A stretch of DNA of 54,812 nt, taken from the NCBI GenBank assembly GCA_021815805.1, contig JAKAZQ010000020.1, forward strand, positions 1 to 54,812, read 5' to 3'. The position numbers and the translations under genes are program-made. The DNA comes from Pseudomonadota bacterium (lineage in GTDB: Bacteria > Pseudomonadota > Gammaproteobacteria > Burkholderiales > Burkholderiaceae_C). Positions 1-54,812 of this stretch are shown here, piece after piece. The notes under the pieces were generated by a model that saw nothing but the letters and a program-made list of their open reading frames with translations, was not told the DNA's origin and did no database searches. The stretch's first letter is position 1. Every line of letters begins with the position of its first letter.

Positions 1-1
1 G

Positions 2-313
2 CGCGCGCCGACCCGGCCCGCGCCGCGCCCGGCCGCGCGACCCCGCGCCCCTGCCGCACCGGTGGCCGCGGCGCTCGTGTGCGCGCACCAGGTCGCGCCG
101 CGCATGCCCGACCTGGCGGTCGAGGAAGGGCTCGGCGGAACCGTGCTGGCGCAGGCGGTGGTGCAAGGCGGCCGCGTGCGCAGCGTGCGCATCCTGTCGG
201 GGCCCGCGGTGTTCCACGCCGCGGTGCGGCGGGCCATGCGCGAGTATCGCTGCGAGGATCGCGGGCCGGATCCGATCACGGTGCTGCAGGAGTTCCGCTT
301 CGACGTGCAGTAG
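2..313 (+). CDS. TonB-family C-terminal domain protein (5' end cut off by the window)
   Basis: The frame is open from the left edge to a TAG stop, so the start lies outside the window. The visible part opens with an Ala/Pro/Arg-rich stretch of about 20 residues, like the periplasmic linker of energy transducer proteins. It continues as a compact domain with the TonB C-terminal pattern: a Gly-rich strand (EEGLGGTVLAQAVV), the VRSVRILSGP turn, a helix with FHAAVRRAMREYRC, and a final FRFDV strand. Known members couple the ExbB-ExbD motor to outer-membrane receptors or act as stand-alone TonB-like lipoproteins. Which type this is cannot be told without the N-terminus. A strong GC hairpin follows directly. 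Confidence 0.6.
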   Translation, partial: RAPTRPAPRPAARPRAPAAPVAAALVCAHQVAPRMPDLAVEEGLGGTVLAQAVVQGGRVRSVRILSGPAVFHAAVRRAMREYRCEDRGPDPITVLQEFRFDVQ

Positions 314-317
314 CCGC

Positions 318-348
318 CGGCGCGGCGCCTGTCGCAGGCGCCGCGCCG
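318..348 (+). terminator. GC-rich hairpin after the TonB-like gene
   Basis: A perfect 14-bp stem (318-331 with 335-348) closes a 3-base loop (TCG), starting four bases after the TAG stop. No T-run follows, so it is either a factor-assisted terminator or a 3'-end stabiliser. Confidence 0.5.
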
Positions 349-355
349 CCACCAT

Positions 356-391
356 CTGTCGCGCAATGCGACAGCGCGTTGTCGCAATTGC
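356..391 (+). promoter_or_regulatory. Cluster of TGTCGC inverted repeats upstream of the quinoprotein gene
   Basis: TGTCGC occurs at 357-362 and 380-385 and its inverse GCGACA at 368-373. They form TGTCGC-N5-GCGACA followed by a third half-site, and GCAATTGC at 384-391 is a further short palindrome. The cluster lies about 300 bp before the alcohol dehydrogenase start, in a 367-bp gap (314-680) that otherwise holds only the hairpin at 318-348 and no supportable gene. Downstream, at 494-509, a TGGCAC-N5-CTGAT sequence resembles a poor sigma-54 promoter (the GC of the -12 element is missing). Activator sites of AcoR-like sigma-54 regulators are of similar form, so such a regulator is possible but unproven. 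Confidence 0.4.
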
Positions 392-680
392 GGCCGGCGC
401 GCGGAACCCCGAACCCCGGGGAAACACCCGATAACCCCTCTCAAACCATTGTTTTTGAACTATTCTTGTCCGGGCGCAAAAACGGCGCGCCCCTGGCACG
501 GATCCTGATATATCGGAGGCGTCGCAGTTCCTGGATGCCACCGAGGAGGACACCGAGCCAGTACTCGTTCAAATCAAAAGCCATCGCCGGCTGAAGCACG
601 GCAGCGACACGGCCCCTGCGGGGTGTCCGCGAGCCGCCGCGACTTGCCAGCCAGAACACCATGGAGACAAAGGAAACCCC

Positions 681-2399
681 ATGAAAAATCGCAACACCGT
701 TCGCAAGCACAAGTGGCTGACGCCGCTGGCCGCCGCCGCGCTGAGCGTGGCCTTCGCGTCCGCGGCGCAGGCGCAGTACCCGGCCGTGACGCAGTCGCGC
801 CTCGACCACGCCTCGGGCAGCACCGACTGGCTGACCTACTACCACGGCTATGGCGGCGACAGCTACTCGCCGGCCAGCAAGATCAACACGTCCAACGTGA
901 AGAATCTGAAAATGCTGTGGTCGCACAAGTTCCCGGCCAGCCTGACCGAGGGCTTCGAGGCCACTCCGATCGTCAACGGCAACTACATGTTCGTGACCAC
1001 GCCGAAGGATCACGTCTACGCCTTCGACGCGACCAGCGGCAAGAAGCTGTGGAGCTTCGACCCGCATCTGCCCAAGATCGCCTACAAGACCGTTTGCTGC
1101 GACGTGGTCAACCGCGGTGTCGCGCTGTACGGTGACAACCTGTTCGTGGCCATGCTCAGCGGCGAAGTCGCCTCGCTGAACGCGCAGACCGGCAAGGTCG
1201 AGTGGAAGCGCCAGGTCATCGATCCGGGCATCGGCTATGCGTTCTCGCTGGCTCCGCTGGTCGCCGACGGCAAGCTGTACGTCGGCAGCGCCGGTGGCGA
1301 GTACGGCGCGCGCGGGTTCATCACCGCGCTCGACACCAAGAACGGCGACCCGATGTGGAAGACCTACACCGTGCCGTCGCCCGACCAGCCGGGAGGCAAC
1401 ACCTGGCCCAAGGGCATGTACCTGCACTCGGGCTCCCCGGCCTGGCTGACCGGCACCTACGACCCGCACAGCAAGACCCTGTACTGGGGCGTGGGCAACC
1501 CCGGCCCGTGGCTGGCCCAGCTGCGTCCGGGCAAGAACCTGTACTCGGATTCGCTGCTGGCGCTGAACTCCGACACCGGCGCGCTGAAGTGGTACTTCCA
1601 GTACACCCAGCACGACTCGTGGGACTACGACGGTGTGAACACCGCGCTGCGTGCCAACATCCACTACAAGGGCAAGGACTACGACGCGCTGATCCACGCC
1701 GATCGCAATGGCTACTTCATCGCGCTGGATCGCAAGACCGGCAAGCTGATCTATGCCAAGCCGTTCGTGAAGACGACGTCGGTGCTGGGCTACAACGCCC
1801 AGGGCGAGTCCATCAACAATCCGAAGTCCTATCCGAAGATCGGCACCAAGGTCCACACCTGCCCGCAGTTCCTGGGTGGCAAGAACTGGTGGTCCATGGC
1901 CTACGACCCGACGACCCACATCGCGATCGTCCCGTCGCTGCACGCCTGCGGTACCTACAACGGTACCAAGGTGAGCTACATGCAGGGCCTGGCCTACCTG
2001 GGTGAAGGCTTCTCCATCTACCCGGAACCGGGCAGCAAGGGCTACGGCGAAGTGCAGGCCATCAACGTCGATACCGGCAAGAAGGTCTGGGGTCACTGGA
2101 GCAAGTGGCCGTGGAACGGCGGCGTCACCGCGACCGCCGGCGGCATCTCCTTCACCGGTTCGCTGAAGGGCCACCTGTACGCCTTCGACACGAAGACCGG
2201 CAAGATCCTCTGGAAGAGCCCGAAGCTCGCCAGCGGCATCGTCGCCCAGCCTTCCGTGTATGAGGTCGGTGGCAAGGAGTACGTGGCGATCCTCGCCGGC
2301 TACGGCGGCGCCAACCCGCTGTGGGGCGGCCCGATGGCCAAGGAGACCAAGGACATCCCGCGTGGCGGCACGCTGTATGTGTTTGCTCTGAACAGCTGA
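681..2399 (+). CDS. PQQ-dependent alcohol dehydrogenase, lanthanide-type
   Basis: Periplasmic quinoprotein that would oxidise alcohols (or aldehydes) with pyrroloquinoline quinone and pass electrons to a cytochrome c. The 572-residue product has a signal peptide ending near AQAQ (about residue 33) and eight-bladed propeller tryptophan motifs throughout. The adjacent cysteines C139-C140 give the disulfide ring typical of these enzymes. Metal and catalytic residues are visible: E207 in GGEYGARG, N273 in GNPGPW, and D315 in HDSWDYDGVN. D317, two residues after the catalytic aspartate, is the extra ligand that marks lanthanide-dependent members such as XoxF and PedH; calcium enzymes have Ala or Ser there. 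The RPGKNLYSDS segment resembles the ethanol type rather than XoxF. The start is supported by AAAGGA eight bases upstream. The next gene supplies a cytochrome. Confidence 0.88.
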   Translation: MKNRNTVRKHKWLTPLAAAALSVAFASAAQAQYPAVTQSRLDHASGSTDWLTYYHGYGGDSYSPASKINTSNVKNLKMLWSHKFPASLTEGFEATPIVNGNYMFVTTPKDHVYAFDATSGKKLWSFDPHLPKIAYKTVCCDVVNRGVALYGDNLFVAMLSGEVASLNAQTGKVEWKRQVIDPGIGYAFSLAPLVADGKLYVGSAGGEYGARGFITALDTKNGDPMWKTYTVPSPDQPGGNTWPKGMYLHSGSPAWLTGTYDPHSKTLYWGVGNPGPWLAQLRPGKNLYSDSLLALNSDTGALKWYFQYTQHDSWDYDGVNTALRANIHYKGKDYDALIHADRNGYFIALDRKTGKLIYAKPFVKTTSVLGYNAQGESINNPKSYPKIGTKVHTCPQFLGGKNWWSMAYDPTTHIAIVPSLHACGTYNGTKVSYMQGLAYLGEGFSIYPEPGSKGYGEVQAINVDTGKKVWGHWSKWPWNGGVTATAGGISFTGSLKGHLYAFDTKTGKILWKSPKLASGIVAQPSVYEVGGKEYVAILAGYGGANPLWGGPMAKETKDIPRGGTLYVFALNS

Positions 2400-2414
2400 T
2401 CTTCCTGTAGCTCC

Positions 2415-2443
2415 CCTCCCGGGGGCCCTGCGCCCCCGGGAGG
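2415..2443 (+). terminator. Intercistronic hairpin between dehydrogenase and cytochrome fusion genes
   Basis: A perfect 12-bp stem (2415-2426 with 2432-2443) has the loop CCTGC. It starts 15 bases after the dehydrogenase stop and lacks a T-run. It could reduce read-through or protect the upstream mRNA so that the enzyme is made in excess over its electron acceptor. Confidence 0.45.
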
Positions 2444-2481
2444 ACACTTCCCCGGATATCGTGATGTCAAGGATTCCCCAG

Positions 2482-3696
2482 ATGCGGAACATTCTCCCTG
2501 CGACGCTGCTCGTCGCGCTGGCGGCCGGCGTCCCGGCCGCGCACGCCGCTGCCGTGCGTCTTTGCGCGTTTCCGCACAGTGCCACCGAACAACTCGACCG
2601 TGCCGTGGCGCACGCCGTGTTCCAGCGCGCCGGTCTCGACTACGCCAACGTCGACCTGTCCGGCGTGCTCGGCCGCAACGCCACGGCGAAGCAGATCAGC
2701 AAGCTGCTGGCCACCCGTTGCGACACGTTCGTGGGCGTCCCCGTGGCACAGCACTACAAGCAGCTCAAGCCAGCCTCGGTCACGGTCACGCCGTACCTGC
2801 ATGCCGACTTCGTGAAATTCCATGCGGTCGGCACCCCGACCGCGGCGGGCGGCCGCGACATCGTCGCGGTGGCCTACAACAGCACGGCGCAGCTCATCGC
2901 GGCCGAGGAACGCGACACCTCGTTCGACGTGCTGAACAGCAGCGACGCGGTGATCGACGCCGTGGCGCAAGGAAAGGACGCCTACGGCATCGCCTGGTAC
3001 CCCAGCCTGGTCGACTACCAGCGGCGCCATCCGCAGGTGCGCTTCGCGATGCACCCGACGCGCACCTCGATTTCGCAGTGGGATCTCGGTTTTCTCACCG
3101 GCACGCGCAATGCCGCGCTGGCGCGCCGCATCGGCCTGGCGGTGCGCGCGCTGGAACATGACGGCGCGCTGCCGCGCCTGACGGCGCCCTGGCAGATGCA
3201 CACGCAGCCGGTGCGCCTGGCGCCGTCGGTGGGCGCGCTGGCACGCCCCGCCGCCGACGCCGCCCCGGGCGGCGCCATGCTGGCGCAGGACGTGGTGTTC
3301 CATCCGGACCAGCCGGGCCGCCTGCTGAACACCGCCGACGACGCGCCGGCCGCGCACGTCGCGCATTTCGCGCAGTCGCAGGTCGGCCCCGGTGCGAAGG
3401 ACTATGCCGTGGACTGCGCGCGCTGCCACGGCGCGCACCTGGAGGGTCACTCGGGCCCGACCCTGCGCGGCGGCGGTTTCGCCCCGTCGAGCGGCTCGAC
3501 CATGACCATCGGCGGCATCTACCAGTACATGTCGACGAACATGCCGGCCGACGAGGCGGGCCAGCTCAAGCCGAAGGTGTACGCCGACATCATGGCCTAC
3601 CTGCTGCATGAGAACGGCTACAAGCCGTCGGGCCAGGTGCTGGATCCGGCGCAGGCTGGCAACGATCAGAGTCCCTTCAACTCCTACGTGAAATGA
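2482..3696 (+). CDS. Fusion: quinoprotein-associated periplasmic binding domain + cytochrome c
   Basis: A 404-residue exported protein. A signal peptide (MRNILPATLL to PAAHA) leads to a type-3 solute-binding-like domain of roughly residues 25-235. This domain resembles the MoxJ/XoxJ proteins (quinoprotein-associated 'ABC substrate-binding' family) found beside PQQ dehydrogenases. After a linker of about 60 residues comes a single-haem cytochrome c domain with C312-A-R-C315-H316 and a likely axial methionine in YMSTNMPAD. In methanol-oxidation clusters the two functions are normally separate proteins (XoxJ and XoxG); here they share one chain. AAGGA eight bases before the ATG at 2482 favours this start; GTG 2461 and ATG 2464 are in-frame alternatives. 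The likely role is docking on the upstream dehydrogenase and accepting its electrons. Confidence 0.8.
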   Translation: MRNILPATLLVALAAGVPAAHAAAVRLCAFPHSATEQLDRAVAHAVFQRAGLDYANVDLSGVLGRNATAKQISKLLATRCDTFVGVPVAQHYKQLKPASVTVTPYLHADFVKFHAVGTPTAAGGRDIVAVAYNSTAQLIAAEERDTSFDVLNSSDAVIDAVAQGKDAYGIAWYPSLVDYQRRHPQVRFAMHPTRTSISQWDLGFLTGTRNAALARRIGLAVRALEHDGALPRLTAPWQMHTQPVRLAPSVGALARPAADAAPGGAMLAQDVVFHPDQPGRLLNTADDAPAAHVAHFAQSQVGPGAKDYAVDCARCHGAHLEGHSGPTLRGGGFAPSSGSTMTIGGIYQYMSTNMPADEAGQLKPKVYADIMAYLLHENGYKPSGQVLDPAQAGNDQSPFNSYVK

Positions 3697-4262
3697 GCCG
3701 GCGCGCCTGCGGGATGGGCAGCCTCGCGCTGGCGCTGCTGCTCGCGGCGCCGGCGGCGCAGGCCGCGGCGAGCCCGGCCAGTGCGCAGCAGTGGCTGTGG
3801 CGGCAGCCGCTGGGGCACGAGAACCTCGATCGCCTGCGCCACGACGCCGAGAACGGCAAGGTCGGCGCGCAGATGGACCTGGCGCGCTACCTGCTGCGCC
3901 ACGGCCGCGACGCGGCCGGCGTGAACTGGCTCACCCAGGCCAACGAACAGGGCGACGTGCGCGCGCAGTACCTGCTGGGCATGCTGTACCTGCAGGGTCG
4001 CGCCATCGGCCAGGATTTCGACCAGGCGCGCTATTTCCTCGGCAAGGCCGCCGACCAGGGATACGCCGCCGCGCAGTTCCATCTCGGGCGCCTGCTCATC
4101 AACGGTCCGTTCATCGATCCGTCGCTGGCCAACGAGAGCCAGGCGCACGTCCAGCGCGACCTGCGTCGCGGCCGCGAACTCGTGCGCAAGGCCGCCGCCG
4201 CCGGCTATGCGCCGGCCCGCGCGCTGCTCGCCCGCGATGCGCCGGCTCAGGCCGCGCCGTAG
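3693..4262 (+). CDS. Sel1-like (TPR-type) repeat protein, exported
   Basis: The start ATG overlaps the previous stop (ATGA), so it is translated with the cytochrome fusion. The 189-residue product has a signal peptide (SLALALLLAAPAAQAAA). It continues as consecutive Sel1-like helical pairs of about 36 residues, seen in GAQMDLARYLL, GDVRAQYLLGMLYLQGRA and GYAAAQFHLGRLL. Such solenoids mediate protein contacts, and small TPR/Sel1 proteins are common beside quinoprotein dehydrogenases. A role in assembly or docking of the dehydrogenase-cytochrome pair is inferred from position only. Its 3' end overlaps the convergent DUF3429 gene by 16 bases. Confidence 0.7.
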   Translation: MSRRACGMGSLALALLLAAPAAQAAASPASAQQWLWRQPLGHENLDRLRHDAENGKVGAQMDLARYLLRHGRDAAGVNWLTQANEQGDVRAQYLLGMLYLQGRAIGQDFDQARYFLGKAADQGYAAAQFHLGRLLINGPFIDPSLANESQAHVQRDLRRGRELVRKAAAAGYAPARALLARDAPAQAAP

Positions 4263-4717
4263 ACCAGCGGCACGGCGAGCGCCGCGGCCGCCAGGCTGAG
4301 ACAGGCGATCAGGCTGAGCCGGGCGCGCAGCCCGAGGTAGCCGCGCGGCAGCCCGGTGCGCCGGGCGAGGCGCCAATCCTGCGCCCAGTGCGCGGCGAAG
4401 CCCAGCACCAGCAACGCGGTTCCCCAGTTCACCGGCAGCAGCAGGGCCAGCCAGCCGAGCAGGCACGGCACCACGCTCCAGGCATGCATGCGCGCCTGCA
4501 GCGCGGGTTGCTCCTGCGCCAGCCCGGCGATCGCCATGCCGGCATGCAGCGCGCCGACAAAGCTGAGGATCAGCGCGCCGTACTCCAGCAACGCCGGATG
4601 CAGCCAGCTCTGCCACCCCGGCACGGCCCACATCGCCGCGGCCAGGCCGAGAAACGGCAGGGTGCCGGCGTAGCCCAGCCAGGCCATCACGGCAGGGGTG
4701 CGTTGCGTTGTCTGCAT
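4247..4717 (-). CDS. DUF3429 family integral membrane protein
   Basis: A 156-residue protein with four or five hydrophobic helices, in segments such as VMAWLGYAGTLPFLGLAAA and WLHPALLEYGALILSFVGAL. The family signature is visible as GALILSFVGALHAGMA and VNWGTALLVLGFAAHWAQDW. Function is unknown. The start at 4717 is chosen because the membrane region begins there and a GGAG lies a few bases upstream; a longer frame upstream has no helix or family match. It is divergent from the YceI gene, and a perfect 15-bp palindrome lies between them, so the two are probably controlled together. Confidence 0.75.
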   Translation of the reverse strand: MQTTQRTPAVMAWLGYAGTLPFLGLAAAMWAVPGWQSWLHPALLEYGALILSFVGALHAGMAIAGLAQEQPALQARMHAWSVVPCLLGWLALLLPVNWGTALLVLGFAAHWAQDWRLARRTGLPRGYLGLRARLSLIACLSLAAAALAVPLVYGAA

Positions 4718-4778
4718 GGGGAGGCTCCATGGATTCGGGGCGGCTGCCAACGGCATGCCGGGTGTCGCATGCAGTATA

Positions 4779-4793
4779 TTTGTCCTGGACAAA
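4779..4793. promoter_or_regulatory. Perfect palindrome TTTGTCCTGGACAAA between divergent genes
   Basis: A 7-1-7 perfect inverted repeat lies in the gap between the DUF3429 and YceI starts (4718-4814), about 20 bases before the YceI ATG and overlapping a TATATT element. Spacing and symmetry fit a shared operator. The cognate regulator is not in the window. Confidence 0.5.
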
Positions 4794-4814
4794 ACCACGC
4801 GACCCCGGCCCGCC

Positions 4815-5510
4815 ATGCTCCGCGAACCCTGCCCGCCTGCCGCACGATCCCGGCGCACTCTGCGCGCGGCGCGCCGCTTCGCCGCGGTCATGCTGCTCGG
4901 CGCGCTGGGTGCGTGCAGTTCGCTGCACGCGCTGACCCGCCAGCAGGATGCGCACCTGGCGCAGGTGCCCCCCGGCGTCTACCGGCTTGATCCGCGGCAC
5001 TGCAGCGTGACCTTCGATGTCGACCACCTCGGCTTCTCGCGTTTCGTGATGCGCTTCGACCATGTCGGTGCGCGCCTCGACTGGCCCGCCACCGGCGCCG
5101 GCTCGGCGCGCCTGCAGGCCTGGGTGGCGAGCGCCAGCATCGACACCAACGACGCCCTGCTCGACCGCGAGTTGCGCGGCCCGGCGATGCTCGACGCACG
5201 CCACCATGCACGCATCACGCTGCGGGCCGACGGGCTGCACGACCTGCGCGGCGACCGCGGGCTGGTGCACGGCGAGTTGCGCCTCGGGCGCACGGTCGAG
5301 CCGATCGTGCTGCACGTGCGCTTCCACGGCTACGGCATCGATCCGATCAACGGCCTGCCGACCCTGGGTTTCTCGGCGCGCGCGAGCTTCTCGCGCGCCC
5401 GCCTCGGCCTGCTCGCCTGGCCGGGCGTGGTCGGCGACAGCGTGCACCTGCGCATCGAAGCCGAATTCGTCGGCTCGCCGCGCCCGGCCGGCGGCACCAC
5501 GTCCCCGTGA
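4815..5510 (+). CDS. YceI-family lipoprotein
   Basis: A 231-residue protein. The N-terminus is Arg-rich, then AAVMLLGALGACSS forms a lipobox with the cysteine near residue 34, so it should be lipid-anchored in the periplasm. The rest matches the YceI lipocalin-like barrel: YRLDPRHCSVTFDVDHLGFSRF at the start, ASIDTNDALLDRELRGPAMLD in the middle, and GFSARASFSRARLGL near the end. YceI proteins bind polyisoprenoids or other lipids and are often induced by base, osmotic or oxidative stress. The ATG at 4815 is the nearest that keeps the full export signal; ATG 4890 would still keep the lipobox. Confidence 0.78.
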   Translation: MLREPCPPAARSRRTLRAARRFAAVMLLGALGACSSLHALTRQQDAHLAQVPPGVYRLDPRHCSVTFDVDHLGFSRFVMRFDHVGARLDWPATGAGSARLQAWVASASIDTNDALLDRELRGPAMLDARHHARITLRADGLHDLRGDRGLVHGELRLGRTVEPIVLHVRFHGYGIDPINGLPTLGFSARASFSRARLGLLAWPGVVGDSVHLRIEAEFVGSPRPAGGTTSP

Positions 5511-5611
5511 AACAGTGGCTGCGCGACGCGCGGCATTTGGCTACAGTGCAGAGCAGCGGCGCGGCCGCCGCATGCCCCCTTCACCAACGCGCGCGAGCGA
5601 CGCCGACAATC

Positions 5612-6544
5612 ATGGGTCTGCTGGATGTTCTTCGGCGCCTCACCGGGCGCACCGCGGCCGCCGCGCAGCCCGCCGCGCAGCCTGCGCAAACCGCGTCGCG
5701 GGAGCCGCAGCGCGACGCCCCCGCGGCCGAGCCGGAACTGTCCGGCAGCGAACTGGCATACCGCTTCTTCGAGTACACCACCGGGCGCGCGTGCCTCGAA
5801 CGCGAGGGCATGTCCGACGTCGAGCAGGAGGTGCTGCAGCGCCTCGACCGCATCCTGGAAGACCCCGGCGATGTCATTCGCTGGATCCCGCGGCCTCCGG
5901 CCATCCTGCCGCGCCTGCTCGCCTGCCTGCGCGACGACGACGCGTCGCTGCGCGAGACCTGCGTCCTGATCCGCGGCGATCCCTATCTCGCCACCGAGGT
6001 GGTGCGACTGGCCAACTCGGCGCTGCACCAGCGCGGCACGCCGGTGACGGAACTCGAGCGCGCTGCCGCGCGCCTCGGCTTCGCCGGGCTGCAGCGCGCG
6101 GTCACCAGCAGCCTGCTGCGCCCGCTGTTCGATACCCTGCGCGATCCGCTGCTCGTGGCCGCGCTGCCACGCCTGTGGGTGCACGGCCAGGCGAAGGGCG
6201 CGTGGTGCCAGACCCTGGCCAGGCAGGCGGACGTCGATGCCTTCGACGCCTACCTGTCGGGACTCACCCACAACGTCGGCTGGATCGGTGCGCTGAAGGC
6301 GCTCGGGCGCGACGGCCCCGGCCCCGGCCCCGCCGCTGGATACAGCCGGCCATTCGTGCTGGAACTGGCGCGCCGCAGCGAGCGCATGTTCGCGCTCGGG
6401 GCCGAGCAATGGGCGATCACGGCCGGACTCAGCCGCCTCGGCGCGGTGCTGCGCCAAAGCTCGCTGCCCGAGGCCTCCGATGCGCTGGCGCAGGTGCTGT
6501 TCGTCGCCGACTCGCGCGCCACGCGGGAGGTCGCGGCCGGCTGA
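5612..6544 (+). CDS. HDOD domain protein
   Basis: About 310 residues. After an Ala/Gln/Pro-rich N-terminal stretch (residues 12-45) the protein matches the HDOD fold: IPRPPAILPRLLACLRDDDASL, LIRGDPYLATEVVRLANSA and AAARLGFAGLQRAVTSSLL. The metal-binding histidine-aspartate pairs of true HD phosphohydrolases are missing, as is normal for HDOD proteins, which act as signalling adaptors for motility, biofilm or cyclic di-GMP traits. It ends 25 bases from the convergent rpfG-like gene. A functional link with the cyclic di-GMP system next door is plausible but only positional. The frame is open further upstream, but homology begins near MGLLDVLRRL. Confidence 0.75.
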   Translation: MGLLDVLRRLTGRTAAAAQPAAQPAQTASREPQRDAPAAEPELSGSELAYRFFEYTTGRACLEREGMSDVEQEVLQRLDRILEDPGDVIRWIPRPPAILPRLLACLRDDDASLRETCVLIRGDPYLATEVVRLANSALHQRGTPVTELERAAARLGFAGLQRAVTSSLLRPLFDTLRDPLLVAALPRLWVHGQAKGAWCQTLARQADVDAFDAYLSGLTHNVGWIGALKALGRDGPGPGPAAGYSRPFVLELARRSERMFALGAEQWAITAGLSRLGAVLRQSSLPEASDALAQVLFVADSRATREVAAG

Positions 6545-6569
6545 ACGCGCGTTCGCGCCGGCGCTGCGG

Positions 6570-7640
6570 CTACTGGAAGTTGTTGCGAACCTTCTCGATG
6601 CCTCGCGCATCGGCGAGGAAGGCGTGCACGAACTCCGGATCGAGTTGCTTGCCGGCCTGCGTGCGCAGGTACTCGGCGGCGCGCTCGTCGCTCCACTTCT
6701 CCTTGTACGGGCGCTTCGACGTCAAGGCGTCGAACACGTCCACCACCGCCAGGATGCGCGCCGAAACCGGAATGTCCTCGCCCGCCAGCCCGTCCGGGTA
6801 GCCGCCGCCGTCGAAGCGCTCGTGGTGCGAGCGTGCGATCTCCGCGGCCACCATCAACGGCTCGGAATCCCCGCCGGCCAGCATGGCATGGCCGATCAGC
6901 GTGTGCCGACGCATGATGTCCCACTCGGCGTCGGTCAGTGCGCGCTGCGCCAGCAGGATGCTGTCGGGAATCGCCACCTTGCCGATGTCGTGCAGCGGTG
7001 CCGCCATCTCCAGCATGGTCGCGTAGCCGTCGCCCATGCCGACGCGGCGCGCCAGCATCGACGAGAACAACCCGATACGCCCCAGGTGCGCGCCGGTGTC
7101 CGTGTCGCGCTGCTCCGCCACCTTGGCCAGCCGCGTCAGGGTCTCGAGCTTCTTTTTCTGCAGATCGGCCACCACCTCCTCGACCTGCGTCTGCAGGCTG
7201 CGCGCATGCTGGGTCATGGCCAGCTGGTAGCGCCGCATCTTCAGCAGGTTGCGGCAGCGCGCCGCGCACTCGCGGTAGTCCAGCGGACGACTGAGGTAGT
7301 CGTTGGCGCCCGCATCCAGCGCCTCGTAGCGCACCTGCAGGTCGTCGATCGCGGTGACGCAGATGATCGGGGATTCCTTCAGATGCTCGACGTCGCGCAG
7401 GGTGCGGATCATGGTCACGCCGTTCATCTGCGGCATGCGGTAATCGGTCAGCACCAGGTCGAGGTCGTTGCCGCGCGCGTACTCGATGGCGTGCAGCGGG
7501 TCGTGGAAAACCTCGATGCGGGCTTCGGGACAGAAGCCGCGGGCGATCTCGACCAGCAGGCGGCAGTTGGTCGCCTGATCGTCGACGATCATGATGGCCG
7601 GCTGCCGGGCCCAGCCATCCATGGCAATGTTCTCGTTCAT
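6570..7640 (-). CDS. rpfG: RpfG-like response regulator, cyclic di-GMP phosphodiesterase (HD-GYP)
   Basis: 356 residues in two parts. A receiver domain (about 15-135) has the phospho-acceptor D66 in LVLTDYRMPQMNG and a conserved lysine-region RPLDYRE. An intact HD-GYP domain (about 180-350) follows, with DTGAHLGRIG, H217-D218 in LHDIGK, HHERFDGGGYP and G280-Y281-P282. This is the architecture of Xanthomonas RpfG, which is phosphorylated by RpfC in response to DSF and then hydrolyses cyclic di-GMP. The full HD-GYP motif set predicts an active enzyme. It is divergent from the ACP gene and shares a 163-bp control region with it. The ATG at 7640 precedes the receiver domain directly; longer frames add unmatched sequence. 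Confidence 0.85.
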   Translation of the reverse strand: MNENIAMDGWARQPAIMIVDDQATNCRLLVEIARGFCPEARIEVFHDPLHAIEYARGNDLDLVLTDYRMPQMNGVTMIRTLRDVEHLKESPIICVTAIDDLQVRYEALDAGANDYLSRPLDYRECAARCRNLLKMRRYQLAMTQHARSLQTQVEEVVADLQKKKLETLTRLAKVAEQRDTDTGAHLGRIGLFSSMLARRVGMGDGYATMLEMAAPLHDIGKVAIPDSILLAQRALTDAEWDIMRRHTLIGHAMLAGGDSEPLMVAAEIARSHHERFDGGGYPDGLAGEDIPVSARILAVVDVFDALTSKRPYKEKWSDERAAEYLRTQAGKQLDPEFVHAFLADARGIEKVRNNFQ

Positions 7641-7742
7641 CACAGGGACTCGATACGCATGCTGCACGCGGATTGTAAACGCTTGTCGTCGGGCGGGCGC
7701 GACGCACACGAGCGCTTGCGGAGTTTATCGCAGAGCGCGCGG

Positions 7743-7771
7743 TTGCCGCGTCATGTCGTCTCGGCTAGGCT
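7743..7771 (+). promoter_or_regulatory. Possible sigma-70 promoter for the ACP-ketosynthase operon
   Basis: TTGCCG (7743-7748) and TAGGCT (7766-7771) are separated by 17 bases, about 32 bases before the ACP start. The match is partial, and the region is shared with the divergent rpfG-like gene. Confidence 0.4.
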
Positions 7772-7803
7772 AGTGGATGAAACTCCGTCCTGAGGAATGC
7801 TCA

Positions 7804-8067
7804 ATGCCCGAATCCTGGAATGAACCGAAAATCATCGACGCCATCAAGAATATCGTTCAAGAGACTTTCGATATCGACCTGCACGAGGCCCCGCCGTCGA
7901 TGCAGATTCGCGACAGCGGCCTCGATTCCATGGCGATCCTGGATGTCGTGATGAGCCTCGAGGACATGCTGGGACAAAAAATCAAGAACATCGATCTGCC
8001 GAAGAACCCCTCCCTGCAGGACGTTGCCGCGATGGTCATGCGCAATCTGCAGGGCGCCAGCGCATGA
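7804..8067 (+). CDS. Acyl carrier protein in the DSF locus
   Basis: An 87-residue acidic protein with the ACP helix pattern and the phosphopantetheine attachment serine S42 in SGLDSMAILDVV. It differs from housekeeping AcpP in loop sequence, for example IVQETFDIDLHEAPPSMQI, so it is a specialised carrier. GAGGA precedes the ATG at 7804 by eight bases. The stop overlaps the ketosynthase start (ATGA), which implies translational coupling. RpfF enzymes act on 3-hydroxyacyl-ACP, so a dedicated ACP beside a ketosynthase and an RpfF homolog suggests that it carries the fatty chain during signal synthesis. That role is an inference. Confidence 0.82.
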   Translation: MPESWNEPKIIDAIKNIVQETFDIDLHEAPPSMQIRDSGLDSMAILDVVMSLEDMLGQKIKNIDLPKNPSLQDVAAMVMRNLQGASA

Positions 8068-9290
8068 ACGAAGTCGTCATCACCGGCGTCGGCGTGATCT
8101 CGCCCATCGGCGATTCACCCGACGCCGTGCGCGACTCGCTGCTGGAGTCGCGCTCGGGGATCGAGGCCTTCGAGTCCGCCGAGATCTCCCGCGCGTTTCC
8201 GGTCGCCAGGGTTCCCGGCAGCTTCGAGAGTTCGTTCACCCGCCTCGAACGTCCGTTTCTTGATCGTACTACCCAAATGGCACTGCTTGCCGCACGCCAG
8301 GCGGCGGAATCGAGCGGGGTCGTGAACTTTTCCTCGTTCGGCGAGCGCGCCGGAATCTTCCACGGCACGGTGCGTGGCGGAGGAACCACGGAGTGGGAGG
8401 GGCTGCGCCACTTCTACGCCGGGCGCAAGACGGCCAAGCCATACGTCATCATGGGCTGCATGGCCAACGCGGCGGCCTCGTTCATTTCCATCAAGCACCA
8501 GATCCTGGGCGTCACCGCCTGCCACACGTCGGCATGCGCCTCGTCGGGCTCGGCGATCGCCGACGCCTGTCGCTACCTGCGCGCGGGCGACCTCGACATC
8601 GCGTTGGCCGGCGGCGCCGAGGCGCCGCTGGCCAGCCAGTTCCTCAGCGCCTGGGACGGACTGCGCGCACTCGCCGAGGTCGACGCCGACGACGCCTCGC
8701 GCAGCTGCAAGCCGTTTTCCAGCGCCCGCAGCGGGCTCGTGCTCGGCGAGGGCAGCGTGTTCTTCGTGCTGGAGACGCGCAGCCACGCGCAGGCCCGCGG
8801 CGCGCGCGTGCTGGGCGTGATCGAAGGCTGGGGAGTCGCCTCCGACGCCCATCACATCGGCGCCCCGCATGCCCGCGGGCAGGTCGCCGCGATGCGCGCG
8901 GCGCTGCGCGCCGCGGGCGTGGCGCCGACGCAACTCGACTACATCAACGCCCACGCCACCGCCACGCGCGGCGGCGATCCGGTGGAGGTGCAGGCGATGC
9001 GCGAAGTGCTCGGCGAGGCCGCCGCGCAGGTTCCGGTGAGTTCGACCAAGGCCCTGCACGGCCACATGCTGGGAGCGGCCAGCGCCATGGAACTGCTGGT
9101 GTGCCTGCTGGCCGCGCGAGACGGCTTCATCCCGCCGACCGCGCACCTGCGCGAGCCGGACCCCGATTGCGCCGGCCTGCGGCACGTCGGCGAGTTGCTG
9201 CAAGGCCAGCGCGTACACCGCGCGCTGTCGCTGTCGGCCGGCTTCGGCGGCGTCAACGCCGCCCTCGTGTTGCGCGCCGAACACGCATGA
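8064..9290 (+). CDS. Beta-ketoacyl synthase (FabF-like), first copy in the DSF locus
   Basis: A 408-residue thiolase-fold ketosynthase opening with VVITGVGVISPIG. The triad is complete: C158 in HTSACASSG, H297 in NAHATATRGG and H334 in STKALHGHMLGAASAME, with the lysine of SSTKAL also present. The histidine motif reads NAHATATR instead of the usual NAHGTSTP, so this is not a housekeeping FabF. It is coupled to the ACP gene by an ATGA overlap and is closely similar to the second ketosynthase at 12621-13853. The expected reaction is decarboxylative condensation of malonyl-ACP with an acyl chain. In this setting it may set chain length or branching of the precursor used by the RpfF-like enzyme downstream. 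Confidence 0.85.
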   Translation: MNEVVITGVGVISPIGDSPDAVRDSLLESRSGIEAFESAEISRAFPVARVPGSFESSFTRLERPFLDRTTQMALLAARQAAESSGVVNFSSFGERAGIFHGTVRGGGTTEWEGLRHFYAGRKTAKPYVIMGCMANAAASFISIKHQILGVTACHTSACASSGSAIADACRYLRAGDLDIALAGGAEAPLASQFLSAWDGLRALAEVDADDASRSCKPFSSARSGLVLGEGSVFFVLETRSHAQARGARVLGVIEGWGVASDAHHIGAPHARGQVAAMRAALRAAGVAPTQLDYINAHATATRGGDPVEVQAMREVLGEAAAQVPVSSTKALHGHMLGAASAMELLVCLLAARDGFIPPTAHLREPDPDCAGLRHVGELLQGQRVHRALSLSAGFGGVNAALVLRAEHA

Positions 9291-9445
9291 ACCCGCGCGC
9301 GCGGCGCCGCGCCGGCGCGACACGGCGCGGCGGCCCGCGGCTCACGCGCGGCAGCGCCCGGAGGCGGACGCCGGGCGGGTGACGCCAGCGTCAAATTCCC
9401 GTCACCCGACGTGCCGGCGCGCGTGGCCCGCCTCGGGACAGCGCC

Positions 9446-9461
9446 TGGCATGTTCCTTGCT
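9446..9461 (+). promoter_or_regulatory. Candidate sigma-54 promoter upstream of the first rpfF-like gene
   Basis: TGGCATGTTCCTTGCT fits the -24/-12 consensus TGGCAY-N5-TTGCW with the required GG-N10-GC spacing. It lies 55 bases before the ATG at 9517 in the 226-bp gap after the ketosynthase gene. Chance matches occur in GC-rich DNA, and no activator site was recognised. Confidence 0.45.
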
Positions 9462-9516
9462 GCGACAGGACGAGTGCGCCATTCCCGGCGCCCATCGCCA
9501 ACCAGCAGGGCCTGCC

Positions 9517-10404
9517 ATGATGCCTCCCGAGATTTCCACGCGAGTCTTCTCGCCGATGTTTCCGGCGATCGAGCCTGCGCTGACCACGCAGTTCGATGCA
9601 AACGCGGGCGCATTATGGATCTCCCAGCACCCGAAAAACCGCCGCGTCCAGAACATGTCGCGCGAGACCTTGGCTGCCCTGCAGGATATTCTGGAGCAGG
9701 TCGGGCGGCACGATCCGCATTGGCACGATACCGGATCGGAGCGTCCCGTGCATTACCTTGTGCTGCGCTCGGAACATCCCCGGCATTTCAATCTGGGGGT
9801 CGATCTCGAATATCTGCTGGGCTGCCTGGAAAAGCGCGAGGCGGCGGCTCTGCAACGCTACGCGACGCAGTTGATGGGCACCATCTACCAATGGGCGACG
9901 CAGTGGAACGGCGAGGCCACGACCATTGCGCTGGTACAGGGCCGCGCGCTCGGCGCGGGCTTCGAGATGGCACTGTCCGCCGATCACGTCGTGGCCGAGG
10001 AACACGCGGAGTTCGGGTTCCCGGAGATCGTCTACGGCTTGTTCCCCGGCAACGGCGCGATGAGCCTGCTGGGACGTCGCGTCGGGCTGGCGACGGCGCA
10101 GCGCCTGATGCAAAGCGGGCGCGTGTACGGCGCCGCCGAGCTCATGGAGCTCGGCGTGATCGATCAGGTCTGCCCGAGCGGACGCGGCGAGGCGGTGGTG
10201 CGCGAGTTCATCCACGAGCACGCGCAACGCCGGGGCGCGCGCCTGGCGCTGCAACGCGCGCGCATGCGCATGCAACCCCTCGATCGCGCCGAGTTCGACG
10301 AGGTCGTCGCCGACTGGCTCGAGACCGCGTCACGGCTCGAGGCCCGGCAGTTGCACATGCTGCAGAGCATGCTGCGCATGCAGCGCAGCGACAGCACCCA
10401 CTGA
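9517..10404 (+). CDS. rpfF: RpfF-like DSF synthase, first copy
   Basis: A 295-residue crotonase-fold protein of the RpfF type. RpfF turns 3-hydroxyacyl-ACP into a cis-2-unsaturated fatty acid signal by dehydration and thioester cleavage. The two catalytic glutamates of Xanthomonas RpfF (E141 and E161) have counterparts at the same 20-residue spacing: E150 in GAGFEMALSADHV and E170 in FGFPEIVYGLFPG. HYLVLRSEHPRHFNLGVDL and the Arg-rich C-terminal helices also fit the family. The start at MMPPEIST (9517) is where homology begins; the frame is open upstream. The gene has its own sigma-54-like promoter candidate and ends nine bases from the convergent rpfC-like gene. Confidence 0.85.
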   Translation: MMPPEISTRVFSPMFPAIEPALTTQFDANAGALWISQHPKNRRVQNMSRETLAALQDILEQVGRHDPHWHDTGSERPVHYLVLRSEHPRHFNLGVDLEYLLGCLEKREAAALQRYATQLMGTIYQWATQWNGEATTIALVQGRALGAGFEMALSADHVVAEEHAEFGFPEIVYGLFPGNGAMSLLGRRVGLATAQRLMQSGRVYGAAELMELGVIDQVCPSGRGEAVVREFIHEHAQRRGARLALQRARMRMQPLDRAEFDEVVADWLETASRLEARQLHMLQSMLRMQRSDSTH

Positions 10405-10417
10405 CGCCACGCGTCAG
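10401..10417. terminator. Hairpin joining convergent rpfF-like and rpfC-like stop codons
   Basis: CTGACGC-CAC-GCGTCAG is a perfect 7-bp stem that contains both stop codons (TGA on plus, TGA on minus). It could serve as a short bidirectional terminator, but it lacks T-runs. Confidence 0.35.
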
Positions 10418-12555
10418 AATCCGGACGCGGCGCGCTCCTCCTTGAGCACGATCTCGTCGATCGACGCGAAGGTCGCCGCGGCCGTTTCGCGCAGATCGAC
10501 CGCGATGCGCTCGCGCCGCAACTCCAGGGTTTCGTCGTCCGCGCGCATCAGCGCCTGCGCCAGCGTGGCCAGGCGCACGGCGCCGATCTCGTTGGCCACG
10601 CCCTTCAGGGCATGCGCCGCCGAGCGCACCTCGGCCATCGCGCGCTGCTCGATGGCCGCGCAGATGGTGTCGACCGATTCGGTCATGTCGCTGCGAGCGC
10701 GTCGCAGCATGTCGGTCAGGAAGTCCGCGCTGCGCCCGATCGAGCGCAGCCGGCCGGTGACCGCCTGGTCGATGTAGATCACCGACACCGGACGCAGGTG
10801 GGGCGGGTTCGCCGCGCTGGCGGCGACGCCGGAGCGCTGCTGGGGCGACGGCGGCCTGACGCCGGCGCCACCCTGCGCCGGATAGTCGGCGCCTGCCAGC
10901 GCCAGTGCGCGACGCAGTTCCTTGACACTGATCGGCTTGGTCAGCACGCCCAGCGCGCCCGTGTCGAGCAGCCTCTGCTCGGTGACCAGGGTCGCGTCGG
11001 CGGTGAGAAACCAGGCCGGCGCCGGCGAACTGCGCCCGAACCGGTAGGCCTGCAGGACCTGCGCGCCGTCGAGGTCGCCGAGGTTGTAGTCGAGGATCAG
11101 CAGGTCGAACGCGTCGTCGGCACTCAGCAGCGATAGCGCCACCTCGCCGCTCGACGCGGTCACCACGGTGTGACCGTCGCGCGCGATCAGTTCCTTGAGC
11201 AGGAACAGATTGGTCGAATTGTCGTCGGCCAGCAGCACGCGCAGCGAGCGCGCGGGCCGCTGCTCGGCGGCCGGGATCTCGTACACGGAGTCGCCGAACT
11301 CGCTCTCGGGGTCGGTGATCTGCGCCTTTTCCATGCGCAGGTCGAACCAGAAGTGGCTGCCGCTTCCCAGCGTGCTGGTCACCCGCAACGAGCCGCCCAT
11401 CAGTTCCACGGCCTGCTTGCTGATCGCCAGCCCGAGGCCGGAGCCCTCCTCCGAATTCACCCGGCCATGCACTTGCACGAAGGGGTTGAAGATTTTCTGC
11501 AGGTTGTCTTCCGAGATCCCCGTGCCGGTGTCCTGCACGCTGAAGCGCACGGTGTAGTCGCGCTCGCCCTCGCTGAGCAGCACGGCGTGCACGTTGACAC
11601 TGCCGGCCTCGGTGAACTTGACGGCATTGCCGGCGAAATTGATCAGCGTGCGCGACAACCAGCGACTGTCGACCAGCACCGGCTGGGTCAGCCGCGGATC
11701 CACCGTGCACTGCAGCATGAGTCCCTTGGAGCGCGCGCGGTTCTCCAGCGACGCGCGCACCACCTGGATCTGGCTCTCGATGGTCTTGGCCTCCAGGTTC
11801 AGCGCCATCTTGCCCAGGCTGAAGCGGCTCTGGTCGATCAGATCGTTGATGTCGGCCAGCAGATGCGCGCCGAGGTTGCGGATGGTCCGCGCCAGTTGCC
11901 TGGCACGCATCATGCTTTCTTCCGACTCGATGAGTTCCGCCGCATTCGCGATGCCACCCAGTGGAGTACGCAGTTCATGACTGACACGCGCCATCAATTC
12001 GCTCTTGGCCTGGCTTTCGAGCTCGGCGAAGTGAATGGCCTCGTGCAATTGACGCGTCAATTCTCCGGCGTAGAACGGCACGATCAGCACCGCCAGAATC
12101 GCCGAGCCCCACGGGATCAGGTGATGCGCCCAGTAGGGCGAAAGCACCGGGACCAGGCAGACGAAGCACACGGACGCCGCCTGCGAAATCAGCAGGATTT
12201 CGCGGCGCCCGGTGCGCAGGCCGTAGCCGATGGTGGCGAAGTTGTACAGCGGCGTAAACAGGATGCCGTATTTTCCGGTGACCATCTCCCACGCGAACAC
12301 CATGAAGGCGTCCATCACCGCGGTGGCGATCAGCGACGCCGTCGTCGGACGCGAGCGGGCATTGCGAAGGAATACGTAGGCGGCCGCCGCGTACAGCAGG
12401 TGCGCGGTGCCGACGATGACTTCCCAGCGCGTCACCACGCCGAATCCCATGCCGAGGGCGAAACCCAGCGCGATGCCGCCGACCACCATCAGCAGGCGCA
12501 GTTTCGCCTGCCGGACCAACGCGGCCGTGCTGTCGACTCCGAAGGTGTTTTGCAT
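10414..12555 (-). CDS. rpfC: RpfC-like hybrid sensor histidine kinase
   Basis: 713 residues in the RpfC order. About five hydrophobic segments span residues 15-165 (LRLLMVVGGIALGFALGMGF onward). A histidine kinase domain carries H193 in SHELRTPLGG. The ATPase domain has N-box NAVKFTEAG and G-boxes DTGTGIS and GSGLGLAIS. A receiver domain has D489 in LLILDYNLGDLDG, and a C-terminal Hpt domain has H648 in AAHALKGVANEIGA. Xanthomonas RpfC has the same order and nearly the same length; it senses DSF and also binds RpfF to restrain synthesis. The ATG at 12555 places the first membrane helix about 18 residues in. The gene faces the first rpfF-like gene and is divergent from the second ketosynthase. 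Confidence 0.87.
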   Translation of the reverse strand: MQNTFGVDSTAALVRQAKLRLLMVVGGIALGFALGMGFGVVTRWEVIVGTAHLLYAAAAYVFLRNARSRPTTASLIATAVMDAFMVFAWEMVTGKYGILFTPLYNFATIGYGLRTGRREILLISQAASVCFVCLVPVLSPYWAHHLIPWGSAILAVLIVPFYAGELTRQLHEAIHFAELESQAKSELMARVSHELRTPLGGIANAAELIESEESMMRARQLARTIRNLGAHLLADINDLIDQSRFSLGKMALNLEAKTIESQIQVVRASLENRARSKGLMLQCTVDPRLTQPVLVDSRWLSRTLINFAGNAVKFTEAGSVNVHAVLLSEGERDYTVRFSVQDTGTGISEDNLQKIFNPFVQVHGRVNSEEGSGLGLAISKQAVELMGGSLRVTSTLGSGSHFWFDLRMEKAQITDPESEFGDSVYEIPAAEQRPARSLRVLLADDNSTNLFLLKELIARDGHTVVTASSGEVALSLLSADDAFDLLILDYNLGDLDGAQVLQAYRFGRSSPAPAWFLTADATLVTEQRLLDTGALGVLTKPISVKELRRALALAGADYPAQGGAGVRPPSPQQRSGVAASAANPPHLRPVSVIYIDQAVTGRLRSIGRSADFLTDMLRRARSDMTESVDTICAAIEQRAMAEVRSAAHALKGVANEIGAVRLATLAQALMRADDETLELRRERIAVDLRETAAATFASIDEIVLKEERAASGF

Positions 12556-12566
12556 GGCGATGGAAG

Positions 12567-12594
12567 TTGTCGGGCGGGAGCAGTCCGATATTTT
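12567..12594 (+). promoter_or_regulatory. Possible promoter for the second ketosynthase-rpfF unit
   Basis: TTGTCG (12567-12572) and TATTTT (12589-12594) are separated by 16 bases in the 65-bp gap between the divergent rpfC-like and ketosynthase genes, about 26 bases before the ATG at 12621. Confidence 0.4.
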
Positions 12595-12620
12595 CGAGAA
12601 ACCAGGGCCAGGAAGCTGCA

Positions 12621-13853
12621 ATGAAAGAGGTTGCGATCACCGGAATCGGCGTCCATTCTCCCATAGGGCTGGACGAGCAAGCCGTACTCGAAAGCCTGCT
12701 GATGCTGCGCAGCGGCATTCGCCGCATCGACATCCCCGCCACCGGCAAGGCCTACGCCGTGGGTCTGATCGAGAACGATTTCAGCGAACGTTTCACCAAG
12801 ATGGAACGGCCGTTGCTTGATCGTATCGCGCAACTCGCGGTACTCGCCGCGCAGCAGGCCTCTGAAAACGCCGGAATTGCCAACTATTCCACGTTCGCGG
12901 AACGTGCCGGGGTATTTTTCGGCACCGCGCGTGGCGGCGTTACCACAGAATGGGCCGCCTCCCAGGAGTTCATGGACCACCCGACCCGTACGGCGCGGCC
13001 ATATTACCTGATGGGTTCCATGCCCAATTCGGCGGCGTCGCAGATTTCCATTCGCCAGCAGATCCTCGGCCCGGCCGTCACGCACACCTCGGCCTGTGCG
13101 TCGTCGGGCGTGGCGATCGCCGATGCCTGCCGCCACATTCTTTCCGGCGAGATCGACGTGGCGCTGGCCGGCGGAGCCGAGTCGACCGTGCAGCCGGGCG
13201 TGGCGCCGATTTTCCTGCGGCTGTGGGACGCATTGCGCGCCCTCGCCGAGGTCGCCGACGATCCGGCGACCAGTTGCCGCCCGTTCAGCAGCGACCGCAC
13301 CGGTCTGGCGCTCGCCGAGGGCGCGGCGTTTTTCGTGCTGGAGTCGGTCGAGCATGCGCAACGCCGCGGCGCGACCATCCTGGGCTACCTCTGCGGCAGC
13401 GCGGTGGCCTCGGACGCCTACCACATGGGTGCGCCGCATGCCCGCGGCCAGGCGGCGGCGATGCGCGGTGCGCTGCGCGCCGCCGGCATCGACATCGCGC
13501 AGGTCGACTACGTGAACGCCCACGCCACCGCCACGCGCGAAGGCGACGGCGTGGAGATCGCGGCGATGCGCGAGGTGTTCGGTGCCGACGCCGAGCGCAT
13601 CCCGGTGAGTTCGACCAAGGCGCTGCACGGCCACATGCTGGGCGCCGCCAGCGCCATGGAAACCCTGGTCTGCCTGCTCGCCGCGCGCCACGCCTTCGTG
13701 CCGGCGACGGCGCACCTGGGCGAGGTGTCGGAAGACTGCCGCGGCGTGCGGCACGTGCGCGAAGTGCGCCGCGAGCGCCCCATCCGCTATGCCATGAGCC
13801 TGTCCGCGGGGTTCGGCGGCACCAATTGCGCACTCATCGTGCGCCCGCATTGA
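12621..13853 (+). CDS. Beta-ketoacyl synthase (FabF-like), second copy in the DSF locus
   Basis: A 410-residue paralog of the ketosynthase at 8064-9290. The opening (VAITGIGVHSPIG), the ERPLLDRIAQLAVLAAQQA block and the three active-site motifs all align. C159 lies in HTSACASSG, H301 in NAHATATREG and H338 in STKALHGHMLGAASAME, so it should be active. It shares the unusual NAHATATR motif with its paralog. AGGA lies about eight bases before the ATG. No ACP gene precedes this copy, so it would have to use the ACP encoded at 7804 or the housekeeping one. It is followed after 65 bases by the second rpfF-like gene, repeating the ketosynthase-rpfF order. Confidence 0.85.
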   Translation: MKEVAITGIGVHSPIGLDEQAVLESLLMLRSGIRRIDIPATGKAYAVGLIENDFSERFTKMERPLLDRIAQLAVLAAQQASENAGIANYSTFAERAGVFFGTARGGVTTEWAASQEFMDHPTRTARPYYLMGSMPNSAASQISIRQQILGPAVTHTSACASSGVAIADACRHILSGEIDVALAGGAESTVQPGVAPIFLRLWDALRALAEVADDPATSCRPFSSDRTGLALAEGAAFFVLESVEHAQRRGATILGYLCGSAVASDAYHMGAPHARGQAAAMRGALRAAGIDIAQVDYVNAHATATREGDGVEIAAMREVFGADAERIPVSSTKALHGHMLGAASAMETLVCLLAARHAFVPATAHLGEVSEDCRGVRHVREVRRERPIRYAMSLSAGFGGTNCALIVRPH

Positions 13854-13918
13854 CCCCGCGCGGCCCCAGATTCCGCATTCCGAGTTCCAAGTCCCGAGGC
13901 GCACGACGCTTTCCCGCC

Positions 13919-14845
13919 ATGACTTCCCTGCACTCCGACTCCCCGCTGTTGCGCAACCCGCAGCGCCCGCGCGCGCACCGACCCGCTGCGCATCCGGCGT
14001 CACGCCCCGGCGCCGGGGTCGAGATCCGCCACGACGCGACCATCGATACGGCATGGGTGACCATGCAGCCGCGCCCCGGGCAGGCGCTGAACTTCTCGCC
14101 GGCCCTGCTCGACGCGTTCGACGCGGCGTTCGCGCACTGGGAAGCCAATGGCTGCAAGTGGGAGGACGACGACGGCAGCCTGCTGCCCGTCCACTACGCC
14201 GTGCTGCGCTCGGCGCACCCGCAATACTTCAGCATCGGCGGCGACCTGGCGCTGTTCAACGACTGCATCACGCGCGGCGACTTCGACGCGCTGCGCGCGT
14301 ATTCGCGGCGCTGCATGGATCTGACCTACCGCTGGGCCTGCCATGTCGCGCACCACGCCACCACCATCTCGCTGGTACAGGGTCGTGCGCTGGGCGGCGG
14401 CTTCGAGTCGGCCCTGTCTTCCGACTACGTGATCGCCGAGGAGCAGTCCGAGTTCGGGCTGCCGGAGATCCTGTTCGGATTGTTCCCTTGCTCGGGGGGC
14501 ATGCCGCTGCTGGCACGGCGCATCGGCCTGGCCCGGGCGCAGCGGATGATGACCGACGGGCGCCTCTACAAGGCCGCCGAACTGCTCGAGATGGGCGTGA
14601 TCGACGAAGTCTGCGCGCAGGGCCACGGCGAGCGCGCGGTGCGCCGCTTCATCGCCGAGCACTCCAGGGCGCGCGGCGCCCGCCATGCGCTGCAGCTGGC
14701 CCGTCAGCGCATGCAGCCGCTCGACCTGCGCGAGATGGCCGCCGTGGTCGACGACTGGGTCGACGTGGCGCGCGGCCTGAGCACGGCCAACCTGCGCGTG
14801 CTCGACACCCTCACGCGCATGCAGAGCAGCGAGTTCGGGCAGTAG
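13919..14845 (+). CDS. RpfF-like DSF synthase, second copy
   Basis: A 308-residue RpfF-like crotonase with an extra Pro/Arg/His-rich N-terminal segment (about 30 residues) before EIRHDATIDTAWVTM. Both catalytic glutamates are present at 20-residue spacing: E163 in GGGFESALSSDYV and E183 in FGLPEILFGLFPC. It parallels the first copy throughout, but positions near the active site differ (FPCSGGMPLL against FPGNGAMSLL), so product chain or branching may differ. The start at 13919 is the ATG closest to the preceding ketosynthase stop; a start further in is possible. It ends 39 bases before the convergent binding-protein gene. Confidence 0.83.
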   Translation: MTSLHSDSPLLRNPQRPRAHRPAAHPASRPGAGVEIRHDATIDTAWVTMQPRPGQALNFSPALLDAFDAAFAHWEANGCKWEDDDGSLLPVHYAVLRSAHPQYFSIGGDLALFNDCITRGDFDALRAYSRRCMDLTYRWACHVAHHATTISLVQGRALGGGFESALSSDYVIAEEQSEFGLPEILFGLFPCSGGMPLLARRIGLARAQRMMTDGRLYKAAELLEMGVIDEVCAQGHGERAVRRFIAEHSRARGARHALQLARQRMQPLDLREMAAVVDDWVDVARGLSTANLRVLDTLTRMQSSEFGQ

Positions 14846-14884
14846 CGCGCCGCGCGGCGCGCAAGCCCCGCGCGGCGTGCCTCG

Positions 14885-16027
14885 TCACGGCACCAGTTGC
14901 CACGCGCCGTGCTCGATGCGCAGCATCGCCACGGCGTTCGTGGACGGCCCGTTGTGGTTGGTCGGCGAGAAGTCGTAGATGCCGTCGGGCGCCGGCAGAC
15001 CGTGCAGGCCCTCGATGGCGTCGCGCAGCGCGCTGCGCAGCGCCGCGGTGTCGCCCGGGCGGGCCGAGCGCAGCGCGATCGGCAGCGCATGCTCGAGCAG
15101 CACGCCGCTGTCCCAGGCGTTGGCGCTGAACTGGGATACCGTATTGCCGTAGGCCTTCTGGTAGGCGCTGGACATCCGCATGGCGGCTGCCTTGATCGGC
15201 GACGACGCCGGCAACTGCGCGGCGACCAGCGCCGGCGATGCCGGCAGCAGCGTGCCATCGCAGTCACTGCCGCAGACCCGCAGGAAGTCCGGATTCGCCA
15301 CGCCGTGGGTCTGGTACAGCTGGCCCTGGAAGCCGACCTGCTTGAGCGCCCGCTCGGGCAGCGCGGCCGGCGTGCCGGAGGCGACGATCAGCACGGCCTG
15401 CGGCTTCGCCCCGACGATGTGCAGGGCCTGGCCGGTCACCGAGGTCGCGGTTCGCGCGAAGGCCTCGCGATCCACGATGCGGATCCCGTTGCGCGCGGCG
15501 TCGGCCGAGAAGGCCTTCCACCAGCCCTCGCCGTAGGCATCGTTGAAGCCGATGAACGCCACCCGCTTGTAGCCGTGCGCCAGCATGTTGCCGACCACCG
15601 CGTGGGCCATCATGCCGTTGCTCTGCGGGGTGCTGAACATCCAGCGGGTCTTCGCCGTCACGGGCTGCGCGATGCTGGGCACGATCGCGATGTCCGGAAC
15701 CTTGTAGTGCGCCGCGACATCGGTCACGGCCAGCGCATTCGGCGTGATGCTGGGGCCGAGGATGACGTCCACGTGATCCTTGGCGATCAACTCGCGCGCA
15801 TCCTTCACGGCGGCCGTCGGATCGGTGGAGTCGTCCAGGATGGTGTAATGGATGGCCTGTCCCGCGATGGTCTTCGGGAACAGCTCGATGGTCTTGCGCT
15901 CCGGGATGCCGAGCGACGCGGCCGGGCCCGTCATCGACAGAATCACGCCGACGCGGACGTCGGCCATGGCGGCGGGGGCGGCGCCCAGCAGGGCGGCCGC
16001 GAGCACGGCGGTTTTCCAGGCTTTCAT
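14885..16027 (-). CDS. Periplasmic ligand-binding protein, branched-chain amino acid/aromatic acid ABC type
   Basis: A 380-residue type-1 periplasmic binding protein. The signal peptide is KTAVLAAALLGAAPAAMA, and the mature protein starts DVRVGVILSMTGPAASLG as in the LivK/CouP/HbaE group. AAGGAGA lies before the ATG. It is the last gene of the phenylpropanoid operon, 32 bases after the acyl-CoA dehydrogenase. Members of this family bind branched-chain amino acids, or in aromatic-degrading bacteria bind p-coumarate, ferulate or benzoates. The operon context favours an aromatic acid ligand. No permease or ATPase genes lie beside it, so it must work with components encoded elsewhere or act as a sensor partner. 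Confidence 0.78.
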   Translation of the reverse strand: MKAWKTAVLAAALLGAAPAAMADVRVGVILSMTGPAASLGIPERKTIELFPKTIAGQAIHYTILDDSTDPTAAVKDARELIAKDHVDVILGPSITPNALAVTDVAAHYKVPDIAIVPSIAQPVTAKTRWMFSTPQSNGMMAHAVVGNMLAHGYKRVAFIGFNDAYGEGWWKAFSADAARNGIRIVDREAFARTATSVTGQALHIVGAKPQAVLIVASGTPAALPERALKQVGFQGQLYQTHGVANPDFLRVCGSDCDGTLLPASPALVAAQLPASSPIKAAAMRMSSAYQKAYGNTVSQFSANAWDSGVLLEHALPIALRSARPGDTAALRSALRDAIEGLHGLPAPDGIYDFSPTNHNGPSTNAVAMLRIEHGAWQLVP

Positions 16028-16059
16028 GAGCTTGTCTCCTTGGGTGGTTGTGCGGCGGT

Positions 16060-17832
16060 TCACTGCGCCGCCGGCAGTTCGGGCAGAAGCGCAGCTCCGG
16101 CCGTGATGCGTTGCCAGTGCAAGCTGGCGCGCGGCAGCAGCCAGTCCCGCGCGTAGCCCATGCGTTCGAGCTTGGCCTGGCGCCAGCGTGCATCGCCGTC
16201 GTGCAGACCCAGCGCGGCGCGCGCGCTGGAGGCGAAGGCCCAGGCGCAGAGCAGCCACCACAGCGCCTCCATGACATCCTGCGCCAGCGCGCTGGTGGCG
16301 GCCGGCTCGTGCTCCAGCGCGAGCAGCGCATCCAGCGCCCTGGCCGCGGCGTCGCACTGGCCGCGCAGCGCCTCGGCGAAGGGCCGCGCCTGCTGCGGCC
16401 CGTCGCAGGCGCGCGCCTCGTCCAGGCACTCCTGGAGCAGCGCGCGCAGCGCGGCGCCGCGGTCGCCGAGCAGCTTGCGCTGCAGCAGGTCGATGGCCTG
16501 GATCTCGTTGGTGCCTTCGTAGATCATCGCGATGCGGGCATCGCGCAGGCTTTGCTCGATGCCGTATTCGCGCACGTAGCCATAACCGCCGAACACCTGC
16601 AGCGCGGCGCTGGCGCCGTCGAAGCCCAAGCGCGTGAGCTGCGCCTTCAGCAGCGGCGTGAGCAGTGCCGCGCGCGCCTGCGCCGCCTGCCGCACCGCGG
16701 CATCGCGGTGCTGTTCGGCGAGGTCGAGCGCGAGCGCCGCGCGCGCCGCGATCACGCGCCCGGCCTCGACCTGCGCCTGCAGCCCGAGCAGCACATGGCG
16801 CATCGCCGCGTGGCGCGCGATCGGGTCGGCCGTCGCGCCCCCCGCCGCGGCGCGCGCGCCCGCCACGCGCGACTGCCGGCGCTCCAGCGCGTAGCGCAGC
16901 GCGTTCTGGGTCGCCATCTCGGCATGCCCGAGGCCCTGCAGCGCGACGTGCAGGCGCGCCGAGTTCATCATCACGAACATCGCGGCGAGCCCCCTGCCCG
17001 GCTCGCCCACCAGCCAGCCGACGGCATCGTCGTAGCGCATGGCGCAGGTGGCGCTCGCCTGCAGCCCCATCTTGTGCTCCAGGCCCTCGCAGACCATGGC
17101 GTTGCGCGAGCCGTCGGGCAGGAACTTGGGCACCAGCGCCAGCGACAGGCCGCGCGAGCCGCGAGCCGCGTCGGGCAGGCGGCACAACACCAGGTGCACG
17201 ATGTTCTCGCTCAGATCGTGTTCGCCGCCGGAAATGAAGATCTTGCTGCCGCGCACCCGCAGGCTGCCGTCGGGCTGCGGCTGCGCGCGCGTGCGCAGCA
17301 GCCCCAGGTCGCTGCCTGCCTGCGGCTCCGTCAGCGCCATCGCGGCCAGCCACTGCCCACTCACCAAGGCGGGCAGATAGCGCGCCCGGCAGGCATCGTC
17401 GGCATGCGCTGCGAGGGTCTGCACCGCGCCGTGCAGCAGGTCGGGATACATGTTCCAGGCATGGTTGCAGGCGTCGAACATCTCGCGCACCAGCCCGTCG
17501 AGCAGCAGCGGCAGGCCCTGCCCGCCCCATCGCGGCGGGCCCGCCAGGGCCGGCCAGGCCGCCGCGACGAAGGCCTCGTAGGCGTCGCGAAAGCCGTCGG
17601 GCGTGCGCACGCCGCCATCCGGCTGCAGGCGGCAGCCTTGCCGGTCGCCCGTCGCGTTCAGCGGCAGCAGGCGCTCGCGGGCGAAGCGCGCACCCTGCTC
17701 CAGCACGGCGCAGGCGGTGTCGAGATCGAGTTCGGCGTGCGCCGGGCACTGCGCCCACGCCGCCGGGGCGTCCAGCACATGCTCCAGCACGAAGCGCATG
17801 TCGCGCAGCGGGGCCTCGTAGTTCCAGCTCAT
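16060..17832 (-). CDS. Acyl-CoA dehydrogenase (long type with C-terminal extension)
   Basis: 590 residues. The acyl-CoA dehydrogenase core has FAD-binding AMALTEPQAGSDLG, a central barrel with GSKIFISGGEHDL, and the catalytic base E439 in MIYEGTNEIQAIDL. A C-terminal helical domain of about 120 residues marks the large FadE-like subgroup. It would oxidise an acyl-CoA to the trans-2-enoyl-CoA with FAD. The start overlaps the thioesterase stop (ATGA). In this operon it could allow use of side-chain-saturated substrates such as dihydroferulate or phloretate, feeding them into the same hydratase. That is inferred from neighbours; a general fatty acid role is the alternative. Confidence 0.82.
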   Translation of the reverse strand: MSWNYEAPLRDMRFVLEHVLDAPAAWAQCPAHAELDLDTACAVLEQGARFARERLLPLNATGDRQGCRLQPDGGVRTPDGFRDAYEAFVAAAWPALAGPPRWGGQGLPLLLDGLVREMFDACNHAWNMYPDLLHGAVQTLAAHADDACRARYLPALVSGQWLAAMALTEPQAGSDLGLLRTRAQPQPDGSLRVRGSKIFISGGEHDLSENIVHLVLCRLPDAARGSRGLSLALVPKFLPDGSRNAMVCEGLEHKMGLQASATCAMRYDDAVGWLVGEPGRGLAAMFVMMNSARLHVALQGLGHAEMATQNALRYALERRQSRVAGARAAAGGATADPIARHAAMRHVLLGLQAQVEAGRVIAARAALALDLAEQHRDAAVRQAAQARAALLTPLLKAQLTRLGFDGASAALQVFGGYGYVREYGIEQSLRDARIAMIYEGTNEIQAIDLLQRKLLGDRGAALRALLQECLDEARACDGPQQARPFAEALRGQCDAAARALDALLALEHEPAATSALAQDVMEALWWLLCAWAFASSARAALGLHDGDARWRQAKLERMGYARDWLLPRASLHWQRITAGAALLPELPAAQ

Positions 17833-18278
17833 GCGCATTGCACCCGCAGGTCCTCGGGAATGGCGATGGCGCGCAGGCGCGCCGGATCCTGCGCATCGCG
17901 CACGACGAAGGCGCGCACTTCGGTGCCCTCGCACAGCGTCACGCCGTTGCGCCGGACGACATGGCGGTGGCGGAAGGTCTTCGCCGCCCAGTGCTCGATC
18001 ACGGTCTCGATCTCCAGGGTCTCGCCATAGGTGGCCGATTGCACGAAGCGCGTGTGGATCTCCAGCAGCGGCGTGCCGATGATGCCGCGGCTGCGCTCGA
18101 GTTCGCGCCAGGGCGGCAGGCCGCAGGCACGAAAATAGGCCAGCGACGCCTGGTCCATCCAGCGCAGGAAATTGGGAAAGAACACGATGCCGGCGGGGTC
18201 GCAGTCGCCGAACTGCACCTCCACGCGGTACAGGCGCCGGGTCGGCTGCGCCGCCGTGACGGAAAGGGATTCGCTCAT
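17829..18278 (-). CDS. 4-hydroxybenzoyl-CoA thioesterase family (hot-dog fold) protein
   Basis: A 149-residue single hot-dog domain. The segment QFGDCDPAGIVFFPNFLRW and the later GLPPWRE, GTPLLE and LRAIAIPEDL match the Pseudomonas CBS3 4-hydroxybenzoyl-CoA thioesterase closely. D27 corresponds to that enzyme's catalytic aspartate D17. It would hydrolyse an aromatic acyl-CoA to the free acid and CoA. Both ends overlap neighbouring genes by ATGA, so it is coupled to the thiolase and the dehydrogenase. In a beta-oxidative hydroxycinnamate route the thiolase would yield 4-hydroxybenzoyl-CoA or vanilloyl-CoA, exactly the type of ester this enzyme cleaves. Confidence 0.82.
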   Translation of the reverse strand: MSESLSVTAAQPTRRLYRVEVQFGDCDPAGIVFFPNFLRWMDQASLAYFRACGLPPWRELERSRGIIGTPLLEIHTRFVQSATYGETLEIETVIEHWAAKTFRHRHVVRRNGVTLCEGTEVRAFVVRDAQDPARLRAIAIPEDLRVQCA

Positions 18279-19519
18279 GAACGGGCTTGCGGGTTTTCCA
18301 GCAGCAAGGCGATGCCCTGGCCGCCGCCGATGCACGCCGCGGCGACGCCCCAGCGCGCGCCGCTGGCGCGCAACTGGCGCGCCACCGTGACGGTCAGGCG
18401 CACTCCGGTGGCCGCCAGCGGATGCCCCAGCGCAATGGCGCCGCCATGCACGTTCAGGCGCTGCGCATCCAGCCCCAGCTCGAGCGCCACCGCCAGCGTC
18501 TGGGCACCTTGCGCCTCGTTGATCTCGAAACGCGCCACGGCGTCGAGCTCCAGGCCGCTGCGCTCGAGCAGCAGGCGGATCGCCGGCGCCGGGCCGAGGC
18601 CCATGATTTCCGGCGGCACGCCGACCACCGCGGCCGCGGCCACGCGCGCCAGCGCGGCCCGGCCATGGCGCCTGAGCGCGGCGGCGTCGCCGACCAGCGC
18701 CGCGGCCGCGGCATCGGTCAGCGCCGAGCTGTTGCCGGCGGTCTGCACGCCGTCGGGGATCGCGCTGCGCAGCCCGGCCAGCGCCTGCGGCGTGGTCGGG
18801 CGCGGGTGGGTGTCGCGCTCGGCCAGCCGCGCCTTGCCGCACAGGCGGATGCCGCGCGGCCGGTAGCCGTCGAGCTCGAAGCGTTCGTGCCCGACCGCGA
18901 CGATCTCGTCGTCGAACCAGCCGTCGGCCTGGGCCTGCAGCGCACGCGCGAAGGAACGCGCGGCGAACGCGTCGACCTGCTCGCGCGTGATGCCGTAGCG
19001 CCGGGCCAGGTTCTCCGCCGTGGCGATCATCGAGATGCCGGGCGCCGGATCGTGCAGCGCCTCCCACATGTAGTCCTTGAACGCCACCGGGGCGCCGAGC
19101 CGGAAGCCGCCACGGTGGTCGAACGCGGCGATCGGGTTGCGGGTCATCGACTCGGTGCCGACCACCAGCACCAGGCTGCGCCCCGCGCGCAGTTCGGCGC
19201 CGGCCTGCCGGAACAACTCGAAGCCGGTGCCGCAGATGCGCTGCACCATCAGCGCCGGACGCTCCAGCGGAACGCCGGCGTACAGCGCGATGTGGCGCGG
19301 CAGGTAGAACTGGTCGAAGCCGCCGGGCGCCATGTTGCCGGCCAGCGTGGTGTCGACGCGCGCCGGATCGACGTCGCCGCGGCGCAGCACGGCGCGCGCG
19401 ACGTGGATGCCCAGGTCGATCGGATTGGCGTCGGCGAACGCGCCCTGGTAGTCGACCTGCGGCGTACGCAGCCCGTCGAGCAGGTAGACATCGTCGAAGG
19501 CGTCGTACAGCCCGCTCAT
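18275..19519 (-). CDS. Thiolase (acetyl-CoA acyltransferase)
   Basis: 414 residues with the complete thiolase active site: nucleophile C96 in QRICGTGFE, H366 in LNVHGGAIALGHPLAATG, and the second cysteine C396 in AAACIGGGQG. It would cleave a 3-ketoacyl-CoA with CoA to acetyl-CoA and a chain shortened by two carbons. The gene is joined by ATGA overlaps to the crotonase before it and the thioesterase after it. The proposed substrate is the 3-keto-3-arylpropionyl-CoA of hydroxycinnamate beta-oxidation. A 3-hydroxyacyl-CoA dehydrogenase needed between hydratase and thiolase is not in the window. Confidence 0.87.
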   Translation of the reverse strand: MSGLYDAFDDVYLLDGLRTPQVDYQGAFADANPIDLGIHVARAVLRRGDVDPARVDTTLAGNMAPGGFDQFYLPRHIALYAGVPLERPALMVQRICGTGFELFRQAGAELRAGRSLVLVVGTESMTRNPIAAFDHRGGFRLGAPVAFKDYMWEALHDPAPGISMIATAENLARRYGITREQVDAFAARSFARALQAQADGWFDDEIVAVGHERFELDGYRPRGIRLCGKARLAERDTHPRPTTPQALAGLRSAIPDGVQTAGNSSALTDAAAAALVGDAAALRRHGRAALARVAAAAVVGVPPEIMGLGPAPAIRLLLERSGLELDAVARFEINEAQGAQTLAVALELGLDAQRLNVHGGAIALGHPLAATGVRLTVTVARQLRASGARWGVAAACIGGGQGIALLLENPQARS

Positions 19520-20328
19520 CGCGCCCTCTCCACCTTGGCCGCGCGCTTTTCCAGGAAATCGCGCACGCGCTGCTTGGCCGCCTCGTCGCCCTGCGCGATC
19601 GACGACATCAGCGCCTCGACGAACAGGCCCTCGCCGGGCGCCAGCTCGGCGATGCGCGGCAGTGCCTGGGTGATGGCATAGTTGGACAGCGGCGCATTGC
19701 CGGCGATGCGCCGCGCCAGCTCCAGCGCCTGCGCCAGACCCGCGCCGTCGTCGACCAGGTAGTTGGACACGCCGATGGCCTGGCCCTGCTCGGCGTCGAA
19801 CACGCGTCCGGTGAGCATCATGTCGGTCATGCGCGACACGCCGATCAGGCGCGAGATGCGCACCGAACCGCCGCCGCCCACGAAAATGCCGCGCTGTCCC
19901 TCGGGCAGCCCGTAGAACGCGCTGCGCTCGGCGATGCGCAGGTGCGCCGACGCCGCCAGCTCGAGCCCGCCGCCGACCACGGCGCCATGCAGCACGGCCA
20001 GCACCGGCACCGGGCCGAACTGGATGGCCTCGAATGCGGCGTGCCAGGCGCGCGAGTGGTGGATGCCCTGCACCACGTCGCGCTCGCTCACCTCCGACAA
20101 ATCGAGCCCGGCGCAGAAGTGCTCGCCTTCGCCGCTGAGCACGACCACGCGCACCTCAGCCGGCAGGTTGACGAACAGGGTGTGCAACTGCGCCAGCAAC
20201 GCATCGCTGACGGAGTTGCGCTTGTGCGGCCGGTTCAGCCGCGCATGCAGCACCACGTCGTCGCGCTGCAGGCGCAGCAGGTCCAGCGCGGCGAGCGCGC
20301 CCGATGCAGGTTGAAGGTCGCGCAACAT
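19516..20328 (-). CDS. Enoyl-CoA hydratase/isomerase family protein (crotonase)
   Basis: A 270-residue crotonase. The oxyanion-hole segments are GEHFCAGLDLSE and HGAVVGGGLELAASAH. Glutamates stand at both acid/base positions (GGLELA and FYGLPEGQRG), the arrangement of hydratases. It does not show the GGGFSPLVACD pattern of hydroxycinnamoyl-CoA hydratase-lyase, so a simple hydration in a beta-oxidative route fits better than direct retro-aldol release of vanillin. It follows the ligase gene by eight bases and overlaps the thiolase start. Confidence 0.8.
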   Translation of the reverse strand: MLRDLQPASGALAALDLLRLQRDDVVLHARLNRPHKRNSVSDALLAQLHTLFVNLPAEVRVVVLSGEGEHFCAGLDLSEVSERDVVQGIHHSRAWHAAFEAIQFGPVPVLAVLHGAVVGGGLELAASAHLRIAERSAFYGLPEGQRGIFVGGGGSVRISRLIGVSRMTDMMLTGRVFDAEQGQAIGVSNYLVDDGAGLAQALELARRIAGNAPLSNYAITQALPRIAELAPGEGLFVEALMSSIAQGDEAAKQRVRDFLEKRAAKVERAR

Positions 20329-20336
20329 GGTGATGG

Positions 20337-22190
20337 TCAGGCAAGAATGGTCGGCGCCGCGCCGGCGTACAGCGCATCGACCAGGCCGGCACGCTCGCGC
20401 AGCACGGCGCGCTGGTTGATGTATCCCTTGTCGGTGATCTCCCCGGCGGCGCTGCTCGGCGGCTCGGCCAGCACCAGCGCGCGCGCCGGGGTCTGCGACG
20501 AACCGGCGCCCTGCTCGCGCTGCTGGCGCAGCACGCGCGCGATGTTGTCGTGCAGCTCGGCCGGCGCCAGCGCGGCGGCCTGCGGCGTCGGGAAGATCAG
20601 CAGCCCGACCTCGGCGCGATCGTGGCCGGTGACCACGACGTCCTGCGCCCACGGCGCCAGCGCCGACACCAGGCGCACGCGCAGCGTGCCCACCGACACC
20701 CAGGTTCCGGAACTCAGCTTGAAGTCCTCGGCCACGCGGCCGTCGAAGGCGATGCCCTGCTCGGGATGCTGCGCGTCGGCGAGCTGCCCGGCGTCGCCGA
20801 TGCAGTAGTAGCCCTCGGCGTCGAAGGCCTGCGCCGTCAGCTGGGGTGCGTCCCGGTAGCCGGGGAACACGTTGACCCCGCGCACGCGCATTTCCAGCTT
20901 GCCGCCGCTGGGCACGAATTTGACCTCGGTGCCCGGCAGCGGCAGCCCGATCACGCCGGCTTGTTCGAGCCACCAATGCGCGCTGGTGATGGCCGGCGAG
21001 GTTTCCGTCGAGCCCCACGACGTGGTCAGCCACAGCGGCTCGCCGCGCACGCGCAGCGCCAGCGCCTGCAGCCGTTCCCAGCTGGATTGCGGCAGGCTGG
21101 CGCCGGCGTAGAACACGCCGCGCAGGCGCGACAGGAAGGCCCGCGCCTGCGCCTCGTCGGCCTCGAGCAGCGGCAGCAGCATGTCGATGCCGCGCGGCAC
21201 GTTGAAATGCAGCGTCGGGCCCAGCTCGCAGGCGTTGCGCAACGTGCGCTCGATCAGCCCGGGCAACGGGCGGCCGTCGTCGATGGCCAGCATGCCGCCG
21301 TTGCGCAGCACCATGTTCAGGTTGTGGTTGCCGCCGAAGGTATGGCTCCACGGCAGCCAGTCCACCAGCACCGGCTTTTCGTGCTCCAGAAAACGCCACG
21401 CCTGCGCCACCATCTGCTGGTTGGCGCACAGCATGCGGTGGGTGTTGATGACCACCTTCGGGTGTCCGGTCGAGCCGGACGTGAGCAGGTACTTGGCGTG
21501 GGTGTCGGGCGTGATGGCGGCGTACGCCTGCATCACCGCCGGCCCCTCGGCCGTGCGCAGCAGGCTGTCGAAACCCAATGCGCCGGGAAAGGTCTCGGCG
21601 CCGCGGCTGAACACCACCACCGCATGCTGCCCCGAGCCGGCGACGGCCGGGCCGTACACGGCGGCATCGCTGGCGTAGATCAGCGCCGGTCCGAGGGTGT
21701 TGAGAATGCCGTGGATGCGCGAGAAGTCGCCGTCGCGCGCCAGCCGGCAATAGGCGCTGGACACGGTGCACACGGCGCGGCCGATGTGCATGCCGGCGAG
21801 CATCAGCAGCAGATGGTCGATGGCGTTGTCCGACAGCACCACGATGGGCGCCTGGGGCATGAGCTTCAGGCCGAGCAGGCTTTGCGCGATGCGTCCGACC
21901 CGGGCGCGCGTCTCGCCCCAGTCCAGGCGCCGCCACGCGCCGTCCTCGGCACGCTCGGCGAAGGCCGGCGCGTGCGGTGTCTCGCGCGCCCACTGTTCGA
22001 GCCAGTCGCCGACGCAGCGCGCATAAGGCTTGAGCGGCTCGGGCGAGCGCAGCACGAAGCTGCCGTCGTCGAAGCCGACCCGCACCACGCGCGGCGGCGC
22101 GAGGCCGAGGCGCTGCGCATGCGGCAACGCGCCGGGCCTGCCCGGCTCGGGCGGCAGGCCCGGCGCGGCATGCCCCGCTTGCTCGTCCAT
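20337..22190 (-). CDS. Feruloyl-CoA synthase-type acyl-CoA ligase
   Basis: A 617-residue AMP-forming ligase. The P-loop is KYLLTSGSTGHPKVV, followed by feruloyl-CoA synthase hallmarks such as INTHRMLCANQQM, LVDWLPWSHTFGGNHN and PTLHFNVPRGIDMLLP. Later adenylation motifs are TSWGSTETSPAI, YYCIGDAG and the hinge FDGRVAEDFKLSSGTWV. It would activate ferulate, p-coumarate or a related phenylpropanoid with ATP and CoA in the cytoplasm, as the first step for the four genes behind it. GGGAG five bases upstream supports the start at 22190; ATG 22202 is an in-frame alternative. A TetR gene is divergent, with a palindrome between. Confidence 0.83.
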   Translation of the reverse strand: MDEQAGHAAPGLPPEPGRPGALPHAQRLGLAPPRVVRVGFDDGSFVLRSPEPLKPYARCVGDWLEQWARETPHAPAFAERAEDGAWRRLDWGETRARVGRIAQSLLGLKLMPQAPIVVLSDNAIDHLLLMLAGMHIGRAVCTVSSAYCRLARDGDFSRIHGILNTLGPALIYASDAAVYGPAVAGSGQHAVVVFSRGAETFPGALGFDSLLRTAEGPAVMQAYAAITPDTHAKYLLTSGSTGHPKVVINTHRMLCANQQMVAQAWRFLEHEKPVLVDWLPWSHTFGGNHNLNMVLRNGGMLAIDDGRPLPGLIERTLRNACELGPTLHFNVPRGIDMLLPLLEADEAQARAFLSRLRGVFYAGASLPQSSWERLQALALRVRGEPLWLTTSWGSTETSPAITSAHWWLEQAGVIGLPLPGTEVKFVPSGGKLEMRVRGVNVFPGYRDAPQLTAQAFDAEGYYCIGDAGQLADAQHPEQGIAFDGRVAEDFKLSSGTWVSVGTLRVRLVSALAPWAQDVVVTGHDRAEVGLLIFPTPQAAALAPAELHDNIARVLRQQREQGAGSSQTPARALVLAEPPSSAAGEITDKGYINQRAVLRERAGLVDALYAGAAPTILA

Positions 22191-22211
22191 CTGCGCTCCC
22201 ATGATTTTCCG

Positions 22212-22223
22212 TACACATGTGTA
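22212..22223. promoter_or_regulatory. Candidate TetR operator TACACATGTGTA
   Basis: A perfect 12-bp palindrome lies between the divergent ligase and TetR genes, about 20 bases from the ligase start. Its location is typical for a TetR-family site that controls both directions. Confidence 0.5.
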
Positions 22224-22297
22224 TGTGTTTGGACGTATGCTAGGCGTGCCAACCCGGCGCAGGATCCGTACAAACCCCAGCCTCCGGCACACATCGC

Positions 22298-22933
22298 ATG
22301 TCCGCCTCCGAGTCCCTCCCACGACGCGCGCCCACGCGCACCACCGCCGCCGCCGCGGCACGCCGCGAGACCCTGACGCCGGAGCGCTGGATCCAGGCGG
22401 CGACCGATGTGCTGGTCGACCGTGGCATCGACAACGTACGGGTGGATGTCCTGGCCAACGAACTTTCGGTGACCAGAGGCAGCTTCTACTGGCATTTCCG
22501 TGATCGCGAGGATCTGCTGCGCCAGGTGCTGCAGGCCTGGCGCGACCGCGCCACCGAGCAGCTCACGGCACGTCTGCGACAGGCCAACCGCGATGCCCGC
22601 GCGCAATTGCGCGATGTGCTGTCGCTGCCGTTCCGCGGCCGCGCCGCGGCGCGCGCCGCGCGCATCGAACTGGCGCTGCGCGCCTGGGCCCGCCACGATG
22701 CCATGGCGCGCGAGGCGGTGGACCAGGCCGATGCCAGCCGCATCGACTACATCTGCGGCCTGCTCGAAACCATCGGCTTCGACGGCGCCGAGGCACGCCA
22801 GCGCGCCTTTCTCGCCTACGGCTATGTGGTCGCCGAATCCCTGCTGTCGACCCTCGGCAGCGCGCCCGAGCGCGCCGCACGCAGGCGCCTCGTGGAAGCG
22901 CTGCTGCAGCAAGCGCTGCGCGCGCCGCAATGA
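22298..22933 (+). CDS. TetR-family transcriptional regulator
   Basis: 211 residues. The N-terminal helix-turn-helix domain reads RWIQAATDVLVDRGIDNVRVDVLANELSVTRGSFYWHFRDREDLL in the usual TetR spacing (about residues 28-75). A helical ligand-binding domain follows. The gene is divergent from the phenylpropanoid operon and most likely represses it until an aromatic CoA-ester or acid binds; this is inferred from arrangement. A Thr/Ala/Arg-rich stretch of about 25 residues precedes the HTH. The 3' end faces the eda gene. Confidence 0.82.
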   Translation: MSASESLPRRAPTRTTAAAAARRETLTPERWIQAATDVLVDRGIDNVRVDVLANELSVTRGSFYWHFRDREDLLRQVLQAWRDRATEQLTARLRQANRDARAQLRDVLSLPFRGRAAARAARIELALRAWARHDAMAREAVDQADASRIDYICGLLETIGFDGAEARQRAFLAYGYVVAESLLSTLGSAPERAARRRLVEALLQQALRAPQ

Positions 22934-22967
22934 TGCGGCGTTGCCGGGCGCGCGGGCCCGCGAGCGG

Positions 22968-23621
22968 TCAGGCCGCGACGCCGGCGTCGCCGCTGCGTCG
23001 CGGGCGCAGCGCGCTGGCCTGCAGGGCCAGTTCGCGCACCCGATCCCAGTCGCGCGCCTGCACCAGTGCCGGCGGCGTCAGCCAGGATCCGCCCACGCAC
23101 GCGACATTCGGCAGCGCCAGGTAATCGGCCGCATTGTCGGGGCTGACGCCCCCCGTCGGGCAAAAGCGCAGCTGCGGCAGCGGCCCGTGCCACGCCCGCA
23201 GCAGCGCGCGCCCGCCCACCGCCTCGGCCGGAAACAGCTTCAGGGCCTCGAAGCCCTGCTCGGCGGCCTGCATCGCCTCCGATGCCGTGGCCACGCCCGG
23301 CAGGAAAGGCCACGGCCCGTTGCGCACGGCCTGGCAGAGCGCCGGCGTGAGCCCGGGGCTGACGCCGAAGCGCGCGCCGCAATCCACGGCGCGCTGCCAC
23401 TGCGCGGCGTCGGTGACGGTGCCGGCGCCGACCACGGCATCGGGCACCGCCTGCGCGATGGCGCGGATGGCATCGAAGGCGGCGGCGGTGCGCAGCGTGA
23501 CCTCGAGCACCGGCAGCCCGCCGTCGACCAGCGCCCGCGCGAGTTCCACCGCGCCATCCGCGTCGTGCACGACGATCACCGGCATCACCGGCGCAAGAGC
23601 GAGAAGTTCCAGGGCCTTCAT
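22968..23621 (-). CDS. eda: 2-dehydro-3-deoxy-phosphogluconate (KDPG) aldolase
   Basis: A 217-residue class I aldolase that splits KDPG to pyruvate and glyceraldehyde 3-phosphate, the last Entner-Doudoroff step. The Schiff-base lysine is K128 in [26 protein letters not shown] and the phosphate-binding CPTGGV are present. The start overlaps the edd stop (ATGA), so the two are translated together. The length is normal for the family. Confidence 0.92.
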
Positions 23622-25495
23622 CGGTGGATCTCCGTCATCGCGGGGGAATGCGCATGGTCCGGGTGGGCGAAGCTTGCCGCGCCCTGCTCCGCGCCGTCGG
23701 CATTGTTGCGGAACACTGCGAACAACTCGCGCCCCCATCCATGGGCCTGCGAGCCGGCCGGACGCGCCGGCTCGCGCGCCGCCCATTGCGCGGCGTCGAC
23801 CTCGGCCGTCAGGCGGCCCTGCAGCGCATCCAGGGTCAGCGCGTCGCCATCGCGCAGCAGCGCCAGGGCACCGCCGCAGACCGCCTCCGGCGTGACGTGG
23901 ATGGCCGCCGGAACCTTGCCGGACGCGCCGGACATGCGCCCGTCGGTGACCAGCGCGACCTTGAAGCCTCGGTCCTGCAGCAGGCCCAGCGTGGGAGTCA
24001 GCTTGTGCAACTCGGGCATGCCGTTGGCGCGCGGCCCCTGGAAGCGGATCACGGCGATGAAATCGCGCTCCAGTTCGCCGCGCTGGAAGGCCTCGAGCAA
24101 CGCATCCTGGCTGTCGAACACGATCGCCGGCGCGCGGATCACGCGATGCTCCGGCTTGACCGCCGAGACCTTGATCACCGAGCGCCCGAGATTGCCGGTG
24201 AGCAGGCGCAGGCCGCCCTCGGCGCTGAACGGGTCGCGCGCCGGACGCAGCACCTGCGGATCGGCCGAAGCCTGCGGCAGGTCGCGCCACGCCAGCCGGC
24301 CCTGGTCCAGGTACGGTTCGCGGGTGTAGGCCTCGAGACCGCTGCCGGCGACCGTGCGCACGTCGCCGTGCAGCAGCCCGGCTGCGAGCAGCTCGCGGAT
24401 GACGAAGCCGATGCCTCCGGCGGCATGAAACTGGTTCACGTCGGCGCCGCCGTTGGGATAGACGCGTGCCAGCAGCGGCACCACGCGCGACAGCTCGTCG
24501 AAGTCGTCCCAGTCGATGGTCAGCCCGGCGGCGCGCGCGATGGCCACGAGATGGATGGTGTGGTTGGTCGACCCGCCGGTGGCGAGCAGGCCGACGATGC
24601 CGTTGACGATGGAGCGCGCGTCGATCATCTCGCCGACCGGCGTGAACTCGGGGCCGCCGCGGCACACGGCCACGGCGCGCCGCGCCGCCTGCATGGTCAG
24701 GGCCTTGCGCAACTCGGTGCCGGGGGGCACGAAGGCCGCGCCGGGCAGATGCAGGCCCATGACCTCCATGAGCATCTGGTTCGAATTCGCGGTGCCGTAG
24801 AACGTGCAGGTGCCGGGGCCGTGGTAGGAGCGCATTTCCGCCGCGAGCAGTTGCTCGCGCCCGATCAGCCCCTGTGCGTACTGCTGGCGCACGCGCGCCT
24901 TCTCGTCGTTCGGCAGGCCGCTGGACATCGGGCCCGCGGGCACGAACAACGCCGGCAGATGGCCGAAGGCGAGCGCGGCGATGAGCAGGCCGGGAACGAT
25001 CTTGTCGCACACGCCGAGATACAACGCCGCGTCGAACATCTGGTGGGTCAGCGCCACGGCCGTGGCCATGGCGATGACGTCGCGCGAGAACAGCGACAGT
25101 TCCATCGACGGCTGGCCCTGCGTGACGCCGTCGCACATCGCCGGCACGCCGCCGGCGAACTGCGCCGTGGCGCCGGCCTGCGACGCCGCGAGCTTGATCC
25201 ATTCCGGATAATCACGCAGCGGCTGGTGCGCCGACAGCATGTCGTTGTACGCCGAGACGATGGCCAGGTTCGGCGGCGCGATCTCGGTCAGGCGCATCAG
25301 CGAGGACTTGGCGTCGTCCGGCATCGCGGCGCCTGCGTGGGCCAGGTTGGTGCAGGACAGCCTCTGGCGTTGCACGCGCGAGCCGACCTCGGCGCGCAGG
25401 CGCTGCAGGTAGGCCTCGCGCGTGTCGCGGCTGCGCTCGCTCACCCGGCGCGTCACGGCGACCAGGGTCGGATGCAGTTCCGGTTGGGGTGGCAT
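23618..25495 (-). CDS. edd: 6-phosphogluconate dehydratase
   Basis: A 625-residue IlvD/Edd family iron-sulfur dehydratase that converts 6-phosphogluconate to KDPG. Family blocks are visible: [63 protein letters not shown] and [19 protein letters not shown]. Cluster cysteines fall in the CDG, VCDK and GTCTF motifs. AAGGAG lies just before the ATG at 25495. It shares a 296-bp control region with divergent zwf, which holds a HexR-like operator. Confidence 0.92.
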
Positions 25496-25643
25496 GGTGT
25501 CTCCTTCTGTAACTTTGCAACATCGTGTGGGGATACGGGGATGCGAGCCATCGACTCCGTTGTCGAGCGGGACGGCCTTTTTGACCTCGAGTTCCCGCAG
25601 ATCCCGACAGGGTCGAGCCTACCACGGAAGCACAGAGAGTACA

Positions 25644-25673
25644 TTGACGATACGTAGTTTGACTACATACACT
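25644..25673 (+). promoter_or_regulatory. Candidate zwf promoter
   Basis: TTGACG (25644-25649) and TACACT (25668-25673) with an 18-base spacer point toward zwf, leaving a leader of about 115 bases. The HexR-like palindrome sits inside the spacer, a position that would block RNA polymerase. Confidence 0.5.
25653..25667. promoter_or_regulatory. HexR-like operator in the edd-zwf divergent region
   Basis: CGTAGTTTGACTACA has arms GTAG/CTAC and fits the HexR site form TGTAR-N5-YTACA described for gammaproteobacteria, with one mismatch at the first base. Known HexR sites control zwf and edd from such divergent regions, and hexR itself is in the zwf operon here. Confidence 0.65.
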
Positions 25674-25791
25674 GCGTTCGCAGGCTTCTCGGATCCTGCC
25701 CGCCGAGTCCGGCGCGAGCCCCGTCGCGTGCGCGTCGCCACGAACGCGCGCACGCTTGCGGACCCTCCCACTTTTTTTCCCGTCACCGTCC

Positions 25792-27255
25792 ATGCCCACG
25801 ACTCCCGCCTTTGACATGGTCCTGTTCGGCGGCACCGGCGATCTGGCCATGCGCAAGATCCTGCCGGCGCTGTTCGAGGCGCATCGCGACGCCACGCTGC
25901 ACGAGCAAGGGCGCATCATCGCGCTCGGCCGCGCGGCGTCGTCGCGCGACGACTACCTGCGGCAGGTCGAGGCGCAGGCGCGCACGCATGTGCGCGTCGG
26001 TGCCGACGACGCGGCCTGGCGGAGCTTTCTCGAGCGCATCGACTTTCTCAAGCTCGACTCGTCCAACGCGGCCGACTTCCAGCAACTCGCCGGCCTGCTG
26101 GCACGCGCCGACGGCGAGCGCGTGGTGGTGTGCTACCTGGCCACGGCGCCGCGCCTGTTCACCGAGATCTGCGCCCACCTGGCCGCGAGCGGTCTGAACC
26201 ACGGCAACGTGCGCGTGGTGCTGGAAAAGCCCCTGGGCCATGACCTGGCGTCGTCGGCGCAGATCAACGCCGAGGTCGGCAAGCACTTCGCGGAACACCA
26301 GATCTACCGGATCGACCACTACCTTGGCAAGGAGTCGGTGCAGAATCTGATGGCCATCCGGTTCGGCAACGTGCTGTTCGAGCCGCTGTGGCGACGCGAA
26401 TGGATCGACCACGTGCAGATCACCATCGCCGAGGATCTCGGCGTGGAAGGCCGCGGCGAGTTCTACGACCGCACCGGCGCGCTGCGCGACATGCTGCAGA
26501 ACCACCTGCTGCAACTGCTGTGCATGGTGGCCATGGAACCTCCGGCGAACCTGCACGCCGACGCCGTGCGCGACGAAAAGCTCAAGGTGCTGAAGGCGCT
26601 GCGCCCGATCCTGCAGGACGACGTGCCGCGCTACACGGTGCGCGGCCAGTACCGCGCGGGCGCCGCCGGCGGCAAGCCGGCGATCGGCTATCGCGACGAG
26701 CCCGACGTGGCGCCGGACAGCCGTACCGAGACCTTCGTCGCGGTGCGCGCCGAGATCGCCAACTGGCGCTGGTCGGGCGTGCCCTTCTTCCTGCGCACCG
26801 GCAAGCGCATGGCCGAGCGCCTGGCCGAGATCGTGATCAGCTTCCGCGACGTGCCGATGCGCCTGTTCGGCATGCCGTCGGCGCTGCAGGGCGCCAACCG
26901 CATGGTCATCCGGCTGCAGCCCGACGAGCGCATCAGCCTGCATTTCCTGGCCAAGCAGGCGGGCGACGGCATGCGCCTGCAACCCACGTCGCTCGCGCTG
27001 GATCTGCTGTCGACCTCGCAACGCCGCCGCGCCGACGCCTACGAACGCCTGCTGCTCGACGTCATCCGCGGGCAGCTCGGACTGTTCATGCGCCGCGACG
27101 AACTGGCCGCCGCGTGGCGCTGGGTCGAACCCATTCTCGAGACCTGGGAAGCCGAGGGCAGCGAGCCCAAGCCCTACACCGCCGGCACCTGGGGTCCGGC
27201 CGCGTCGAGCGCGCTGCTGTCGCGCGACGGCGTATCGTGGCACGAGGAACTGTGA
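25792..27255 (+). CDS. zwf: Glucose-6-phosphate 1-dehydrogenase
   Basis: 487 residues. The N-terminal nucleotide-binding motif is VLFGGTGDLAMRKILPAL. The active-site signature RIDHYLGKE contains H176, and EKPLGHDL contributes the substrate lysine region. It oxidises glucose 6-phosphate to 6-phosphogluconolactone with NADP or NAD, the entry to the Entner-Doudoroff route. The ATG at 25792 lies just before the Rossmann motif. The stop overlaps the GTG of the lactonase gene. Confidence 0.93.
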   Translation: MPTTPAFDMVLFGGTGDLAMRKILPALFEAHRDATLHEQGRIIALGRAASSRDDYLRQVEAQARTHVRVGADDAAWRSFLERIDFLKLDSSNAADFQQLAGLLARADGERVVVCYLATAPRLFTEICAHLAASGLNHGNVRVVLEKPLGHDLASSAQINAEVGKHFAEHQIYRIDHYLGKESVQNLMAIRFGNVLFEPLWRREWIDHVQITIAEDLGVEGRGEFYDRTGALRDMLQNHLLQLLCMVAMEPPANLHADAVRDEKLKVLKALRPILQDDVPRYTVRGQYRAGAAGGKPAIGYRDEPDVAPDSRTETFVAVRAEIANWRWSGVPFFLRTGKRMAERLAEIVISFRDVPMRLFGMPSALQGANRMVIRLQPDERISLHFLAKQAGDGMRLQPTSLALDLLSTSQRRRADAYERLLLDVIRGQLGLFMRRDELAAAWRWVEPILETWEAEGSEPKPYTAGTWGPAASSALLSRDGVSWHEEL

Positions 27256-27971
27256 GCGCAGGCGTGAACCATTCCCCATCCGTCTCCCCGACGCGGCTGC
27301 AGGCCTTCGACGACGCCGCGGCGCGGGTCGCCGCGCTGTCGCGGGTCGTGCACGACGAACTCGCCGGCGTGCTGCGGCGGCGCGACTCGGCCGTGCTCGC
27401 GGTATCCGGCGGACGCTCGCCGGTGCCGCTGTTCCACGCGCTGCGCCGCCTGCCGCTGGACTGGTCGCGCGTCGTCGTCACGCTGGTGGACGAGCGCCTG
27501 GTCGCGCCCGACCACGCCGACAGCAACGAGGCGCTGGTGCGCGAGCACCTGCTGCGCGATGCCGCCGCCGCGGCGCGCCTGGTCGGGCTCGTCGACCCGC
27601 AGCGCCTGGAACTCGAACACTGCGTGCAGCACGCCAACCAGGGCGCGCTGCTCGCCGACGTGGTGCTGCTCGGCATGGGCGACGACGGCCACACCGCCTC
27701 GCTGTTCGCCGGCGCCGGCGGCATCGAGCAGGCGCTCGACCTGCGCTGCGCGCAGCGCTACGTAGGCGTCGTGCCGTCGACGGCGCCGCACGCGCGCATC
27801 AGCCTGAGCCTGCGCGCGCTGCTCGAAGCGCCCTGCCTGCTGCTGTGCATCGAGGGCCCCGCCAAGCGCCGCGTGTTCGACAGCGCGGCCGGCGACACGG
27901 CAAGCCGCTTCCCGGTCGCGCGCCTGCTGCATCATGCGGGTTCGCCGCTGCGCACTTTCTGGTCTCCATGA
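27252..27971 (+). CDS. pgl: 6-phosphogluconolactonase
   Basis: A 239-residue lactonase of the DevB/Pgl type, with the phosphate-binding VSGGRSPVPLF, VTLVDERLVAPDHADSN and the GMGDDGHTASLF signature. It hydrolyses 6-phosphogluconolactone from the preceding Zwf. The GTG at 27252 overlaps the zwf stop (GTGA) and is the best start; GTG 27264 is an alternative. The stop overlaps the glk ATG. Confidence 0.9.
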   Translation: MSAGVNHSPSVSPTRLQAFDDAAARVAALSRVVHDELAGVLRRRDSAVLAVSGGRSPVPLFHALRRLPLDWSRVVVTLVDERLVAPDHADSNEALVREHLLRDAAAAARLVGLVDPQRLELEHCVQHANQGALLADVVLLGMGDDGHTASLFAGAGGIEQALDLRCAQRYVGVVPSTAPHARISLSLRALLEAPCLLLCIEGPAKRRVFDSAAGDTASRFPVARLLHHAGSPLRTFWSP

Positions 27972-28945
27972 CATCCTTTCTCCATCCGCGACTGCTCGCC
28001 GACATCGGCGGCACCAACGCGCGTTTCGCGCTGCAGCAGCGCGACGGCATCGAGCAGGTGCGCGTGCTGGCCTGCGCGGCATTCGCCACGCTGGGCGACG
28101 CCATGCGTCACTACCTCGACGACTGCGGCGCCGAGGTGCGCCATGCCGCGCTGGGCATCGCCAACCCGGTGCAGGGCGATCACCTGCGCATGACCAACCA
28201 CCACTGGGAGTTCTCGATCGAGGCCCTGCGCCGCGAACTCGGGCTCGACACCCTGCTGGTGCTCAACGACTTCGCCGCGCTGGCGCTGGCGCTGCCGCTG
28301 CTGCCGCCGCATGAACTGCAGACCGTCGGCGGCGGCCGCTCCGACCCCGCGGCGCCGCGCGTCGTGCTCGGCGCCGGCACCGGGCTCGGCGTCGGAGCGC
28401 TGCTGCGCCAGCGCGACGGCTCATGGCATGCCCTGGCCGGCGAAGGCGGACATGTCAGCTTCAGTCCGGCGGACGACGACGAGGCCGAACTGTGGCGCTT
28501 CGCGCGCGCACGCCACGGCCATGTCTCGGCCGAGCGCCTGCTGTGCGGGCGCGGGCTCGAGCTGATCCACGCCTGGCTGAGCGCGCGCGACGGCGTCGCC
28601 GAGTCGGCCTGCGACGCCGCGACCATCACCCAGCAGGCGCTGAACGGCTCCGATGCGCGCTGCATGCGCGCGCTGGACATGTTCTGCGCCATGCTCGGCA
28701 CCCTCGCGGGCAACCTTGCGCTGACCTTCGACGCACGCGGCGGCGTGTACGTGGGCGGCGGCATCGTGCCGCGCCTGGGCGAATACTTCTCCCGCTCGCC
28801 GTTTCGCGAGCGCTTCGAGGCCAAGGGGCGTTTCGCATCGTCGCTGGCGCACATCCCGACCCACGTGATCCACAGCCCGTGGCCGGGCCTGCTCGGCGCC
28901 GGCGCGGCGCTGCAGAACCTGCTCGACGAGCCGCGCCATGCTTGA
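27968..28945 (+). CDS. glk: Glucokinase
   Basis: A 325-residue proteobacterial glucokinase with the ATP-binding LLADIGGTNARFAL, LGAGTGLGVGALL and catalytic-region LNDFAALALALP. GEGGHVSFSP contributes to glucose binding. It phosphorylates free glucose to glucose 6-phosphate. It is translationally linked to pgl (ATGA) and overlaps hexR by eight bases. It is the natural entry point for glucose released by the beta-glucan locus downstream. Confidence 0.92.
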   Translation: MTSFLHPRLLADIGGTNARFALQQRDGIEQVRVLACAAFATLGDAMRHYLDDCGAEVRHAALGIANPVQGDHLRMTNHHWEFSIEALRRELGLDTLLVLNDFAALALALPLLPPHELQTVGGGRSDPAAPRVVLGAGTGLGVGALLRQRDGSWHALAGEGGHVSFSPADDDEAELWRFARARHGHVSAERLLCGRGLELIHAWLSARDGVAESACDAATITQQALNGSDARCMRALDMFCAMLGTLAGNLALTFDARGGVYVGGGIVPRLGEYFSRSPFRERFEAKGRFASSLAHIPTHVIHSPWPGLLGAGAALQNLLDEPRHA

Positions 28946-29807
28946 GCGGGTGCGCGCGCAGTACGAGCAGCTGTCGGCCGCCGAACGCCGCGTCGCCGAT
29001 CATCTGCTCGGACACCCGCACGAGTTCGTGCGCGCCGCGGTCGCCGACATCGCGCGCGAGTCCGCGGTGAGCCAGCCCACGGTGATCCGTTTCACGCGCT
29101 CGATCGGCTGCAGCGGCCTGCAGGAGTTCAAGCTCAAGTTGGCCGCCAGCCTGGTCGGCGGCGTCCCCTACGTGCATGCGGCGGTGGCGCCGGGCGACGG
29201 CACGGCCGAGATCTCGGCGAAGATCTTCGACAACGTCATCTCGGCGCTGATCAAGTGCCGCAACGAGGTCAGTCCGCCGAGCCTGGATCGCGCCATCGCG
29301 TGGATCGCCGACGCGCGCCGTGTCGAGTTCTACGGCCTCGGCAACTCCGGCATCATCGCGGCCGACGCGCAGCACAAGTTCTTTCGCTTCGACATCGCCA
29401 CCGTCGCCTACGCCGACCCGCATGTGCAGTCGATGGCCGCGGCGCTGCTCGGGCCGCAGGACGTGCTGGTGGCGATCTCCAACTCCGGGCGCACGCGCGA
29501 ACTGCTCGACGCCGTAGGCATCGCGCTGCGCAACGGCTGCCGCGTCATCGCGCTGACCTCGCCGGGCTCGCCGCTGGCGCGCATGGCGTCGCTGGCGATT
29601 CTCGCCGACGCGCTCGAGGATGCCGAGCTGTACAGCCCGATGATCTCGCGCATCCTGCATCTGACCCTGATCGACGTGCTCGCCGTGGGCGTTGCGCTGC
29701 GCCGCGGCAGCTCGGTGATCGGGCCGCTGGAGCGCACCAAGCGCAGCCTGCGCGGGCGCCGGCTGCGCGTCCAGCCGCCACCCGACGACGCCGCGGAGAC
29801 ACCATGA
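28938..29807 (+). CDS. hexR: HexR transcriptional repressor (RpiR family)
   Basis: 289 residues: an N-terminal RpiR helix-turn-helix ([20 protein letters not shown], about residues 34-53) and a C-terminal SIS sugar-phosphate domain with [11 protein letters not shown] and [12 protein letters not shown]. HexR represses glucose-catabolic genes and is released by KDPG. Its place between glk and pgi, with palindromes of the HexR form before zwf and mgsA, supports the name. The end extends about 25 residues beyond the SIS domain. Confidence 0.87.
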
Positions 29808-31465
29808 ACCGACTGACCGCGCTGCCCGCATGGAAGGCGCTGTGGAGCCACTTCACGCGCGCCCGCGACTGGCACATGCGCAACCTGTTCGACGAGGACC
29901 CCGGGCGCGCCGGCGACTTCTGGCTGGAGCATGCCGGGCTGCACCTGGACTACTCGAAAAACCGCATCACCACGCAGACCCTCACGCTGCTGCTGCAACT
30001 GGCACGCGAAGCCGGAGTGCCGCAGCGCATCGCCGCGATGTTCGCCGGCGAGCGCATCAACACGACCGAGCAGCGCGCCGCGTTCCACGTCGCGCTGCGC
30101 AATCGATCGGCGCAACCCATGGCCATCGATGGCGAGGACGTGATGCCCAAGGTGCAGTCCGTGCTGCACCGCATGGCCGCGTTCAGCGACAAGGTGCGCA
30201 ATGGCGAATGGCTGGGCTACAGCCGCCAGCCCATCACCGACATCGTGAACATCGGCATCGGTGGCTCGGATCTCGGCTCGCTGATGGTCTGCCAGGCGTT
30301 GCGCGCGCACGCGCATCCACGCCTGAACATGCATTTCGTCTCCAACGTGGACAGCTCGCAGCTCAAGGAGACGCTGCGCCGCGTGCATGCCGAGACCACG
30401 CTGTTCGTGATCGAATCGAAGACCTTCACCACGCAGGAGACCCTGACGAACGCGCACACCGCGCGCGAGTGGTTCCTGCATCGCGCCGGCGACGCGTCCG
30501 CCGTGGCCTCGCATTTCGTGGCGGTGTCGAGCAATCTGCAGGCGGTGCGCGACTTCGGCATCGACCCGCGCAACATGTTCGAGTTCTGGGACTGGGTCGG
30601 CGGTCGCTTCAGCCTGTGGTCGGCCATCGGGCTGCCGATCATGCTGTCGATCGGCGAGCGCAACTTCCTCGACCTGCTGGCCGGCGCGCACAGCATGGAT
30701 CAGCACTTCCGCGAGGCGCCGCTGGAGCGCAACATGCCGGTGCTGCTGGGCATGCTGGGCATCTGGTACATCAACTTCTTCGGCGCCGGCAGCCACGTGA
30801 TCGCGCCGTACGACCAGTTCCTGCATCGCCTGCCGGCCTTCATCCAGCAACTCGACATGGAGTCCAACGGCAAGCGCACGACGCGCGACGGCACGCTGGT
30901 GGACTACGAGACGGCCCCCATCATCTGGGGCGACACCGGCATCAACAGCCAGCACGCGTTCTTCCAGTTGCTGCACCAGGGCACGCACATCTCGCCCATC
31001 GACTTCATCGCCTCGCTCGACAGCCGCAGCTCGCTGCCCGGCCACCACGAGATCCTCATGGCCAACATGTTCGCCCAGGCGGAGGCCTTCATGCGCGGAC
31101 GCACGCTCGACGAGGCACGCGCCGAACTGCTGGCGCAGGGGCTCGACGCGCAGGCCGTGGCGCGCCTGGCGCCGTTCAAGGTGTTCGATGGCAACCGGCC
31201 GAGCAACACCCTGCTGCTGGATCGGCTGGATCCCTTTTGCCTGGGCGCGCTGGTGGCGCTGTACGAACACAAGATCTTCGTGCAGGGAACGGTCTGGGGC
31301 ATCAACTCCTTCGACCAGTGGGGCGTGGAACTGGGCAAGAAGCTGGCGCACGGCATCCTGCTCGAGATCGAGGGCGCGGCGCCCTCGGCAGAGCGCGACG
31401 CCTCGACGCGCCAGCTGATCACGCTGTACCGTCAGCACCGCGAGCAGCCGCAAAAGGACGACTGA
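29804..31465 (+). CDS. pgi: Glucose-6-phosphate isomerase
   Basis: 553 residues, normal length. The family blocks are [61 protein letters not shown] and [19 protein letters not shown]; the last holds the ring-opening histidine. Near the C-terminus [20 protein letters not shown] carries the conserved lysine. It interconverts glucose 6-phosphate and fructose 6-phosphate. In an Entner-Doudoroff organism it recycles triose-derived hexose phosphate. The ATG overlaps the hexR stop. Confidence 0.93.
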
Positions 31466-31602
31466 ACGGGCGCGACGCGCAAGAAAAGGCCGGTCGGACC
31501 CGAGACGGGGCCGCCGGCCAACGGAGCCAGGATCCGCTGCAACGATACGCCCGACCTCCCGGGAGCGAACGCGCATCCGTGATGCCGATCCTGAGTCTTT
31601 AA

Positions 31603-31617
31603 TGTAGCATTCCTACA
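31603..31617. promoter_or_regulatory. HexR-like operator upstream of mgsA
   Basis: TGTAGCATTCCTACA is a palindrome with arms TGTAG/CTACA and a 5-base centre, the same form as the site before zwf. It lies in the 248-bp gap between pgi and mgsA, 96 bases before the mgsA start. The rest of the gap holds GC-rich sequence that may end the pgi transcript; no gene is visible. Confidence 0.55.
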
Positions 31618-31713
31618 GTTTGCTCGTCCACAAGAACTTGGCGAAAGTCAGGGCATTCCGCAGGTTTTGTGCCTGATTCCTGTGTTTTTACGTTGTTTTA
31701 TTACGGACACTCC

Positions 31714-32088
31714 ATGAACATCGCGCTGATCGCCCACGACGCCCAGAAGGACCGCATGATCGAGCTTGCGCGCGAGCACGCCGCGTGCCTGCGCCAGCAT
31801 CGGCTGGTCGCCACCGGCACCACCGGCGCGCGCCTGCGCCACGAACTCGGACTGGAGGTGGAATGCCTGCGCAGCGGACCGCTGGGCGGCGACCTGCAGA
31901 TCGGCGCGCGCCTGGCCGAGGGCGACATCCACCTGGTGATCTTCCTGCGCGATCCCATGACCGCGCAGCCGCACGAACCCGACATCAGCGCGCTGCTGCG
32001 CGCCTGCGACGTGCACGACGTCGCCTGCGCCACCAATCCGGCGAGCGCGACCCGCCTGCTGCGCGGCCTGACGACGCGCGGCGCCTGA
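31714..32088 (+). CDS. mgsA: Methylglyoxal synthase
   Basis: A 124-residue protein matching Mgs[18 protein letters not shown] at the start, [10 protein letters not shown], the catalytic aspartate in [24 protein letters not shown] and the histidine in [12 protein letters not shown] are all present. It converts dihydroxyacetone phosphate to methylglyoxal and phosphate, a relief valve when sugar phosphates pile up. The chain is shorter than the Escherichia coli enzyme (about 150) because the N-terminal extension is absent. The possible HexR site before it would tie the bypass to hexose flux. It ends 13 bases from the convergent symporter-GH17 gene. Confidence 0.88.
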
Positions 32089-32101
32089 GCGCCGCGCCGG
32101 C

Positions 32102-34393
32102 TCAGGCGAACTTGAGCCGGTCGCTGCCGTCCCACAGGCCCCAGAACGCGCCCACGTCGCCTTCCTGGGCCGCCTTCCAGGGCTCGTCGAAGGCCTCGAA
32201 GTGGAACAACTCGACGCCTTCGCGCGCCGCCCAGTCGTGCGCTCCCACCCAGTAGTGCAGGGCCGCGTCCGCCGACGGCACGGCCGCCCCCTGCGCCGAG
32301 CCCTGGCTGGGCCAGCCGGTCTCGGCCACCAGCAGGGGCTTGGCGCCGATATGCTCGCGCGTCGAACGCACCATGGATTGCAGGCGCTCGAGCGCCTGCT
32401 GCGCGCTGAACCCCTCCCAGAACGGATAGCAGTTCACGGCGACGAAATCGCTCGCTTCCACGAGTTCGGGATGGCGCTCGAACACATAGTAGGCATCCAC
32501 CACGCCGACCGGCACGCCGGGCGCGCGCTGGCGGAACGCGCGCAGCTGCGCGAGCAGCACGCCGGCGTCGAGTTCGCCGCGCAGCAGCGTCTCGTTGCCC
32601 AGCGCCGCCAGGTCGACCTGGCCGTCCGCGGCCAATCCGACAAGTGCCTCGAACTCACGTTCGTTGCGCTGCGCGTCCGCGCCGAGCCAGGCGCCGACCA
32701 TGGTGCGCAACTGCAACTGGCGCGCCATGCGCACGACCTGCTCGTGCTCGCCGGAACAGGCGAACAGGCGCACCCACTGCGCGTGCTCGCGCAACAACCG
32801 CAGGCGGGCTTCGGTACGCTGGCGATCGATGGCGGCGCCCGGCTGCTGCGAGGCCAGGTAGGGACTGAAGCACACGCCGTGCATCTTGCCGCGCAGCAGG
32901 CTCTGCAGGCGCTGCTGCAACTCGCTGCGGCGCGCCGGCTCGAGCACCATCTCGGCCGGGATCTGCTCGGCGCTCACCCCGGGCGCGGCGCCCGAGCGCG
33001 CCGGGGCATGGCCCTGCGCCGGCTCCGCGCCCTGCTCCAGCGCCGCGCGCCGCGCGTCGAGCTCTTGGCCCATGGTGCGCACGGTGGGCTCGTCGATCTC
33101 GTAGAAGAACAGCGCGATCACCGCGACCAGCGCGCCCAGCGCCGGCACCACGCTGGCCATGAGCAGGATGCCGTGCACGGTGCGTGCGCTCTCGGCGACA
33201 TCGGGCAGGTAGCCGAAGAAGGACAGCAGATAGCCGGTGCCGGCGCCACCGACGGCCCAGCCGAACTTCTGCGCGAACGAGGCCGCGGAGAACACCAGTC
33301 CGGTGGCGCGGCGTCCGTTTTTCCATTCCGAGAAATCGGCGGTATCGGCGTACATGGCCCAGATCAACGGAGCCGTCGGAGCCGCGAACAGGCTGATCAG
33401 GGTCTGCACGATCCACACCAGCGCGATGTCCGCCGGGGGCACGAAATACAGGCCCACGCACAGCAGCCCGGCGAGGCTCATCGCGACGATGTACAGATTG
33501 CGCTTGCCGAAGCGCCGCGACAGCGGCGAGGTCGCCATGACCCCGACGATGAAGGCCATGGCGCCGGAGGTCATGACCGGACCGAAATAGTGGCCGCCGT
33601 GCGGCACCACGTTCTGGAAGTAGTAGATCGCGACCGTGTTGCGGATATTCGAGAAGGTCAACGCCGCGACGCCCACCGCGCAAAGCACCATCCAGGGGCG
33701 ATTGCGCTTGAGGTCACGGATGTCGCTGCGGAACGACCCCTCGGCGCGCGGCTGCGGCTGCACGCGCTCGCGGGTCATGGCGAAGGTGACCAGGTAGAGC
33801 ACCACCGCGAGGCCGGCGTACAGCGCCATCGTGGCCTGCCAGCCGTGCGGCGAGTTCTCGCTGCCGCCGAAGTGGCGCGCCAGCGGCAAGGCCGAGTTGA
33901 CGATGATGAACACCGGCAGCAAGGCCATGACGAAACGATAGGAGCACACGCTGGTGCGCTCGGTGGAACTGGGCGTGAGTACGCCGAGCAGGCCCGAATA
34001 CGGAATGTTGATGGCCGAGTAGGCGATCATCATCAGGCTCAGCGTCACGTAGGCATAGACGACCTTCGGCGTGCCCTGGAGATCGGGCACCGTGAAGGCC
34101 AGCACCGCCGCGCCGGCCATCGGCAGCGCCATCCACAGCAGGTAGGGCCGGAAATGTCCCCAACGCGTGTGCGTGCGATCGGCGATGGCACCGATCACCG
34201 GATCGATGAACGCGTCGCCGAAGCGGGTGACGAACATCATCGTGCCCATCTGCGCCGCGCTCAGCAGAAAGACATCGGTGTAGTACTTGGCGATGAAAAT
34301 CGAGAACATCTGCCAGAACATGTTCGAGGCGAAGTCCCCGAACCCGTAGCCGACCTTCTCGGCGATCGTGAGTTTCGACCCTGTGTCCTTCAT
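32102..34393 (-). CDS. Fusion: GPH-family sugar symporter + cytoplasmic GH17 glucanase-like domain
   Basis: One unbroken 763-residue frame. Residues 1 to about 450 form a 12-helix glycoside-pentoside-hexuronide:cation symporter with KVGYGFGDFASNMF, TRFGDAFIDPVIG and the family loop ADRTHTRWGHFRPYLLW. A linker of about 60 residues (Ala/Glu/Gly/Pro-rich) follows. Residues about 510-763 form a GH17-like barrel with candidate acid/base E601 in ALGNETLLRG and nucleophile E691 in LVAETGWPSQG. The domain is a clear paralog of the free GH17 at 36607-37557. GPH carriers end in the cytoplasm, so the hydrolase would face inward and cut beta-1,3-gluco-oligosaccharides as they arrive. AAGGAGG seven bases before the ATG fixes the start. 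A perfect TGAAAGCGCTTTCA operator lies 86 bases upstream. Confidence 0.85.
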   Translation of the reverse strand: MKDTGSKLTIAEKVGYGFGDFASNMFWQMFSIFIAKYYTDVFLLSAAQMGTMMFVTRFGDAFIDPVIGAIADRTHTRWGHFRPYLLWMALPMAGAAVLAFTVPDLQGTPKVVYAYVTLSLMMIAYSAINIPYSGLLGVLTPSSTERTSVCSYRFVMALLPVFIIVNSALPLARHFGGSENSPHGWQATMALYAGLAVVLYLVTFAMTRERVQPQPRAEGSFRSDIRDLKRNRPWMVLCAVGVAALTFSNIRNTVAIYYFQNVVPHGGHYFGPVMTSGAMAFIVGVMATSPLSRRFGKRNLYIVAMSLAGLLCVGLYFVPPADIALVWIVQTLISLFAAPTAPLIWAMYADTADFSEWKNGRRATGLVFSAASFAQKFGWAVGGAGTGYLLSFFGYLPDVAESARTVHGILLMASVVPALGALVAVIALFFYEIDEPTVRTMGQELDARRAALEQGAEPAQGHAPARSGAAPGVSAEQIPAEMVLEPARRSELQQRLQSLLRGKMHGVCFSPYLASQQPGAAIDRQRTEARLRLLREHAQWVRLFACSGEHEQVVRMARQLQLRTMVGAWLGADAQRNEREFEALVGLAADGQVDLAALGNETLLRGELDAGVLLAQLRAFRQRAPGVPVGVVDAYYVFERHPELVEASDFVAVNCYPFWEGFSAQQALERLQSMVRSTREHIGAKPLLVAETGWPSQGSAQGAAVPSADAALHYWVGAHDWAAREGVELFHFEAFDEPWKAAQEGDVGAFWGLWDGSDRLKFA

Positions 34394-34478
34394 CCACCGC
34401 CCTCCTTCAGCCCCGTCGCCTGTCGCGGTTTCGCGCAGGCTCCACGGCACAGCGTACCCGGCACGCCCCCGGTTCGTT

Positions 34479-34492
34479 TGAAAGCGCTTTCA
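34479..34492. promoter_or_regulatory. LacI-type operator TGAAAGCGCTTTCA before the symporter-GH17 gene
   Basis: A perfect 14-bp palindrome with the central GCGC typical of LacI-family operators. It lies in the 174-bp gap between the ATPase gene stop and the symporter-GH17 start, which suggests that this gene has its own regulated promoter. Confidence 0.7.
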
Positions 34493-34567
34493 CAAGAGCC
34501 TAGCGCCGCGCGGCCGCGCCAGGCATAGGGAATTCCCGAGCCGTGACGCGCCGCTGCCGCGTCGCGC

Positions 34568-35635
34568 TCACGCCGGCTCGACGCGCAGCCCGGCGGCGTC
34601 GAAGGCGTGCACCCGGCCAGGCGAGGCCTGCAGGCCGACGCGCAGGCCGCGCGGCGTGGCGAGACCCTCGCTGCCATGCACATTCACGACCCACGGATCC
34701 TCGATGCCGTCGAGGCGCACATGCAGCATCGAGGCGCCGCCCAGATGCTCGGCGAACTCCACGATGCCCGCGGCTGCGCCGTGCCCGGCGCACAGCTGCA
34801 GATGCTCGGCGCGCACGCCGAGCCGGTGCGCCGTCGCCGGCGCGCCGGCGCCGAGCGCGTGCCAGAGCGCGACATGGGCCGGCGAGGCGCCCTCGCCCGG
34901 CCGCTCGAGCATGTTCATGCGCGGCGTGCCGAGGAATCCGGCGACGAACTCGCTGCGCGGGCGCTCGTACAACTGCAACGGTTCGCCGACCTGCTCGATG
35001 CGCCCGTCGCGGAACACGGCGATGCGCTGGCCGAGGGTCATCGCCTCGACCTGGTCGTGGGTGACGTAGATCATGGTCGCGCCCAGTTCGCGGTGCAGGC
35101 GCGACAGCTCCACGCGCATGCTCACGCGCAGTTCGGCGTCCAGGTTCGACAACGGTTCATCGAACAGGAACACCTTCGGATTGCGCACGATGGCGCGGCC
35201 GATGGCGACGCGCTGGCGTTCCCCGCCCGACAGCTGACGCGGATAGCGCTCGAGCTGGTGTTCGATGCGCAGGGTGCGCGCCACGCGCTCGACCAGCTCG
35301 CGCCGCCGCGCGCGCCCGACGCCGGCCATGCGCAGGCTGAAACCCATGTTGTCCGCGACGCTCATATGGGGATACAGCGCGTAGCTCTGGAACACCATCG
35401 CCGCGCCGCGCTCGGACGGGCGCAGCTGGTTGGCGAGCACGCCGTCGATGCGCAGCTCCCCGGAGGTGATCGACTCCAGCCCGGCGATCATGCGCAGCGT
35501 GGTCGTCTTGCCGCAACCGGAGGGCCCGACGAACACCATGAATTCGCCGCCACGCACATCGAGGTCGATGTCGTCGATCACCACACGCTGCGCATAGGCC
35601 TTGCGGATGCGCGAAAGCTCGACGGCTGCGCTCAC
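34568..35635 (-). CDS. Sugar ABC importer ATPase (MalK/UgpC type)
   Basis: 355 residues. Walker A is GPSGCGKTT, the Q-loop lies in [14 protein letters not shown], the signature is [14 protein letters not shown], Walker B is [16 protein letters not shown], and the switch histidine is in [12 protein letters not shown]-terminal TOBE-type regulatory domain follows (about 240-355). This is the ATPase class that powers oligosaccharide importers. The matching permeases and binding protein are encoded in the same direction at 46.3-49.4 kb with the glycosidase genes between. The GTG at 35635, 22 bases after the GH17 stop, is the best start before the [10 protein letters not shown] strand. Confidence 0.87.
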
Positions 35636-35657
35636 GATGCCCGCCCTGCCGCCGCGC

Positions 35658-36614
35658 TCAGGCCAGCGCCGCGGTCTGGGCCGCGAAACGCTTGGGCAGG
35701 CGGGACTCGTCGTACAGGCCCCAGTGCTTCTCCGGCTCGCGCGGATCCTCCGAGCCCTTCCACGCCTCGTCGAAGGCCTCGAACACGAAGCACGGCACGC
35801 CGCACGCGCGGGACCAGTCGAGCAGTTCGCGCAGATAGCGCTGCTGCGCATGCTCCGACGCGGCATGCGCGGGAATGCCGCGATCGTTCGCCACGCTCGG
35901 CCAGCCGGCCTCGGTGATCACCACCTGGCGCCGCGGAAAGCGCTGCGCCACCGCGGCATGATCGGCCTGCGTGTGCGCCAGCGCCTGCTCGACCGGGCGC
36001 TGTTCCCACGCCGGGTAGCTGTGGATGGAAATGAAGTCCACCGCATCCCCGAGCTGCTCGCCCATCTCGCCGAGCCACGGCACGTAGTTGTCGCACACCG
36101 TCAGCGGCACGTCGACCTGCCCGCGCACCGATTCGAGCAGCTCGCGCACGCGACGCGGCTCGACCAGGTGGTCGGTCCAGTCGACGCAGGCCTCGTTGCC
36201 GACGGCGCCGGCCACCACCACCTTGCGATGGCGCCGCAGCAATTCGCTCAGGCGTGCCACCTCGGCATCGTTGCGGGACCGGTTGGCGCGCAGCGTGGCG
36301 TCGTCGTGGCGCACGCCCCACGGGCAGCCTGGATTGTCGATCTCGGCCTCGAGGTAGGCGCCGAGCAGCACGCGCAGGTCCAGCGCCTCGCGCTCGATGC
36401 ACTCGAGCACCAGCCGGGCATGCGGCCCGCAGTCGTACAGGCGCAGCATGCGCCAGCCCTGGGCTTGCAGCAGCCGCAGATCCTGCGCGATCTGCGACGC
36501 GCTCGGAAACACCCCGGCGCCGGGGCTCTGGCCCGCGCGATAGCCGGAATAGCAGATCGCGGGCAGGCACGGCAGCGGCGCATGCAGCGCGCCGCCGGAC
36601 ATCGCATCAGACAT
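35658..36614 (-). CDS. GH17 family beta-1,3-glucanase/transglycosylase-like protein, cytoplasmic (second subtype)
   Basis: 318 residues, no signal peptide. A GH17-like barrel opens with [14 protein letters not shown] and [22 protein letters not shown]. The candidate acid/base is E141 in [11 protein letters not shown] and the nucleophile E235 in [12 protein letters not shown]-terminal [12 protein letters not shown] is shared with the other GH17 proteins here. The sequence differs clearly from the gene before it, so the two are not recent copies. The start overlaps the preceding GH17 stop by eight bases, with GGAG nine bases upstream. Cytoplasmic location implies action on imported oligosaccharides. 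Hydrolysis versus glucosyl transfer cannot be decided by eye. Confidence 0.78.
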
Positions 36615-37557
36615 ACTTGGACACTCCACGTTCATCCCACAATCCCCAGCACGCACCGACCGCGCCCTCGGCGTCGGTCTTCCAGGCCTCGTCGAAGGCC
36701 GAGAAATGGAACATGGGGATGCCCTCGGCGCGCGCCCACGCCTGGGCCTCGAGAAAATAGCGCATGGCATCGGCCGCCGACGGCTGCGCCCCGCCCACCG
36801 CGCTGCCGCGGTCGGGCCAGCCGGTCTCGGCAATCAGCACCGGACGCCCGGCCGCCGCGACGCGCGCCCGACGCACCATGTCGCGCATGTACTCCACGGC
36901 ATGCTCGCGCGGGCAGCCTTCCCAGAAGGGGTAGCAATTCGCGAGCACGACATCGCAGGCCTCGGTCACGCGGGGATGCTGCTCGAACAGGTAGTAGGCA
37001 TCGACGTAGCCGACAGGCACTCCGGGCACCGCGTCGCGCACCTCGGCCAGCGCGTCGAGCAGTTCCGACTCGTCGAGATCGCCGCGCAGCAGCACCTCGT
37101 TGCCCACGGCCAGCATGTCGACCACGCCTTCGCGCGCCAGCGCGATCGCGGCGTCGATCTCGCGCCGGTTGGTGTCGCGATCGCTGCCCAGCCACGCGCC
37201 GACCAGGGTCCTGAGGCCGGCCTGGCGCGCCAGCCGCGGTGTCGCCTCGTGGCCGTCGATGCACGAGAAACTGCGCACCCAGCGGGTATAGGGCGCGATG
37301 AGTTGCAGGCGCCGCTCGACGCTCTGCCAGGGCACCTGCATGCCCGGGCCCTGCCCCGGCTCGTACGGGCTGAAGCACAGCCCGTGCAGACCCTGCAGGA
37401 TCACCTCGCGCACGTCCGCGCGCAAGGCCTGCAGTTCGCTGGCCGGTGCACCGCCGAGGTCGTCGGCGGGCTGCGCCGGCGCATCGCTCGCGCCCTGCCC
37501 GCTCCACGCGGGCGCACTGCCCCCTTGCAGCCGTGCACGCCAGTGCTCACGCGACAT
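36607..37557 (-). CDS. GH17 family beta-1,3-glucanase-like protein, cytoplasmic
   Basis: 316 residues, no signal peptide. The GH17-like barrel has LHGLCFSPYEPGQGPG, TLVGAWLGSDRDTN, acid/base candidate E154 in LAVGNEVLLRG, NCYPFWEG and nucleophile candidate E244 in LIAETGWPDRG. The sequence parallels the GH17 domain fused to the symporter at 32102-34393 block by block (LGNETLLRG, VDAYYVFERHP, NCYPFWEG, AETGWPSQGSA). The start overlaps the GH16 stop by 11 bases and has AAGGAG six bases upstream. It is part of a tight GH16-GH17-GH17-ATPase run. Confidence 0.8.
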   Translation of the reverse strand: MSREHWRARLQGGSAPAWSGQGASDAPAQPADDLGGAPASELQALRADVREVILQGLHGLCFSPYEPGQGPGMQVPWQSVERRLQLIAPYTRWVRSFSCIDGHEATPRLARQAGLRTLVGAWLGSDRDTNRREIDAAIALAREGVVDMLAVGNEVLLRGDLDESELLDALAEVRDAVPGVPVGYVDAYYLFEQHPRVTEACDVVLANCYPFWEGCPREHAVEYMRDMVRRARVAAAGRPVLIAETGWPDRGSAVGGAQPSAADAMRYFLEAQAWARAEGIPMFHFSAFDEAWKTDAEGAVGACWGLWDERGVSKYV

Positions 37558-38452
37558 GACCGTCTCCTTCGCGCTGCCAGGGCAGTCGGCCGCGGCCGCG
37601 CCGTCCCGCGTCGGCGTAGCCACCGCGACGCTCGTACACGCGCACGTAATCCACCTGCAGTTCGGCGGGAAACGGGGTCGTGTCGTCGGGCGCGCCGGGG
37701 AAATTGCCCCCCACCGCGATGTTCATGACGATGTAGAACGGGCGGTCGAAGGGCGCCGGCCAGGCATGCAGTTCCTGCTCGCTGCGCGGGCGCCGGCCAC
37801 GGCCGTCGACGGTATGTCCGCAACTCCACCAGAAATCCTGGCTGGCCCAGACGCGGCCGTCGAACTCCCAGCTGATGCGCCCGGGCTCCCACTCCACGGC
37901 ATAGCAATGCCAGTCCGCCAGCGACTCCTCCGGGGCCAGCAGCAGGCGCCGCGTGCACAGTTCGCGCTCCGGAAACACACAGCCGTAGTGCAGGCTGCCG
38001 AGCACCTCGCTGCCGGCGTCGCCGCACACCTCCATGACGTCGATCTCGCCCGACGCCGCCCAGCGGCCGTAATGATCCTCCAGCGGCAGCATCCAGATCG
38101 CCGGCCACAGCCCCTTGCCATGCGGCACCCGGGCGCGGAACTCGAAGCGCCCGTAGCGCTGGGCGAACAGCGCGCGCCCGTCGGCATCGCGGGTGCGCAG
38201 GCGTGCCGACGTGAAACCTCCGGGGCTGGACGCATCGCGCAACGCGCGGATGCTCAGCACACTGTCGCGCACCGACACGTTGCGCGCGTCCGCGGTGTAC
38301 TCCTGCAACTCCTCGTTGCCCCAGCCAGGCACCCAGACCCCGCTGACCGGGTCGTGGAAGCCGTTGCCGCGCTCGCAATACCACCTGGACGCATCCAGCG
38401 TGTCACCGTCGAACTCGTCCTGCCAGCGCAACACCCATTCTTCCTGCTGCAT
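37547..38452 (-). CDS. GH16 endo-beta-1,3-glucanase-like protein without signal peptide
   Basis: A 301-residue GH16 domain. Catalytic residues are E136, D138 and E141 in SGEIDVMEVCG; RFEFRARVPHGKGLWPAIWM and YIVMNIAVGGNFPG are laminarinase hallmarks. The protein starts directly with MQQEEWVLRWQDEFDG, so no export signal is visible, unlike the lipoprotein GH16 upstream. Either it acts in the cytoplasm on imported beta-1,3-gluco-oligosaccharides, or an upstream signal was lost. The C-terminus has about 25 Arg/Gly-rich residues beyond the domain. Confidence 0.83.
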   Translation of the reverse strand: MQQEEWVLRWQDEFDGDTLDASRWYCERGNGFHDPVSGVWVPGWGNEELQEYTADARNVSVRDSVLSIRALRDASSPGGFTSARLRTRDADGRALFAQRYGRFEFRARVPHGKGLWPAIWMLPLEDHYGRWAASGEIDVMEVCGDAGSEVLGSLHYGCVFPERELCTRRLLLAPEESLADWHCYAVEWEPGRISWEFDGRVWASQDFWWSCGHTVDGRGRRPRSEQELHAWPAPFDRPFYIVMNIAVGGNFPGAPDDTTPFPAELQVDYVRVYERRGGYADAGRRGRGRLPWQREGDGHVA

Positions 38453-38523
38453 TCCCTGTCCCCCTGCCTCGGCCCCATGCTCGTCGCGCGCGGCCACCGC
38501 GGCCGCGCCCCGCTGCAGTTGCG

Positions 38524-39573
38524 TCACGGCGTCATGTAGCGCACGTACGCGACCTGCATGGTCTGGTCGTAGTTCGCCGGCACCTGCGTGTTGTCGCCGT
38601 TCGGCGCCCCCAGGTAGCCGCCGATGGCCAGGTTCATGATCACGTAGTAATTCTTCGCGGTGGTTCCGTACGGCCAGATCGACGACGCCGGGAAGCTGGG
38701 AATGCCGGCCACCGTCGGAGTGCAGCTCATCGTGCTCTTGGTGCAGGTCATGATCACCTGGTTGTCGACCGCGAACTCGATCTGCCCCGGGGTCCAGGCG
38801 AGCTGGTACAGGTGGAAGCTCGTGCTCAGCGGGCTCGACAGCGTGGCCTTCTGGTACTCGAACGAGTCGGTGTACGTGGGGCTGGGCGTGCCCGACGGCA
38901 GGTGCAGCGTGCTCTGCACCAGCGAGTCCTGGCCGGCGAAATACCTGCCCAGCCACTCGACCATGTCGATCTCGCCTCCGGCGGGCCAGGTCGGCTGGCC
39001 GTTGTTCACGTTGGGCGGCGAGCTCAGGTCCGGGTTGGGCCCCGGCAGCAGCCACAGCGCCGGCCACGAGCCGGTGCCGGTGGGCAACTCGGCCTTGATC
39101 TCGAGAAAGCCGCTCTGGCTCAGGTCGACCGTCTTCAGCGACGTGACCTTGGCCGACGAGAACATGCAGTTGCCGGGGGTCGAGGTGCCGCAGGTGTCGT
39201 TGAGCACGCTGCTGTCGGCGTGTCCGTGCAGGTTCAGGGTTCCGCCGCCCACCGTGGCGTTGCCCGGCAGGTAGTACTCGGCCTCGTTGTTGCCCCAGCC
39301 GGCGTTGCCGTAGGCGACGCCGTTGCCGGTTTCCTCGGCCCAGTCGCTGCTGCTCGTGCTCAGCGGGCCGGCCGGATCGTTCGCGAAGTTGTCCTCCCAC
39401 ACCGTCGTCTTGTAGGCCGACGCGAGGCTGCCCGTCGGGTTGGACGGCTGGGTGCTGGGCACGTTGCTCGCACTGTTGGCGCTGGTCGCGCCGGACGGCG
39501 AAGAAATCGAACCCGACCCGCAGCCGGCGAGCAGCACCGAGCCGGCGGCCACGGCGATCACTGTCTTCCACAT
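38524..39573 (-). CDS. GH16 endo-beta-1,3-glucanase, lipoprotein
   Basis: 349 residues. The signal peptide VIAVAAGSVLLAGCGSG ends in a lipobox, then a Ser/Ala/Asn/Pro-rich linker leads to a GH16 domain starting near TTVWEDNFAND. The catalytic motif is E201-I-D203-M-V-E206 in PAGGEIDMVEWLG; WPALWLLPGPNP and YYVIMNLAIGGYLG support laminarinase-type specificity. It would be anchored in the outer membrane and attack polymeric beta-1,3-glucan before import. An AGGAGC element precedes the ATG at 39573. Confidence 0.87.
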   Translation of the reverse strand: MWKTVIAVAAGSVLLAGCGSGSISSPSGATSANSASNVPSTQPSNPTGSLASAYKTTVWEDNFANDPAGPLSTSSSDWAEETGNGVAYGNAGWGNNEAEYYLPGNATVGGGTLNLHGHADSSVLNDTCGTSTPGNCMFSSAKVTSLKTVDLSQSGFLEIKAELPTGTGSWPALWLLPGPNPDLSSPPNVNNGQPTWPAGGEIDMVEWLGRYFAGQDSLVQSTLHLPSGTPSPTYTDSFEYQKATLSSPLSTSFHLYQLAWTPGQIEFAVDNQVIMTCTKSTMSCTPTVAGIPSFPASSIWPYGTTAKNYYVIMNLAIGGYLGAPNGDNTQVPANYDQTMQVAYVRYMTP

Positions 39574-39629
39574 GTTCCTTGCTCCTGGTTTGCAACGCAT
39601 TCAAGATCAGCCATTCCGCACATGGCGGC

Positions 39630-41936
39630 TCAGTGCGACGCCGTGGCGCGCATCACGCCCAGCGTGTGCGGCGCCACCGTGCCCGTGGTGCCGTCGCTGA
39701 AGCGCACCGCCAGCGGCTGGGCGCCCGGGTTGTAGGCGAGGTGCGTGACCACGCCGGCGGCGGTGCGGAATACCGCGTACAGCGGGGTATCGGCGGTCAC
39801 CGAGAAATCGGGCGTGCCCATGTACTGCAGGCTGCGCATCCAGTAGTAGGCGTGGGTGCGGCTGTCGCCCCCCTCCGTCGACCCCTGGGAGTTCCACTCG
39901 CCCAGCGCCTTGTCCGGATCGCCCAGCGCCCGATACTCGGCGAACACGTCCTGCCAGATGTCGCTGGGCGTGCCGTCGGACATGCCGGCCTTGGCGTAGC
40001 GATCGCTCATCGCGTGCATGGACTTGAAGAAGCTGCTGATGTACGCCGGGTCACGCCCGAGGTAGGTCGAGGCCGTGGTCATGGGCAGCAGGTTGATGCC
40101 CTGCACCTCGCGCGGGTTCTGGGTCCACCAGGTGTTGTAGGCGTATTTGTCGCCGAACACCTGCGCCGCCAGCACGCGGTGGTAGTCGGGCGCGAACACG
40201 ATGTGGTGCAGGTCGAACCAGTAGTCGTCGATGGAATGCACCTCGGTGGTGTAGAGGTAGATGCCCAGGTCGCGCAGACGGGTGTTGCCGGTGGCGGCGC
40301 CCCAGAAGATCAGTCCGGCCCACGCGTTGACGGCTTCGGACGACGACTCCTGGTTGTTGCCGTCGAACATGGCGGCGTCGCCGCTGGCCCACGAATGCCC
40401 CTCGTAGGGATCGAAGTTGCGCAGGAAGGGGTATCCCGGCAGGCCGCGCCTGGCCGTGGCGATGTCATCCACCAGCAGTTGCACCATGCCGCCCCAGTGC
40501 GAAGGCTCGGCCCATTGCGGATCGCGCAGCGCCAGTTGCGCGGCGGCGTCGATCCAGTAGCCGTAGTGGAAGTGGTGGTCGTTCATGTGGGTCACGCTGC
40601 CGTACTCCGAGGGATAGCCCAGCGTGGTGCCCAGCGAATGGTCGACGACGAAATAGCTGTTGTCGTTGTGGCCGGAGAAGAACTGCCGGAACTTGCGCCG
40701 CAGCATGCCCTGCAAGGCCTGCTCGTCGGAGTCGCGCCCCTGCGCGTAGGCGATGTTCATGAGTTGCGCCGCGCGCCCCAGGCCCTTGCCGATCCAGTAG
40801 GTGCCGTCGCCCTGCAGGCCGAAGGCCCCGGGCATCGCCGCGGTGTCGCCGCCCAGCAGGGTGTCGACGCGGCTGCCGCCGGCGGCTGCCGGCAGCTTGG
40901 GCCAGAACGGCACGATGCCGTGGTAGGTCAGGCGGGTGTCGAAGGCGCTCGCGGCCAGCAGCTTGACCCGCCCGCGCACGCTGGCGAAACCCTGCTGCAA
41001 CAGGCCGGGGATCTGCTGCCCCCACCACAGATTGGGAAACAGGCCGACCAGCGGCACGGTCTGCCCGCCCTGCATGGATTGGGTGGTGAACGCGAAGTGG
41101 GTCAGCACCTGGCTGCTCGCGGCGTCGTACTTCCAGTGCACCCGCGTGTCGGTGACGAAGGCGTAGGCATGCGCGTCGAACAACTGCAGCGTCGGCGGCG
41201 TCAGGTCCGGAAGCGCCGCCAGCGAGAACCAGCCCTTGCCCTGCGGCAGCTCCAGCCGCAGATCGGTCGGGCTGCGCCACTGGAAGCTCGCGCCCTGCGG
41301 CGCGTACAGCGCATAGGCCTGGCCGTCGACCTCGAACACCTGGCGCCCTGCGACCGCGGCCACCGCGGGCTGCTGGTTGGGCGCCGCCAGCTGGAAGTCC
41401 ACGCTCGAGGTGTCGATGTGGTAATAGCTGAACGGGCTGCCCTGGACCACCGTGGCCAGCAGCGTGTGCCCGGCGCCCGGCATGGCGATGCTGGCGCTCC
41501 AGTCACCGCGCCCGGCGAGCAACGCCTGCTGCGGCTTGAAGTCCGGCACCACCGTGACCTCGGCGCGATGCGGCCACACCACCTCCTTGTAGCCATCGGC
41601 GGCGCCGTGCATGGTCTGTGTCGGCACGCCGACCTGGAAGCCCTGCGGCACCGCGCGGTAGCTCACCGGAATGGCGTACAGCGGGTAGGACCAGCGCGTG
41701 AACATGACCGACGAATACCACTGGCTGGTCGGCGCCGCCTGTCGCATCATGGCCGGCGTGCGGTAGGTCGCCGCTGGCGGCTTCGGGCTCGCCGAGCTGA
41801 AGAATCCGCCCTTGTGCGGGGCCGCGTAGTACCCGCCAAGCCCGTCGGCTATGCGGGGATTGGCCGAGGCCCCGAACGCCGGCAGCGCCGCCAGCAGCGC
41901 CGCCGCGCCGACCATCGCCTGCGTGATGCGATCCAT
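39630..41936 (-). CDS. GH81 endo-beta-1,3-glucanase, secreted
   Basis: 768 residues with a signal peptide (MVGAAALLAALPAFGASA). The N-terminal beta-domain has MMRQAAPTSQWYSSVMFTRW and VRVGVP-like segments. The catalytic region includes THMNDHHFHYGYWIDAA, GHSWASGDAAMFDGNNQESSSEAVNAW with glutamates E530 and E534, and HSIDDYWFDLHH. These are the conserved GH81 blocks of bacterial laminarinases. It would release oligosaccharides from long beta-1,3-glucans outside the cytoplasm. AGGAGAG lies before the ATG. It lies between the porin and the lipoprotein GH16. Confidence 0.88.
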   Translation of the reverse strand: MDRITQAMVGAAALLAALPAFGASANPRIADGLGGYYAAPHKGGFFSSASPKPPAATYRTPAMMRQAAPTSQWYSSVMFTRWSYPLYAIPVSYRAVPQGFQVGVPTQTMHGAADGYKEVVWPHRAEVTVVPDFKPQQALLAGRGDWSASIAMPGAGHTLLATVVQGSPFSYYHIDTSSVDFQLAAPNQQPAVAAVAGRQVFEVDGQAYALYAPQGASFQWRSPTDLRLELPQGKGWFSLAALPDLTPPTLQLFDAHAYAFVTDTRVHWKYDAASSQVLTHFAFTTQSMQGGQTVPLVGLFPNLWWGQQIPGLLQQGFASVRGRVKLLAASAFDTRLTYHGIVPFWPKLPAAAGGSRVDTLLGGDTAAMPGAFGLQGDGTYWIGKGLGRAAQLMNIAYAQGRDSDEQALQGMLRRKFRQFFSGHNDNSYFVVDHSLGTTLGYPSEYGSVTHMNDHHFHYGYWIDAAAQLALRDPQWAEPSHWGGMVQLLVDDIATARRGLPGYPFLRNFDPYEGHSWASGDAAMFDGNNQESSSEAVNAWAGLIFWGAATGNTRLRDLGIYLYTTEVHSIDDYWFDLHHIVFAPDYHRVLAAQVFGDKYAYNTWWTQNPREVQGINLLPMTTASTYLGRDPAYISSFFKSMHAMSDRYAKAGMSDGTPSDIWQDVFAEYRALGDPDKALGEWNSQGSTEGGDSRTHAYYWMRSLQYMGTPDFSVTADTPLYAVFRTAAGVVTHLAYNPGAQPLAVRFSDGTTGTVAPHTLGVMRATASH

Positions 41937-41978
41937 TGCCCTCTCCTGTGGTTGTGCGTTGCCCGATGCGCGCGGGAA

Positions 41979-43355
41979 TCAGAAGGTCACCAGCGCGCCC
42001 AGCGTGAGGCTTTCGCCCGACCGGCTCACCCACGGGTTGATGCCGGAGAACTGCGCGTTGCTCGTCTGGCTCAGCGGCGCGGGACCGTGGTGCCCGTAGT
42101 ACACGTAGCCGATGCCGCCGTAGAAGCTCAGGTTGCGATAGATCTCGGGCATCTTGCGATACAGCCCGAAGTTGCTGATGACCGCCCAGTTGCTCTGGCC
42201 CCACTGCGTCGGGTTGTCGGTGCGCGCGCGCCCGAGGTAGACGGCGCCGGCGGTGTAGGTCCACAGTCCGCGGTAGTGGCTCAGCCCGAGCAGGAAGTCG
42301 TTGGTCGACGCCGAGTAGCCCGGCTGGTAGCTCGTGGTGTTGTACAGGGCATTGGCATAGTTGAAACCGCCCGACGGGTAGGTGCAGTAGCCAAGCGCTT
42401 TGTCGTAGCCGCAGGTGATGGCCGCCCCCGACCAGTAGCTGTGGCGCAGGCCCCAGGTCAGCATCCACTTCGGCGTGAACCAGTGGTCGCCCTCCAGGAT
42501 CAGCACGCTCTGGCGCGGCAGCGAACTGTAGATGTTGGTCGACAGGCCGCCGGCGCCGCCCGCCCCCGGGCCGAGCACCGGCAGGTTGGGTGCGCCGACG
42601 AAGGGGTTCTTGCCCCACGACGACTGCCCGGCGCCGTGGCTGGTCTCGAAGGTGAATTCGATCAGGTTGTCGTGGTTCGAGAACTGCGCGAACAGTTCGA
42701 GCATCTGCGGCGTGGGCGCCAGATCGGGGCCGTTGGGGCCGACGTACGAGTTGAAGGGATGGTTGGTGGCGTACGTCGCCTCCAGCGTGAACTTGCCGAA
42801 GGAGGTGTGGAACATGCGCGAGGTGTAGCGCACCGAGTCCTGGAACAGGCTGAAGCCGGCGCCGGTCTCGCTCCATGCGGTGGACAGGCCGATGGGATAG
42901 CTGAAGCCGTCCTGGCGCGACCAGGCCCGCGCCAGTTGCGTGCCCACCATCAGCGAGCCCAGCGACGGGTAGGAAATGCCGACGTATTTCTCGAACCAGT
43001 TCTGGCCCACGATGTCGTTGCCGCCGTTGCGCATGCGATGGGTCGCCACCCCCTCCAGCGTGACGCCGTTGTCGAACTCATGCTTCAGCGTCGCGGTGAC
43101 CTGGATCATCGGGCTCGGCGTGGTCACCGTGCCGACGCTGGTCGGGTAGCAGTAGGTATTCGGATGCGTCGACAGCACCGCGCGCGGGTCGCCGTAGCAG
43201 GCCATCGCATTGTTGCTCTCGTAGTTGCCGACATTGTTGGCGACGCCGATTTCATCCTTGGCGAAACCCGACAGGCTGAGTGCGCCGAACTGCGCCCCGT
43301 AGGCCGACAGCGACAGGGTCCCCAGCAGCCCGGCGAGCAAGATTCTTGTTTTCAC
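41979..43355 (-). CDS. Outer-membrane porin-like beta-barrel protein
   Basis: 458 residues. The signal peptide is KTRILLAGLLGTLSLSAYG. The rest alternates short amphipathic strands rich in aromatics, such as EFDNGVTLEGVATHRM, FTLEATYATNHPF and MLTWGLRHSYW, and ends in phenylalanine (LGALVTF), the classic outer-membrane sorting end. I do not recognise the exact family; DUF1302/porin-4-like barrels look similar. In this operon it would let glucan oligosaccharides cross the outer membrane. The start is GTG at 43355 with AAGGAG eight bases upstream. A 138-bp gap separates it from GH30, in which no operator copy was seen. Confidence 0.72.
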   Translation of the reverse strand: MKTRILLAGLLGTLSLSAYGAQFGALSLSGFAKDEIGVANNVGNYESNNAMACYGDPRAVLSTHPNTYCYPTSVGTVTTPSPMIQVTATLKHEFDNGVTLEGVATHRMRNGGNDIVGQNWFEKYVGISYPSLGSLMVGTQLARAWSRQDGFSYPIGLSTAWSETGAGFSLFQDSVRYTSRMFHTSFGKFTLEATYATNHPFNSYVGPNGPDLAPTPQMLELFAQFSNHDNLIEFTFETSHGAGQSSWGKNPFVGAPNLPVLGPGAGGAGGLSTNIYSSLPRQSVLILEGDHWFTPKWMLTWGLRHSYWSGAAITCGYDKALGYCTYPSGGFNYANALYNTTSYQPGYSASTNDFLLGLSHYRGLWTYTAGAVYLGRARTDNPTQWGQSNWAVISNFGLYRKMPEIYRNLSFYGGIGYVYYGHHGPAPLSQTSNAQFSGINPWVSRSGESLTLGALVTF

Positions 43356-43493
43356 GATGGTCTCCTTGGTTGTTTGTCTGCAACGTCGCGCGTGGCATGC
43401 GGCGCCGATGTCCGCCGATGCCCGCCGACTCGCTGCGCTCCTTGCCGCGAGAGTCGGCGCAGTGCTCCCCGCGTGCGACGAATTCGTGTCATG

Positions 43494-44846
43494 TCATGGA
43501 TGCTCCGGCGTGCGCACGAAGGTGGCGATCGAATGCGCCGCGAGCGACGTGGCGTAGGCCTGCGCGTCGATGCGCAGATCCAGTTGCAGCGCCTGGTCGC
43601 CGCGGTTCAGCGCCACCAGCGCCAGCTTGCCGTCGGGCGCGACAAAGGCCGTGGCCTCGATCGCGGCGCTCGACGGTGCGCAGAACACGCGGCGCGCGCC
43701 GGGGCGGATATGGCGCGCGAAGTGCCCGATGTAGTCGTAGGAAGGTTGCGGCAGCCATTGTCCGGCGGCGGTGTCGACGAGAATCGGCGCGCTGCAGTGG
43801 TTGGCCACGTGGTTCGGGCCGCCCTGCAGGTCGAGAAACAGGTTCCAGTCGATCCAGCCGACGCTCGAGTGGTTCAGGTCGGCGAGCATTGATTCGGCGT
43901 AGCGCTCGGCCACCTGCCAGGAGTCGCGGTGCGGCCCGTACTCCTGGCACGCCTCGGTGAGCAGCAGTTTCTTGTCGGGCCATGCCTCGTGCACGCGCTG
44001 CACGTTGTCGAACATCGACTCGCCGTACCAGTGGAAGCCCAGGCCCCAGAGATAGTCGCGCGCACGCGCGTCGGCGTACAGCACGCGCGCACGCTCGGCG
44101 AGCATGTCGCGGTTGTGATCCCAGCCGATGATGCGCACGTCGGCGAGGCCGGCCGCGTGCAGCGCCGGGCCCAGGTACGACGCGATGAAATCACGCTCCT
44201 CCTCGGCCGTGTACACGCAGGATTCCCAGCTCTGCACCGCCATCGGCTCGTTCTGCACCGTCACGCCCCAGACGTCGACGCCCTGCTCGCGGTAGGCCTG
44301 CACGAAACGCACGAAGCAGCTCGCCCAGGCCGCGCGATACTCGTCGCGCAGCCGTCCGCCACGGTTCATGCGCGCGCTGTCCTTCATCCAGGCCGGCGGG
44401 CTCCACGGCGACACCAGCACGCGCGGCCGACGCTCGGCGATCTCCCCCGCGGCGCGCAGCAGCGGCAGCAGCGCCCGCTGATCGCGCTCGATGCTGAAGC
44501 TGCGCAATTCGACATCGCCCTCGACTTCGACGTGGGCGTAGTTGCCCAGCGAGAAGTCGCAGCTGTTCATGTGCACGCGGCACAGCGAGTAGCCGTGTCC
44601 GCCCTGCTCGGGCGGCGCGAAGTAGGCGCGCAGCGCGGCCTCGCGCTGCGCCGGCGGCAGCGCCTGCCAGTTCACCGCCGAGGCCTCGGTGAATGCGCCG
44701 CCGAAACCCTCCAGCTCCTGGAAGCGCCGGCCGCTGTCCACTGCCAGCACCACGCCCGCCGCGGCGCCGGGCGGGCGCGGGCGCAACGGCTCGCAGGCGG
44801 CCTGTCGCAGCCCGCTGTCGCGCTCGGTGGCGTACACCTGCAGCAT
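43494..44846 (-). CDS. GH30 family glycosidase (beta-1,6-glucanase/glucosylceramidase type)
   Basis: A 450-residue clan A barrel with a C-terminal beta-domain. FQELEGFGGAFTEASAVNW, VLVSPWSPPAWMKDS, acid/base E200 in VTVQNEPMAVQSWESC and nucleophile E298 in LLLTEACQEYG are the GH30 marks. There is no signal peptide. In a laminarin-type locus the expected job is removal of beta-1,6 branches from imported oligosaccharides. GGAGC precedes the ATG, and the GH1 gene ends 13 bases upstream. Confidence 0.83.
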   Translation of the reverse strand: MLQVYATERDSGLRQAACEPLRPRPPGAAAGVVLAVDSGRRFQELEGFGGAFTEASAVNWQALPPAQREAALRAYFAPPEQGGHGYSLCRVHMNSCDFSLGNYAHVEVEGDVELRSFSIERDQRALLPLLRAAGEIAERRPRVLVSPWSPPAWMKDSARMNRGGRLRDEYRAAWASCFVRFVQAYREQGVDVWGVTVQNEPMAVQSWESCVYTAEEERDFIASYLGPALHAAGLADVRIIGWDHNRDMLAERARVLYADARARDYLWGLGFHWYGESMFDNVQRVHEAWPDKKLLLTEACQEYGPHRDSWQVAERYAESMLADLNHSSVGWIDWNLFLDLQGGPNHVANHCSAPILVDTAAGQWLPQPSYDYIGHFARHIRPGARRVFCAPSSAAIEATAFVAPDGKLALVALNRGDQALQLDLRIDAQAYATSLAAHSIATFVRTPEHP

Positions 44847-44859
44847 GCCGTGCGCTCCG

Positions 44860-46218
44860 TCAGGCGGCCGCGCTGGCGCGCATGGCCAGCAGGAAGTCGC
44901 GATACCACTTCGCGCTCGCCTTCGGCGTGCGGCGTTGCGTGGCGTAGTCGACGTGCACGATGCCGAAGCGCTTGGCCAGCCCGCTGGCCCACTCGAAGTT
45001 GTCCAGCAGGCTCCACACCATGTAGCCCTTCAGCGGCACGCCGGCGGCCAGCGCGTCCGCCGTGGCCTCGATGTGGCGCGCGATGTAGCGCGTGCGCGCG
45101 GCATCCTGCACGCGCCCGTCCACCAGCTGGTCGGGAAACGCCGCGCCGTTCTCCGTGACGTAGACGTCGGGCAGCGTGTAGTCGCGATGCAGCCTGCACA
45201 GCAGCTCGGTCAGGCCCCTGGGGTAGATCTCCCAGCCCATGTCGGTGATCTGGCCGCTGAGCTGGCGCGGGTCGACCGCGCCGGCGGCGCCGAACACGCT
45301 GCGCGAGTAGTAGTTGACCCCGAGAAAATCATTCGGCGTGGCGATGATGCCGAGGTCGCCCTGCTCCACCCGCGGCGCATCGGCGCCGAGCTCGTGCAGC
45401 ACGTCGTCGGGATAGCAGCCGCGGAACAGCGGATCCATGAACCAGCGCACCAGACGCCCGTCCTCCAGGCGGGCGCGCGCGCGGTCGACCTCGTCGTCGC
45501 TGGCCGACTGCACGGGAGACAGGTTGAGCACGATCCCGAGGTCGCACTCGAGCCCCTGGGCGCGCAATGCACGCAGCGCCAGGCCATGGCTCAGCAGCAG
45601 ATGATGCGCGACCTGGATGGCCATGCCGCGCTGGCGTATGCCGGGCGCGAAAATGCCGCTTTCGTGGCCGAGCACCGCCTGCACGAACGGCTCGTTGTGG
45701 GTGGTCAGCGTGCGCAGCCGCGAACCCAGGCGGCGCGCCACCTCGGCGGCGTAGTCGACGAAGCGGTGCACGGTGTCGCGTGACGCCCAGCCGCCGCGTT
45801 CCTGCAGGCCCTGCGGCAGATCCCAGTGGTTCAGCGTCAGGTTGGGCGCGAGGCCGCGCTGCAGCAGGCCGTCGACCAGGCGATCGTAGAAGTCGAAGCC
45901 CTTCGGATTCCAGGCGCCGTGGCCGAGCGGCTGCACGCGCGGCCAGGACACCGAGAAGCGGTAGTCGCTGACGCCCAGTTGCTGTACCAGGTCGAGATCG
46001 CCCTGCCAGCGGTGGTAATGGTCGCAGGCAAGGTCGGCGTTGCTGGCGTCGGCGATCGCGCCGGGCTGGCGACAGAACACGTCCCAGATCGAGTCGGCGC
46101 GACCGTCCTCATGCGTGGCGCCTTCGATCTGGAAGGCGCTGGTCGCGACCCCCCAGACGAAGTGGCTCGGAAAACGCCGCGCCAGCGCTTGAGGGTCCAT
46201 CGATGCATCTTGTTCCAT
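44860..46218 (-). CDS. GH1 beta-glucosidase
   Basis: 452 residues, the normal length for bacterial GH1 enzymes, without signal peptide. FPSHFVWGVATSAFQIEGA opens the barrel. The acid/base is E176 in TTHNEPFVQA and the nucleophile E356 in VYVTENGAAF; GYMVWSLLDNFEWASG contains the aglycone-site residues. It would release glucose from the ends of imported beta-glucosides, feeding glucokinase. The ATG at 46218 is preceded by GGAAT; a longer frame starts at 46263. Confidence 0.9.
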   Translation of the reverse strand: MEQDASMDPQALARRFPSHFVWGVATSAFQIEGATHEDGRADSIWDVFCRQPGAIADASNADLACDHYHRWQGDLDLVQQLGVSDYRFSVSWPRVQPLGHGAWNPKGFDFYDRLVDGLLQRGLAPNLTLNHWDLPQGLQERGGWASRDTVHRFVDYAAEVARRLGSRLRTLTTHNEPFVQAVLGHESGIFAPGIRQRGMAIQVAHHLLLSHGLALRALRAQGLECDLGIVLNLSPVQSASDDEVDRARARLEDGRLVRWFMDPLFRGCYPDDVLHELGADAPRVEQGDLGIIATPNDFLGVNYYSRSVFGAAGAVDPRQLSGQITDMGWEIYPRGLTELLCRLHRDYTLPDVYVTENGAAFPDQLVDGRVQDAARTRYIARHIEATADALAAGVPLKGYMVWSLLDNFEWASGLAKRFGIVHVDYATQRRTPKASAKWYRDFLLAMRASAAA

Positions 46219-46275
46219 GGAAATTCCGGATTCAAAGGGTTGAGGTGGGTGACACGGTGACAAGCATGCAGCGGC

Positions 46276-47118
46276 TTACTTGACCGCACCTGCCGTGAGG
46301 CCGTCCACCAGGCGTCTCGAATAGAGGACATACATGACCACCAGCGGCAGCGTGGCGATCGCGGAGCCGAGCATCAGCGCTCCCCATTGCGTGTTGGTCG
46401 GGCTTTGCAGGCTGCGCAGAGCCAGCGGCAACGTGTATCGGGCGGGAGACCGCATGACGATCAGGGGCATCAGGAAGTTGTTCCACGAGGCGATGAAACT
46501 GATCAGGCCCAGCGTGCCCAGCGCCGGCTTGATCAGCGGCAGCACGATGCGCCAGTAGATCCCGAGTTCACCGCAGCCATCCAGGCGCGCCGCCTCGATC
46601 ACGTCGAAGGGCACGGCCGAGGCGATGTACTGGCGCATGAACAGAATGCCGAAGGCGCTGGCGGCGCCCGGGATGTACAGCGCGCGCGGCTGGTTGATCC
46701 AGTCCAGCGCGTCCATCACCATGAACGTCGGGATCATGTTCATGAACTGCGGCACCAGCATGGTGCCCAGCACCAGCAGGAACAACGCCTGGCGCAGCCG
46801 GAAGCGGAACATGGCGAAGGCGTAGCCGGCCATCGAGCACAGCAGCAGGGTCAGCAGGGTCGACGCCGCCGCCACGTACAGGCTCAGCGCCACGTTGTGC
46901 CAGAACGGCAGCGCGGCCAGCAGCACATGCAGGTTGGACACCAGGTGGGAACCGAAGCCCAGCGGTGGCGGCGAGCTGAAGATCGCGCCGCGGCTGTGCG
47001 TGGCGAACACGAACATGAAGTACAGCGGCGCCACCATCAGCAGCGCGCCGGCACCGACCAGCGCCAAGGCGCTCGCCCGCGCCAGGCGCGCCGCCGGGGA
47101 GAGCGAGCCCGCCATCAT
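46276..47118 (-). CDS. Sugar ABC importer permease (MalG type)
   Basis: 280 residues with six hydrophobic segments. The cytoplasmic EAA loop EAARLDGCGELGIYWRIVLPLIKP contacts the ATPase. Family features include FRFRLRQALFLLVLGTMLVPQFM and the C-terminal DGLTAGAVK. It pairs with the MalF-like permease before it (ATGA overlap) to form the channel. The ATPase for this pair is at 34568-35635. Confidence 0.88.
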   Translation of the reverse strand: MMAGSLSPAARLARASALALVGAGALLMVAPLYFMFVFATHSRGAIFSSPPPLGFGSHLVSNLHVLLAALPFWHNVALSLYVAAASTLLTLLLCSMAGYAFAMFRFRLRQALFLLVLGTMLVPQFMNMIPTFMVMDALDWINQPRALYIPGAASAFGILFMRQYIASAVPFDVIEAARLDGCGELGIYWRIVLPLIKPALGTLGLISFIASWNNFLMPLIVMRSPARYTLPLALRSLQSPTNTQWGALMLGSAIATLPLVVMYVLYSRRLVDGLTAGAVK

Positions 47119-48083
47119 GCGCGCGACTCCCGCGTGGCGAAGGCCCGGCTGGTCAGCCAGGTCAGCACGGCGACGAAGCCGAACAGGATCCACGACATGG
47201 CGCTGGCGCCGCCGAAGTCGTCGAAATCGAAGGCCTCGCGATAGAAATACAGCGCCGCCGTCATGCCGGCCTGGTCGGGCCCGCCGTGCCCGCCCGTGAG
47301 GATGAACGCCTCGTCGAACAATTGCAGACCGCCGATCACGCTGAGCGTGACCGCGAACCACATCATCGGGCGCAGCGCCGGCAGCGTGATGTGCCAGAAC
47401 CGGCGCAGCGCACCGGCGCCGTCGAGCGCGGCGGCGTCGTACAGGTCGGTCGGGATGGTCTGCAGCGCCGCCAGGTAGAGCACCACGTTGAACCCGACGT
47501 AGCGCCAGAACACCACGGCGGCGATCGCCGGCTTCAGCGTGCCCGGGCGGCCCAGCCAGTCGACGGCATGCCCGGGCAGCCAGGCGCCGAGCAGCGGCAG
47601 CCGGGCCAGCGCCCCCAGCAACTGGTTGAGCAGGCCGTGGTGCAGCGCGAACAACGAGCTGAACAGGATGGCGATGGCCACCGTGGAGGTGATGTAGGGC
47701 ATGAAGAACGCGCCGGTCAGCCAGTCGCGCAGCCGCCGCGACGAACCCTGCAGGAACACCGCGAGGGGGATCGCCACCAGGTGCTGCGCGACGCCGGCGA
47801 CCAGCGCAAGCCACAGCGTGTTGCGCATCGACAACCAGAACCACGGGTCGTGCAGCGCGAAGGCGAAATTGCGCAGCCCGACGAAATGCATCGACCCCAG
47901 GCCGCTGGCCGGCTGCCAGCTGTGGAACGCCAGGTACAGCGAGAAGCCGAGCGGAAACAGCCCGAACACGAGGAACAGCAGCACGAACGGGCTGAGCAGC
48001 AGGTACGGCGTCCAGCGCTGCGACAGCGCCGGCAGGCGACCGCGCAGCGACGCCGTGGCCCGGGCAGGCATCGAGCGTTCCAT
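47115..48083 (-). CDS. Sugar ABC importer permease (MalF type)
   Basis: 322 residues with six membrane segments starting at RWTPYLLLSPFVLLFLVFGL. The EAA-type loop is DAAALDGAGALRRFWHITLPALRP, and the late helix contains GGLQLFDEAFILTGGHGGPD, common in oligosaccharide permeases. The start overlaps the binding-protein stop and the stop overlaps the MalG-type start, so the three are tightly coupled. Confidence 0.88.
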   Translation of the reverse strand: MERSMPARATASLRGRLPALSQRWTPYLLLSPFVLLFLVFGLFPLGFSLYLAFHSWQPASGLGSMHFVGLRNFAFALHDPWFWLSMRNTLWLALVAGVAQHLVAIPLAVFLQGSSRRLRDWLTGAFFMPYITSTVAIAILFSSLFALHHGLLNQLLGALARLPLLGAWLPGHAVDWLGRPGTLKPAIAAVVFWRYVGFNVVLYLAALQTIPTDLYDAAALDGAGALRRFWHITLPALRPMMWFAVTLSVIGGLQLFDEAFILTGGHGGPDQAGMTAALYFYREAFDFDDFGGASAMSWILFGFVAVLTWLTSRAFATRESRA

Positions 48084-49360
48084 CAGGCCTGCCCCAGCCG
48101 CTGCTGCAGCAGGTGCTGCGCCCGCCGCAAGGCCACGCGCTGCGACACGCCCTCCTCGAGCACGTCGAACAGGGCGTCGTTCACCACCTCGCGGGCGAAC
48201 GCGTCCTGCGCGTGCACGGCCACCGCGCGGATGTTCAGCGCCGCCGTGCGCCACAGCTCGCGCGCACGCTGGCCGCCGAGAAACGGCAGCGGCGCGTCGA
48301 AGAACGCGTCGTGGTAGGTGCTCACCAGCGCCGGAAAGGCATCCACGCTGGCGAATGCGGCCAGCTGACGCCGCGCATTCAGCGTGAGCAGACGCATGAA
48401 GTCCCAGGCCAGCGGCTTGCGGTGCGCCGGCAGGCGCCGCGGCATGGCCAGGAAGGTGCCGCCGTAGGCGCTCCACGCGCCGGCCGGCAACTGCCCGGCG
48501 CGCCAGCGCCCGCGGGTCGCCGGCGCGAGCCAGCTGGCAAGATGCCCGGCCAGCCAGGCGCCGGACATGACACTGGCGATGCGTCCGTCGCGCAGACCGC
48601 TGGCCCAGGCCGGCGACCACGCCTTGACGCGCGCGTCGAGCCCGAGCCGACGCACCCGCACCGCCAGGTCGAAGCCCCTCGCGAACCGCCGGCCGAGCAG
48701 CGCCGGCGCGCCCTGCGCATCGAAATACAGGCCGTCGCCCGGCGCGAGGTCGGCGCGGATGGCGATATCGAGCACATCGGCGGCGTTCGGCACCAGATAC
48801 GCGCCGGTACGCCGCCGGATGGTCTGGCCGGCCGCCAGGAAATCCTCCCACGAGCCCTGCAGGCTCGCCCTCGGCACGCCGGCGGCGCGCAGCACGTCGA
48901 CGCGCATGAGCATGGTGCCGGGGCCGATGTCGCAGGGCGCCGCGACCACCTGTCCATCCGGCCGCGTTGCCTGGTCGAAGGCGTACGGGGTGTAGCGCGC
49001 GCGCACCTGGCGAATGCCGAACGGCGCCGCCGCGAGATCCTGCAGGCCGCCGCCGCGCGCGAAGCGCCCGAGGTAGCCGACCTCGATGGCCATCACGTCG
49101 GGCAGATCGGCGGCGGTGGCCAGCGCGGTCATCATCGCCGTGTGGTGGTCGCCGACCTGGCGACTGACGACCTGCAGCGCTGCGCCGGGATGCAGCCGAC
49201 GCCAGGCCGGCGCGGCGGCCCGCGCCACCTGGTCGAGCGACGGAAATGCCGCCACCACCAGCGACGCCGGCCCGGCCCGCGGCGTGCGCGCGCAGGCACC
49301 GAGCAGCATGCTCGCCCCTCCCGAACCGAGGATCTTGAGGGCATGGCGACGGCCGGACAT
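48083..49360 (-). CDS. Sugar ABC importer substrate-binding lipoprotein
   Basis: A 425-residue family-1 extracellular solute-binding protein. The N-terminus has a twin-arginine-like RRHALK followed by ILGSGGASMLLGACAR, a lipobox. Typical family parts are LVVAAFPSLDQVARAAAPAW, LPDVMAIEVGYLGRFA, SWEDFLAAGQTI and AMPRRLPAHRKPLAWDFMRLL. Ligand is not readable from sequence; the locus suggests beta-1,3-gluco-oligosaccharides. It is the first gene of the long glycosidase operon, with a LacI-type operator about 75 bases upstream. Confidence 0.84.
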   Translation of the reverse strand: MSGRRHALKILGSGGASMLLGACARTPRAGPASLVVAAFPSLDQVARAAAPAWRRLHPGAALQVVSRQVGDHHTAMMTALATAADLPDVMAIEVGYLGRFARGGGLQDLAAAPFGIRQVRARYTPYAFDQATRPDGQVVAAPCDIGPGTMLMRVDVLRAAGVPRASLQGSWEDFLAAGQTIRRRTGAYLVPNAADVLDIAIRADLAPGDGLYFDAQGAPALLGRRFARGFDLAVRVRRLGLDARVKAWSPAWASGLRDGRIASVMSGAWLAGHLASWLAPATRGRWRAGQLPAGAWSAYGGTFLAMPRRLPAHRKPLAWDFMRLLTLNARRQLAAFASVDAFPALVSTYHDAFFDAPLPFLGGQRARELWRTAALNIRAVAVHAQDAFAREVVNDALFDVLEEGVSQRVALRRAQHLLQQRLGQA

Positions 49361-49435
49361 GGCGTGACGCAAGGCAAACTTTCGAGGCGGCTGCAGACTG
49401 TCGCGCAACCTGCGGGAATGGGGACGAGCGTTGGA

Positions 49436-49449
49436 TGAAAGCGGTTTCA
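49436..49449. promoter_or_regulatory. LacI-type operator TGAAAGCGGTTTCA before the importer operon
   Basis: It differs from the perfect palindrome by one base (GCGG in the centre). A second, partial copy TGAAAGCGCT lies at 49457-49466. Both are in the 214-bp gap between the LacI gene stop and the binding-protein start, placed to control the glycosidase operon. Confidence 0.65.
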
Positions 49450-49574
49450 GAGATTCTGAAAGCGCTGCCCCGTCGCGTCAACCCAGGGTTTGTACGGTGG
49501 GCAATGCGCCGCAAGCTCGGCCTGCTTCGCAGCGCCCGCACGCCGCCGGCGCGGGAGCCGCGAGCCGCCGCCGC

Positions 49575-50621
49575 TCAGGCGGTGCAAAAGGCCGTGGACT
49601 CGCGCACGATGAGCCGCGGCGAAGGCATCTGCAACTGCGGCAGCTGCCCATCGAGCAAGGCGGCCATCGAGCGGGCCGCCAGCTGGCCCATTTCATGGCT
49701 GGGTTGATGCACCGAGCTCAGCGGCGGAATGGAGAACTCGCCGGTCTGCAGGTCGTCGAAGCCGATCACCGAGACCTGCCGGGGCACCGCGATATGGTGC
49801 TGGTACAGCCCGAGCATGGCACCCAGCGCCATCTGGTCGTTGGCGGCGAACAGCGCGCTGAACGCGATGCCCTGCCCGAGCAGGTGCTCGATCGCGCGCG
49901 CCCCGCTGATCTCGCGATAGTCCCCCGGCACGATCAGGCGGTCGTCGAGCGCCACGCCATGCGCCTGCAGGGCCTCGCGGTAACCGCGCCGGCGCTCGAC
50001 CGCGTCCTGGTGATCGTCGGCGCCGCTGATGAACGCGATGCGCCGGTGCCCGAGGCGCAGCAGGTACTCGGTGGCCTCGAACGCGCCACCGAAATTGTCG
50101 AAGCGCAGGCTGGCAAGGTTGGGCGCCTGCAGGCTGCGCCCGGTCACCACCACGGGCAGATCGCGTGCCAGGCGCACCAGTTGCTCGTCGTCCAGGCGCG
50201 CGTCGAGCAGGATGATGCCGTCGACGCGGCGGGCCCGCAGCACCGCCACGCTGCGCTGCTCCTCGGCCTCGTTCCACTGCCCGCTGATGAACAGCGGGGT
50301 ATGGCCGATGGCCTGCAGCTCGATCTCGATGCCGCGCAAGGCCGCGCCGTAGAACGGGCTGTCCAGCGCCTGCGTGACCACGCCGACGCTCAGCGTGCGA
50401 CCGCCCGCCAGGCCGCGCGCCACCGGGTTGGGCACGTAGCCCAGGCTGGCGATGGCGCGCTGCACCGCATCGGCCTTGGCCTGGCTGACCACTGCCGTGC
50501 CGTTGAGAATGCGCGACACCGTGCTCGCCGATACGCCGGCGGCGCGGGCGACCATGGCGATGGTCACCACCGGTTCGGTTCCCGCGCTTGCGCTCGCAGC
50601 GGGGTTGGCTAGGCGTGTCAT
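49575..50621 (-). CDS. LacI-family transcriptional regulator of the beta-glucan locus
   Basis: 348 residues. The N-terminal helix-turn-helix VTIAMVARAAGVSASTVSRI is followed by the hinge helix LGYVPNPVARGL. A periplasmic-binding-like sensor domain follows (SVGVVTQALDSPFYGAAL through VIGFDDLQTGEFSIPPLSSV). The start overlaps the hydrolase stop (ATGA). LacI regulators with this fold bind palindromes with a central CG; the recurring TGAAAGCGSTTTCA sites in this locus are the obvious candidates. The inducer would be a glucan oligosaccharide, which is inferred. Confidence 0.86.
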   Translation of the reverse strand: MTRLANPAASASAGTEPVVTIAMVARAAGVSASTVSRILNGTAVVSQAKADAVQRAIASLGYVPNPVARGLAGGRTLSVGVVTQALDSPFYGAALRGIEIELQAIGHTPLFISGQWNEAEEQRSVAVLRARRVDGIILLDARLDDEQLVRLARDLPVVVTGRSLQAPNLASLRFDNFGGAFEATEYLLRLGHRRIAFISGADDHQDAVERRRGYREALQAHGVALDDRLIVPGDYREISGARAIEHLLGQGIAFSALFAANDQMALGAMLGLYQHHIAVPRQVSVIGFDDLQTGEFSIPPLSSVHQPSHEMGQLAARSMAALLDGQLPQLQMPSPRLIVRESTAFCTA

Positions 50622-51571
50622 GGCTTGCTGCTCCCGGCTCGCGGCAACCCCAGCCCGGCGGCGAAGGCCGTGAAGCCTGGCTGCCAGTCGGGCAGGTTGC
50701 GCGTGAAAATGAAGTGTCCGTTGTTCTTGTCGGCGGGAAGTTCCATGAAACGCGCTATCCCTCCGGCGTCGACATAGGCATCGAACCACCTGAGTGGCCA
50801 CACCCTTCCCCAAAAGCCGTCGTTGCGGCTGTACATCCACAGACTGGGTACCCGCGCCTTGCGGCCGTAGGCATCGATGGTGCTCGCCATGCGCCAGGCC
50901 CCGCAGGGCCGGTACGGATGGCGCACCGAATCCCCACCGTCGCCGCCCGAGATGTTAACCACCCCCAGTACCCCGGGCAGGCGCGCCGCGGCGACCGCAA
51001 GGGCCGCGATGCCGCCGAACGAGTCCCCCAGCACCAGGCCGCGCGACCAGTCGACCTGCGAATAGCGTTTGCGCAGGGCAGCCAGCAATTGCCGGGTCTG
51101 CGCCACCACCGGGGCGATGCCCGAAGCGAAGTGCTTGTCGCGGCAGGGCCCTGTCGCCTCCACGTCGGGTCCGCCGGTGACGCCGTAGCCCACGCGCGTG
51201 GGCACCACGACAAAATAGCCCAGCCGCGCCAGCCAGTCCTGCGCGGCGGGAAACTGCACCAGGCCCATGCGCCTGCGCGCCGGGGCCCCGATGGGGCGGC
51301 CGTGCAGCAGCAGCACGAAAGGAGCGTCACGAGCACCGGCTCGCCAACTCACCACCACGCTCATGGCGTGTATTCCGTCGGCGCCGAATTCCGGCCCCTG
51401 GACGGGCACCGAAAGGCGCCGCTCCACGAGCCGGGGCACCGCCACCGGCGGTGCGGCTGCCGCCCGTACGGCGGAGGCAGCCCACCCCGATGCAAGCACC
51501 ACCGCAAGCACGATACGTCGGCCGCGCCGGGCGGCTGTCGGCAACCGCCCGGCGCGGCGTGCGTCGCTCAA
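50618..51571 (-). CDS. Exported alpha/beta-hydrolase family protein
   Basis: 317 residues. A signal peptide (RRIVLAVVLASGWAASAVRA) precedes an alpha/beta-hydrolase fold: FVLLLHGRPIG for the oxyanion region, nucleophile S183 in VLGDSFGGIAALA, and a late aspartate/histidine region (YSRNDGFWG, NNGHFIF). The start codon appears to be TTG at 51571, overlapping the lipoprotein stop (TTGA); no ATG lies near. Substrate is unknown. In a glucan locus an esterase acting on acyl-substituted glucan would make sense, but nothing in the sequence proves it. Confidence 0.7.
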   Translation of the reverse strand: MSDARRAGRLPTAARRGRRIVLAVVLASGWAASAVRAAAAPPVAVPRLVERRLSVPVQGPEFGADGIHAMSVVVSWRAGARDAPFVLLLHGRPIGAPARRRMGLVQFPAAQDWLARLGYFVVVPTRVGYGVTGGPDVEATGPCRDKHFASGIAPVVAQTRQLLAALRKRYSQVDWSRGLVLGDSFGGIAALAVAAARLPGVLGVVNISGGDGGDSVRHPYRPCGAWRMASTIDAYGRKARVPSLWMYSRNDGFWGRVWPLRWFDAYVDAGGIARFMELPADKNNGHFIFTRNLPDWQPGFTAFAAGLGLPRAGSSKP

Positions 51572-53418
51572 TTGACGGTGAAGTTGATGCCTCCCGTCAA
51601 GTCGATGGTGGTCGGCACGTCCGGGTACTGGGTGCTCGGGACATTCAGATTCGCACTGCTCGTCAGGCCATTGGTGCCTTGGGTCAGCGCAGCGGTGCCG
51701 CCATCTCCCTGGAAGTCGATTTGCGCAATGGATTGGGATGCAAGGGCAACCGATGCCGAGGTCAGAGACGTATCACCACAGTTCTGCGCCACCGTGAAAT
51801 CGCTCAGGGCGACCTTGTAGGGCGTTGCGGCCGCAGCGCTCGTCGGACTCGTCGGTTGCACGACATCCTCGAGCTTCACGTTGCAGTTCGTCGCACTGTA
51901 GTACTTGCCAAGGGTCAGGATGATCGCAAAGTTGTCGCTGGTTGCGTTGGCCCACTCCGGGTTCTCCTTCAAGGTGAAATTCAGGTAGTTCTGCCCGTTG
52001 AGGGTCAAGCCAGCCGTGTCGCTGTTCGAGCTGATCGCCGTCACCCCCGGAGCCTGCACATAGACGCCAAGATATTCATAGCCGGGCGTCGCGTCGGAGG
52101 TAGGGTACTGGCCGTAGTAATAAAAGTTGCTGGACGCGGGCGAAGACGCTGTCCCGGTGACGAAGGCTCCGCCTCCTCCCTGTGTGTAGCCGGCCGCTGC
52201 GACATTCCCGGTTCCCGCTCCGGCGTAGCCACCATAGCCGCCGCCCTCGGGGGTCAGAGTCGAGGTTTGGAATCCGCTCGAGAAAATCGCCGGCTGCACC
52301 AGATTCGCCGCGCAACTGACCGAAACGTTGCTGACGTCAGCATTCGCCGTGCCACTGCCGTTGCTCACCGTGCAGGTCTCGCCCGACGGTTGCGTGGCCA
52401 CCGTCACCGCATAACTTTGGCCCGCCGGCACGCCGGTGGAGAAGGTGAAGCTGGTCGAGGTCGAACTCAGGCTGACCGTGTTGGCGGTGTTGCCATTGAG
52501 TTCCAGCGTCGCCGTCTGGCCGCTGGTCAGGCCGCTGACCGTGCCGCCGATGGTGTAGCTGGTGGTGCTGCAGCTGACGCTGACGTTGGTGACGTTGGCG
52601 GTCGCAGTGCCACTGCCCTGGATCACCGAGCAGGTCGCGCCGCTGGGCTGCGAGCCCACCGTCACGGCATAGGCGCCGCTGACCTTGGTCGGGAAGGTGA
52701 AGCTCCCGTTGGCGGTGACCGGCAACGCGTTGGCGCTGTCGCCGTTGTCGACCAGGCTCACCTGCTGGCCGCTCGGCAGGCCGCTGACCGTGCCGCCGAT
52801 GCTGTAGGACGACGTGGCCGTGTTCGCGCAGACCACGCTGACGTTGGTGACGTCGGCATTGACTCCAGCGCCCGAGGCATTGCTCACCGAGCAGGTCTGC
52901 CCGGTGGGCTGGCTCCCCACCGTGACGGCATAGCCGGAACCGGCTGCGACCTTGGTCGGGAAGCTGAAGTTGCCGTTGGCGTTCAGGGTGAGCGGGTCAC
53001 CGCCGTTGTCCAGCAGCACCACGCTGGCCGAGGCCGCGAGACCGGAGACCTGGCCACCGATGGCGTAGGTGCTGGCGCTCGCCGAGCAACTCACGGTGAC
53101 ATTGGTGACATTCGAGCTGATGCTGCTGCCGGAGCCGTTGGACACCGTGCAGACTTCTCCCGCAGGCTGCTTGGCCACGGCCACGCTGTAGCCGGTGCCC
53201 TGCACGACATCCTGCGGAAGGGTGAAGGAACCGTTGGAACTCACGGTGTATGCGGTAGTTGCCCCACCGTTGTCGGTCAGGGTCAACTGGGCGCCCGCGG
53301 GCAGCCCACTGACCGTGCCGCCGACCGTGAACAGCGGCGCGCCGCTCGAGCCGCCGCCGCAGGCGGACAGCATACCGGCCAGTCCGAGGACCAGCCATCC
53401 CATGCGCAAACTTCTCAT
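51568..53418 (-). CDS. Surface lipoprotein with four Ig-like repeats and a glucan-locus C-terminal domain
   Basis: 616 residues. The signal peptide MGWLVLGLAGMLSACGGG has a lipobox. Four tandem repeats of about 85 residues follow, each opening with IGGTVSGL or a close variant and ending with a VSVSC-type strand. Each also carries a TCSVSNGSG-like core, so every repeat has a cysteine pair. The last 220 residues (from LVQPAIFSSGF) are rich in Gly/Tyr/Ser and form a distinct domain of unknown type, with a compositional echo in the next lipoprotein gene. The arrangement resembles surface glycan-binding lipoproteins: a spacer of beta-sandwiches that presents a binding domain. Role inferred from the locus and from the operator upstream. 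GGGAG six bases before the ATG supports the start. Confidence 0.7.
   Translation of the reverse strand: MRSLRMGWLVLGLAGMLSACGGGSSGAPLFTVGGTVSGLPAGAQLTLTDNGGATTAYTVSSNGSFTLPQDVVQGTGYSVAVAKQPAGEVCTVSNGSGSSISSNVTNVTVSCSASASTYAIGGQVSGLAASASVVLLDNGGDPLTLNANGNFSFPTKVAAGSGYAVTVGSQPTGQTCSVSNASGAGVNADVTNVSVVCANTATSSYSIGGTVSGLPSGQQVSLVDNGDSANALPVTANGSFTFPTKVSGAYAVTVGSQPSGATCSVIQGSGTATANVTNVSVSCSTTSYTIGGTVSGLTSGQTATLELNGNTANTVSLSSTSTSFTFSTGVPAGQSYAVTVATQPSGETCTVSNGSGTANADVSNVSVSCAANLVQPAIFSSGFQTSTLTPEGGGYGGYAGAGTGNVAAAGYTQGGGGAFVTGTASSPASSNFYYYGQYPTSDATPGYEYLGVYVQAPGVTAISSNSDTAGLTLNGQNYLNFTLKENPEWANATSDNFAIILTLGKYYSATNCNVKLEDVVQPTSPTSAAAATPYKVALSDFTVAQNCGDTSLTSASVALASQSIAQIDFQGDGGTAALTQGTNGLTSSANLNVPSTQYPDVPTTIDLTGGINFTVN
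52306..53334 (-). repeat. Four tandem in-frame repeats of about 255 bp
   Basis: These encode the four Ig-like units of the lipoprotein; boundaries are roughly 53334, 53070, 52807, 52560 and 52306. Unit ends share segments encoding IGGTVSGL and NVSVSC, so unit number could vary between strains by recombination. Confidence 0.65.
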
Positions 53419-53620
53419 CTGTGTCTCCCGGGCGCGCGACGGCGCCGATGTCTTGTCCAAGCAACCTGGAGGAGGATCGTCAACGCCCGATCCCAAGCCG
53501 CAGCACGTCGGGCCGGCGCAAGCCGGCCAGGCCGCTGCGACCCGGATGGCCTGGCGCGCAGCGCCAGCACGGCAGCGCACGGAAGCGTTCCATGCGTCGC
53601 CCTTGCCATACGGAATATTC

Positions 53621-53634
53621 TGAAAGCGGTTTCA
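53621..53634. promoter_or_regulatory. LacI-type operator TGAAAGCGGTTTCA before the repeat lipoprotein
   Basis: Identical to the copy at 49436-49449. It lies in the 263-bp gap between the two lipoprotein genes, about 200 bases before the ATG at 53418. Confidence 0.65.
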
Positions 53635-53681
53635 TTCAAGTTCCGAACATGCCGCCCGAAGGCGGCATGCGGCGCAGCAAA

Positions 53682-54536
53682 TTACTTCGCCAGTGCGGCG
53701 ATATCCGAACTCGAGGCAGCCCAGTTGGTGAAGCCGATGGTGCCCACCGAGATCACGTCGTACTCGCCCGGCTGCACATTCGGGTTCTTGCTGCCGTTGA
53801 CATCCACCGCCACGGTGGTGATGCCGTTGGCCAGCAGGTTGGCCATGCTGCCGCTCGAACACGTGAAGGACGTCAGCGGGATCGCGTAATTGCGCACTCC
53901 GGGGGCTGCCCCCGACACCGTCGAGGCGGCCGGCACGCTCTGGTCGTAGGTGCAACTGTTGGCGGGTTGCGCGCTGCCCACGCCATCGTTGATGGCCACC
54001 GTCATGACGGTGGCGTTGCCCCCCGCCAGGTTGCTGTTGTACGCGGGGTAGTAGGTGTTGCCCATGGTGATCAGCAGGGTGTTGGACTGGCTGATGTCGA
54101 AGGTGGCATCCTGCGGTGCCAGCACCGCGACGTAGGCGTAATCCCCCGGACTCGTGCTCGACCCCGCCTGGAATTGATAGCTGTAGTAACCGGTGCTGTT
54201 CATCGCCGCCTGCGGAGACGAATAGCCGCCGTACTTGTAGCCCCCGCCGGCGCCGGCGTACACGTCCCCGGACTGGATCGAATGCAGGTAGGCACCATTC
54301 GTCTGCGCGGCATAGCCGATGTAGTCATTCGCGAACAGCAGGTACGGCGACTGCGCCAGCGAACTGCCGCCGCCGCCGCCACCACCGCCACCCACGCCGC
54401 CGCCGGACGGCGACAGGCCCGTCAACGACACCGTGCTGCCGCCGCCACCGCCGCAACCCGCGAGCGATGCGGCCGCGACGGCACAGGCCACCACGCACAA
54501 ACCACGAACTCCCCTTGTCCAACGTCCCTGCGTCAT
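53682..54536 (-). CDS. Glycine-rich lipoprotein of the beta-glucan locus, unknown family
   Basis: 284 residues. The signal peptide LCVVACAVAAASLAGCGGG ends in a lipobox. A long Gly/Ser linker (about 20 glycines in residues 33-57) leads to a single domain. This begins SPYLLFANDYIGYAAQTNG and contains YAGAGGGYKYGGYSS, YAIPLTSFTC and TVAVDVNGSKNPNVQPGEYD. The domain recalls the C-terminal part of the next gene (YAGAGTGN, YKVALSDFTVAQNC, IAQIDFQGDGG), so the two may share a fold, perhaps a carbohydrate-binding beta-sandwich. GGGGAG precedes the ATG at 54536. Confidence 0.6.
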   Translation of the reverse strand: MTQGRWTRGVRGLCVVACAVAAASLAGCGGGGGSTVSLTGLSPSGGGVGGGGGGGGGSSLAQSPYLLFANDYIGYAAQTNGAYLHSIQSGDVYAGAGGGYKYGGYSSPQAAMNSTGYYSYQFQAGSSTSPGDYAYVAVLAPQDATFDISQSNTLLITMGNTYYPAYNSNLAGGNATVMTVAINDGVGSAQPANSCTYDQSVPAASTVSGAAPGVRNYAIPLTSFTCSSGSMANLLANGITTVAVDVNGSKNPNVQPGEYDVISVGTIGFTNWAASSSDIAALAK

Positions 54537-54635
54537 CCTGGCTCCCCTCGAGGCGTCATGCGGTTCCGGACGGCCTTGTTCGACACCCGCCAGGGCACCG
54601 TGCACGGCCTCTTGGACACCGCCAGATTCAAAGTT

Positions 54636-54649
54636 TGAAAGCGCTTTCT
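54636..54649. promoter_or_regulatory. LacI-type operator TGAAAGCGCTTTCT before the first lipoprotein gene
   Basis: One base from the perfect palindrome, 100 bases before the ATG at 54536. From here to the right edge (54650-54812) I see no supportable gene or signal. Confidence 0.62.
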
Positions 54650-54812
54650 TGGGGCCATTTTTCGACGCTGCAGGCATCGACGCCATTCGCGTTTTCCCGA
54701 GGCCTGCGGCGAGCCAGCAGCGCCGGTCTGTATGCCATCACCACTGCCCTGCGCGGCATGCGCTGTCTGGATCCTGCGGCAAGCCCCGAGGACGTCGAGC
54801 CTCTGATGCTGG

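Follow-up and report, generated by a model that had tools for sequence, protein, structure and literature searches.

The window analysed here, a stretch of 54,812 nucleotides from a Thiomonas genome, contains at positions 6570-14845 seven adjacent open genes, all intact, with Pfam domains that match the functions proposed in an earlier, sequence-only reading. The first gene (6570..7640, reverse strand; Pfam REC and HD_5) encodes an RpfG-type response regulator that combines REC and HD-GYP domains, carries the motifs DYRMP, HDIGK and HHERFDGGGYP, and is the only RpfG within the locus. Judging from the gene coordinates, a divergent intergenic region (7641..7803), which presumably holds promoters, separates rpfG from the forward-strand array ACP-KS-rpfF1. 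This array starts with a dedicated acyl carrier protein (ACP; 7804..8067; PF00550, 1e-9), with Ser42 in a GLDS motif and D41-S42 invariant in 10/10 aligned sequences, and continues with a FabF-like ketosynthase, KS1 (8064..9290; Pfam ketoacyl-synthase N and C; C158, H297, H334 and K329 intact), the start of which overlaps the ACP stop (8064 versus 8067). The RpfF1-like crotonase that follows (9517..10404; ECH_1) has E150 and E170 intact and its glycines changed (NLGVDL, LGAGFE).

The reverse-strand gene at 10414..12555 encodes an RpfC-type hybrid kinase, in which about five transmembrane-like segments identified by hydropathy are followed by HisKA, HATPase, REC and Hpt domains (Pfam); the input domain matches those of three conventional RpfC proteins with 99.5% profile probability. 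As had been claimed, this is a single RpfC for two RpfFs in the window's genome. The second forward-strand pair consists of KS2, also FabF-like (12621..13853; ketoacyl-synthase N and C; C159, H301, H338 and K333 intact), and an RpfF2-like crotonase (13919..14845; ECH_1), with E163, E183 and the oxyanion-loop glycines intact. All the catalytic residues that the sequence-only reading had assigned to the two KSs and the two crotonases are in place. With genes for RpfF, RpfC and RpfG, the locus is a DSF-type rpf system in the broad sense, its signal chemistry being predicted from the sequences, and the proposal that it has, unlike classical rpf loci, an ACP and KSs of its own is borne out. Pfam detects no ketoreductase among the seven proteins. 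The absence of rpfB holds within 6570-14845; some 5 kb from there is the gene for an AMP-binding CoA ligase. We left the downstream CoA-ligase, thiolase and crotonase genes, a candidate substitute for rpfB, out of the module: the downstream thiolase, thioesterase, crotonase and binding protein have matches in only 2/22 Thiomonas stretches (L046, L047), several of the 22 being short (L065, 3.7 kb).

Conservation of the ACP-KS-RpfF module

ACP, KS and RpfF make up a module that is conserved. KS and RpfF occur together in 21 of the 28 Thiomonas genomes and were both undetected in the other seven, including G019 and G025, the completeness of which is only 81-82%; the co-occurrence is significant by Fisher's test (8e-7, kinship ignored). 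The layouts in Thiomonas are several, with RpfG alongside ACP-KS in 17/22 stretches examined and an RpfC-RpfG pair divergent from ACP-KS-RpfF in 13/21 genomes. The module is also present in at least nine non-Thiomonas proteobacterial records, with ACP-KS-RpfF in 9/9; each of these nine genomes has one RpfF-like gene at E<=1e-30, namely, that of the module, which is accompanied by RpfC in 8/9 and by RpfG in 7/9 (contig L100 ends early). Chance adjacency is rejected by the co-occurrence over the 28 genomes together with the non-Thiomonas loci. At 58 other rpfF-like loci examined, neither this ACP nor this KS was found within about 1.5 kb. The survey was run outside the Xanthomonadales, and because the order- and class-wide KS searches scored about four candidates per genome, with contigs listed in part, the distribution is a minimum estimate.

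A KS next to rpfG in genome G700 (L288) was considered as an independent case and rejected. This KS falls outside the KS clade of the locus, and at L293, a relative of it (72%), the 8 kb covered contain no rpf gene, so we treat the adjacency as incidental.

Ketosynthases and crotonases of the locus

KS1 and KS2, which are 60% identical, share with FabF (KAS II) the fold and the C-H-H-K set: 35/35 KSs of the locus-type clade retain the Cys, the two His and the catalytic Lys, and FabF structures match the KS1 structure model with a TM of about 0.94, ordinary FabF being the closest fold. They differ from FabF in falling below the cut-off of the FabF family TIGR03150 (341.2 and 353 bits against 493.75), in forming a clade of their own, apart from the genome's own FabF (35 rows, 100*, branch 1.09, in a quick tree with long-branch warnings), and in the residue at the FabF Ile108 position, which is Arg or a small residue. 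The housekeeping fabF and its adjoining ACP gene are located on another contig of the same genome, which, together with the separate KS clade, rejects the possibility that housekeeping fatty-acid genes lie here by chance. Arg occupies the Ile108 position in both KS1 and KS2 and in 27/35 KSs of the clade, including 26/26 Thiomonas rows, versus 0/35 other KSs; 8/9 non-Thiomonas members of the clade have Cys, Ala, Ser or Gly. The gating loop reads L-S-A-G-F-G-G in 35/35 clade KSs and mostly N-S-F-G-F-G-G in the others.

The Arg suggests that the acyl pocket of KS1 and KS2 may refuse the normal medium chain. Combined with the altered gating loop and with seven proteins that include no ketoreductase, this would fit a KS that does not elongate, but rather acts as a malonyl-ACP decarboxylase or starter loader for a short or polar primer, so that the product would be a short or modified enoic acid rather than a C12-type DSF. 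We regard this as improbable: the full C-H-H-K set and a fold nearest to ordinary FabF speak against it, and the small residues in 8/9 non-Thiomonas KSs imply that the module does not require a single pocket type.

For both crotonases, the top four phmmer matches among solved structures are 3m6m, 7zq7, 5fus and 6dgn, all RpfF/DfsA DSF synthases, and these together with 3m6n make up structure ranks 1-12 for the RpfF1 model. The catalytic Glu pair is invariant in 34/34 KS-linked and 61/61 other RpfF-like sequences. Both proteins score above the cut-off of the PRK08788 family NF006452 (242.6 and 264.7 against 177 bits) and below that of the NCBIfam RpfF model NF053515 (145.2 and 173.5 against 550 bits); however, 6/6 other RpfF-like sequences without a KS also fall below the latter (191.5-244.8 bits), three of these six adjoining rpfC and rpfG. 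A phylogeny with both crotonases outside the RpfF clade had been named as evidence against the original reading. In a quick tree with long-branch warnings, they indeed lie outside the 61 other RpfF-like sequences, but far nearer to those than to five enoyl-CoA hydratases.

A highly improbable reading is that the locus is not DSF-related, and that ACP, KS and crotonase tailor another lipid or polyketide, for example, as a beta-branching cassette, with the two-component genes unrelated. The unreached RpfF equivalog cut-off and the general outline of ACP, KS and crotonase, which resembles such cassettes, are compatible with this reading, whereas the proximity of the crotonases to RpfF and the company of RpfC and RpfG outside Thiomonas weigh against it. 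Beta-branching cassettes include an HMG-CoA synthase gene and a KS that lacks its Cys; there is no HMG-CoA-synthase-type Pfam match in the seven proteins, and the Cys is present in 35/35 KSs.

Apparent duplication and merger of two units

The Thiomonas genomes can be arranged in a series. Some have a single unit; where there are two, these are on different contigs, 5 kb from each other or adjacent. The series resembles the duplication of a quorum-sensing locus followed by a merger. In a related species (G022), the two units are on separate contigs, with an RpfC in each. The RpfC at the locus is of the RpfF2 lineage, and its tree is congruent with that of RpfF2 as regards G003, G012, G022 and the window; the unit-1 RpfC lacks the phospho-acceptor His in G022 and G024, and is absent from G012 and the window. 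We infer that two loci fused in the species of the window, with KS2-RpfF2-RpfC probably being the main unit and unit 1 the likely source of the shared ACP and RpfG; KS1 would have been retained, and RpfF1, without an RpfC of its own, would be diverging. This account is simplified: KS2 of G006, G020 and G021 groups with KS2 of the window, whereas their RpfF and RpfC group apart from its RpfF2 and RpfC, and this disagreement of the trees implies exchange of parts.

The sequence-only reading had proposed that a single RpfC/RpfG pair may read two different signals, such that KS1-RpfF1 and KS2-RpfF2 would make different cis-2-enoic acids on a shared ACP. The intact catalytic residues in both KSs and both RpfFs, the divergence within the pairs (45-48% identity for RpfF1 and RpfF2, in addition to that of the KSs) and the retention of RpfF pairs in 4/28 Thiomonas genomes are in line with two active lines of synthesis. 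Nevertheless, the comparison does not favour the proposal as it was put, pointing instead to merging loci, and we consider two active lines unlikely. The Gly of LGGGFE, present in 30/34 KS-linked and 59/61 other RpfF-like sequences, is replaced by Ala or Thr in RpfF1 of all four two-RpfF genomes, and the second Gly of LGGD, present in 31/34 and 61/61, respectively, is missing from RpfF1 in three of the four. Replacement of these near-invariant glycines makes two signals with one sensor less likely than a main signal plus a diverging enzyme; the defective or missing unit-1 RpfC and the two KSs with a single RpfF in G020 and G021 also weigh against two lines. A second product besides the main signal is possible, but not indicated.

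A proposed private assembly line and known DSF systems

The best explanation, which we hold to be somewhat better than even, is a dedicated KS-ACP committed step built into a DSF-type locus that arose by merger of two loci. Weighing against it are the low scores with the NCBIfam RpfF model, the Arg in KS1 and KS2, the lack of a reductase gene at the locus and the discordant gene trees. The gene complement suggests signal synthesis on a private line rather than by diversion from ordinary fat synthesis. The dedicated KS would draw on the fatty-acid pool for an acyl group and condense it with malonyl, using the dedicated ACP; since the locus encodes no reductase, housekeeping FabG would be borrowed to produce the 3-hydroxyacyl-ACP. 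The RpfF-like crotonase would then dehydrate this intermediate to the cis-2-enoyl form and hydrolyse it, releasing a free cis-2-enoic acid. This signal would be sensed by the RpfC kinase, with phosphate passed to RpfG, the HD-GYP domain of which is predicted to degrade cyclic di-GMP. More tentatively, the KS-ACP pair, rather than the general pool, might set the carbon skeleton, yielding signals unlike the DSF family. If so, the KS pocket, with its Arg in Thiomonas and mostly small residues in other genera, would determine which signal is made, and duplication of a KS-RpfF-RpfC unit would allow a new private signal to evolve.

We found no description of an ACP-KS-RpfF DSF module in the literature searched. 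Thiomonas is common in acid mine waters. Leptospirillum, an acidophile, has rpfFCG clusters with RpfF, RpfC and RpfG, and its bioleaching has been tied to DSF signalling (PMC8357829); the terms "ketoacyl", "acyl carrier" and "3-oxoacyl" are absent from the main text of that report. The RpfF/DfsA systems of Burkholderia and Cronobacter share the crotonase fold, 5fus and 6dgn being among the nearest structures, but unlike the locus employ RpfR as the sensor, with rpfF and rpfR convergent (PMC4504480). Another close parallel is the rpfBFCG locus of Xanthomonas, which likewise combines an RpfF-type crotonase, an RpfC with several transmembrane helices and phosphorelay domains, and an HD-GYP RpfG, and in which RpfF and RpfC are convergent, as they are here (PMC4504480). 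In the well-studied Xanthomonas system, housekeeping fatty acid synthesis supplies RpfF with its 3-hydroxyacyl-ACP (PMC4542539). The Thiomonas locus differs from rpfBFCG in adding ACP and KS, in having no rpfB inside it, in the divergent RpfC-RpfG pair of 13/21 genomes, and in crotonases that form a separate branch. With such a conserved module, the separation of signal from lipid synthesis and the control of chain length become directly testable.

Layout of the locus and identity of its products

All seven genes of the sequence-only reading, which placed two ketosynthase-RpfF units and a dedicated acyl carrier protein (ACP) in window positions 6570-14845, are present where it put them and are intact, and the catalytic residues it named in both FabF-like ketosynthases (KSs) and both RpfF-like crotonases are likewise in place. 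The gene order is RpfG (minus strand), ACP, KS1 and RpfF1 (plus), RpfC (minus), KS2 and RpfF2 (plus); the ACP stop codon is overlapped by the KS1 start, and RpfF1 and RpfC are convergent, with a gap of about 10 bases. An HDOD-domain gene (5507-6544) lies just upstream of the locus; genes for a PQQ-dependent dehydrogenase, a cytochrome c protein and a Sel1-repeat protein, also upstream (681-4262), form a set partly common to three other stretches (L046, L049 and L050). The minus strand at 14885-22361 carries an acyl-CoA gene set (periplasmic binding protein, acyl-CoA dehydrogenase, thioesterase, thiolase, crotonase and AMP-binding CoA ligase), relatives of which stand beside an rpf unit in two of 22 Thiomonas stretches.

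The solved structures ranked first for RpfF1 and RpfF2 are synthases of DSF-type signals, namely, RpfF (3m6m, 7zq7), DfsA (5fus) and Cronobacter RpfF (6dgn); with the AlphaFold model of RpfF1 (pLDDT 85), these four and 3m6n fill ranks 1-12 of the structure matches. Both crotonases miss the narrow NCBIfam RpfF cut-off of 550 bits (145 and 174 bits), and so do all six tested RpfF-like sequences from loci lacking a KS (191.5-244.8 bits), three of which (L069-L071) have adjoining rpfC and rpfG. The crotonase tree comprises 100 rows, with no experimentally proven RpfF among them: 34 KS-linked crotonases are split by one branch (SH-aLRT 92) from 61 other RpfF-like sequences, and five other enoyl-CoA hydratases of the window's genome lie far from the RpfF-like groups (branch 2.68). 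By hydropathy, the window RpfC has five transmembrane-like segments; its input domain, taken together with those of five relatives, matches the input domains of three conventional RpfCs with 99.5% probability. HD-GYP motifs are present in RpfG.

Distribution of the ACP-KS-RpfF module

RpfF-like genes (E<=1e-40) occur in 67 of 369 genomes of the class and 72 of 399 of the order, the window's own genome being counted in each. Among 58 of these RpfF-like loci, from 58 of the 137 other genomes, no ACP or KS match was found near the RpfF-like gene within flanks of about 1.5 kb, seven of the loci being clipped by contig ends; 34 contain RpfC-like kinase matches. A KS scan of genome contigs yielded 79 loci among the matches listed, 30 with KS identity of at least 51% and 49 with at most 41%. 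An RpfF match accompanies the KS in 28 of the 30; the exceptions are L137, which ends inside the KS, and L090, whose genome carries RpfF on another contig (L088). None of the 49, some of them short, has an RpfF or ACP match at the thresholds used. Thiomonas sp. FB-6 (L091, genome G026) is among the matches listed, as is a MAG labelled 'Thiomonas sp.' (L081, G004); both are of the genus to which the window is inferred to belong.

Nine of the 30 listed loci with at least 51% KS identity come from outside Thiomonas: two uncultured Betaproteobacteria, Sulfuritalea, Lysobacterales 63-13, a Lysobacteraceae MAG, Dokdonella, and three MAGs named only Proteobacteria. The conserved ACP-KS-RpfF order, for which a genome search had been proposed, is found in all nine of these records among the matches listed, with RpfC in eight and RpfG in seven; L100 ends early, and no RpfG match over threshold was found in the 19 kb of L096. 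At E<=1e-30, a single RpfF-like gene is found in each of these nine listed genomes. Within Thiomonas, 21 of 28 genomes have both KS and RpfF and the other seven have neither (Fisher 8e-7, uncorrected for ancestry); completeness is just 81-82% for two of the seven, G019 and G025. KS profile searches, in which only about four candidates per genome were scored, matched 63 of the 399 genomes of the order at E<=1e-115, the window's own genome alone reaching about 700 bits and the other 62 scoring 387-448, and the class sample gave only one other match (427 bits) at E<=1e-125. The 19 order-level loci that were placed in the KS tree all fall outside the rpf-linked clade.

The rpf-linked ketosynthase clade

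The KS tree sets 35 KSs from rpf loci, as a single group (support 100, branch 1.09), apart from 35 other KSs, among them the genome's FabF and two more of its KSs. Cys158, His297, His334 and Lys329 are kept in all 35 members of the clade. Features that mark the clade include, in the gating loop, Leu390 and Ala392 (mostly Asn and Phe in the other KSs), and Ala298 in place of the prevalent Gly. The position of FabF Ile108, located from the alignment and the title of structure 4ls6 (I108F mutant), is Arg in all 26 Thiomonas rows and one of nine non-Thiomonas rows, and Cys, Ala, Ser or Gly in the remaining eight; among the other 35 KSs, it is never Arg, and is Ile, Leu or Met in 31. The residues at this position suggest that the rpf-linked KSs may have an unusual acyl pocket.

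An otherwise conventional rpf cluster in genome G700 has a KS of a different clade directly before rpfG (L288:453-1688), which is probably incidental. In one region of contig C36 (L254, 42-58 kb), the window's genome also has two small ACP matches and two further KSs, neither of them the housekeeping FabF; the region is perhaps another lipid or pigment cluster.

Origin of the double locus and the predicted signal route

The one-unit layout, RpfC-RpfG / ACP-KS-RpfF, is seen in 13 of the 21 Thiomonas genomes (RpfC of G015 is cut by a contig end). The two units are adjacent in the window and 5 kb apart, with one RpfC, in G012. G022 carries KS1-RpfF1 with RpfC, RpfG and ACP on one contig and KS2-RpfF2 with RpfC on another; G024 has the same first arrangement, in addition to a 3.7 kb contig that bears part of KS2 and RpfF2 and is not long enough to reveal an RpfC. 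In G020 and G021, RpfG-ACP-KS1 stands apart from RpfC-KS2-RpfF2, so that each has two KSs and one RpfF; both KSs (L252 and L059 in G020, L251 and L057 in G021) belong to the rpf clade, and KS1 has no adjoining RpfF. Only RpfC-KS2-RpfF is seen in G006, and in G003, RpfC sits between KS and RpfF.

In the KS tree, the window's KS2 and its counterparts in G012 and G022 cluster with KS2 of G006, G020 and G021 (support 99), a grouping that makes the KS duplication seem older than these species. The window RpfC clusters with those of G012, G022 and G003 (100/99), as does RpfF2 with its counterparts; RpfF and RpfC of G006, G020 and G021 fall outside these groups, and the G003 KS stands apart in the KS tree. 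These last two placements count against a simple origin story, parts of the locus having been exchanged.

The unit-1 RpfCs of G022 and G024 (L067:4677-6782 and L066:7915-10020), two of 30 RpfCs examined, have lost the phospho-acceptor His (VGRELRTP) and keep the Hpt motif. The window's genome lacks another RpfC of this type, the next match scoring 145 bits. In all four two-RpfF genomes, the LGGGFE motif of RpfF1 carries an Ala or Thr replacement, at the position corresponding to Xcc Gly138, and in three of the four, the second Gly of LGGD is also missing. We take the unit with RpfF2 and RpfC as the main line.

In the parts of the open-access PMC literature covered, we found neither an rpf locus described as containing a KS or ACP nor any account of DSF in Thiomonas. 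In the route that we propose, a committed condensation by the KS would place an acyl chain on the dedicated ACP, FabG would then reduce the product, RpfF would release the signal, and RpfC/RpfG would read it. In Xanthomonas and Burkholderia, RpfF dehydrates and hydrolyses 3-hydroxyacyl-ACP drawn from fatty acid synthesis (PMC4542539, PMC4504480, PMC5941067).
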